Origin: a virus
Length of the DNA: 37,508 nucleotides
IMG/VR virus record: IMGVR_UViG_3300021962_010873
Location: 1-37,508 of that record
Reading direction: 5' to 3' (one strand)
The notes below the pieces were generated by a model that saw nothing but the letters and a program-made list of their open reading frames with translations, did not search any database and was not told the DNA's origin. How positions within the stretch are numbered: the first letter of the stretch is position 1; each line of letters opens with the position of its first letter. Below are positions 1 to 37,508 of this stretch, piece after piece. Made by a program: the position numbers and the translations under genes.

Positions 1-1
1 T

Positions 2-904
2 TATCAAGTATGGGGAACTGTTAAAAGAAATTCTGTTTCTGAAACTCAATCATCAAGGATAGAAAGTCTAAGAGATGGTAATTTGATAAATTTAGAGTAT
101 GCCGACTTAACTGATATGGCATCTTTAATTAGAATACTCAATAAAGTCCAACCTGATGAGGTTTATAATTTAGCAGCACAATCACATGTAAGAATCAGTT
201 TTGATCAACCTATATATACCGCAAATGTGACTGGTGTGGGAACTTTAAATTTACTAGAAGCAGTAAGATTGGTATCACCACACTCAAAAGTATATCAGGC
301 CTCGTCTTCTGAAATGTTTGGTAATTCTATTGACTATGACGGCTATCAAAGAGAAACAACTCCTTTAAATCCTGTTTCCCCTTATGGATGTGCTAAAGTT
401 TTTTCTTATAACATTTGTAGGAACTATAGAAATGCTTATGGAATGAAAATATGGAATGGAATATTATTCAATCATGAATCACCTAGAAGGGGTACTAACT
501 TTGTCACAAATAAGGTTGTTAAAGCTGCGGTCAGAATAAAACTTGGTCTACAAGATAAACTTCATATTGGAAATTTAGAAGCAACTAGAGATTGGGGACA
601 CGCAAAGGATTATGTTGAGGCGATGTGGATGATGTTACAAACTGATAATCCTGATGATTATGTTTGTGCGACTGGTGTATCTCACTCAGTAAAAGATTTA
701 TGTAAATATACCTTTTCTAAGTTGGGTTTAGATTACAAAGATTATGTAGTTGTTGATCAAAAACATTTTAGACCAGAGGAACTTCATGATCTTAAAGGTG
801 ACTCATCAAAAATGAGAAACTCACTATCTTGGGAACCAAAGTATACATTTGAATCCATGTTAGATGAAATGATAAATTATTGGGTAGAGTATTATGGAAA
901 ATAA
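2..904 (+). CDS. gmd: GDP-mannose 4,6-dehydratase (5' end outside window)
   Basis: This enzyme converts GDP-mannose to GDP-4-keto-6-deoxymannose, the first step towards GDP-fucose and related deoxysugars. The frame is open from base 2, so the gene begins before the window and the N-terminal Rossmann glycine loop is missing; the in-frame TTG at 83 is not a start. Visible family features are GTVKR near the beginning, the segment PDEVYNLAAQSHV, SSSEMFG, the catalytic YGCAK (Tyr-x3-Lys) and the typical FNHESPRRGTNFVT. The stop overlaps the next gene by 11 bp, so the two are very probably translated from one message. The family assignment is firm. The end product made by the phage is an inference from the neighbouring GDP-fucose synthase. 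Confidence 0.93.
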   Translation, partial: YQVWGTVKRNSVSETQSSRIESLRDGNLINLEYADLTDMASLIRILNKVQPDEVYNLAAQSHVRISFDQPIYTANVTGVGTLNLLEAVRLVSPHSKVYQASSSEMFGNSIDYDGYQRETTPLNPVSPYGCAKVFSYNICRNYRNAYGMKIWNGILFNHESPRRGTNFVTNKVVKAAVRIKLGLQDKLHIGNLEATRDWGHAKDYVEAMWMMLQTDNPDDYVCATGVSHSVKDLCKYTFSKLGLDYKDYVVVDQKHFRPEELHDLKGDSSKMRNSLSWEPKYTFESMLDEMINYWVEYYGK

Positions 905-1811
905 AATTTTAGTTACGGGAGGAAATGGCCTCGTTGGTTCTGAATTTATTGGGAATCATTATTTCAAACCGTCTTCCAAGGAGTATGATTTGGTTGACAC
1001 ACAACAAACATACAGACTGATGTTGAAAGGGTTTGACTCAGTAATTCATTGTGGAGCCAAAGTTGGGGGTGTTGGTGGAAATATGAATTTCAAAGGTGAT
1101 TTTTTTTATCAAAACATCATGATGAACACAAATGTAATAGAAGGAGCTAGACTTTCCAAAGTAAAAAATTTGGTCGCATTTCTTTCAACATGTGTGTTTC
1201 CTGACAATGTGGATTACCCATTGACAGAAAAAAAAATACACTTAGGACCACCTCATTTTTCCAACGATGCTTATGCCTACGCTAAAAGAATGACCGATAT
1301 ACAAATTCGAGCATACAAAGAACAATACGGTTTAAATTACAAATCAGTAATCCCCTCTAATATTTATGGACCAAATGACAATTATGATATTATAAATGGA
1401 CATGTACTACCTTCTTTAATACATAAATGTTATTTAGCAAGAGAAAATAAAACCCCTTTAAGTATTTGGGGATCAGGAAAACCATTAAGAGAGTTCATAT
1501 TTAGTAAAGATGTTGCTAAACTTACTGAGTGGGTACTTCACAATTACAACGAAAATGAACCAATAATATTATCTACCTCAGAAGAAGTTTCAATCAAACA
1601 AGTAGTAGACATTGTAGTTGAATTGATGAACTTCAAAGGGGAAGTAATTTTTGATTCGTCTAAACCTGACGGCCAGTATAGAAAACCAAGCGATAATTCA
1701 AAAATAAAACACTACCTACCCAATTTTAAATTCACACCACTTTATGAAGGTTTGAAAGAAACTATTGAGTATTTTGAAAAAAATTATAATGTTGTAAGAA
1801 AAAATGGATAA
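894..1811 (+). CDS. fcl: GDP-L-fucose synthase (epimerase/reductase)
   Basis: A short-chain dehydrogenase-type enzyme that would epimerise and reduce GDP-4-keto-6-deoxymannose to GDP-L-fucose. At residues 7-16 there is a TGGNGLVGSE nucleotide-binding loop. The catalytic residues are Ser98 (in FLSTCVFP), Tyr127 and Lys131 (YAYAK); each lies nine positions before the known E. coli triad Ser107/Tyr136/Lys140, so the active site looks intact. The 305-residue length is normal for the family. It overlaps the dehydratase before it and the cytidylyltransferase after it by a few bases, the layout of a translationally coupled operon. A closely related 4-reductase making a different 6-deoxysugar cannot be excluded from sequence alone. 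Confidence 0.88.
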   Translation: MENKILVTGGNGLVGSEFIGNHYFKPSSKEYDLVDTQQTYRLMLKGFDSVIHCGAKVGGVGGNMNFKGDFFYQNIMMNTNVIEGARLSKVKNLVAFLSTCVFPDNVDYPLTEKKIHLGPPHFSNDAYAYAKRMTDIQIRAYKEQYGLNYKSVIPSNIYGPNDNYDIINGHVLPSLIHKCYLARENKTPLSIWGSGKPLREFIFSKDVAKLTEWVLHNYNENEPIILSTSEEVSIKQVVDIVVELMNFKGEVIFDSSKPDGQYRKPSDNSKIKHYLPNFKFTPLYEGLKETIEYFEKNYNVVRKNG

Positions 1812-2250
1812 ACAAAAAAAAGTAATTGGGATAACATGTTCAACATTTGATCTTCTTCATACAGGTCATGTGATTATGTTAGAAGAATGTAAAAAATATT
1901 GTGATTATCTAATTTGCGCACTTCAAGTGGATCCAACATTAGATAGACCTGAAAAAAATAAACCAATCCAATCAATAGTCGAAAGATACTTACAACTTGA
2001 AGCTGTAAAACATGTTGATAAAATTATCCCCTATAGTACGGAAGAAGATTTGAAAACTATTTTTATGTCTTTAGATTTGAATGTTAGGATAATTGGTGAG
2101 GAGTATAAAGACCAAGAATTTACCGCAAAAAATATATGTCAAAAAAGAGGAATCAAATTGATCTATAATAAACGCGAACACGATTTTTCAACGACAAGTT
2201 TGAGAAAAAGGATTTATGAACAAGAATCCACTAAAAGATTTGTAAAATAA
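1804..2250 (+). CDS. Cytidylyltransferase-like nucleotidyltransferase
   Basis: A 148-residue enzyme of the HxGH nucleotidyltransferase superfamily, closest in pattern to glycerol-3-phosphate cytidylyltransferase (TagD type) and the RfaE C-terminal domain. The motif HTGH is at residues 19-22, ERYLQLEAV near 60-68, the RIIGEEYKD segment near 95-103, and the second signature FSTTSLRKR at 128-136. Such enzymes activate a small phosphorylated compound as a CDP or ADP derivative. Together with the two upstream sugar-nucleotide genes and two downstream glycosyltransferases, it suggests that an activated unit is being prepared for transfer to a glycan, teichoic-like polymer or virion protein. The actual substrate cannot be told from the sequence. 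Confidence 0.82.
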   Translation: MDKQKKVIGITCSTFDLLHTGHVIMLEECKKYCDYLICALQVDPTLDRPEKNKPIQSIVERYLQLEAVKHVDKIIPYSTEEDLKTIFMSLDLNVRIIGEEYKDQEFTAKNICQKRGIKLIYNKREHDFSTTSLRKRIYEQESTKRFVK

Positions 2251-2253
2251 AAT

Positions 2254-2985
2254 ATGCAAAGAAGAAAACCACAAACCACGGAAGTTAGTCCGTTAAAAAC
2301 TCAAACTAGAAAAGATTTGATAAACTCAGTGATTAAGAAAAAAAGTAAAAGTAAGTTTCTTACAGAAAACCAAAAAGAATACTACAACATCTTAGTTTCA
2401 AATCAGATCACAATTTGTTCAGGTCCAGCGGGTGTCGGTAAAAGTTACATAGCAATGAAAGCGGCTGTCGATTTATTGATGGAACCCGACAATGGTTATG
2501 AAAAAATTATCATAGTAAGACCAGCGGTAGAGGCCGAAGAAAAATTAGGAGCATTACCAGGAAATTTAGAAGAAAAATTAGACCCCTATATTTTTCCTTC
2601 ATATTACTTATTGAATAAAATCATAGGTAAGGAAGCTAGAGAAAAACTCAAAGAAACTGAAGTTATCGAGGTTTTTGCTTTGGCATACATGAGAGGTATG
2701 AATATAGATAATTCTATTTTAATATTTGAGGAAGCTCAAAACTCGACTCCGAACCAAATGAAACTTTTATTAACAAGAATTGGTTCTAACAGTAAATTTT
2801 TTATTTCGGGAGATTTGGAACAAACAGATCGATATAAAGATAAAAAACAATCAGGTCTTTATGATGCAATCACAAGATTCAACTTTATCAATGATATCGG
2901 AACTTTTGAATTCAACGAAAAAGATGTGGTAAGAAATCCATTAATTTCAAAAATATTAAAAAAATACGATGAGAATAGGGATTGA
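2254..2985 (+). CDS. phoH: PhoH-like P-loop ATPase
   Basis: A 243-residue PhoH-family protein, common in marine and T4-like phages. Walker A is GPAGVGKS at residues 57-64. The family-specific stretch RPAVEAEEKLGALPGN follows near 89-104. Walker B with the acidic pair is ILIFEE at 155-160, and SGDLEQTD near the C-terminal part matches the sensor region of the family. PhoH proteins are proposed to be RNA-related ATPases or helicases, sometimes linked to phosphate stress, but their phage role is not settled. The start lies 3 nt after the cytidylyltransferase stop and the gene overlaps the next one by 17 bp, so it sits inside the same operon. Confidence 0.9.
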   Translation: MQRRKPQTTEVSPLKTQTRKDLINSVIKKKSKSKFLTENQKEYYNILVSNQITICSGPAGVGKSYIAMKAAVDLLMEPDNGYEKIIIVRPAVEAEEKLGALPGNLEEKLDPYIFPSYYLLNKIIGKEAREKLKETEVIEVFALAYMRGMNIDNSILIFEEAQNSTPNQMKLLLTRIGSNSKFFISGDLEQTDRYKDKKQSGLYDAITRFNFINDIGTFEFNEKDVVRNPLISKILKKYDENRD

Positions 2986-3631
2986 TGTAAACGGTGTTCT
3001 AAGAGATACTCTTTCAAAATTTGATCAGTTGTATACAAAACACTTGATCGATAAAGAACAAGATGTTTTTTTAGGTCAAACTTTTGAACTTGACATGTCA
3101 GGTAATACTGAATTGATAGAGTCAAAAGAAAACAATTTTGAATACACAAAACTTTCTGAAGTTACTTCATTGGATTTCAAAAAACATTACACTTTCAAAA
3201 ATGATGAAGAATTGTTTAGCTTTATGTACGAGGAATATAGTATGGAGTTGTTTGGTCACGCACCCTCTTCGGAAATGACAACTTTCAATATATTGAATGA
3301 TCTATATTTTGAACTGAGGGAAAAAAATGATCTAATTATTGTATCAAGTGAAATTGGTAAATCGAAACCCTCAACTTTATTCTTTTTATCAAAATTTGGT
3401 TGTTTACTTGAAAGGGTCTTTTTTTTCAGCGAAGTTACAAAAAAATCAATGTGGAATGAAATAGACATTTTACTTACAGCTGATCCGACATTATTATTAG
3501 AAGTACCTGATGGAAAAATTGTAGTTAAATACAAAACATCTTACAATAAACACTTGAGTTCAGAATTAGAAATCAAATCTTTATCTGAGTTCAATGAAAT
3601 TTTAAAAACTATCGAGCAAAATGTTATTTAA
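2969..3631 (+). CDS. HAD-like protein of unknown substrate
   Basis: A 220-residue protein beginning MRIGIDVNGVLRDT, which resembles motif I of haloacid-dehalogenase phosphatases (normally DxDG). The second aspartate is replaced by Asn here (D-V-N-G). A possible motif II serine lies in LIIVSSEIG near residue 130, and ILLTADP near 170 could be motif IV. If it is a HAD member, its catalysis may be changed, because the residue that normally acts as general acid-base is Asn. It overlaps phoH upstream by 17 bp and the next small gene by 11 bp. The function is not assigned, and a nucleotidase-like or binding-only role are both possible. Confidence 0.6.
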   Translation: MRIGIDVNGVLRDTLSKFDQLYTKHLIDKEQDVFLGQTFELDMSGNTELIESKENNFEYTKLSEVTSLDFKKHYTFKNDEELFSFMYEEYSMELFGHAPSSEMTTFNILNDLYFELREKNDLIIVSSEIGKSKPSTLFFLSKFGCLLERVFFFSEVTKKSMWNEIDILLTADPTLLLEVPDGKIVVKYKTSYNKHLSSELEIKSLSEFNEILKTIEQNVI

Positions 3632-3878
3632 TACCTTTGGTGAAAATTATTACATTGATTTAGATAAACTTGAAAAAGAAATTGAGTTGAAGTCTTCTAC
3701 TGGCGAAACTCAGTTTCATTTGGTGAAGTATGAAATGATAAAAATGATGGTTGAGACTATTATAACCGAATCAGAATCGGTTGATGAAAAATTAGGACCA
3801 AGTAGTAGTGAACTTACCATACCATTCAAAATCGCATTTAACACCTTAAGAGTGAAAAACATAATAAACAAACTATAA
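3621..3878 (+). CDS. Hypothetical protein, 85 residues
   Basis: A small acidic, helical-looking protein starting MLFNTFGENYYIDLDKLEKEIE. I do not recognise a family. Overlapping the HAD-like gene by 11 bp and ending 6 nt before the next start, it fits the tight spacing of the operon, which supports it being a real gene. No signal peptide, membrane segment or metal-binding pattern is visible. Confidence 0.6.
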   Translation: MLFNTFGENYYIDLDKLEKEIELKSSTGETQFHLVKYEMIKMMVETIITESESVDEKLGPSSSELTIPFKIAFNTLRVKNIINKL

Positions 3879-3884
3879 AAAAAT

Positions 3885-4943
3885 ATGAGTACTGAAAATT
3901 ACGAAAAGTTGGAAAGGTCCATAAATAATATGAAAGAAAAACTTTCTAGAATTTATTTTATGGTGCAGGATACAAAAGGAAATGCAAAGGCATCTATAAA
4001 GTACATTTATCACATGGCATTGACTTTAAAAAATAATGGCTATAATGCAATCATTCTACATGAAAAACCTGAATATTTTGGCGTTTCTTCTTGGTTAGGT
4101 GATGAGTATATGACAAGATTGGAACACAGATCAATCGAGGGTACAAGTTTAGAGATTTCTCCCGATGATCTAATTATTATTCCTGAAATTTATGGATTTG
4201 TCATGGATCAAATAACAAAATTACCGTGTGGTAAAATAGTTTTAAGCCAAGCTTATGATCACATTTTTGAAACCCTACAACCAGGTCAATCTTGGCCTCA
4301 ATTAGGTTTTTACAAGTGTATTACCACTTCTAACAAACAAAAGGAATTAATCGAATCTGTGATGAGAAATGTTTCTGTGGATGTTGTAGAACCATTTATT
4401 TCTGACACATTCCAAAAAAATAATTTTCCACCCAAAACAATTGTTAATATCCACACGAGAGATCACAGGGATACAACTAATCTGATCAAAGCGTTTTATG
4501 TAAAGTTTCCCCAATATAGATGGATTACTTTCCGTGATTTGAGAGGACTTACAGAAAATGAATTTGCAGATGCCATGAAAGACAGTTTTGTGTCTATTTG
4601 GGTTGACCAATCATCATCTTATGGTACTTTTCCTTTGGAATCTATGAAGATGGGAATTCCTGTATTAGGTTTAGTTCCTGATATTGTACCTACTTGGATG
4701 AACGAAGATAATGGTTTATGGGTAAATAACAAAACAATAATTGTCGATGTTTTATCAGACATGATTCAGAATTGGTTGGAGGATAATTTAAATCCTGAAC
4801 TATTTGATAACATGGACAAAACAGTTGAGCAACTTCCAAATCAAGAAAAATTCGAGGAGGAAACTGTAAACTTATTTTCTAAAATATTCGAGGTAAGAAT
4901 TACTTCTTTCGAAGATCAACTATCTAAATTTGAAACAATATAA
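3885..4943 (+). CDS. GT-B type glycosyltransferase
   Basis: A 352-residue protein with the layout of a group 1 (GT4-like) glycosyltransferase. Near residues 23-60 there is an N-terminal Rossmann-like segment with a possible acceptor loop (YFMVQDTKGNAKASIKYI). In the C-terminal half, SSYGTFPLESMKMGIPVLG (about 244-262) is the donor-phosphate binding motif, with Glu252 as the expected conserved acid. A downstream NEDNGLWVNN segment is also typical. It is followed 2 nt later by a GT-A family 2 enzyme, and together with the sugar-nucleotide genes upstream it completes a glycosylation cassette. The donor may be GDP-fucose or GDP-mannose, an inference from the operon only. Confidence 0.8.
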   Translation: MSTENYEKLERSINNMKEKLSRIYFMVQDTKGNAKASIKYIYHMALTLKNNGYNAIILHEKPEYFGVSSWLGDEYMTRLEHRSIEGTSLEISPDDLIIIPEIYGFVMDQITKLPCGKIVLSQAYDHIFETLQPGQSWPQLGFYKCITTSNKQKELIESVMRNVSVDVVEPFISDTFQKNNFPPKTIVNIHTRDHRDTTNLIKAFYVKFPQYRWITFRDLRGLTENEFADAMKDSFVSIWVDQSSSYGTFPLESMKMGIPVLGLVPDIVPTWMNEDNGLWVNNKTIIVDVLSDMIQNWLEDNLNPELFDNMDKTVEQLPNQEKFEEETVNLFSKIFEVRITSFEDQLSKFETI

Positions 4944-4945
4944 TT

Positions 4946-5749
4946 ATGAATACTAATAAAATATCAATCATACTTCCTATCAAATCGGCAAAAGCGATTG
5001 GTTTCGAAGATTTTTTCACAAAAGCAATTACATCTGTAAAATTTCAAAAAGAGTATCTCCAAGAATTAATAATTGTTCATGGTGTAGAAGACGCTTTATC
5101 CAATTTTTTATCGGAGTATAATTTTGAAGACCTAAATGTTCGTTTGGAACCTTGGTCTGATTCACCAAGTTTTTCAAAACAGGTAAACCATGGGGTAGAA
5201 ATTTCAACGGGAGATTGGTGTTCTATTTTAGAGTTTGATGATGAGTACTCTAATATTTGGTTCAAAAACGCAACTAAATATATGTATATTTATAAAGATG
5301 TAGATTGTTTTCTACCTATAGTTGTTGATGTTGATGATAAATTAGTTTTTGCGGGTTTTACAAATGAAGCCACTTTTGCTGCGAATGTTTCGAACGAGAT
5401 TGGTATTTTGACAAATGAGACTTTACAGACCTTTCAAAATTTTCAAATTTCAGGTATGGTTTTCAGTAAAGAAAAATTCTTGGAATTTGGTGGTTTGAAG
5501 TCTAACTTAAAGTTGACATTTGGGTATGAGTTATTTTTAAGACTTACTTTCAATTCATTGAAGATTATGACAATTCCTAGAATTGGATATAAACATATGA
5601 ATTTGAGAGAGGGTTCTATTTTTTGGAACTACAAAAATGGGGACGACAAAATGTCTCAAGATGAGGCAAAATTTTGGATTGAATCCGCAAAAAAAGAGTA
5701 TTTCTACAACAATGACAGAGAAATAAAATATGAACCCCAAGATATTTAA
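4946..5749 (+). CDS. Family 2 (GT-A) glycosyltransferase-like protein
   Basis: A 267-residue protein with the N-terminal beta-strand KISIILPIKSAKA typical of family 2 transferases. Next come LIIVHGVED, the substrate-loop region ISTGDWCSILEFDDE (about 86-100) whose FDDE is the likely metal-binding DxD equivalent, and a helix with GGLKSNLKLTFGYELFLRL (about 177-195) matching the catalytic-base region. The fold assignment is fairly strong; donor and acceptor are unknown. The gene begins 2 nt after the GT-B gene and its stop overlaps the sigma-factor start by one base, so the glycosylation cassette reads straight into the late sigma gene. Confidence 0.75.
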   Translation: MNTNKISIILPIKSAKAIGFEDFFTKAITSVKFQKEYLQELIIVHGVEDALSNFLSEYNFEDLNVRLEPWSDSPSFSKQVNHGVEISTGDWCSILEFDDEYSNIWFKNATKYMYIYKDVDCFLPIVVDVDDKLVFAGFTNEATFAANVSNEIGILTNETLQTFQNFQISGMVFSKEKFLEFGGLKSNLKLTFGYELFLRLTFNSLKIMTIPRIGYKHMNLREGSIFWNYKNGDDKMSQDEAKFWIESAKKEYFYNNDREIKYEPQDI

Positions 5750-6492
5750 TGTCGGAAAATGAAACAGTTATTATAGTAGAAAAGAAAAAGAAAGGTAGAA
5801 AACCAACAACAAATAATTATTTTGACGAAAGAGAAGAGACAGCGGTAAAATTATTTTTGGTAGCAGAAACTCACGAAGAAAAAAATAAAATTTATAATGA
5901 GTTTTTAAGAGAACCTTTAGATAAAATGATATCTTCAATAATTAGAAGGTATAAATTGTACAGGAAGGATATGAATTACGAAGAAATTCATGTTGACACC
6001 CACTCCTTTCTTATGACAAAAATTGATAAGTTTAAGCCTTCCAAAGAGAAGAAGGCTTATTCTTATTTTGGTACAATATGTAAAAATTATTTGATGGGTC
6101 AAATAATGAAAGATCAGAAGGAAATGAACCGAAAAATATCATACGAAGATATTTCATCTGATTTGTCAAATAGACCAGATTTTTCATATACCATAGACCA
6201 AGATGATGTTAATTCTGAAATCATAATAAAAAAATTTTTAGAAAGATTAAGAGTAAACCTAGAAGAATCTAATGAGAATGATCAGGAACAAAAATTAGGA
6301 TCCGCAATTTATGACCTTTTTGAAAATTACAATTTAATTTTTCCCGATAGTAACAATAATAAGTTTAATAAAAACATCATATTATTCGAGCTTAGGGAAA
6401 TGACAAATTTATCAACCAAAGAAATTAGAACTTCCATCAAAAAATATAAAAAAATGTATTTTGATTTAGTACAAGAATTATTGAAAGATTAA
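5749..6492 (+). CDS. gp55-like late-transcription sigma factor
   Basis: A 247-residue protein resembling T4 gp55, the minimal sigma factor that directs host RNA polymerase to late promoters. A Lys-rich start (EKKKKGRKPT) is followed by a sigma region 2-like block at about 84-125: YEEIHVDTHSFLMTKIDKF, then KKAYSYFGTICKNYLMGQI, where the aromatic, Gly-containing helix contacts core polymerase and the -10 region. The C-terminal helices (about 205-247) could contact the core flap. It stands between the glycosylation operon and the virion genes. The recurring RTATTTAT motif described at many virion genes here is the natural candidate for its recognition sequence, which is an inference. Confidence 0.8.
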   Translation: MSENETVIIVEKKKKGRKPTTNNYFDEREETAVKLFLVAETHEEKNKIYNEFLREPLDKMISSIIRRYKLYRKDMNYEEIHVDTHSFLMTKIDKFKPSKEKKAYSYFGTICKNYLMGQIMKDQKEMNRKISYEDISSDLSNRPDFSYTIDQDDVNSEIIIKKFLERLRVNLEESNENDQEQKLGSAIYDLFENYNLIFPDSNNNKFNKNIILFELREMTNLSTKEIRTSIKKYKKMYFDLVQELLKD

Positions 6493-6499
6493 TATTTAT
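6492..6499 (+). promoter_or_regulatory. RTATTTAT motif, putative late promoter
   Basis: ATATTTAT, 4 nt before the ATG of the 121-residue gene at 6504. If it is a -10 element, transcription would start at or inside the start codon, giving a nearly leaderless message. Confidence 0.45.
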
Positions 6500-6503
6500 T
6501 GAT

Positions 6504-6869
6504 ATGCCAAGACCTCAAAAAAAAGAAATTAATTTAAGTAAAGAATCCATGTTGTCTCTAATGCAAGAGATATATAATGAACTTGTTGAGCAAAGGTCGA
6601 CTGCAATTAGAATACAAAACAAAATGTTGACAATGATGAAAGAACCTGAAGATATGACTCTAATTGGTCCTGTAATCGAAAAACAACAAAAAATTATTAA
6701 CGACTGTGTCGAAAAAAAATTAACTCTATCTAAATTACAGTCACAAATGTGGCAAAAAAGTAGTGACAAGGAACAAGATTTCACTTTGTCTGATTTAGAC
6801 ATGGATGATGTTGCATTTCAAAACCTACTAAAAAAAGATATCGATGGTGATGGAAAATATAAAATGTAA
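6504..6869 (+). CDS. Hypothetical protein, 121 residues
   Basis: A mostly helical, charged protein (MPRPQKKEINLSKESM) with probable coiled-coil stretches between about residues 12 and 90. The C-terminus ends in DIDGDGKYKM, which looks like a calcium-loop fragment but is too short to call. It is the first gene after the sigma factor and carries its own RTATTTAT motif, so it is likely a late gene. By position it could be a small virion or assembly protein. No family is recognised. Confidence 0.65.
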   Translation: MPRPQKKEINLSKESMLSLMQEIYNELVEQRSTAIRIQNKMLTMMKEPEDMTLIGPVIEKQQKIINDCVEKKLTLSKLQSQMWQKSSDKEQDFTLSDLDMDDVAFQNLLKKDIDGDGKYKM

Positions 6870-6880
6870 AAACTATTCAT

Positions 6881-8824
6881 ATGGCTATAGATGTAAATCA
6901 AGATGTCAAAGAGATCTCCAACCAAGTCACCAATTATCAAGAATATAAAGAACTCAAAGAAAGTTACGATGAATTAAAAAAAGAGTTTGGAGATTCATTT
7001 GAAAAGGATTATAAAGAGATAAAAAAACAATTAGATCAGTATAACAGAAAAAAAAGAAAACAAGATAGTAGTTGTACTCCTTTCATAAAACATTTAGTAA
7101 CACAATTACAAAAACTCAAAGGATCAGGTTTAGATACTGATAAGTTTGTAAAAAAACTTTATATTGACTCAATAAAAAAATCTAAAAAAAATTTAGGTGA
7201 AGTTTTTGTAAAACTTTGTCAAGAATTTCTTAATTGTGGAGAAAATCAATCATACAAATTCAATACAACTTTTTACATACCAGTAGAATCTGTTGATCTA
7301 TTTGGTATATTACAAAATTCACCCACGGATAAAATTGGTAAATTCTATTACGAAGAACAAAAACAAGATTATACGCTTTATCAACAAAACCCAACATTGA
7401 ATCCTTATTCAATGAACAGAGAACTTTACAATAGAACTCAAAATTTGAACCAACCATTTTCCGTTCAAACAGGAACTGCTTACCAAGGGACCTCAACTCA
7501 AAGTCTTTTTGACATTACATATGTTGAGAATTATGTCGATCAAAACAATCAAGTTATAAATGGAAATTTTTTCAAGGTAGAGTTAAAACCAAGACAAACA
7601 TTTCCAACGGTAAATGAGTTTTTGAATGATTATTTTTCTTCAATTAATATTATAGAATTTAAAACATTATTTACTTATTTATTGGATTTTAGTACCGGAG
7701 TTCTTTCGTTTGGTCAAAATCAAGGTAGAAGTAAATTGTTAGCAATTCAAAAAATGATGGCAATCAATAACAGACTTTCTTGTGTGTGTTTGGATAATCA
7801 AAAAGAAATTTCGGTAAATGGAAATGCAAAACTATCAGAAATTGATAACATCAATGATTCTTTTTATGAATTAGATGAGGTAGATTTAAGAATTATTGAA
7901 CAAAATATATCAAACATAAAACTTGGTGTAATTGAATTTGAGGACTGTGAAAATTTACAAATACCTCTAAATTTAGATGCCTCTTTAGTTGCTTTAGATA
8001 ATTTAACATTCAATGAAGATACAAATAATGTAAATGAAATTGATGATGCACTAAACATAATTTACCCAGCAACAGATCAAACTTTCAAACCATCACTTGA
8101 TCAGAATTTCTTGAGTCAATTTTTGAATGCTCTGATGGCCACCATATATTCTCCCAAAGCCATATTACCACTTATGATTATGGTTTACGCAACAGATCAA
8201 CCAATACCTAATGTTAAAAATATAGATGATTTTGCATCACGAGCGTTTAGAAAATTTTATCTCGACTATTTCTTATCTTTAACTGGTGAGCTTACTAAAG
8301 AAATATTTTTACAATTAAGAAAAGAAATAATTAAGTTAACTGAATTCATATCAAATGAAATAACAGATGAAAAAAGAGAACGAACAACTAAAGCAATTTT
8401 GGCAATTATTACATTGATTGGTACTGCAAGAAATTTTGTGTTAGATTTCCGAGAATGTAAATCGTGTATTAATGAGTTATTCAAGTTACTAAATACTGCA
8501 ATACAACTACAATCAGCAGCATTACTAAATAGAGGGAAAGATATACCGCTACCTTTGTTACGAGCGGCTAAAGCACTTGATGGATATTCGACGGATCGTG
8601 CAGTTATAGAAGCGGTAAACAATTTGAGACAAATCGGTGTACCAACAGGACCTATGCCAGATGGAAGTCCGAACAAATTTATCGCATCAGTTTATGCTAT
8701 GTTTAAAGGTCAAGCAGATGAAAGGGCAAAAAATGAAAAAGTTGTGACTGCAGTTGAGGAACTAACCGTTGTCCCTTATGTCAACATAACAATACCAAAA
8801 AAATCATATGGAAAATCAATTTGA
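6881..8824 (+). CDS. Large probable virion structural protein, 647 residues
   Basis: I do not recognise this protein. Residues 1-110 are highly charged and helical (for example YKELKESYDELKKEFGDSF), consistent with coiled coil. The middle (about 120-400) is rich in Asn, Gln and aromatic residues, as in structural beta proteins. The C-terminal part (about 410-620) is helical again with long leucine-containing helices. No catalytic motif is visible. Its size, its place directly before a baseplate hub gene and its overlap of 17 bp with the following small gene argue for a baseplate or tail component. That role is inference from context only. Confidence 0.7.
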   Translation: MAIDVNQDVKEISNQVTNYQEYKELKESYDELKKEFGDSFEKDYKEIKKQLDQYNRKKRKQDSSCTPFIKHLVTQLQKLKGSGLDTDKFVKKLYIDSIKKSKKNLGEVFVKLCQEFLNCGENQSYKFNTTFYIPVESVDLFGILQNSPTDKIGKFYYEEQKQDYTLYQQNPTLNPYSMNRELYNRTQNLNQPFSVQTGTAYQGTSTQSLFDITYVENYVDQNNQVINGNFFKVELKPRQTFPTVNEFLNDYFSSINIIEFKTLFTYLLDFSTGVLSFGQNQGRSKLLAIQKMMAINNRLSCVCLDNQKEISVNGNAKLSEIDNINDSFYELDEVDLRIIEQNISNIKLGVIEFEDCENLQIPLNLDASLVALDNLTFNEDTNNVNEIDDALNIIYPATDQTFKPSLDQNFLSQFLNALMATIYSPKAILPLMIMVYATDQPIPNVKNIDDFASRAFRKFYLDYFLSLTGELTKEIFLQLRKEIIKLTEFISNEITDEKRERTTKAILAIITLIGTARNFVLDFRECKSCINELFKLLNTAIQLQSAALLNRGKDIPLPLLRAAKALDGYSTDRAVIEAVNNLRQIGVPTGPMPDGSPNKFIASVYAMFKGQADERAKNEKVVTAVEELTVVPYVNITIPKKSYGKSI

Positions 8825-9044
8825 TTTAGATAAAAAAAGAATTAAGGCAACTGAGGTTTTGCAAATTATTAAAGATTATAAAACAAAATCTAATAGAGAT
8901 TTACAAATTGCAATGGAATTCATTAATGAGGATTTCAAAGTGACAAAAGATTCTTTAATAAAATTGACTCACCATTTAGATTCTTTAGAAAATACTTACA
9001 ATATTTTGTATAAAGAATATACCGATAGAACTAAAACAAAATGA
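8808..9044 (+). CDS. Hypothetical small helical protein, 78 residues
   Basis: A short, charged, helical protein starting MENQFDLDKKRIKATEVLQ. It overlaps the large structural gene before it by 17 bp and the baseplate hub gene after it by 4 bp, so it is translationally embedded between two virion genes. It may be a chaperone-like or minor baseplate component. No family is recognised. Confidence 0.65.
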   Translation: MENQFDLDKKRIKATEVLQIIKDYKTKSNRDLQIAMEFINEDFKVTKDSLIKLTHHLDSLENTYNILYKEYTDRTKTK

Positions 9045-10591
9045 GTGAATTAAATACGATATTTCAAGGATATGTAATCAATAATCAAGATCCTCTAATG
9101 TTAGGCCGTATTAGAGCAGTGCCTATTAGTGAAACTGAAAGTGCTATTTTGCCAAAAAATTGGAATCCCGAGAAAGATATTTGGACTCAGAAAGATCCTT
9201 TGGTTTATTTACCACTCCTACCGTATTATGTCAGTCAAGTACCTGAAGTTGATGAATATATACACATTTTCTATTATAACACAAGTCAGGTGGTTGATAA
9301 TACAAAATTCTATATACAAGGGCCAATTACCAGACCTCAAAATAATTTTTTTGAGAACTGGCATAATACAGAATCAATGTTGGCAAGTGGTACTTTTTTA
9401 AAACAAGCAAACTATATTAAAGATCCTTTAAGTTTTGAAATTAAAGGAAATGCTAAAGGTATTTATCCTGAACCTGGTGATAATTCGCTATTAGGTCGAG
9501 GTACATCAGATGTGATAGTTAAAGAAGATGAGGTTTTAATTAGAGCTGGAAAAAATGTAAGAACTCAAACCGCAGGTTTTAATTTACCAACACCAAGACA
9601 AAATAGAGCGTTTCTTCAGATTTCAAGTTTTTCTCAAGAACAAGAAGAGTTAAACCCTATCAAACAAAAATTTCTGAAAAGGAACTCACTTTTAGTGAAA
9701 AAGTTAGTTGAATGGGAAATTACAAATGAAGTTTTCATTTCAGGAAATACAATTGGTGGTGGTGTAACAGGTACAACATTTTATAACGGTAATGTCGTTT
9801 TATATTCGTTACTTCCTAAAAGCGAAGTTAGAAGTTTTTTAGTAAACATGAATACACCATTGGACGCATTTAAGAGTGGTCCTGAATATACTTTGACTTT
9901 TACAGGTAAAACAAAAGATGAAAGTATACGACTTATAAATCAATTTATCACGGGTGTTAACAATGGAAAAATAACAATTGAAGGTTATCCACAATTTCCA
10001 TTCGAAAACGATACTAGACTACAAAGTCAATTCCCATTTTATTTCAGGCCAACCAAAAATAATATTGATAAATTAGCGTCATCGGGATCAACCCAATTCA
10101 ACATGATCAATGATTTTTTCAAAAAAATTAAATTGTTACCTTCGGATAGACAGTTTGGAAGTGTATTAGTTTGGAATAAAAATATAATTGGTGAACAATA
10201 TACTGAGGAGGAGGTAAGCTTAAGACAGAGAATATACAAACCTAACCCTGTAAGCTATGGGGCAATGGCTTCGGATTTTGTTTATTTATTATCTCATAAA
10301 AGTGAAATCCCTGGGAAACAAAAAGTAAATTTATTACCAAAAGAAACATTGTATGGTATTTCTCAACCTTATTTTGTAGATGAAATTTTACCAAACACAG
10401 ATCCTATGGTAAGAGGTAATGAGTTGATGAAACTTTTGAGTATGATTGTTGATTTTTTAGGGGCTCATGTTCATAATATAAATGAAGCCCCGATTCCAAT
10501 AGGTGTTGATGGGTCTCAACTTTCTGAAATCAGAAAACTTTTACAAGATGCTGATAATTCAATTTTGAATCAAAATATCAGAATTAATTGA
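9041..10591 (+). CDS. gp5-like baseplate hub protein (OB-fold)
   Basis: A 516-residue protein whose first ~110 residues resemble the OB-fold of T4 gp5 and related spike hubs. Key features are FQGYVINNQDPLMLGRIRAV (8-27), the WTQKDPLVYLPLLPYYVSQ stretch and PEVDEYIHIFYYN. The lysozyme domain of T4 gp5 is not visible. Near the C-terminus, LLSMIVDFLGAHVHNIN followed by a Pro-rich turn is a pattern I associate with gp5-family hub proteins of T4-like phages. The hub would sit at the centre of the baseplate and puncture the outer membrane. The family call is good; the boundaries of the middle domain are unclear. Confidence 0.75.
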   Translation: MSELNTIFQGYVINNQDPLMLGRIRAVPISETESAILPKNWNPEKDIWTQKDPLVYLPLLPYYVSQVPEVDEYIHIFYYNTSQVVDNTKFYIQGPITRPQNNFFENWHNTESMLASGTFLKQANYIKDPLSFEIKGNAKGIYPEPGDNSLLGRGTSDVIVKEDEVLIRAGKNVRTQTAGFNLPTPRQNRAFLQISSFSQEQEELNPIKQKFLKRNSLLVKKLVEWEITNEVFISGNTIGGGVTGTTFYNGNVVLYSLLPKSEVRSFLVNMNTPLDAFKSGPEYTLTFTGKTKDESIRLINQFITGVNNGKITIEGYPQFPFENDTRLQSQFPFYFRPTKNNIDKLASSGSTQFNMINDFFKKIKLLPSDRQFGSVLVWNKNIIGEQYTEEEVSLRQRIYKPNPVSYGAMASDFVYLLSHKSEIPGKQKVNLLPKETLYGISQPYFVDEILPNTDPMVRGNELMKLLSMIVDFLGAHVHNINEAPIPIGVDGSQLSEIRKLLQDADNSILNQNIRIN

Positions 10592-10598
10592 TATTTAT
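10591..10598 (+). promoter_or_regulatory. RTATTTAT motif, putative late promoter
   Basis: ATATTTAT extended to the palindrome TATTTATAAATA (10592-10603), 12 nt before the ATG at 10611. The spacing is almost the same as at 12085. Confidence 0.5.
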
Positions 10599-10610
10599 AA
10601 ATAAAAGTGA

Positions 10611-12080
10611 ATGTCAATTAACAACTCCTATTTCAGTAGAAATAACACCATAGTATTTCAAGACTATGTGAATACAGGTAGAAATCCTGTTATGCAATTA
10701 TTTTACGGCGACGGAGGGTTATCTACACCAATCGGTTATTCGAGATTTATATTTGATTTAGATCTTACTCTTCTTAAGGAAAAGTATTTTGAAAAAATCA
10801 TTTCATTAGATTGTCCAGTTAATGGGATGACTCATAAATTAAAAATGACTAATACCTCGGCATTTGATGAAGCTTTATTAAACACCGAGATGACAGACGG
10901 TAGTTTAAGAGCCACCTCGTTTGATCTCGTTTTATTCAGAATTCCTGAAGTCAATTTTGACCCCACAGATCCTCAATATTGGGACGAAGGGATTGGTTAT
11001 GACTTTAATCAATATGGAGACCCTTTTCCTTACAATAAAGCTTATTCGGATAGACCTTCAAATTGGTACCAAACAACAACAATTAAAAATTGGCAAGTTC
11101 CTGGTATTTACAGTAATTTGAATACAGGTCCTGTACCATTTTCGGCATTGACGATAGTTGATATACAACATTTTGAATTTGGTAATGAAAATATAGAATT
11201 TGATATGACTAGTGAAATAAATCAAATTCTAACGGGAGCGTTTCCTAATCCTGCTGGTTGGGGTATTGCATATCTTCCACAGTTAGAACTTTTAAGTGGT
11301 ACTTCAGGGACTTATTCAGTTGGATTTTTTACAAGGCATACACAGACTTTTTATGAACCATACTTACTTACTACTTATGATGATCTAATCGAGGATGATA
11401 GAAATAATTTTACTTTGGGGACTTCAAATAAGTTATATCTATACATTTATGAAGACGGTAATTTTCAAAACTTAGATCAAAATCCTTTAGTCTCGATTTC
11501 TGACGCTCAAGGTAACCCAATAGCCGGTTTACAAAATTTACCTTCATGTCTGAGAACAAAAGGAGTTTATGAAATTACTTTACCCCCTCTAACTGGTTAT
11601 AAAACTCCTTGTATGTTTACCGACACATGGTCAAATTTATATCTGAATGGAATCCTTATCCCAAACCAAATTAATGAATTCACTGTATATCCTTTCAAAA
11701 AATCGGTACAAATCGGAATTAATACTAATGAACCTTTCCAATACGGATTCTCATATTATGGAATAAAACAAAACGAGTATATACTTAATACAGAAATTAG
11801 AAAAGTTGGGGTTATAATTAAACAAGCTTACACCACCAATAAACAACTTCCAAATATAGATGGTCAATATAGGGTTTATGTAAAAGAAGGTACGACTGAA
11901 GTGATAGTTCAAGATTGGACAAAACTGAACAGGACTCCGAATGAGTACTATTTTATTTTTGATACAAGAGATAAAATACCAAATGAATATTTTATTGATA
12001 TGAAGGTTACAACTTCAGGTCAAGTTAATGTTTACAAACAACAAATTAATTTCTTGATTGTAAATGAAAAAGTAGAATAA
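10611..12080 (+). CDS. Probable tail or fibre structural protein, 489 residues
   Basis: This protein has no recognisable enzyme motif and is rich in aromatic residues, Asn and Gly, typical of beta-structured fibre or baseplate proteins. The segment at about 155-265 (NWQVPGIYSN, IEFDMTSEINQIL, YSVGFFTRHTQTFYEPYLLTTYDD) resembles the jelly-roll pattern of DNRLRE-type surface domains, in which a strand FDVT is followed later by PYLxVxY. The remainder looks like repeated Ig-like or beta-sandwich units (KEGTTEVIVQDW, FIDMKVTTSG). A putative late promoter precedes it, and the Thr/Pro-repeat protein follows. Exact location in the virion is unknown. Confidence 0.65.
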   Translation: MSINNSYFSRNNTIVFQDYVNTGRNPVMQLFYGDGGLSTPIGYSRFIFDLDLTLLKEKYFEKIISLDCPVNGMTHKLKMTNTSAFDEALLNTEMTDGSLRATSFDLVLFRIPEVNFDPTDPQYWDEGIGYDFNQYGDPFPYNKAYSDRPSNWYQTTTIKNWQVPGIYSNLNTGPVPFSALTIVDIQHFEFGNENIEFDMTSEINQILTGAFPNPAGWGIAYLPQLELLSGTSGTYSVGFFTRHTQTFYEPYLLTTYDDLIEDDRNNFTLGTSNKLYLYIYEDGNFQNLDQNPLVSISDAQGNPIAGLQNLPSCLRTKGVYEITLPPLTGYKTPCMFTDTWSNLYLNGILIPNQINEFTVYPFKKSVQIGINTNEPFQYGFSYYGIKQNEYILNTEIRKVGVIIKQAYTTNKQLPNIDGQYRVYVKEGTTEVIVQDWTKLNRTPNEYYFIFDTRDKIPNEYFIDMKVTTSGQVNVYKQQINFLIVNEKVE

Positions 12081-12084
12081 GAAT

Positions 12085-12092
12085 ATATTTAT
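12085..12092 (+). promoter_or_regulatory. RTATTTAT motif, putative late promoter
   Basis: ATATTTAT followed by AA, 11 nt before the ATG of the Thr/Pro-repeat gene at 12104; same sequence and nearly same spacing as at 10591. Confidence 0.5.
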
Positions 12093-12103
12093 AAAGAAAG
12101 AAA

Positions 12104-12955
12104 ATGGCATTAGTAACTTATTTAGTAGCCCCGTGTAGTGGGGGATCGACATCGAATATAGATTTCAGCGGATCTTCGTTACCCGTTGTAGGCGGCAATT
12201 ATTATCTAAATTCCACAGGTGGAACAATAATAGGTTGTTATGAAATTGTAGATACTGCAGAACCAGGAACTGGATCAGATGCGGTATTAACATTAGGAAC
12301 AAATTACGGTGACTGTTCTGCATGTTTAGCAGCAAATCCAACTCCAACCCCAACTCCAACCCCAACAAACACACCAACAGTTACTAAAACACCAACTAAT
12401 ACACCTACAAATACACAAACACCTTCTATAACACCTTCCCAAACAGTTACTAAAACACCTACTAATACACCTACAAATACACAAACTCCATCCAACACAC
12501 CCACTAAAACTCCTACTAATACCCCAACACCAACAGGAACCGCTTCGGTAACACCAACACCATCAGTTACTAAAACTGTTACACCAACAAATACACCAAC
12601 AAATACTGTAACACCATCAATTACATCAACTAAAACACCAACCCCTACAGTAACACCAACTAATACCTTAACACCAACTACAACACCAACTACAACACCA
12701 ACTAACACACCAACTGTCACTAAAACCCCGACGAATACCCCAACACCAACAAACACTCCTACCCCTTCATTTACGCCAGGATATGTAGTAACGGCAGGAA
12801 CTGCTTACGAGGAATGTTTAGTATGTTATAATCTTACCGGTAACACTGTTAGTTCAGTTGCCGTTCCACATCCAGTGTGGTCTAATAATCAAGGTATTGC
12901 AGTTGCACAGATGGGAGCAGTTCAACTTGGTGGAATGAATGGGTTAAATAGTTAA
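12104..12955 (+). CDS. Thr/Pro-repeat virion surface protein
   Basis: A 283-residue protein in three parts: an N-terminal ~75-residue domain with several Cys ([19 protein letters not shown]), a ~145-residue low-complexity linker made of [14 protein letters not shown] units, and a C-terminal ~60-residue domain ([28 protein letters not shown]). The linker has no bulky residues and would be an extended, flexible stalk with many possible O-glycosylation sites. The shared segment [10 protein letters not shown] is also present in the short protein next to the terminase gene. The start is chosen from the late motif 11 nt upstream. A fibre or capsid-decoration role is plausible but inferred. Confidence 0.7.
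12340..12771 (+). repeat. Tandem low-complexity repeats coding for Thr/Pro stalk
   Basis: DNA repeats built on ACACCAAC/ACACCTAC units. A ~40-bp block beginning TTACTAAAACACC occurs at 12381 and again at 12447, a 66-bp (22-codon) period, with further diverged TTACTAAAAC copies near 12566. Period multiples of three keep the frame, so recombination could change stalk length. Confidence 0.85.
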
Positions 12956-12957
12956 TT

Positions 12958-13428
12958 ATGAAAAATATCAATAGAATTATTAAAAAAGTTTTACTAGAAA
13001 CTCACGATGAACAACACTCATCAAGATATATGTTTTTTTCTAATCTACAACAAATGAGAAGACAATGTGACCTTCTTTTAGATTTAGATCATAGTATGAT
13101 AGAGTCTATTTTGGATAATGGACATGATTGGGCTCAAGATCATATCGCAGAAGCTAAAAACAACATGGATCAAGTGTTTGATTTTTTAATGAACGAGTCA
13201 AAAAAAGAGGGTATGGAATTATCCATGAATATTGATGATGAAGATATGGTCATGATGGAAGGAAGAAAAAAAACAGGAACTAAACTTTGTGCGAGAGGAA
13301 AAGCGGCGGCAAAGTCTAAGTTTGATGTTTACCCTTCGGCGTATGCTAATGGATACGCAGTTCAAGTTTGTAAAGGAACCAAACCTGGATTGGATGGTAA
13401 AAAGAGATGCTCAGGAGCATATTGTTAA
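12958..13428 (+). CDS. Probable internal head protein with cleavable leader
   Basis: A 156-residue protein starting MKNINRIIKKVLLET. The first 14 residues are nearly identical to those of the otherwise unrelated 409-residue protein encoded at 14182-15411, and both end in LxE at position 14, a T4 gp21-type protease site (LLE|T). This suggests a capsid-targeting leader removed during head maturation. The C-terminal ~50 residues (GTKLCARGKAAAKSKFDVYP, then SAYANGYAVQVCKG) form a small basic Cys-containing domain that I recall from uncharacterised proteins of T4-like phages. A basic protein packaged with DNA fits the data. It begins 2 nt after the stop of the repeat protein. Confidence 0.65.
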   Translation: MKNINRIIKKVLLETHDEQHSSRYMFFSNLQQMRRQCDLLLDLDHSMIESILDNGHDWAQDHIAEAKNNMDQVFDFLMNESKKEGMELSMNIDDEDMVMMEGRKKTGTKLCARGKAAAKSKFDVYPSAYANGYAVQVCKGTKPGLDGKKRCSGAYC

Positions 13429-13465
13429 ATTTTTTCACTTTCTTTTTTTAAATCAATTTATTTAT

Positions 13466-13473
13466 TATATTTG
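13466..13473 (+). promoter_or_regulatory. Possible host-type promoter -7 element
   Basis: TATATTTG matches the Bacteroidota -7 consensus TAnnTTTG, 23 nt before the ATG at 13497. No clear TTG is found at the expected -33 position, so support is weak. Confidence 0.3.
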
Positions 13474-13496
13474 TAGTTAGAAACAACAAACTAACT

Positions 13497-13925
13497 ATGA
13501 AGAAATTCTTTAAAAGACTTTACAAACGAATCAAAGTGAGGGCAAGTAAGGTTGGTCGATCCTCATCCCTCAGAACTTATGAAGAAGTTGAGTCACACGA
13601 AAAAACCGCATTTAAAATTTGCCTAAAATTAATTTCAGACAAAGATTCTGATTTTATGATTGCCCCAATGTCTCAAAAGAGGTTTATAATCAACGAAAAA
13701 TTAAATCTTTTTATATTAATAGATTACGGTCGTGTAGAAATTACAAATCACATATTTCATTATGATGTAAAACTCTCAACTCGAGATTATGAAAGAATTA
13801 CATATTTATATGATACGGAGACTGAAAAACGAAGAACGAATACTGAAATGACTATCAAGTCAAATATCAAAAACACTTTAGAAAAGGTCTACGAAGCAAT
13901 TAGTAAAGAAACAGAAAAACCATAA
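13497..13925 (+). CDS. Hypothetical basic protein, 142 residues
   Basis: The N-terminus is strongly basic (MKKFFKRLYKRIKVRASKVG), followed by a mixed alpha/beta region (for example LFILIDYGRVEITNHIF) and a C-terminal helix. No family is recognised and no true hydrophobic membrane segment is present. It has a host-like -7 element rather than the late motif, and is followed 5 nt later by a lipoprotein gene, so the two may be co-expressed early. A nucleic-acid or membrane-surface binding role would fit the basic start, but this is speculation. Confidence 0.6.
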   Translation: MKKFFKRLYKRIKVRASKVGRSSSLRTYEEVESHEKTAFKICLKLISDKDSDFMIAPMSQKRFIINEKLNLFILIDYGRVEITNHIFHYDVKLSTRDYERITYLYDTETEKRRTNTEMTIKSNIKNTLEKVYEAISKETEKP

Positions 13926-13930
13926 TAAAA

Positions 13931-14185
13931 ATGAAAAAAATAGTATTATCAATCTTTTTAGGATTAACAGTTGTTAGTTGTAAAACCTCTAAACATGCTA
14001 ATTGTGATGCATACTCCCAAACTGAAATCAATGACTCAACTGTAGTCCCCACGAATTATGAATACCAAAAAGCTTTAGCTATTTATATTCTTTCTCGTCC
14101 TGAGAAAGAACAAAAAGAATGGATATCAGGGACTTTCACTGAAGAAGAAAAAAACGCTCTTTTAGAAAAGTTAGAAAAAAATTAA
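13931..14185 (+). CDS. Small lipoprotein, 84 residues
   Basis: MKKIVLSIFLGLTVVSCKTS is a classic lipoprotein signal: two lysines, a hydrophobic stretch and the lipobox VVSC with Cys17 as lipidation site. The residues after Cys (KTSKH) are not acidic, so it lacks the Bacteroidota lipoprotein export signal and would probably stay on the periplasmic side. The mature part is short, charged and helical (EEEKNALLEKLEKN). Phage lipoproteins of this size are often superinfection-exclusion or lysis-control factors, which is a suggestion only. Its stop codon overlaps that of the convergent gene in the shared bases TTAA at 14182-14185. Confidence 0.75.
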   Translation: MKKIVLSIFLGLTVVSCKTSKHANCDAYSQTEINDSTVVPTNYEYQKALAIYILSRPEKEQKEWISGTFTEEEKNALLEKLEKN

Positions 14186-15411
14186 TCAAGTTTTGTGTAT
14201 GGATCAATTATAGACTCATTTGGTTTGAACAAATTTGCATCCCATTCGGGGTCCATAGATCCATTCACTTTACAATATTGTTTACCCGTAAGCGCTGGAG
14301 TTTTATAAGTGATCATTACATATTTTTTATCGGTTATCATTTTTTTCAATGATGGTTCGATAACTTCTTCAAACTGTAAAACTATTTCTTCGTCTTTTGA
14401 GTCTTCAGCACCGTAAACCGCATCTCTCGGTAATTCTGCGGGTCTTGACAAATGTATTTGAACCGGTCTTTGAGTTTTATCGTATTGTACGAGACTCCAT
14501 GGGTACGGCCCTAAATTAGTAGATTCTGAATTTTTTGGGTCCTTAAGATTTAATTTTATACAAGTTAATTCCAAACCACTTGATGAAGTGTTTTTCATCA
14601 TTTTGTTTGTTTGTTTACTTGTTAATTGTATATTCTCTTTAATAATTTTATTGACCAAATTAAAAATTTCTTTATTCGAATAAAATTGTTCATTTGTTTT
14701 TTTTCTTGGTTTGTAACTTGTCATAATTGGTTTTTGTCCTTTACCTGTTTGAGGGTCTTTTTTTTCTGCAGCTCTTTTCTGTGCACATGCCGCACTTTTA
14801 GCTGAGTCAGACATTTTACCCGCAACACCCGCAGCTCTACACTTCGGGTATGATCCTTTTGATGTGTCATGTCTTCCACATGGGGGATGTTTTCCATCTA
14901 CTTTTCTGCAAATGTCAACCCATGGTCCCTTTGGTTGTTTTGATCCTTTAGGTTTCTTTTTTTTTCCGAACCAAACAGCTAAATCTTCATTTATTTCTCC
15001 TTTATTACTAATTTCAACCCACTCATTAAATGGTACTTTTTCTGTAAAAGGAGACAACTTTTCTTTTAAATCAGGTCTAAACCCATCGTTCATATATGGA
15101 TTCAAAGGGTTTCCATCCTCATCAGAATAGGTAGAGTATGGATGATGTTTAATATAGTCTTGCACTTTACTAGCAATTTTTTCTAATTCTTTTATTTGTT
15201 TTCTTCTCAGATCAAATTTTTTATCATAACTATCATATTGTACTAAAGGACTTTTATAATCCGATACAGAGTCTGTAAACGGACCCAAGGACGAATTTTC
15301 CCATGGTCTAAGTCCTGGTTGTATTGGTAATATGTATGATCCTCTAGAACCTGAGCTCTCTCCAGTTGCTTCTTTAAGAACTTTTTTTATTATATGATCT
15401 ATGTTTTTCAT
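14182..15411 (-). CDS. Probable internal head protein with cleavable leader, 409 residues
   Basis: The protein starts MKNIDHIIKKVLKEAT, sharing its leader with the 156-residue protein at 12958; LKE|A at position 14 is a good match to the T4 prohead-protease site. At residues 164-220 there is a Cys/Lys-rich cassette (WVDICRK, HPPCGRHDTSKGSYPKCR, SDSAKSAACAQKR) that I recall from many uncharacterised viral and phage proteins. A second leader-like segment, FNLVNKIIKENIQL, lies at about 250-263, as if two cargo units had been fused. The C-terminal third is a separate beta-rich domain. It lies directly after the capsid gene region on the same strand, fitting a head-interior protein. Confidence 0.65.
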   Translation of the reverse strand: MKNIDHIIKKVLKEATGESSGSRGSYILPIQPGLRPWENSSLGPFTDSVSDYKSPLVQYDSYDKKFDLRRKQIKELEKIASKVQDYIKHHPYSTYSDEDGNPLNPYMNDGFRPDLKEKLSPFTEKVPFNEWVEISNKGEINEDLAVWFGKKKKPKGSKQPKGPWVDICRKVDGKHPPCGRHDTSKGSYPKCRAAGVAGKMSDSAKSAACAQKRAAEKKDPQTGKGQKPIMTSYKPRKKTNEQFYSNKEIFNLVNKIIKENIQLTSKQTNKMMKNTSSSGLELTCIKLNLKDPKNSESTNLGPYPWSLVQYDKTQRPVQIHLSRPAELPRDAVYGAEDSKDEEIVLQFEEVIEPSLKKMITDKKYVMITYKTPALTGKQYCKVNGSMDPEWDANLFKPNESIIDPYTKLD

Positions 15412-15417
15412 TTAACT

Positions 15418-15431
15418 ATAAATATAAATAT
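15418..15431 (-). promoter_or_regulatory. Two overlapping RTATTTAT motifs, putative late promoter
   Basis: On the minus strand ATATTTATATTTAT contains two overlapping copies, 6 and 12 nt before the ATG at 15411. It lies in the 34-bp gap between divergent genes. Confidence 0.45.
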
Positions 15432-15445
15432 CTTATAATTTAGTT

Positions 15446-15664
15446 ATGGAAGAAAAAAAATACGGAAACTTGTTTGGTAGTATAGATCTTATTAACGAAC
15501 AACATTTAGAGGCAATACTTGCAACTATGGATGAAAATACCGCGAATTATTACTTGATTGAATCTGTAAAGTCAGCATATAGAAAAGGTGTATATACAAT
15601 AGGTGAAGTTGAGGTTATTTCTAAATCAATTAGAGTTCTTCTCAGAGAACCTGAATCAAAATAA
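15446..15664 (+). CDS. Hypothetical protein, 72 residues
   Basis: A small acidic protein starting MEEKKYGNLFGSIDLINEQH, with helical stretches and no recognised family. It stands alone on the + strand inside the minus-strand head module, between the divergent leader-bearing protein and the convergent capsid gene, and is followed immediately by a bidirectional terminator. Its isolated position suggests separate regulation. Confidence 0.6.
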   Translation: MEEKKYGNLFGSIDLINEQHLEAILATMDENTANYYLIESVKSAYRKGVYTIGEVEVISKSIRVLLREPESK

Positions 15665-15692
15665 AAAAGGTCAGATTTCTCTGACCTTTTTT
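15663..15692. terminator. Bidirectional intrinsic terminator
   Basis: The stem GGTCAGA / TCTGACC with loop TTTC (15669-15686) is flanked by six A on the left and six T on the right, so it can stop transcription from both the small + strand gene and the minus-strand capsid gene. Confidence 0.9.
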
Positions 15693-15711
15693 CTTATTAA
15701 CCTTTAATTGA

Positions 15712-17655
15712 TTATCTCAATTCTCTTAAATCGAATGTTCTAACTCCATCAACCGTGATACGACCATAGAAACGGTTGTTAACCATTTTCTTAGCGTATC
15801 TTGTCATAATACCTTTGATAGGTGTAAAGTTGAATGGGTTGTACATTGTAGGTGTCAATTGTAGTGGTACATACGGTGCGTAGATGTAACCTGTGTCTAA
15901 CAATGATGTTCCTTTGTGACCGATTAACACTTGGTTAGGCGGGAAGTAAGGATCACGGTAAACTTGGTAACGACCTGAAAGTGTACCTACTCTTTCGATA
16001 CCCATGTTGTATTGATCTTGCTCAGGAGCCGCGTTAGATACATGGAAGTATTCTAAATCGTCAAAGATTGCAGAAACCTCAGATGATACAACGATCCAGT
16101 TAGCACCACCACGAAGAGTTGACTTGTGGATTTGTGCAGACAATTGGTTGATTGCTGTGATCAAAGTTTGGTTCCAATCTTTCTGAGTGTAAGAAACTTG
16201 GTTGTTGATTCTTCTCCATCCGTTGTAATCCCAACGAAGGTTCCAAGCTGCACCTTTTCTCAAGTCACGAAGGATTTCACGGTCGATCTCAGCTGCTACT
16301 TGTTCTGACAACAATGCTGTCAATTCAGCTTCAGCATCGATGTTGTGGAATGCTGCCACATCTTGAGCTAATTCAGGAGACCATTGTGCTCTTAGTTTTC
16401 TTTCTGTAACAGATACAGTTACTGACTCAAGGTCAAAAGAAACCTCACCTATTTGGTCTTCAAATTCAAGGTTAGCATATCTTCTATACCATGCGATGAA
16501 TGATGAACCTGACGCCGCCGCTGTAATAGTAGTACCTGTGTAACCATCTAAAGATGATGCATCACAGTCAGCACATACAGGACAAGATAAGTCTACTTCT
16601 AAATAAATACAACCGTTTTGGTCACAGATATCATTATAGTTACCACCGTTACCAGTGTTAGTTCCTGTTGCATTACCTGAGTTACGGAATACAGTTGCTG
16701 TATTTGTAGAAGTTGGTTGTACAATTCCTTTACCGTAGATTTGAGTAACTACTCTAAACAATAATGGAGTGTAAACAGTTGATCCGTTGTACGATGTTGT
16801 AAGTACATTACAAGGAGTTGTAGAAGCTGTAATATTTGATGTACCATAGATTCTCAAATCAGATAAGAAAGATTCTGTATCCATTTCGTTTCCGTCAGGA
16901 CCAATTAATTTTCCTGTACCTGCGTTTGCAAATCCACATAACTTCATAAGTACTTTTCTGTAGTTATTAGCAGGAATCTCAAGACCATCTGTAGGTGTTC
17001 CTTGTGCAATACTTGCATCTACAAGTTCTGAACCAGCCCAAGCTTGGATGGTGGTGTTAGCTGTTACAGCAGTCCACTTACCTTTTGAATAGTCAAATAA
17101 TCCTGGAGGATCTAAACTAGCTTCGTTTCCTTCGTAGAATAAATCGTACAAATCTTTTTTATACGGATAGTTAGGTTGTTCAGCTCCTGGATAACCTTGG
17201 TTAGGATTTCCATTTGGGTTGTTAGGTGATCCTACAGGCGCGTAGTGTTCTCCACCTGCATCTTGAACATCAGTTTGAGGGTATCCATTAGCCAATAATG
17301 AATCTGCGTTTGAATATCCTTGGATTCTTGGTACAAAGTAGAACAATTTACCGATAGGTAAGTTCATAGCTTGTACTGATACGATGTCATTTGCTAACAA
17401 TTTAGAGAATACTCTTCGTACAATCGGGAAAACAACTGTTTCAAACGCTCCGTTAGAAGTTCCGTCTGAAGTTGCTTCGTTGATTAAGAAAGATGCTTGG
17501 TTCTCATATAATTGAGCGACATTTTCTTTAAGGTGACCTCTTAGACCATCTAAAAAGCCTAATTTGTCCCATTTGTTAATTGTGTCTTCTTTGATAACTT
17601 TTAGGTGTTTTAACCCAATGTTACCAACAAGACCTGATTCTAATAATGCTCCCAT
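15712..17655 (-). CDS. Major capsid protein (gp23-like)
   Basis: A 647-residue T4 gp23-type capsid protein. A ~60-residue N-terminal prodomain ends in FLINE|ATS (Glu60), a good match for prohead-protease cleavage and close to Glu65 in T4 gp23. Typical family segments are FETVVFPIVRRVFSKLLAND, SFDLESVTVSVTERKLRAQW, HNIDAEAELTALLSEQVAAE, GANWIVVSSEVSAIF and the C-terminal MTRYAKKMVNNRFYGRI. It is longer than T4 gp23 because of an inserted region (about 120-380) with a cysteine cluster at 344, 349, 358, 361 and 364. It lies right after the scaffold gene, as in T4. Eight A residues stand directly before the ATG and no Shine-Dalgarno is present. Confidence 0.93.
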   Translation of the reverse strand: MGALLESGLVGNIGLKHLKVIKEDTINKWDKLGFLDGLRGHLKENVAQLYENQASFLINEATSDGTSNGAFETVVFPIVRRVFSKLLANDIVSVQAMNLPIGKLFYFVPRIQGYSNADSLLANGYPQTDVQDAGGEHYAPVGSPNNPNGNPNQGYPGAEQPNYPYKKDLYDLFYEGNEASLDPPGLFDYSKGKWTAVTANTTIQAWAGSELVDASIAQGTPTDGLEIPANNYRKVLMKLCGFANAGTGKLIGPDGNEMDTESFLSDLRIYGTSNITASTTPCNVLTTSYNGSTVYTPLLFRVVTQIYGKGIVQPTSTNTATVFRNSGNATGTNTGNGGNYNDICDQNGCIYLEVDLSCPVCADCDASSLDGYTGTTITAAASGSSFIAWYRRYANLEFEDQIGEVSFDLESVTVSVTERKLRAQWSPELAQDVAAFHNIDAEAELTALLSEQVAAEIDREILRDLRKGAAWNLRWDYNGWRRINNQVSYTQKDWNQTLITAINQLSAQIHKSTLRGGANWIVVSSEVSAIFDDLEYFHVSNAAPEQDQYNMGIERVGTLSGRYQVYRDPYFPPNQVLIGHKGTSLLDTGYIYAPYVPLQLTPTMYNPFNFTPIKGIMTRYAKKMVNNRFYGRITVDGVRTFDLRELR

Positions 17656-17687
17656 TTTTTTTTGGTTTTTATTATTTTAGTTTATGT

Positions 17688-19211
17688 TTATTTTATTTTA
17701 CCCATTAAATCCTTCATTCTTAAGAATTGCGGATTCTCATAAGTTTTTGATTCAATCAAGTTAACCGCCGATCCTGATTCAACAGTTTTATTAACAGTTC
17801 TCTCAATTGATTCGTTTATTTTTTGTTCTGATGATGAACTACCTGTATTCAATTCAGATTTGATAGTTCTGTACAGATTTTTTGATTCCTTTAAAGACTC
17901 AACATTATCGAATCTTCTAAGAATGTTTATTTTTTCTTGTTTAGTTGTAGAATGCTCAGTGAACAATCTAGTCGCATATGCCAAATTGGAGTTGAAAATT
18001 GCAACTTCGTTCAGTTTGGTTCTGAAAACATCAAGAGCTTTTTTGTATTCTTCATTTTTTTCTCTCAACATCTCAACTTGTTCATTAACTCTAGTATTAG
18101 GTCTTTGTCTAATTTCTTTTCTGTTAATGTTTTGATCTGAACCTTTTCTATTACCAACTTTGTTAGCTCTAGTATAACTGTTAGTACGAACCGCCTCTTT
18201 TGTTTCCATTTTTTTGGCTTTCATCTTAGCGTGTAGATCTTCCTCTTTATATTCAAACTTGGCTTTTCCTGTACCCATTGCTTTAGTACCTTTACCGAAC
18301 GCTTCTTTTTTCTTAGTGTCAAATCCGCGATCCATGTTAGGTCTTTTATCGTAACTAAATTTAGGTCCCTTTCCAATTCCAACACCTTTAGGTTTCATAG
18401 ATTTTTTTACAGCTTCCATAACGGCATCCAAATCATAATCTGAATCGTCGTCCTCATCCATAGGGAAATTACTCATCATGTCATCGTCATCTTCTTCCAT
18501 ATAAAGATCACCCATGTCATCGTTATCTTGATCATCCATTGCGATTTCATAAACAACTTCATCTTCATTATCATCCATGTACATGTCTTCGTTTAAGTCA
18601 TCCTCAACATTATCCATATACATATCTTCATACAAGTCGTCGTTATCATCAACTTCAATTTCATACATCAAATCTGAATCATAAGCCATATTTTCACCGA
18701 ATTCATCAGTGTACTCTTCAGCGTCAATATCATAACCTTCGATGTCTGATTCTCCTAATTGGATCATATACTCATCTTCACCATCAGTTAAGTGGATATT
18801 CTCACCGTCTTTTTTGACAATAATACCATCCTCGTCACCCATAGCTTTGAAAACTTTCAAAACCTCTGCATCTGATGCTCCAGTCATGTCAATAGTTTCA
18901 TCATCATCCATTGCCATGTCGTCATCATCCATTGCCATGTCGTCATCATCCATTGCCATGTCGTCATCATCCATTGCCATGTCGTCATCGTCCATTGACA
19001 TTTCATCATCGTCCATTGCCATGTCATCGTCATCAGGTGTTGGTTCTTCAATCTCATCTTCATCTTGTTCTCTCAGAGATTCTTTTACCAGTTGTTTGAT
19101 TTCTTCACTCATAGTAGACTGAAGTATTCCTTTTGCATTCTCTTGAAGAGTCTCCTCCAAATTCTTGATTTGGAAAAGAGCATCTTCTACTACATTTTTG
19201 TTGTAACTCAT
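17688..19211 (-). CDS. Prohead scaffold/core protein (gp22-like)
   Basis: A 507-residue very acidic protein located between prohead protease and capsid genes, the place of T4 gp22. N-terminal helices (VVEDALFQIKNLEETLQE; IKQLVKESLRE) are followed by a run of heptads of the DDDDMAM type (about 60-105), more acidic segments to ~260, a basic stretch (280-370; KPKGVGIGKGPKFSYDKRPN) and a helical C-terminal coiled-coil region (about 375-507). Scaffold proteins form the transient inner core and are degraded by the prohead protease. Function comes from position and composition rather than a conserved motif. Eight A residues stand directly before the ATG. Confidence 0.8.
   Translation of the reverse strand: MSYNKNVVEDALFQIKNLEETLQENAKGILQSTMSEEIKQLVKESLREQDEDEIEEPTPDDDDMAMDDDEMSMDDDDMAMDDDDMAMDDDDMAMDDDDMAMDDDETIDMTGASDAEVLKVFKAMGDEDGIIVKKDGENIHLTDGEDEYMIQLGESDIEGYDIDAEEYTDEFGENMAYDSDLMYEIEVDDNDDLYEDMYMDNVEDDLNEDMYMDDNEDEVVYEIAMDDQDNDDMGDLYMEEDDDDMMSNFPMDEDDDSDYDLDAVMEAVKKSMKPKGVGIGKGPKFSYDKRPNMDRGFDTKKKEAFGKGTKAMGTGKAKFEYKEEDLHAKMKAKKMETKEAVRTNSYTRANKVGNRKGSDQNINRKEIRQRPNTRVNEQVEMLREKNEEYKKALDVFRTKLNEVAIFNSNLAYATRLFTEHSTTKQEKINILRRFDNVESLKESKNLYRTIKSELNTGSSSSEQKINESIERTVNKTVESGSAVNLIESKTYENPQFLRMKDLMGKIK
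18898..19036 (-). repeat. Tandem 21-bp repeats in scaffold gene
   Basis: About six 21-bp units, written on the + strand as CATCCATTGCCATGTCGTCAT, code for heptads of the DDDDMAM type. Adjacent copies are almost identical at DNA level, so the array is recent or actively homogenised and can change length in frame. Confidence 0.9.
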
Positions 19212-19232
19212 TTTTTTTTAAATAGTTTTCTA

Positions 19233-19240
19233 ATAAATAT
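19233..19240 (-). promoter_or_regulatory. RTATTTAT motif, putative late promoter
   Basis: ATATTTAT on the minus strand, 21 nt before the scaffold ATG at 19211 and just downstream of a minus-strand terminator, so scaffold and capsid genes can form their own transcription unit. Confidence 0.55.
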
Positions 19241-19281
19241 TCACTTTTTTTAAAAAAATTCGTATAACGGTGTGTTTAGAC

Positions 19282-19318
19282 AAAAAAAAAGGGAAAAAGA
19301 CTTTTGTCCTCTTCCCTT
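19282..19318 (-). terminator. Intrinsic terminator after the 70-residue gene
   Basis: On the minus strand a stem of 13 bp with two mismatches (AAGGGAAGAGGAC / GTCTTTTTCCCTT), with loop AAAA, is followed by a run of nine U. It separates the protease unit from the scaffold/capsid unit. Confidence 0.85.
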
Positions 19319-19339
19319 CATTTTAGAAATTCTTTAATT

Positions 19340-19552
19340 TTAGTTTTCGATTACCTCATCAATTTTGGATTCAACAATTGCTGTAATTCTCCAATCTTGT
19401 GAATAGTTTTCATAAACTTTAGTTACTTTCGCCTCTACATCTGTTGGTGAATAACCTTTAACAAGTTTTTCTTCTCTCATTTTTTTGATCTTACCTGTAT
19501 TCTCGTCAGGCATATCAGTTGTGATTTTTGCTATAAAATATTTTTCGTCCAT
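19340..19552 (-). CDS. Small conserved protein, DUF4494-like, 70 residues
   Basis: A small protein, starting MDEKYFIAKITTDMPDENTGKIKK, which resembles the DUF4494 family common in Bacteroidota and their phages: a beta-strand, a Lys-rich turn, then the segment EKLVKGYSPTDVEAKVTKVYE. The function of that family is unknown. It starts 7 nt after the prohead protease stop and is closed by a terminator, so it is co-transcribed with the protease. The family resemblance is from memory and moderate. Confidence 0.65.
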   Translation of the reverse strand: MDEKYFIAKITTDMPDENTGKIKKMREEKLVKGYSPTDVEAKVTKVYENYSQDWRITAIVESKIDEVIEN

Positions 19553-19559
19553 AATTTAA

Positions 19560-20288
19560 TTATTTGTTTAAATAATCGGACAATCTATTCATTAAGTCAA
19601 GCGATTTGGCACCCGTTTCTCCAACATGTCTTTGAGCTTGTACCTTTTTTTCTTCGTCAAGATTTTCCTCATACTTTAGTCTTTCATCTTTATCCCTAAA
19701 CAAATATGCTCCTGGTGTGGATGGTGAGGATACCAAGTCAAAACAAATTAATTCAAAATCATCCTGTACTTCATTTTGTTCACCAACTTTTTTAAGTGAT
19801 CCTACACCACGAGAAGAAATACCTAATGTAACCCCCTGACGAAGATAGTTTGCCGCTAAGTCACCTTTTGTAGACACAATACCCCTTTCATGAAAACCCG
19901 GACTTGTAAGTAATTTCAATTTACCTAATAATACAGGACCTTCCCACCATATATCGGTAATTGCATGTGAGACACGATCAAGATCTATAAGTGAAGACTC
20001 AGGGTGATTTAATTCAGAAAGAGCCGTTCCCTTTTGAATCATTTTTTTATAGTTCTCAGCTTCTCTTTTTAATATCTTTTCAGGGTAGATTCTTCCGTTT
20101 CTATTTGGTGTATTATATTTTTGAAGTACGGCATAAAACTCAAACGGTTTTGAGTGATCTAACATATCACGATTTTCTCTAATCATTGATAGATTTCTTC
20201 TTTCATTCGGGTCTATATAACCAGCATCGTACTCAACAAGGATTCCACGACCTGAATCTCTTGGTCCTAATATTTTTAAATCGCTCAT
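19560..20288 (-). CDS. Prohead protease (gp21-like)
   Basis: A 242-residue serine protease of the T4 gp21 / herpesvirus assemblin fold. The family block KYNTPNRNGRIYPEKIL is at about 57-73. The catalytic His is His95 in LSELNHPESS and the nucleophile is Ser158 or Ser159 in TLGISSRGVGS. FDLVSSPSTPGAYLF (about 184-198) is a further signature. It would cleave scaffold, capsid prodomain and internal proteins after (L/I)-x-E; matching sites are visible in the capsid protein and in two leader-bearing proteins of this window. Its position between core-like genes and the scaffold is that of T4 gene 21. Confidence 0.9.
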   Translation of the reverse strand: MSDLKILGPRDSGRGILVEYDAGYIDPNERRNLSMIRENRDMLDHSKPFEFYAVLQKYNTPNRNGRIYPEKILKREAENYKKMIQKGTALSELNHPESSLIDLDRVSHAITDIWWEGPVLLGKLKLLTSPGFHERGIVSTKGDLAANYLRQGVTLGISSRGVGSLKKVGEQNEVQDDFELICFDLVSSPSTPGAYLFRDKDERLKYEENLDEEKKVQAQRHVGETGAKSLDLMNRLSDYLNK

Positions 20289-20303
20289 CTAATATTTTAT
20301 TTA

Positions 20304-20311
20304 ATAAATAC
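20304..20311 (-). promoter_or_regulatory. RTATTTAT motif, putative late promoter
   Basis: GTATTTAT on the minus strand, 15 nt before the prohead protease ATG at 20288. Confidence 0.45.
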
Positions 20312-20778
20312 TAAATAGTTTCAGTTTCTTTCTTTATAGGTTTTTGATTTCCGTTTTTTGTCAAATAAAATTTGAAGTATTTGTTTTTACTCAAAACATC
20401 TCCATATACTGATTTTACTAAATTTTTGATTTGTTTTTTTAAGAATGGGGATTTGAAATCCATTGGTTCTATCAAAAATAAATTTATTTCTAAATTCATG
20501 AATGATTTTTTCTTAACTTGTAACCCGCTAGTCCTGAGGTCTAAATCGACAATAAATTTTGTGTCGAAAGTTTGTTTGTTTATGTTTTCTAAAACTGAGT
20601 GTTTAACACTTCTTGTCATGTTCAAAACGACTCTGTTCCAATTTTCAATTTCTTCTTTTGGTTCTACCCAAGTTTGGATATTTAAAAAAATTGATTTTAA
20701 ATTTGTGGCATCTATTGTACCAAATTGGGATTTAAAGGATCGATATCCATTTAATTTGACCGTTTTTCCTTTTTTCAT
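20311..20778 (-). CDS. Hypothetical protein in head module, 155 residues
   Basis: A basic protein with alternating beta-strand patterns (VDLDLRTSGLQVKKKSFMNL, EINLFLIEPMDF). No family is recognised. It lies between the probable core protein and the prohead protease, on the same strand, so a role in head assembly is likely by position. No late motif is seen upstream; the divergent region to bS21 contains a palindrome instead. Confidence 0.65.
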   Translation of the reverse strand: MKKGKTVKLNGYRSFKSQFGTIDATNLKSIFLNIQTWVEPKEEIENWNRVVLNMTRSVKHSVLENINKQTFDTKFIVDLDLRTSGLQVKKKSFMNLEINLFLIEPMDFKSPFLKKQIKNLVKSVYGDVLSKNKYFKFYLTKNGNQKPIKKETETI

Positions 20779-20809
20779 AAAAATTTTTCATGTCTCAATA
20801 GTTTATTTT

Positions 20810-20828
20810 TGATTAATTGTAATCAATT
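20810..20828. promoter_or_regulatory. Nested palindrome, possible operator between head gene and bS21
   Basis: TGATTA-ATTG-TAATCA (20810-20825) is a perfect inverted repeat, overlapping a second one, AATTG-TAAT-CAATT (20815-20828). It lies between divergent genes and just before the late-type motif of the bS21 gene, a good place for a regulator-binding site. Confidence 0.4.
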
Positions 20829-20831
20829 ATT

Positions 20832-20839
20832 ATATTTAT
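20832..20839 (+). promoter_or_regulatory. RTATTTAT motif before bS21 gene
   Basis: ATATTTAT, 19 nt before the ATG at 20859, preceded by a nested palindrome. Confidence 0.45.
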
Positions 20840-20858
20840 ATCAACAATCTTAAAATTA

Positions 20859-21047
20859 ATGTTATTAGTAGAAGTAAAAAAAGGTAATATAGAAAAAGCC
20901 ATTAAGGACCTCAAAGGAAAATTAATTAGAACCAAACAAAACGCTTTGCTTTTTGAAAGAAAGGAATTTGTAAAAAAGTCTGTTATAAAAAGAGAACAGA
21001 AGAAAAAAGCGACTTATATTCAAAAGTTGAAATCATCAAATGATTAA
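20859..21047 (+). CDS. rpsU: Ribosomal protein bS21 homologue
   Basis: A 62-residue protein matching the Bacteroidota form of bS21: MLLVEVKKGNIEKAIKDLKGKL with the family spacing, then ERKEFVKKSVIKREQKKKAT and YIQKL. Family members in the hosts have a similar RQxFxKPSVxKRxQxxKAxYIQxL ending. bS21 binds the small ribosomal subunit near the 3' end of 16S rRNA; in Flavobacterium it helps to cover the anti-Shine-Dalgarno, and a tyrosine near position 54 is important there. Tyr53 here is at the matching place. The gene lies alone on the + strand inside the head module, shares its stop with the convergent gene (TTAA), and has a late-type motif upstream. Confidence 0.87.
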   Translation: MLLVEVKKGNIEKAIKDLKGKLIRTKQNALLFERKEFVKKSVIKREQKKKATYIQKLKSSND

Positions 21048-21760
21048 AGACCTTCATTAAGGTTTTTTAATTTAAAGTAATTAATTTCAGAAAAAGATTC
21101 TTTTTGTAGTTTTTCCATAACTTGCTCAATCGTTTTGATTGTCTCGGAATCATTTTCTTTATTTTTTCTTTCCGAAAGTTTTTCTAAAACTGTTTCTTTT
21201 TCTCTATTGTAATTTTCGTTGATCTGGTCTTTTGGTATTTTCAAAAGATTTACCAATTCTTTTTTTTCACCTTCATTTAGTGAGGAAATAAAATTTTCAA
21301 TAGTTTTATTTGCAACTTTGACCATAGTTTTTAGAGGAACCTTTATTGGTTGGTTTAAAACACTTTCTTCAGTTTTAGATAAATTTTCAATTAAAATTTT
21401 TTTACTTTTTATCTTATTCTCAAGAGTCAAAATATTTGATGAAAAAAGATTATCTATTTCAGAGTATTTGTTTGGGGTTTGGACATGTCCTACCCACATT
21501 TTGAGTTCTTTAATTTGAAAAGGTTTAATTTTATTAATCAAGTTTTCATAAGCGACAATAGATTCATTAATGAATTCGTTGGCCACAGATTCTGATAAAC
21601 CCTTTTTACCTGATAATTCATCATATAAAAAAAATACTTTAGAAATATTTTTATTTTTCAAAATAAGTTGTTCAAATACAAACAAGTCCTTTTTGAGATT
21701 ATTTTTCTTATAAGATTCTACTAAATAAGTTTCTATTTTTGATTTAATTTCTCCAAACAT
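21044..21760 (-). CDS. Probable prohead core protein, 238 residues
   Basis: A Lys/Glu-rich, nearly all-helical protein (long stretches such as SETIKTIEQVMEKLQKES) located between portal and protease, where T4 has the core genes 67 and 68. The N-terminus MFGEIKSKIETYLVES ends in LVE|S, a possible prohead-protease site. No direct sequence match to T4 gp67/68 is seen, so the call is by position, composition and the possible cleavage site. It converges on the bS21 gene with overlapping stops. Confidence 0.6.
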   Translation of the reverse strand: MFGEIKSKIETYLVESYKKNNLKKDLFVFEQLILKNKNISKVFFLYDELSGKKGLSESVANEFINESIVAYENLINKIKPFQIKELKMWVGHVQTPNKYSEIDNLFSSNILTLENKIKSKKILIENLSKTEESVLNQPIKVPLKTMVKVANKTIENFISSLNEGEKKELVNLLKIPKDQINENYNREKETVLEKLSERKNKENDSETIKTIEQVMEKLQKESFSEINYFKLKNLNEGL

Positions 21761-21776
21761 TTTTACTATTTTTCTT

Positions 21777-21784
21777 ATAAATAT
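21777..21784 (-). promoter_or_regulatory. RTATTTAT motif, putative late promoter
   Basis: ATATTTAT on the minus strand, 16 nt before the ATG at 21760. Confidence 0.45.
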
Positions 21785-21798
21785 AAGTTAGTTTGTTA

Positions 21799-23622
21799 TT
21801 ACTCACCAAGTAGTCTTGATAATTCGTCTTCTACTTCACCTAATGAGTCATTCATTCTTCGAAAATCTAAAAATTCGTCATCATCGAAATCATCATCTTT
21901 AGATTCCAAAATCAGTTTATTTTTATCTCTTCTTACTGATTCAGGAATTGGTGGGGCTCCTCCGGCCTCAGGTCCTGGTGGTGGAGGTGGACTTCCCGCT
22001 TCCGGTGGTGGACCGCCAGGTGATGGTGGTGCTCCTCCCGCTTCGGCTCCTGCGGTTTGGGTTCCTCCTGTGACTGTTTTATACAACTTATCAACCGTAT
22101 CAAATATACCTGTATGAGTAACGATTGTTGCGGTGTTGTCTAACTCTGCAGAAACCGCTCTTTCCATTCTGATTTGTAATAAATCATTTTTAATTTCATC
22201 GTCCGAAAAACCAAAAATATGTTTTTTAGCCCAAGTCGCAGATACTGCTTGGATCGATTTAGGAATTTCTGCAACCATGTCTTTATACAAAGTCATTTTT
22301 GTTTGCCATACCTCAACACCTAATAAATCTGCTTGTTTTGACGGATTAGTTAATTGAAGAGTAAAATTAGATAATTCATCTTCAAACCCTAACAAGAACA
22401 GGTGAATAATTGCGATTTTATTCATTTCTGCAATTGCCGATTTTTGGATTCTATTGATCGTTCTTGCAAAACGAATATCCAATAACGATAAGTTTTTACC
22501 ATCACCGACAGGTTCTTCAAAACCCAAATACGCCTTGGGTATACGAAGAGCAGTTACCAATTTCTTTTGGATATATTCGATATCTGCAATCTCCGATAAA
22601 TTCTGAGCTCCAGGTAAAGTATCAATAGGACTTGCTTGTGCAACATCTCTTACAGGAATGAAGTAATCTTGGTCAACAGCCATTTGATTGAATCTCAAAT
22701 CTACATTTCCTGTATTTTTATCAACAACTTGATCTCTTTTGAATTTGTTTGCAACTCTTTGTACATATGGTTCAACATCTTTATCGTCCATGTTACCAAC
22801 ATAAACTTTAAAAACCCTTCTTTCAGGTGCTCGTGATGTTCTATAGATTAACATTGCATCTTCAGATAAAACTAATTGTTTCCAAATACGACGGGCCTTT
22901 TCTAACATTGATGTACCATAAGGAAGTTTTCTATCGTCACCTAATAATCTGAAATGGGCAACCTCCCATGTGTTGAATTCCGCATCTCTTGCTTTCCATG
23001 CGAATTTTAAAGCCTTTCTATTCAAGTTCATAGTAGCCTGAAAGGTTCTTGAGTCCATTCCTCTTTCTAATCTTTCTATCTCAATGTTTGGAAGTTGTAA
23101 ACATCCTGTAACTCCTTTTTCAGGGTCTAATTTCAAATAAACAAAGTTATCTCCATACTTACACATGTTTCTAATCCACATAGGTAAGTTAGTATTAATA
23201 TCTAAGGTATTAACAAACAAATCAACCAAAATACTTTTAATTCTCTTTGATTCTGAATATACTTGTAATACATAACCGTTTTGATCAGGAGTTGTAGATT
23301 CCTCTGCATATATATCAAGGGCGGTAGAGATCTCAGGAGTATACTCCATAGATTCATAATCGTAAAATGCCGCTAATCTTGTAGGTTCATAATATACTGC
23401 TTGAGTGTACAAATTATTTTCAACCTTAGCCCAATTTGTACTCAGATATAAAGACTGTTGATTTTGCAACTTAGCCTTTTCATATTCGGCCTTACTTTGG
23501 GTTTTAAGTATTTCAGTTTTATCTAACTTATAATCAGGTTGTCCCTGACCCAATGTTGAGTTAGGTCCAAAAGTTTGGGCCAATCTTTGCCAAACAGTTA
23601 GATTTTGATTGTTGTTTTCCAT
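21799..23622 (-). CDS. Portal protein (gp20-like)
   Basis: A 607-residue T4-like portal, the 12-fold ring through which DNA enters the head. Family features include YYEPTRLAAFYDYESMEYTP near residue 80, a run around 100-125 (LDIYAEESTTPDQNG), AHFRLLGDDRKLPYGTSMLE, RRIWKQLVLSEDAMLIYRTS, the RRVFKVYVGNM strand and DTLPGAQNLSEIADIEYIQK. The C-terminal ~85 residues contain a Pro/Gly/Ala-rich tract (GGAPPSPGGPPPEAGSPPPP) not expected in T4 and possibly a flexible tail. It follows the terminase and a short Thr/Pro protein on the same strand, and has its own upstream late-type motif. Confidence 0.9.
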   Translation of the reverse strand: MENNNQNLTVWQRLAQTFGPNSTLGQGQPDYKLDKTEILKTQSKAEYEKAKLQNQQSLYLSTNWAKVENNLYTQAVYYEPTRLAAFYDYESMEYTPEISTALDIYAEESTTPDQNGYVLQVYSESKRIKSILVDLFVNTLDINTNLPMWIRNMCKYGDNFVYLKLDPEKGVTGCLQLPNIEIERLERGMDSRTFQATMNLNRKALKFAWKARDAEFNTWEVAHFRLLGDDRKLPYGTSMLEKARRIWKQLVLSEDAMLIYRTSRAPERRVFKVYVGNMDDKDVEPYVQRVANKFKRDQVVDKNTGNVDLRFNQMAVDQDYFIPVRDVAQASPIDTLPGAQNLSEIADIEYIQKKLVTALRIPKAYLGFEEPVGDGKNLSLLDIRFARTINRIQKSAIAEMNKIAIIHLFLLGFEDELSNFTLQLTNPSKQADLLGVEVWQTKMTLYKDMVAEIPKSIQAVSATWAKKHIFGFSDDEIKNDLLQIRMERAVSAELDNTATIVTHTGIFDTVDKLYKTVTGGTQTAGAEAGGAPPSPGGPPPEAGSPPPPPGPEAGGAPPIPESVRRDKNKLILESKDDDFDDDEFLDFRRMNDSLGEVEDELSRLLGE

Positions 23623-23643
23623 GTAAATAATTTAACTATAGAA

Positions 23644-23651
23644 ATAAATAT
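23644..23651 (-). promoter_or_regulatory. RTATTTAT motif, putative late promoter
   Basis: ATATTTAT on the minus strand, 21 nt before the portal ATG at 23622. Confidence 0.5.
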
Positions 23652-23673
23652 TTCAATAGTTGATTAATCTCAA

Positions 23674-23964
23674 TTATGTTCTTCCGCTAGATGGGGTAAC
23701 CGTAGGTGTTACTGTCGGGGTAAATGATGGTGTGGGTGTTACTGTTGGTGTAAATGATGGTGTAGGAGTATTAGTTGGGGTAAGGGTCGGAGTTTGACTT
23801 GGTGTTAATGTTGGAACTATATCAGGATTCAAATCAATTGGTGCCGATCTTTTTCTTGTGAAAATTGGTTGTGTCAGTTTGGATCCCGTAGTTGGTTGTC
23901 CATTTACAATCAATCTTGACCCGTTTGCTATTCTACCCGATCTTGGTCTTAAGTTCAGTCCCAT
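23674..23964 (-). CDS. Short Thr/Pro-tailed protein, 96 residues
   Basis: The start is taken as the ATG at 23964, 2 nt after the terminase stop (MGLNLRPRSGRIANG); an upstream in-frame ATG at 23994 lies inside the terminase gene. The first half is basic with Gly and Ser. The second half is a Thr/Pro low-complexity tail ([20 protein letters not shown]) like that of the 283-residue protein at 12104, with [10 protein letters not shown] in common. The tails probably descend from a common repeat. Placement between terminase and portal suggests a late virion-associated protein; function unknown. Confidence 0.7.
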   Translation of the reverse strand: MGLNLRPRSGRIANGSRLIVNGQPTTGSKLTQPIFTRKRSAPIDLNPDIVPTLTPSQTPTLTPTNTPTPSFTPTVTPTPSFTPTVTPTVTPSSGRT

Positions 23965-23966
23965 CT

Positions 23967-25745
23967 CTATTTTATTAAACCTCCAAATAACCAACCATAT
24001 GTTTGATAATCATTTTTAGTTGGTCCGTTATTATGTAATCCTGCCCTTTCTCTTAAAACATTTTGATTTGGTATTACAGGATCAAAATGTGTCTCTTTAC
24101 CCACAGATTCGTTATTTACAATTGCCCAAGAATCGATCATTGATTTTGCCTGTTCGGTCGCTTTTTCTAATTTTGAAAATGAGGATTCTGCGATGTATAT
24201 TGCCATAGAAATTCCCATAATCAAGTCATCGTGTTGACCTTTTTGGTGGTCAGGTCTTCCATTGATATAAACAAATGTGTTCATCTCATTATATAATCTG
24301 ACACTTCTAATTTTGAATTTGTGCCTTACCCATTCTTCGAAAGCTGCGATAATTTGAACTCTTTTATTATTAAAATTTATTCCTGGAATTTTTTCTGAAG
24401 ATGATTTATTTACCGCCCAAATATTAAACGGGTCTATACCATCGACATATAAATTTTTATAACCCAATTCTTGCATTTTTCTAACAGTGGTAATACCCAT
24501 ACCACCTGTTATATCGACAACAACAAAAGAGTTATACATGATTCCCCATTTATACGCAACCTCAGCCAAAGTATCTGGTGGGATTTTTCCTACATACTCG
24601 AAAACTTGTTCTCTCTCATCGAAATCAATTATTTGTATGGACGAGAAATCCTCACTATCTCCTCGAGAAACATCTATACCCATAATGTATTTGTGACCTT
24701 CAACTGGTTCTTTCCAAATCCATATAGAGTTACCCATAAGTTTAGTTGTAGGTTCCAAAAGAGAATTACTTTTTATTTCTTCTAATTGTTTGTTATCAAA
24801 AACATTGTCTCCTGAACCTAAAAACTCGCAATTTAACTCTTGGTTTATTTTTCTTTTATCATATTTTAATTTTTTTACCATTTTTTCATACCATGTTGAG
24901 CAAGGTTTGTACCCTCGATTGAAAAAATGTTGTAGTTCTTGATAATCTCTTTTATATGGGTCTATATGTGCGAAAGAAATGTTCTTTGAGTCGTCATATT
25001 CTTCTCTATTAAGTAAATAATGTATTAAATCATCAGTTGGAACCAAATATAAATCTTTAGCATACCTTGGGTCTCTATACCAATACATTTCTGAAATTTT
25101 GAAGTTATTCATTCCCTTCAATGATTGGTCATATATTTCATAATATATTGGGTCGTATCCATTTGGTGTGGAAACGACAATAACTTTACCACCTGTGGAT
25201 AAGGAAGCCATACAAGCCGCCCAAAAATCACTATCGGCCTCAATAAATGCCGCCTCATCAAAAACAAGAATTGTTGGTGTAAATCCTCGAAGTGCATCTT
25301 TTGATGTTGCAACCGCCTTAACTTCCGATCCGTTGTTGAGCTTATAATGTCTTTGTGAATTTTTTTCCGCAGCAAATCCTGCTCCGACCCAATTTGGCCA
25401 TTGGTCAACAAACGCTCTTATTTTGTTTGCCATCTCCATAGAGGTGTCTAATTTGTTGGCAATTATAAGAATCTTTTCAGGTTGATTTTTCTTTGCAAAC
25501 ACCAATCGTTTTGAGATCCAAGCTGCGGTTACAGTTGAAACTCCAGCCTGTCTATATTTCAGGGCAATATTTTCTTCAAATTCTTCATAATCACTTAGTA
25601 AGGAAATTTGGTCGGGAAATAATTCCAAAGGAACATAACGAGATACAGTATTATCGTATGTCTGAAGATATGTTCTCAGAGCGTATGGAGTATCGGACAT
25701 ACATCTCGCATACTCAATTAAAACTTGTTCTTTAGTTAAACCCAT
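23967..25745 (-). CDS. Terminase large subunit (gp17-like)
   Basis: A 592-residue DNA-packaging motor with ATPase and nuclease domains. The Walker A-like loop is YRQAGVST at 64-71, where T4 has SRQLGKTT, so the usual P-loop lysine is replaced by valine. Walker B with catalytic Glu is ILVFDEAAF (159-167), and the coupling motif is VVSTPNG. The nuclease domain shows GIDVSRGDSEDFSSIQIID as first acidic cluster, VVVDITGGMG as second and GQHDDLIMGISMAIY as third. Length and order agree with T4-like large terminases. It follows an upstream gene group on the same strand and has a late motif only 5 nt before the ATG. Confidence 0.93.
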   Translation of the reverse strand: MGLTKEQVLIEYARCMSDTPYALRTYLQTYDNTVSRYVPLELFPDQISLLSDYEEFEENIALKYRQAGVSTVTAAWISKRLVFAKKNQPEKILIIANKLDTSMEMANKIRAFVDQWPNWVGAGFAAEKNSQRHYKLNNGSEVKAVATSKDALRGFTPTILVFDEAAFIEADSDFWAACMASLSTGGKVIVVSTPNGYDPIYYEIYDQSLKGMNNFKISEMYWYRDPRYAKDLYLVPTDDLIHYLLNREEYDDSKNISFAHIDPYKRDYQELQHFFNRGYKPCSTWYEKMVKKLKYDKRKINQELNCEFLGSGDNVFDNKQLEEIKSNSLLEPTTKLMGNSIWIWKEPVEGHKYIMGIDVSRGDSEDFSSIQIIDFDEREQVFEYVGKIPPDTLAEVAYKWGIMYNSFVVVDITGGMGITTVRKMQELGYKNLYVDGIDPFNIWAVNKSSSEKIPGINFNNKRVQIIAAFEEWVRHKFKIRSVRLYNEMNTFVYINGRPDHQKGQHDDLIMGISMAIYIAESSFSKLEKATEQAKSMIDSWAIVNNESVGKETHFDPVIPNQNVLRERAGLHNNGPTKNDYQTYGWLFGGLIK

Positions 25746-25750
25746 ATCAA

Positions 25751-25758
25751 ATAAATAT
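25751..25758 (-). promoter_or_regulatory. RTATTTAT motif, putative late promoter
   Basis: ATATTTAT on the minus strand, only 5 nt before the terminase ATG at 25745; a message from here would be nearly leaderless. Confidence 0.45.
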
Positions 25759-25783
25759 CAATCAGGGGTTTTTCTTGTAAAGA

Positions 25784-26653
25784 CTATTTTTTTCCTATTG
25801 AAAACATTTTACCTATTGGTAATTTCATCGGTGCTTCATCAGAAAACATTGTAACTTTTTTTGGTCTACGGATTATAAAAGATTTAGACTTTTTTTTTAT
25901 TGTCTCTATGAGGTCTTTTTTTGACATTTTAGGTTGTATGTTATGATCTACCATTTCGGAAATTTTTTTTTCTAAAAATTTTTCAAAATTTTCTTTTGTT
26001 TCCTTTTTTTTGTATTTCACTGTTTTCTCGGGGTGTTTTTTTTCTGGCATATCTTTGTATTCTTTTTTTGTTGTAGAATCTGAAAATTCTTTTGCCATTT
26101 TACACCATTTACATTTTTTTGATGAACATTTATTACATCGAGCCCAAAATAAACCTTGTTGAGCCTTAGATTCAAATTTTTCATCAATTCTAGATTCTGC
26201 AATACCTTCTTCCCCTCTGTTGTTACAAGAGTCATCATCCATACCATCACAAGCCTGATCGTTAGCGTCGTGAGGAGCTTCTTGACCTGTATAAGCTTGT
26301 GTTGCAAGTTTACCAAGCGCATTTGATGTGGTCACATCATTTGTTTCATCTTCAGTCATTTCACCTTCAGATTGAGTCACTTTAACATTACCACCTTGTA
26401 CTTGTACTACTGAATTTTTTTTACTAGGATCAGTTGGTAGTGCTAATCCTTTAGCAACATCAGCAACAGGTGCACTGTATGTTACAGTATTTGACATAGT
26501 TTTAGTCCAATTTTCTTTGGACTCTTCTTTCTTCATTTTTTTAAATTTTTCAACCAAAACAAGAATTTGATTGTCGGTCATCTTACTTATGGTGTTTGAG
26601 GATATTCCATTTTCAGACAAAAAAATTATATTTTTTTTACTTTTCATAAACAA
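25784..26653 (-). CDS. Hypothetical protein with Cys-rich knuckle, 289 residues
   Basis: The centre (about 168-200) contains a compact Cys cluster, ARCNKCSSKKCKWCKMAKEF, with four cysteines (CxxC and CxxC spaced by four residues) that could bind zinc. Just before it, SKAQQGLFWA recalls the DUF3008-type SKAQQ motif of phage proteins, and EYKDMPEKK follows as in that family. The N-terminal 110 residues are polar and Thr/Ser-rich; the C-terminal part is basic. The gene overlaps the upstream gene by 17 bp and precedes the terminase. It is likely a virion or DNA-associated protein, but its role is unknown. Confidence 0.6.
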   Translation of the reverse strand: MFMKSKKNIIFLSENGISSNTISKMTDNQILVLVEKFKKMKKEESKENWTKTMSNTVTYSAPVADVAKGLALPTDPSKKNSVVQVQGGNVKVTQSEGEMTEDETNDVTTSNALGKLATQAYTGQEAPHDANDQACDGMDDDSCNNRGEEGIAESRIDEKFESKAQQGLFWARCNKCSSKKCKWCKMAKEFSDSTTKKEYKDMPEKKHPEKTVKYKKKETKENFEKFLEKKISEMVDHNIQPKMSKKDLIETIKKKSKSFIIRRPKKVTMFSDEAPMKLPIGKMFSIGKK

Positions 26654-27044
26654 CTTCTTTTTCGAATTGTAATACTATATCTCTTTCATATAGTTTATCT
26701 TTAACACTTTCCTCACTCTCTCCAAAATGAAAAACCAATCTTTTGATTAACGAAAAATCTTTCTCATCATTTTCTTTTTCCCAACCCAAGGCAATTACAC
26801 CATCCATAGAATCAATTACAGAAAAAACATCTGAATTTTGAACTAGTTCAAATTGTATATCTTCATTTATTAAAGTTCCTACTTTTTTAATGTATTCCAT
26901 ATCAGGAGGTGATGGATAGCCATTTGCGGGTTTTGATTCCCAATTTTCACCAAACACCTCTATAGAATCGGAAAAAATAAATTCATAAATATTATCACCC
27001 CTATAGTTTGGTCCCAAACCATTGATATAGATTAGACTATTCAT
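26637..27044 (-). CDS. Hypothetical protein, 135 residues
   Basis: An acidic protein with a beta-rich start (MNSLIYINGLGPNYRGDNIY) and a conserved-looking DGVIALGWEKENDE segment. No family is recognised. It overlaps the genes on both sides (4 bp upstream, 17 bp downstream), forming a compact three-gene unit before the terminase. By context it is likely a head or neck-related structural protein. Confidence 0.65.
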   Translation of the reverse strand: MNSLIYINGLGPNYRGDNIYEFIFSDSIEVFGENWESKPANGYPSPPDMEYIKKVGTLINEDIQFELVQNSDVFSVIDSMDGVIALGWEKENDEKDFSLIKRLVFHFGESEESVKDKLYERDIVLQFEKEVVYEK

Positions 27045-28495
27045 ATCAACCTTCCTTGTTTTGTAATTCTTACTTGATTAATACCCTCTTTGAATATTAG
27101 ATTACCTTTATTAGAAATTCCTAAAAGTTTTACTCTTGGATTTTCTCTAATGTAGTCTAAAGCAGAATCTAATTGTTCTGTAGATTCTGATAGTTTGATA
27201 ATATTTTGTTTATTAATTTTATACGATTCGTTAGTTTTTCTTTCTTTTTTCAAAGAATACTTTTTTTCTTCTTCTTCGTTAAGGATAAAATATTTAGAGA
27301 GTACTTTATCAACGCTTGATTCAGAAAAAGTTCCATGTTCAAAACTATCAACCGCAGGATAGAAGTGTCTTTTTCTTCTATCTTGATGATAATCGTCTTC
27401 CTCACTCATTTCGGTGCTTAAACCTTTTGATCCTTGAGAGGCAAATGCCGATCCAAAATAGTCGTTAAAGGCATCGCCATAATTATCATACCCTTCTGCC
27501 ATTTCAGGTTCAGTAGGTGGTTCAGGTACAACTTCTTTTTCTACTTCTTTTTCATCGAATGTTACATCTTCATCTTCATCACTACCCTCATCTTCATCGT
27601 TTCCTTCCAATTTATCTATAATTTGCTCTATATCATCTTCATCAAGCACTTCTACATCGATAGCGGATAGAATTGAATTTATAATGTATTTGATTTCTTT
27701 GGGTGTAAGTTCCTTTTCCTCTTCATATGATCTAATTTTTTGGGCCAATTTACCCACCAAAATTTGAATTCTTTTAAGATCGGATACTTTTTTTTCTTTT
27801 GGTTTTTTTTCAACATCAACCTCAACTTCTTCCTCATCTTCCATACCCATATCAGGTTCTTCAGTGTCTTCATCAGACCCACCCATGTCTGATGGTTCTT
27901 GATCCATGGGTTCGTCTAAACCACTTAAATCTGGTGCTTTTTTATCGGTGGGTTCTCCAATACCTCCTGTGTCGGGAGGAGTTGTTGTTTCATCATCAAC
28001 ACTTGGTGCGGGTGTTGCAGGTGCTGGCGCTGATGATACATCAGGTGGTGTTGTTGGTTCTGTTGTAGGAGGAGGTGGTGGTAGATCGTCAGTAGGTTTG
28101 TTTTCTACCTTTTTTTTAGTTTTTAGTATAAACTTTTTTTTTTGCTCACCTATTAGTGAGATACCTTCTTCGTTTTCGTGTAGAACATTTATTTCTTTAG
28201 CCATCAAGTTCAATCTCTTTAGGGCTTGAGAGTATGATGAATAGTATTTCCTACTTTTCATTGGTTCGATATAATCAGACTGAGATTCATTAATTGATTT
28301 TTTTATGATATAACCCTGTCTTTCTTTTTCAATTTGGTATTTGTGACCATCAGCCAAAGAAATACTATATTCTGTTGATTTTGTTTCATTTACGGTCTGA
28401 GGAATATTTTCTTTATAACGAGCAATTTCCATTATTCGTTTAAGTTTATCTATTCCCTCAAGTTTTTCACTACCGATAGGTTTAATTCCTCCCAT
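27041..28495 (-). CDS. Acidic Pro/Thr-linker protein, 484 residues
   Basis: The N-terminal ~130 residues contain ISLADGHKYQIEKERQGYII and MKSRKYYSSYSQALKRL, a globular domain of unknown type. After it, residues ~135-230 are a low-complexity Pro/Thr/Asp linker (DLPPPPPTTEPTTPP). A helical block at about 230-290 is followed by an extremely acidic region and a C-terminal domain of ~100 residues (YDNYGDAFNDYFGSAF, then LDYIRENPRVKLLGISNKGN). It starts a late-type operon with two upstream motifs. The acidic composition recalls scaffold-like or core proteins, but position before the terminase is not where T4 keeps them. Confidence 0.65.
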   Translation of the reverse strand: MGGIKPIGSEKLEGIDKLKRIMEIARYKENIPQTVNETKSTEYSISLADGHKYQIEKERQGYIIKKSINESQSDYIEPMKSRKYYSSYSQALKRLNLMAKEINVLHENEEGISLIGEQKKKFILKTKKKVENKPTDDLPPPPPTTEPTTPPDVSSAPAPATPAPSVDDETTTPPDTGGIGEPTDKKAPDLSGLDEPMDQEPSDMGGSDEDTEEPDMGMEDEEEVEVDVEKKPKEKKVSDLKRIQILVGKLAQKIRSYEEEKELTPKEIKYIINSILSAIDVEVLDEDDIEQIIDKLEGNDEDEGSDEDEDVTFDEKEVEKEVVPEPPTEPEMAEGYDNYGDAFNDYFGSAFASQGSKGLSTEMSEEDDYHQDRRKRHFYPAVDSFEHGTFSESSVDKVLSKYFILNEEEEKKYSLKKERKTNESYKINKQNIIKLSESTEQLDSALDYIRENPRVKLLGISNKGNLIFKEGINQVRITKQGRLI

Positions 28496-28529
28496 GTTTT
28501 TTTTGTTTAATGTGAATTATTTTTTCTTA

Positions 28530-28549
28530 ATAAATATAGCAATAAATAT
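28530..28549 (-). promoter_or_regulatory. Two RTATTTAT motifs, putative late promoter
   Basis: ATATTTAT occurs twice on the minus strand (28530-28537 and 28542-28549), 34 and 46 nt before the ATG at 28495. This is the largest spacing seen for the motif in this window. Confidence 0.45.
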
Positions 28550-28571
28550 AATTATTTGTATTTCATATTAT

Positions 28572-29309
28572 TTATTGATTCATTGATAGTTTTTTATCAA
28601 TAATTTCCGTAGGTATGTCATATAATTTTTCGACATATCCGTTTCTTCTGAGTAATTTGAATACTAAATTTTCCAAAGACATTTCCCCACCTTTTTCCAA
28701 ACCACAATTCCTAAAATTTTTTAATTTGTCCTTATATTTCTTAACTATTTCTTTGATTTCATCAGGTTCCTCATCTTCAATATTATCCACAACCCCGTCA
28801 ATGATTCTCATCCACTGTTTTGCTTTTTCTTTTAATAATTCTTGATCGACTTGTTTGGTAGATTGTTTTTTTGGTTCATTAACCCACATATCATAAAGGA
28901 TGGAATAAATACCACTACTAAAGGTTGTTTCATCTTCTTTTTGGACAAAACATTCAACATCGTAACCAAATAATTTTATATTATGCTTCTGATTAAAAAT
29001 AATTTTTTTTAAATCAAAAAATTCAAGGTAAAGTTCTTTTGAGCTTTCAGGAAATTGATTGAAGTTGACAACTATGTGTAGATCAATATCGGAAAATTTA
29101 GACCAATTATAATTTACTAGAGATCCAATCATGATTATATCGGTCACCACGACATCAACCCCTAAAAAGTCTATAAAAAGATTTGAAATTTCTAATAATT
29201 TTTCTCTTACTTCTGGTTTCATAGTATATGAACCATTATTCTCCTCCCAAATTTTGGGATTCAAATCTTCTTTCGCGTCAAAACTTTTTATAATTTCAGC
29301 ATTATTCAT
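28572..29309 (-). CDS. Nucleotidyltransferase-fold protein, 245 residues
   Basis: The motif GSLVNYNWSKFSDIDLHIVV (residues 62-81) is the signature of the DNA polymerase beta-like nucleotidyltransferase fold: GS, then two aspartates (Asp74, Asp76) that bind metal. A third acidic residue may lie in YDVECFVQKED near 115. Family members add nucleotides to RNA, antibiotics or proteins; toxin MNT-type and tRNA-modifying forms also exist. No HEPN partner is visible next to it. It belongs to a line of late minus-strand genes and has a late motif 4 nt upstream. The substrate is not known. Confidence 0.75.
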   Translation of the reverse strand: MNNAEIIKSFDAKEDLNPKIWEENNGSYTMKPEVREKLLEISNLFIDFLGVDVVVTDIIMIGSLVNYNWSKFSDIDLHIVVNFNQFPESSKELYLEFFDLKKIIFNQKHNIKLFGYDVECFVQKEDETTFSSGIYSILYDMWVNEPKKQSTKQVDQELLKEKAKQWMRIIDGVVDNIEDEEPDEIKEIVKKYKDKLKNFRNCGLEKGGEMSLENLVFKLLRRNGYVEKLYDIPTEIIDKKLSMNQ

Positions 29310-29313
29310 ACTA

Positions 29314-29321
29314 ATAAATAC
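29314..29321 (-). promoter_or_regulatory. RTATTTAT motif, putative late promoter
   Basis: GTATTTAT on the minus strand, 4 nt before the ATG at 29309. Confidence 0.45.
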
Positions 29322-29328
29322 CTCCTAA

Positions 29329-29571
29329 TCAAAGTTTCTTGTATGTGTGTGCCTTAGAAATATTTTTATTGAAAAAATTACCTTGTGACTCTGCCAATCT
29401 GAATTGAGTATATTTTTGATGTGGGACTTCACTGTATTCATACCTTGCCCCGTTTTTAAACTCGGCTATCATTTTTTTGGTTATTGTGTCGTATTGTGTT
29501 CTAACAATATTTGAGGACTCTACTTCATTTAAAATTGTAGTTCCACTTATAATTTCACTAGTTATCGCCAT
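29329..29571 (-). CDS. KTSC-domain protein, 80 residues
   Basis: A small protein fitting the KTSC domain: VESSNIVRTQYDTITKKMIA, then EFKNGARYEYSEVPHQKYTQ and an A-x-S-x-G ending (RLAESQGNFFNKNI). The domain occurs alone in many bacteria and phages and beside lysyl-tRNA synthetase in a few proteins; its function is not established. The gene overlaps the upstream 102-residue gene by 14 bp, so both are expressed together. Confidence 0.8.
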   Translation of the reverse strand: MAITSEIISGTTILNEVESSNIVRTQYDTITKKMIAEFKNGARYEYSEVPHQKYTQFRLAESQGNFFNKNISKAHTYKKL

Positions 29572-29866
29572 CTGATTTTCTTAATGGGGTTATGTCATTT
29601 ATGTGACTAAGTTTATCCATAATATAATAATGAACCTCATCTCTGTCAACATCAAAACCATAATCCTCAATTGTTTGAAAAATCTCACGCATCTTTGGTT
29701 GGAATTTGGAGTGTAATAATAATAGGTCTTGTGGAAAGTAAGGTGGACTTTTCAAATCTTCTTCTGACCAACCTTCTCTTTGGAAGATTTTTCTCATCTT
29801 AAAATAAACCTGTTCTAAATCTTTAGTCAATTCCAAAGTGTCCACAAATTTTCTCCAACCTTTCAT
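29558..29866 (-). CDS. Hypothetical protein, 102 residues
   Basis: A helical protein with Trp, Phe and Pro-rich turns (MKGWRKFVDTLELTKDLEQV; KSPPYFPQDLLLLHSKFQP). No family is recognised. It begins a new transcription unit right after the dnaK terminator and has a late motif 4 nt before its ATG, so it is the clearest example of terminator, promoter and gene in a row. Confidence 0.65.
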   Translation of the reverse strand: MKGWRKFVDTLELTKDLEQVYFKMRKIFQREGWSEEDLKSPPYFPQDLLLLHSKFQPKMREIFQTIEDYGFDVDRDEVHYYIMDKLSHINDITPLRKSDGDN

Positions 29867-29870
29867 GACT

Positions 29871-29878
29871 ATAAATAT
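29871..29878 (-). promoter_or_regulatory. RTATTTAT motif between dnaK terminator and next gene
   Basis: ATATTTAT on the minus strand lies in the short gap between the U-tract of the dnaK terminator (29882) and the ATG at 29866. A new promoter is needed here, which supports the motif being a promoter. Confidence 0.6.
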
Positions 29879-29881
29879 ACG

Positions 29882-29909
29882 AAAAAAAAATCCACCCGAA
29901 GGTGGATTT
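29882..29909 (-). terminator. Intrinsic terminator after dnaK
   Basis: On the minus strand the perfect 9-bp stem AAATCCACC / GGTGGATTT, with the stable loop TTCG, is followed by a U-tract of nine. It lies 22 bp after the dnaK stop. Confidence 0.93.
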
Positions 29910-29931
29910 CATTTATTTTAATTTTGGGAGA

Positions 29932-31800
29932 TTATTTCACTTCTTCAAATTCAACATTTTGGAAGTCTTCGTCTGTTACCTCATCATTTGGAGTTGTCTG
30001 ATTTGTTTGTTCATATAACTTTTGGCTCACTTCTTGGAATTTTTTGTTAACTTCTTCCATTAAAGATTTAACTTCAGAAATTTCTTTTTTATTATAAGCT
30101 TCTTTTAATTTTTCGATTTTTGAGTTAATATCAGACTTTTCATCTTCACTAATTTTACCTTCAAGATCCTCCATTGATTTACTAACTTGAAACATTAAGG
30201 AGTCCGCCGAGTTTAAAGTGTCAACATCCTCTTTGAGTTTTTTGTCTGCCTCAGCATTCATTTCAGCCTCTCGTTTCATTCGTTCAACTTCTTCTTTTGA
30301 CAAACCTGAAGATGATTCGATTCTAATTGATTGAACTTTGTTGGTTGCTTTGTCCACTGCCGATACATTGATGATTCCGTTTGCATCGATATCAAAGGTT
30401 ACCTCAATTTGAGGAGTACCTCGTCTAGCGGGTGGAATTCCATCAAGGTTGAATTTACCGATTGTTCGGTTGTCTTTAGCCATGGCTCTTTCTCCTTGTA
30501 ACACATGGATCTCAACTGTTGGTTGATTATCAGCGGCGGTTGAGAATACTTCTGATTTTTTTGTTGGGATTGTTGTGTTTGCGTCAATCAATTTTGTGAA
30601 TACACCACCCATAGTTTCGATACCCAACGACAATGGAGTAACATCCAACAACAATACATCAGTTACATCACCTGCCAATACTCCCCCTTGGATTGCAGCA
30701 CCCAAAGCAACTACCTCATCAGGATTCACCCCTTTTGATGGTTCTTTTCCGAAGAATTTTTTAACCGCTTCCTGAATTGCAGGAATACGAGTTGATCCAC
30801 CAACCAAAATAATTTCATCAATATCACTCGGTTTAAGTTTTGCATTTTTTAAAGCTGACTCACAAGGTTTAATTGTTCTGTCAACCAAAGATTGTGTCAA
30901 CTGATCAAATTTAGATTTTGTAATTGTCATTACAAGGTGTTTTGGTCCTGTTGAGTCTGCAGTCACATAAGGAAGATTAATTTCAGTTTGTGGAGAAGAA
31001 GACAACTCAATTTTAGCTTTTTCAGCTGCTTCACGAAGTCTCTGAAGTGCCATAGGATCTTTTGAAATATCCATTCCATTGTCTTTTTTAAATTCTGAAA
31101 CTAAATGATCGATCAGAGCTTGATCGAAGTCATCTCCACCAAGGTGAGTGTCACCATCAGTTGCAAGCACCTCAAATACACCATCCCCAAGTTCCAAAAC
31201 GGATACATCGTGTGTTCCACCACCACAGTCAAACACAACAATTTTCATGTCCTTAGACATTTTATCAAGTCCGTAGGCTAAGGCCGCGGCAGTAGGTTCG
31301 TTAATGATTCGTTTAACTGTTAAACCAGCAATTTCACCAGCTTCTTTCGTTGCTTGTCTTTGTGCATCATTAAAGTAGGCAGGAACTGTAATAACCGCTT
31401 CTGTAACAGATTGACCTAAATAGTCTTCAGCGGTTTGTTTCATTTTTTGGAGAATTGCCGCTGAAATTTCTTGTGGTGAATATGTGCGGTCTTCTATTTT
31501 TACTTTTGGTGAATTATTTTCTTTCACCATTTTGTATGGGACTTTACTTGTTTCGTTTTTAACCTCATCGAAAGAGCTTCCCATAAATCTTTTAATTGAG
31601 TAGATAGTTTTGTCAGGGTTTGTAACCGCCTGTCTTTTGGCAGGATCTCCGATTTTTCTTTCACCATCTTTTATGAACCCAACAATTGATGGTGTAGTTC
31701 TTTTTCCTTCACTGTTAGCAATTACAACTGGTTCTTTACCCTCCATCACTGCAACACATGAGTTAGTTGTACCTAAGTCAATTCCAATAATTTTTCCCAT
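29932..31800 (-). CDS. dnaK: Hsp70 chaperone DnaK
   Basis: A 622-residue full-length Hsp70. Its ATPase domain starts [16 protein letters not shown] (5-20), with phosphate loop [15 protein letters not shown] (about 194-208) and [13 protein letters not shown] further on. The linker [15 protein letters not shown] and the substrate-binding domain follow. The C-terminus ends NVEFEEVK, close to the usual EEVD-like acidic ending of eukaryotic forms but not identical. The sequence looks like a Bacteroidota DnaK along its whole length, suggesting transfer from a host. Neither DnaJ nor GrpE is in this window, so host co-chaperones are probably used. It has a host-type promoter and is divergent from clpC. 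Confidence 0.96.
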
Positions 31801-31864
31801 AGTTTTATTTCATTTTGTTTTTATTTTTTATTTTGGTTTGTTTTTCCCGAATTTTGTGCCATTT

Positions 31865-31895
31865 CAAAAATACTGACAATTTGTCATATAGTCAA
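31865..31895 (-). promoter_or_regulatory. Host-type promoter of dnaK
   Basis: On the minus strand, TTG (31895-31893), a 20-bp spacer, then TATTTTTG (31872-31865) matches the Bacteroidota consensus TTG-N19-23-TAnnTTTG. The -7 element ends 64 nt before the ATG. The perfect palindrome at 31874-31886 lies inside the spacer. Confidence 0.6.
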
Positions 31896-31917
31896 GAAGT
31901 ATTTTGTCATTTTGTCA
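31874..31917. promoter_or_regulatory. Palindrome and tandem repeats in dnaK/clpC control region
   Basis: TGACAA-T-TTGTCA (31874-31886) is a perfect 13-bp palindrome. Its half-site returns in two adjacent identical 8-mers, TTTTGTCA (31902-31909 and 31910-31917). The arrangement in a divergent promoter region is what one expects of binding sites for a regulator of both genes. Confidence 0.5.
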
Positions 31918-31966
31918 AAAATGGACTTTTTATTTTCTTATGATTAATATTTGTAAAAAGAAAAGT

Positions 31967-34006
31967 ATGTTAGAATTTATGGATGAAAATAACGATAAAG
32001 TAAAGAAGAAAAGTGATAGTGGAACTCCTGTATTAGATAATTTCAGTAAGGATTTAAACAAACTCGCACAAGAGGGTAAATTAGACCCTGTTATTGGGAG
32101 AAAAAAAGAAATATTAAGGATTGCTCAGATCCTTTCAAGAAGAAAGAAAAATAACCCTATTATTATCGGTGAACCTGGCGCTGGTAAGACCGCAATTGTA
32201 GAGGGACTTGCAATGATGATTCATAATGGTGAATGTCCCAAAAATTTAATGGACAAAAGAATCGTTTCATTAGAGATGAATTCATTAGTTGCGGGAACTA
32301 AATATCGTGGTCAGTTTGAAGAACGAATGAAAGTTATAATTGAGGAACTTCAAGCAGCCCCGAACATCATTTTATTTATCGATGAGATACACACTATTGT
32401 AGGTGCCGGTAACAGTTCAGGATCTTTAGATGCGTCGAATATTTTCAAACCAGCACTTTCTCGAGGTGAAATTCAGTGTATCGGAGCAACTACATTAGAT
32501 GAATACCGTACAAATTTTGAAAAAGATGGGGCTCTTGAAAGAAGGTTCCAAAAAGTTGTTGTTGATCCTGCAACAAAAGATGAAACATTCGAAATTCTCA
32601 AATTAAGTAAATCCAAGTACGAGGATCATCACAAAGTAACTTATGATGACAACACTTTGAAAACTTTTGTTGAGCTGGCGGATCGTTATATTACTGATCG
32701 TGAATTCCCTGACAAAGCTTTTGATATATTAGATGAGGTTGGTGCAAGAATGCAAATTGACATTAAACTCCCACAGGAAATTGAAGATTTAAAAGAAGAA
32801 GCTAATAAAATCAAACAAGAAAAACTTGATGTAATTAAAAGACAAGATTATGAACAAGCGGCAGAACTTCGTGATCGTGAAAGAAGTGTTCTTGCAAAAT
32901 TGGAAGAGGAAAAGAAAAAATTTGAGGAACATTTGCGTAGTAGCAAAAGAACAATTCCTGAAGAAGTAATTTATGAAGTTGTTTCTAATATGACAAAAAT
33001 TCCAATTTCAAATATTAATGTTGATGAGAGAAATAGTCTTATCAGTTTAAATGATAATTTGAATTCAAAAGTGATAGGACAGGAACAAGCCGTAAATAAA
33101 ATTTCAAAAGCTATTCGTAGAAACAGAATGGGGATCAAAGATCCAAACAAACCAATTGGTTCGTTCATCTTTTTGGGATCTACAGGTGTTGGTAAAACAT
33201 ATTTAGCAAAACAATTGGCTAAAGAAATCTTTGGTAGTGAAGATAATATGATTCGTGTGGACATGAGTGAATATCAAGAAAAACACACAATTTCTCGTTT
33301 GATTGGTTCACCTCCAGGGTATGTTGGTCATGATGAAGGAGGTCAATTGACTGAACAAGTAAAAAATAAACCTTATGCTGTTGTATTATTCGATGAGATT
33401 GAAAAGGCACATAAAGATATTTTTTCTACACTACTACAGTTATTAGATGATGGTCATATTACAGATTCATTAGGTCGTAAAATTAACTTTAAAAACTGTT
33501 TGATCATTATGACTTCAAATATTGGAGTGAAAAGACTACAGGACTTTGGGACAGGCGTTGGCTTCAAAACAACTAAAAGTGAAGTTGTGATGGAAGAGGA
33601 AAAACAAGAGGTTTTGAAAAAAGAGTTGAAGAAGTTTTTTGCACCTGAATTCTTAAATCGTATTGATGATGTTATTATTTTCAATTCTTTAGAAAAGTTA
33701 CACATCGATAGTATTACCAAACTCGAGGTTGACAAGTTGTTGAACCGAGTTTTGGAAAAACATTATGTATTCACCTACGAACAGGAACTTATTGATTACA
33801 TCTCCAAAGTAGGATTCGATGAAACATTTGGGGCTCGACCAATCAAAAGAGCAATCCAAGACAAAATCGAAGACCTTATTTCAGAAAAAATCTTAATGAT
33901 GGAGATTGAAGAAAATAAAGAGTATGTCATCAAAGTTGAAAATGATGAAGTCGTAGTTTCTAATAAAGAAGAAAAAGTCAAAAAAACAAGAAAAAAGAAA
34001 GATTAA
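31967..34006 (+). CDS. clpC: ClpC-like AAA+ unfoldase without N-domain
   Basis: A 679-residue double-ring Hsp100 ATPase. The start is set at the ATG at 31967 (MLEFMDENND); the longer frame from 31904 uses TTG and crosses the control region. Walker A1 is GEPGAGKT (68-75), Walker B1 ILFIDEIH (135-142), Walker A2 GSTGVGKT (404-411) and Walker B2 VLFDEIEKAH (473-482). A short middle region holds a UVR-type motif, DYEQAAELRDRER (294-306), as in ClpC and unlike the long ClpB propeller. TGVGFKTT (529-536) carries a VGF loop like the one by which ClpC docks on ClpP. The substrate-binding N-domain is absent. No clpP is in the window. Confidence 0.9.
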   Translation: MLEFMDENNDKVKKKSDSGTPVLDNFSKDLNKLAQEGKLDPVIGRKKEILRIAQILSRRKKNNPIIIGEPGAGKTAIVEGLAMMIHNGECPKNLMDKRIVSLEMNSLVAGTKYRGQFEERMKVIIEELQAAPNIILFIDEIHTIVGAGNSSGSLDASNIFKPALSRGEIQCIGATTLDEYRTNFEKDGALERRFQKVVVDPATKDETFEILKLSKSKYEDHHKVTYDDNTLKTFVELADRYITDREFPDKAFDILDEVGARMQIDIKLPQEIEDLKEEANKIKQEKLDVIKRQDYEQAAELRDRERSVLAKLEEEKKKFEEHLRSSKRTIPEEVIYEVVSNMTKIPISNINVDERNSLISLNDNLNSKVIGQEQAVNKISKAIRRNRMGIKDPNKPIGSFIFLGSTGVGKTYLAKQLAKEIFGSEDNMIRVDMSEYQEKHTISRLIGSPPGYVGHDEGGQLTEQVKNKPYAVVLFDEIEKAHKDIFSTLLQLLDDGHITDSLGRKINFKNCLIIMTSNIGVKRLQDFGTGVGFKTTKSEVVMEEEKQEVLKKELKKFFAPEFLNRIDDVIIFNSLEKLHIDSITKLEVDKLLNRVLEKHYVFTYEQELIDYISKVGFDETFGARPIKRAIQDKIEDLISEKILMMEIEENKEYVIKVENDEVVVSNKEEKVKKTRKKKD

Positions 34007-34030
34007 TTTTTTTATCAACATTTTTTAAAC

Positions 34031-34038
34031 TATCTTTG
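34031..34038 (+). promoter_or_regulatory. Possible host-type -7 element before peptidase gene
   Basis: TATCTTTG fits TAnnTTTG, 15 nt before the ATG at 34054. No TTG is found 19-23 bp upstream, so this may instead be read from clpC. Confidence 0.3.
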
Positions 34039-34053
34039 TAGAAACAATTTGAA

Positions 34054-35091
34054 ATGAATCTAAATAAATTTAAGGAACTACTTTCCGTACCATCTAAGAC
34101 TTATCAAGAAGATAGAATGGTTGATTATCTTCTTGATGAACTTTCTAATATCAAAGGTATAGAGGTTGTTTGTGATGAACATAAAAACATCTATGTAACA
34201 AAAGGAATTCTCGACGAAGGAGAATATTACCCGATGTTTATATCCCATACCGATACGGTTCATAACATAGTTGATGAAATTATAGTCAAAGAAGAATATC
34301 TTCTCAGACCTTACACATTCGGAAAAGACTTTGGTAATGATCAAGTATTATGTCTCAAAGCGTACGACAAAAATGATAAACCAACGGGTATTGGCGGTGA
34401 CGATAAATGTGGTATTTACATCTGTTTAGAATTACTTCGTCAATTAGATAAAGTTAAAATTGCTCTTTTTGTGTCAGAAGAAACAGGTTGCAATGGGTCA
34501 AAAATGTTAAATACGGACTTTTTGAACGATGTTGGTTATGTTACTCAGTACGACGCACCTGGTGATCACTTGATTTCTTATAGTTGCATGGGAACCGTAT
34601 TGTTTGATATTGATTCTGATTTTTATAAAATTGCATATAACGCAATTTCAGAAGGGTTTCAAAATGAAATGTTAGTTCAATCCCATCCATATACAGATAT
34701 TATGATTATGAAACAAAAATCAGATTTATCTTGTATAAACATGTCATGTGGGTATTACAACATGCACACATCAAATGAGTTTGTTTGTATTTCTGATGTA
34801 GAAAGAGCAATTCTTGCAGGGAAAAATATGGTTGAGAAGTTAGGTTTAAAAAAATATGAATTTAAACAGGAACCTAAACCATTGACCACAACAACCACTT
34901 TTTTCGATTTTGAGGATGAGAATCCATTTTACGATGAGGTTCACCAACTAACATCAATTGATGTGATTGAAGATAAAGATGGGATTATAATACTTGATTT
35001 CTATGACGAAAACAGATTCTTTATTGACGATGAGGATGGGTATAAATTATATGAGATTTTAAAAAACCGTTACTCTTTAGACAAATATTAA
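34054..35091 (+). CDS. M20/M28-type zinc peptidase-like protein
   Basis: A 345-residue protein with all metal-site motifs of co-catalytic zinc exopeptidases: FISHTDTVH with His65 and Asp67, GIGGDDKCGI with the bridging Asp116/117, SEETG with the Glu142-Glu143 pair, YDAPGD with Asp167, and NMHTSNEFV with the final His238. It resembles tripeptidase T and related M20 enzymes but the inserted lid/dimer domain seems very short, and the last ~80 residues (from about 265) are an extra acidic region of unknown role. It follows clpC on the same strand by 47 nt. It could hydrolyse short peptides released by Clp proteolysis. It shares its stop bases TTAA with the convergent gene. Confidence 0.8.
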   Translation: MNLNKFKELLSVPSKTYQEDRMVDYLLDELSNIKGIEVVCDEHKNIYVTKGILDEGEYYPMFISHTDTVHNIVDEIIVKEEYLLRPYTFGKDFGNDQVLCLKAYDKNDKPTGIGGDDKCGIYICLELLRQLDKVKIALFVSEETGCNGSKMLNTDFLNDVGYVTQYDAPGDHLISYSCMGTVLFDIDSDFYKIAYNAISEGFQNEMLVQSHPYTDIMIMKQKSDLSCINMSCGYYNMHTSNEFVCISDVERAILAGKNMVEKLGLKKYEFKQEPKPLTTTTTFFDFEDENPFYDEVHQLTSIDVIEDKDGIIILDFYDENRFFIDDEDGYKLYEILKNRYSLDKY

Positions 35092-36221
35092 CTAATTCTA
35101 TACTCAGTCGGGTCAAACAAACCTGGTTGAGTTGCCATTGCAATCACACTATCAACATCAGAAACACCCATTTTAGAGTTCCAATTTTGTCGTGAGGTTC
35201 CAACTCTAAATGTCACTTTTAAAGTTTCTGGATCAACTTTCTCAACTTTTAGAAAATGCTTTTTATCAGGTAATTGTTTATACTCAAATAATTTTAATTC
35301 TCCAAGTCTTCTCATTATCTCCATGTAATCTGAGTTAATTTCTTCGTGAGCCCTTTCAATATACTCATCCATAAGATCTTCAAGTTTTTGACAAGTTTCA
35401 GATTCAAAAATTTCATTATCCCAAACATTGTATTCAATTTCGTAATACTCAGGTGGGTGATTATTAAAACCCCTCTCTAATGTACTAAATAATAAATCCA
35501 ATACATTTTCATCAAAATCACCTCTGTCAATATATAACTGAACAAGATTTCCCCAAGTTATAAAGTAGGTTTTAAAACAGCTTGTAAATTTACTCTTACC
35601 CCAATTTTCAATACCAAATTGTTTTAGACCATCACAATAAGTATTTTCTATCAATTCTTGAGCCCCACTAGAAACCGCACGATCTTTTCCCATACAAACG
35701 ATTTCGTCAATTTTATCACCAAGTTCAGGAAAAAATTTGTCTAATATTGTTGGTAGATCACCTCCACCATCATAAGTCATACGACCGTTATTTCTTCGTA
35801 TAAAATCTTTACTTGTAGATGGTTCTAAAAACTCGGCAAGTTGTTTTAGTTTTAACATTGCAGGTTCACAAAAATAACCTAATTGATATCCTTCACTCCA
35901 ATCATCGTATGCTCTATCTTGACACTCACTATAAAAGTCCCACTGACCATAATACATTCTATCGTAATTTCCAGCATCCCACTCACCGTCAGTACCTTCT
36001 TGATATGTTTCTTGAAAGAAAAACTTTAAAAATTCTTCTAAATCATCAAAATGAAACAATAGACCATGGGGAGTTACTTCAACTATATCACTGAAATCTT
36101 CACCTTCAGAATTGTAAAAAACAACATCATTATGATCTAACTTTTTTTTATTTAAAAGTAGAATTTTTCTAAAATCTTCAAGTTCGTTTATATCTTGTTC
36201 TATAAGAAGTCTTTTTTTCAT
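35088..36221 (-). CDS. Unknown acidic protein, 377 residues
   Basis: This protein has no recognised family. It is acidic and aromatic-rich (YDRMYYGQWDFYSECQDRAY, DDWSEGYQLGYF), with Cys at several places and a compact C-terminal domain (LKVTFRVGTSRQNWNSKMG). There is no signal peptide or membrane segment. It is divergent from the tmRNA gene and convergent to the peptidase gene, within the proteostasis region, and has a late-type motif 6 nt before its ATG. Whether it works with tmRNA or Clp cannot be told from the sequence. Confidence 0.6.
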   Translation of the reverse strand: MKKRLLIEQDINELEDFRKILLLNKKKLDHNDVVFYNSEGEDFSDIVEVTPHGLLFHFDDLEEFLKFFFQETYQEGTDGEWDAGNYDRMYYGQWDFYSECQDRAYDDWSEGYQLGYFCEPAMLKLKQLAEFLEPSTSKDFIRRNNGRMTYDGGGDLPTILDKFFPELGDKIDEIVCMGKDRAVSSGAQELIENTYCDGLKQFGIENWGKSKFTSCFKTYFITWGNLVQLYIDRGDFDENVLDLLFSTLERGFNNHPPEYYEIEYNVWDNEIFESETCQKLEDLMDEYIERAHEEINSDYMEIMRRLGELKLFEYKQLPDKKHFLKVEKVDPETLKVTFRVGTSRQNWNSKMGVSDVDSVIAMATQPGLFDPTEYRIS

Positions 36222-36236
36222 ATATTTATAAATATA
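36221..36236 (-). promoter_or_regulatory. RTATTTAT motif within a perfect palindrome
   Basis: TATATTTATAAATATA is a perfect 16-bp palindrome; on the minus strand it places ATATTTAT at 36235-36228, 6 nt before the ATG at 36221. It abuts the TTG of the tmRNA promoter. Confidence 0.45.
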
Positions 36237-36267
36237 TTGAATAATACAAATCTTTGTATTATATTTG
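36237..36267 (+). promoter_or_regulatory. Host-type promoter of tmRNA
   Basis: TTG (36237-36239), a 20-bp spacer and TATATTTG (36260-36267) give a very good match to the Bacteroidota housekeeping promoter TTG-N19-23-TAnnTTTG, 22 nt before the mature 5' end. Confidence 0.7.
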
Positions 36268-36289
36268 TATCACAAGTTATTTGACATAT

Positions 36290-36707
36290 GGGGGCGTTTT
36301 TGGATTTGACAGGTATTGGCTGAGGATTAAGGGCATGTAGGGACTAAGTTAATCTCTTTAAAAACTGACTTAGAAAACAACTGGCAATGTGCTAAACAAA
36401 ATGGAAACTCTTGGTTTACTAAGAGGTTCTGAAGTTACTGTAGCTTAATAAGATACGGAAACGGGGGGTCGATCAAACAGATAACCTAGCAACAGAAGTC
36501 GTAGATGAGTTGGTTTTCGCTCTAAAAGGAAACAACGGTCTCGTTCAGAGGGCTACCGTAACAAAAGTGAACTCGACACAGTTTTTGGTGACAATGTCAA
36601 AATAGGAACCAAATATTTTGGAAGGTATGAAAAACCTTAACCTAAACATGTAGTCCTTATCTGACAGGATAGGCTGGACGAGGGTTCGAGTCCCTCCGCC
36701 TCCACCA
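36290..36707 (+). ncRNA. ssrA: Transfer-messenger RNA (tmRNA)
   Basis: A one-piece tmRNA of about 418 nt. The 5' GGGGGCG pairs with CGCCTCC before A-CCA to form a 7-bp acceptor stem with G3-U70, the alanyl-tRNA synthetase identity pair, and CCA is encoded. GGATTTGACAGG is the conserved D-region, GAGGG-TTCGAGT-CCCTC the T arm, and AAACATGTAG the conserved 3' P2 strand. The tag frame most probably starts at GGC 36383 (nt 94; E. coli nt 90) and ends at TAATAA 36446-36451: 21 codons, beginning GNVLNKM and ending SEVTVA. Host-type promoter and terminator frame the gene. The RNA identity is very firm; the tag start is less certain. Confidence 0.95.
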
Positions 36708-36711
36708 ACTA

Positions 36712-36738
36712 AACCTCATCTTCGGATGGGGTTTTTTT
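36712..36738 (+). terminator. Intrinsic terminator after tmRNA
   Basis: A 9-bp stem, AACCTCATC / GATGGGGTT with one U-G pair and a TTCG loop, is followed by a T-run, 4 nt after the encoded CCA. Confidence 0.93.
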
Positions 36739-37354
36739 ATTTAGACCAATATCCATCACCCCAACTTCCATCTGTCCACCAGTCCTCTCTAAGAGTAAAA
36801 CCATGTTGTGATAAAAATTCACATAGTTGTGATAATGATGGGCACCCCTCATACATCTCAAGAGAGTTTATTTCACAAAAAAGATGGTCAATTTTTTTCA
36901 GTGTTTCTACAGACCCTTTGAGAACTTCCATTTCGAACCCTTGTACATCTAAAACTAGAACATTCGAATCTGAAATGTCAAAACTGTCTAAAGTTTTTAT
37001 CTCTAAAAAATCAGAAGGATAGAAATTAATATTTGGGTATAAATCTATATGATCTTTTGGTTTATTAAAAGAAGCACTTTCACCCTTATTTTCATTTTCA
37101 GTCCAAATTTGTTTGATCTCTTCTTGGGATCCTAAGCCATAATTGTAAAAGTAATTGTTAGGTTTATCACCAAGTCTATTGATAAGTTCTGAGAAAACAA
37201 TTTTTTGAGGTTCAAACCAATGAATGGTGATGTCTTTTTTAAAAGTGGTTTGGTATTCGTCATATTCCCCCCCATTGTGAGCCCCAACATGAATAATTCC
37301 TTTGATGTTGGAAAAATCATATTTATGGATGTAGTTGTAAATTCCTATAATCAT
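36737..37354 (-). CDS. FkbM-family methyltransferase
   Basis: A 205-residue SAM-dependent methyltransferase of the FkbM type. GIIHVGAHNGGEYDEY (19-34) is the SAM-binding glycine loop with the following acid, HWFEPQK is the next strand, FLEIKTLDSF introduces the typical TLD segment, and VLVLDVQGFEMEVLKG (about 131-146) is the family signature with the catalytic-site Asp. These enzymes methylate hydroxyl groups on sugars and other small molecules. It could modify glycans made by the cassette at the other end of the window, an inference. The gene stops within the U-tract of the tmRNA terminator. Confidence 0.85.
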   Translation of the reverse strand: MIIGIYNYIHKYDFSNIKGIIHVGAHNGGEYDEYQTTFKKDITIHWFEPQKIVFSELINRLGDKPNNYFYNYGLGSQEEIKQIWTENENKGESASFNKPKDHIDLYPNINFYPSDFLEIKTLDSFDISDSNVLVLDVQGFEMEVLKGSVETLKKIDHLFCEINSLEMYEGCPSLSQLCEFLSQHGFTLREDWWTDGSWGDGYWSK

Positions 37355-37381
37355 GATTCAATAATAGGAAAGTTTTTGCAT

Positions 37382-37403
37382 AAAAAAAGGGACTATTGTC
37401 CCT
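37382..37403 (-). terminator. Intrinsic terminator of the gene at the right edge
   Basis: On the minus strand the 6-bp stem AGGGAC / GTCCCT (loop AATA) is followed by seven U. It lies 42 bp after the stop of the partial frame at 37446. Confidence 0.75.
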
Positions 37404-37445
37404 AATGTTTTTTACCGGTGGCTCCATTAAAATAAAACGCTGAGA

Positions 37446-37508
37446 TTACACGCTTTTGTGAGAACCTTTAGAGTCATTATTGTTTCTACTCTTATCCACT
37501 TCCTTTTG
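37446..37508 (-). CDS. Partial gene at right edge (C-terminal end)
   Basis: The minus strand is open from the window edge for 20 codons and ends in TAA: QKEVDKSRNN then NDSKGSHKSV. The very hydrophilic end is followed by a minus-strand terminator, which supports it being the real end of a gene. Too little is present to assign a function. Confidence 0.4.
   Translation of the reverse strand, partial: QKEVDKSRNNNDSKGSHKSV

Follow-up and report, generated by a model that had tools for sequence, protein, structure and literature searches.

A phage-encoded bS21 that keeps the anti-Shine-Dalgarno-contact tyrosine and lacks the Shine-Dalgarno sequence of host rpsU

Introduction

Why would a phage carry its own copy of a ribosomal protein gene, and why would that copy lack the signal by which the host controls its equivalent? 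The gene for bS21 is the commonest ribosomal protein gene among phages. The question is raised here by one such gene on a 37.5 kb stretch of viral DNA, referred to below as the window.

Chen et al. reported bS21 in phages of Bacteroidetes hosts, where the gene lies antisense inside a block of terminase, portal, protease and capsid genes and is expressed late, together with the structural genes (Chen et al., 2022; PMC9723584). In Flavobacteriales, host messages lack a Shine-Dalgarno (SD) sequence apart from rpsU, an autoregulated gene preceded by an extended SD; phage bS21 is discussed in the same work (McNutt et al., 2023; PMC9976891). In that study, Tyr54 and the C-terminus of bS21 were found to restrain the translation of SD-bearing messages, and the Y54A substitution or loss of the C-terminus raised such translation 3-5 fold with F. 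johnsoniae ribosomes. Both papers are cited throughout for passages of their main text.

Identity and conservation of the phage bS21

The gene was first read from the DNA letters as encoding a 62-residue, Bacteroidota-like bS21, and this reading was borne out.

20859..21047, + strand: bS21 gene, 62 aa, probably of Bacteroidia type; ATG start, matches to Pfam PF01165 and 7jil_z, member of a supported phage clade

In a profile search, the window protein scored 31.3 bits with Pfam Ribosomal_S21 (PF01165; E 1.6e-7), above the 27-bit cut-off, and the closest solved chain by sequence was 7jil_z, the F. johnsoniae bS21 of structure 7JIL (E 5.6e-8). With NCBIfam TIGR00030, it scored 24.3 bits, under the equivalog cut-off of 28.95. 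On the same model, F. johnsoniae bS21 scored 54.7, the close relative L003 20.5 and SD-bearing phage bS21 (see below) 37.0. Given the distance between 54.7 and 24.3, the window protein is best described as a diverged bS21: by sequence it is a bS21 homologue, and the label "equivalog" is unsupported for its branch. Comparison with six close relatives gave dN values of 0.09-0.16 and dS values of 0.7-1.4 (dN/dS about 0.1), a clear sequence signature of purifying selection. The predicted model has helices at residues 11-23, 26-35 and 40-61 (mean pLDDT 82), with Tyr53 within helix 3; the matches returned by a fold search with this model were weak (E 0.76 at best), and every one was a ribosomal particle.

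Three sets of bS21 served for comparison. The phage set holds 95 sequences, i.e., 96 distinct bS21 less L162, a viral contig left out on account of a bS21 nearly identical to cellular L373/L374. The wider cellular set comprises 91 bS21 genes taken from a sample of 99 genomes that spans the phylum of the host, and the Flavobacterium set comprises 47 bS21 proteins and their rpsU genes. In a tree built on only 64 alignment columns, the phage rows form a single clade (support 100/97), consistent with a single capture; in the same short alignment, this clade is placed beside Bacteroidia-type rows, with weak deep forks.

The anti-Shine-Dalgarno-contact tyrosine

The original prediction placed Tyr53 at the Flavobacterium residue that contacts the 3' tail of 16S rRNA, and the alignment to 7jil_z agrees: Tyr53 (codon 21015-21017) aligns with F. 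johnsoniae Tyr54. The position is aromatic in 95/95 distinct phage bS21 sampled (Y 87, F 5, H 3). Of the 91 sequences in the wider cellular set, 66 have R there, 23 have Y and 2 have H; because the position is not fixed across bS21 at large, the tyrosine appears to have been kept from a Bacteroidia-type ancestor. By sequence, the window protein appears to be a Bacteroidia-type bS21, with an aromatic residue at the position that contacts the anti-Shine-Dalgarno (ASD) and that, in ASD-occluding bS21 of this type, stacks on A1534. Its retention argues that the phage protein would work as host bS21 does in hiding the ASD. The suggestion that the protein is special through hiding the ASD thus stands insofar as the tyrosine is not generic (66/91 Arg); as a novelty it falls, since passages of Chen et al. 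already discuss ASD blocking and give Tyr54 in 54/61 Bacteroidetes phage bS21, the others being aromatic (PMC9723584).

A lysine-rich middle segment had been singled out as the other point of difference. The protein does diverge from host bS21, and yet the sharpest change lies at the turn that leads from helix 1 into helix 2.

20928..20939, + strand: codons of the turn R24-T25-K26-Q27, with the K/R-Q found only in phage bS21 (host K-T-G-T/V), from sequence comparison

In 47/47 Flavobacterium proteins this turn is KTG[TV]; phage bS21 has T-[KR]-Q there or, rarely, S-K-Q. At residues 26-27, [KR]Q is present in 95/95 phage sequences and G[TV] in 47/47 Flavobacterium sequences, and T[KR]Q occurs in 0/91 of the wider cellular set. 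Besides this fixed replacement of host KTG[TV] by KT[KR]Q in the phage proteins (residues 24-27), positions 20, 22 and 23 have changed. Thr28 is among the four divergent positions given in passages of Chen et al. (PMC9723584).

Genomic setting and host

The bS21 gene lies antisense between two hypothetical genes in a T4-like block that holds the capsid, protease, portal and terminase genes. The main features are as follows.

15712..17655, - strand: major capsid protein, T4 gp23-like (PHROG 138, E 9e-66)
19560..20288, - strand: prohead protease (PHROG 207, E 6e-43), with TATTTAT at 20304-20310
20311..20778, - strand: conserved hypothetical, divergent from bS21; match in 237/243 loci, always on the opposite strand
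21044..21760, - strand: conserved hypothetical, convergent with bS21, stop codons overlapping; match in 231/243 loci, always on the opposite strand
21799..23622, - strand: portal protein (PHROG 213, E 4e-65)
23967..25745, - strand: terminase large subunit (PHROG 5989, E 6e-25)

Structural genes were found at 242/243 related loci (a count in which some contigs appear twice), all on the strand opposite bS21. The nearest isolates are the Flavobacterium phages immuto (terminase 25%, capsid 40% identity), in which a bS21 match was not found, and the best INPHARED TerL matches are below 30% identity. Because these nearest terminase and capsid isolates are Flavobacterium phages, the host is probably a Bacteroidota bacterium. 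The 37.5 kb window holds no tRNA genes.

Several other features of the window were recorded. Between capsid and protease, the gene at 17688-19211 (-) encodes an acidic tandem repeat (MAMDDDD) and is a probable scaffold, with no PHROG match. Thr-Pro-rich repeats of the TPTNTPT type occur in the predicted proteins 12104-12955 (+) and 23674-23994 (-), the latter lying between portal and terminase and having a TTG start. A full-length DnaK (Hsp70; 29932-31800, -), a ClpA/ClpC-type AAA+ unfoldase (31904-34006, +) and an M20/M42-type peptidase (34054-35091, +) adjoin one another. A candidate terminator after bS21 (21049-21070) was rejected: it is a weak hairpin that recurs in 12/93 relatives (5% expected by chance) and in none of the nearest ones, and a stricter scan found no terminator after the window bS21. 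Strong hairpin and T-run terminators do follow bS21 directly in one branch (L163, L167, L168, L172, L177 and L178) and are missing from the window's nearest relatives.

A promoter-like motif shared with structural genes

20831..20842, + strand: promoter-like motif TATATTTATATC upstream of bS21, the same as before structural genes
5749..6492, + strand: probable late sigma factor resembling gp55, by a weak match of residues 57-181/247 to PHROG 234 (late sigma transcription factor; E 4.4e-4)

TATTTAT stands within 40 nt before 14/37 window genes, bS21, portal, protease and terminase among them, against 0.47 expected from random positions (30-fold enriched). The T4-type TATAAATA on the coding strand was rejected as the motif, ATAAATA preceding 3/37 genes (0.56 expected) versus 14/37 for TATTTAT. 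Among viral bS21 upstreams, TATTTRT is present in 71/97, versus 2% of random 36-mers, and in another large bS21 branch 5-6 nt separate the variant TATTTGT from the ATG. In relatives, TATTTAT precedes the protease in 60/60 distinct upstreams, the convergent hypothetical in 68/68, the portal in 26/40, the terminase in 8/47 and the capsid gene in 0/58.

These patterns suggest that TATTTAT acts as a late promoter, from which messages with very short leaders would start. The product of 5749-6492, which has no Pfam match, is a candidate reader of the motif. Together, the weakly matched gp55-like factor and the enriched, strand-oriented motif point to a candidate late regulon in a phage of Bacteroidota, for which TATTTAT would offer a simple marker. 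A literature search found no paper on TATTTAT as a late motif in Bacteroidetes phages.

The missing Shine-Dalgarno sequence

20843..20858, + strand: short SD-less stretch from the motif to the bS21 start; 16S-tail pairing -1.1 kcal/mol

Pairing with the 16S tail (GAUCACCUCCUUUCU) was scored over the 25 nt before each start. Flavobacterium rpsU starts pair strongly (n=47; median -21.1 kcal/mol, weakest -18.4), whereas phage bS21 starts have a median of -1.1 kcal/mol, with only 3 genes at or below -8. The window bS21, at -1.1 against the median of -21.1, lacks the extended SD of the feedback-controlled Flavobacteriales rpsU. In the wider cellular set, 14/23 bS21 genes of the aromatic type score at or below -8 kcal/mol. 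By sequence, what is missing is the very SD that drives host rpsU feedback, and it is absent in all but 3 phage bS21 genes. The passages cited here from PMC9723584 and PMC9976891 hold no statement of this contrast between phage bS21 and host rpsU.

The three exceptions, L076, L186 and L188, each score -12.2 kcal/mol with the SD AAAGGAGG and fall within the SD-less phage clade in the tree; SD absence is therefore not obligatory. In these genes, the SD lies downstream of the promoter-like motif, and they offer a natural comparison for feedback control.

As had been noted at the outset, window genes start behind A-rich sequence (A makes up 51% of positions -20..-1), and hardly any of these start sites has an SD. 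The SD of the gene at 28572-29309 (AGGAGGT, -12.2 kcal/mol) was considered as a conserved exception and rejected, being kept in 0/10 relatives; located upstream of TATTTAT, it may be outside the mRNA.

Function of the phage bS21

With about even confidence, we propose that a substitute bS21 is supplied by the phage late in infection, that its synthesis escapes the host feedback loop, and that it keeps the ASD hidden. In such a scheme, the protein would be produced together with the capsid and packaging genes and would join the host 30S subunit, replacing or supplementing host bS21. Tyr53 would hold the 3' tail of 16S rRNA in place on the platform, and ribosomes would thereby remain suited to SD-less initiation. 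In the host loop, bS21-lacking ribosomes translate the SD-bearing rpsU; the phage gene, having no SD, would stand outside it. Host rpsU translation should stay low, since the phage product would hide the ASD. Support comes from the identity of the protein, the aromatic residue in 95/95 phage sequences, the antisense synteny at 242 loci, the SD contrast, the TATTTAT motif shared with structural genes, the gp55-like protein and the low dN/dS. Published support lies in late bS21 expression (PMC9723584), the effect of Y54A (PMC9976891) and the entry of HTVC008M bS21 into ribosomes (PMC6375957). The activity of the substituted ribosome cannot be assumed, because E. coli ribosomes that carried pelagiphage bS21 showed only about 5% activity in vitro (PMC6375957).

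A stronger form, in which the protein acts as a feedback-blind substitute that hides the ASD, leaves host rpsU repressed and is translated from a late message that lacks an SD and has no need of bS21-free ribosomes, is possible but on balance doubtful. If it were true, the phage would take over the bS21 pool without triggering compensating synthesis by the host; a counter-defence of this kind was speculated upon by McNutt et al. (PMC9976891). The loss of the SD could also be a by-product of a single capture placed behind a phage promoter with a short leader, with no selection for escape from feedback. This reading, which we rate as somewhat short of an even chance, is compatible with the protein function proposed above and departs from that account only in how the SD loss is to be understood. 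The single phage clade is consistent with one capture, almost no gene in the window has an SD, and a TATTTGT ending 5-6 nt before the ATG, as in one large branch, would leave no room for one. However, L076, L186 and L188 show from within the SD-less clade that the leader can carry an SD, and the functional consequence, an absence of feedback, would hold whether selected or not.

The original prediction went further on one point, proposing that replacement of host bS21 would bias ribosomes towards SD-less phage messages. The tyrosine gives no ground for such a bias: SD sequences are lacking from host messages too (PMC9976891), and a hidden ASD would accordingly treat phage and host mRNA alike. 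The observations of the original prediction are confirmed and its interpretation is partly supported. A different route to selective translation was proposed by Chen et al. from structure mapping, in which the diverged N-terminal helix and turn near the mRNA path would cause substituted ribosomes to favour phage transcripts (PMC9723584). The concentration of fixed divergence at residues 20-28, with the KT[KR]Q-type turn in 95/95 phage and 0/91 wider cellular sequences, speaks for it; nevertheless, phage and host starts are both SD-less with no known separating feature, and ribosomes with phage bS21 were mostly inactive in E. coli (PMC6375957), so that we regard it as unlikely. The same activity of about 5% with pelagiphage bS21 could instead point to host shut-off, the phage protein poisoning or slowing initiation of most messages. 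That assay paired a mismatched host with another phage lineage, and the window gene sits among late structural genes that need high translation, with late co-expression in PMC9723584; shut-off is accordingly quite improbable. Strict antisense placement at 242 loci and stop codons overlapping those of the convergent gene might suggest a non-ribosomal role, in which the protein or the antisense position regulates phage RNA. Strong purifying selection and the retention of residues that contact the ribosome, the aromatic at 54 among them, make this the most improbable of the readings considered.

Comparison with known systems

A phage bS21 with the tyrosine, in an antisense setting, is already published (PMC9723584), and the finding as first written is a rediscovery. 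The window shares with the bS21 myoviruses of Chen et al. (clades a-e) the gene neighbourhood, the antisense bS21 between two hypotheticals in the TerL/portal/protease/MCP block, Tyr54, a bS21 of probable Bacteroidetes type and chaperone and Clp genes, which passages of that paper report as chaperones and Clp protease in bS21 phages. Its GC content (32.5%) is within their range. It is a 37.5 kb fragment, in contrast to the whole genomes of 293-331 kb of that lineage, which were delimited by a TerL criterion of at least ~70% similarity and encode no other ribosomal protein. Added here are the aromatic residue in 95/95 sequences, the single clade with its K/R-Q signature, the missing SD and the TATTTAT before bS21; the passages cited here from PMC9723584 mention neither of the last two.

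The bS21 of Pelagibacter phage HTVC008M (Mizuno et al., 2019; PMC6375957) is likewise phage-encoded, and its entry into ribosomes was demonstrated. It represents a separate capture from an alphaproteobacterial host, and its ribosome assay was in E. coli only. Closer to the window protein is F. johnsoniae bS21 (7JIL; PMC9976891), which resembles it in length, three helices, the ASD-contact tyrosine and the core of the C-terminal helix. The two share about 40-48% identity and differ in the turn, where the phage has KT[KR]Q for KTG[TV]. Unlike F. johnsoniae rpsU, the phage gene lacks the extended SD, and the promoter-like motif replaces the host TAnnTTTG element. The combination of a kept ASD-hiding residue and a lost SD thus offers a concrete test in the F. 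johnsoniae rpsU reporter and Y54A system.
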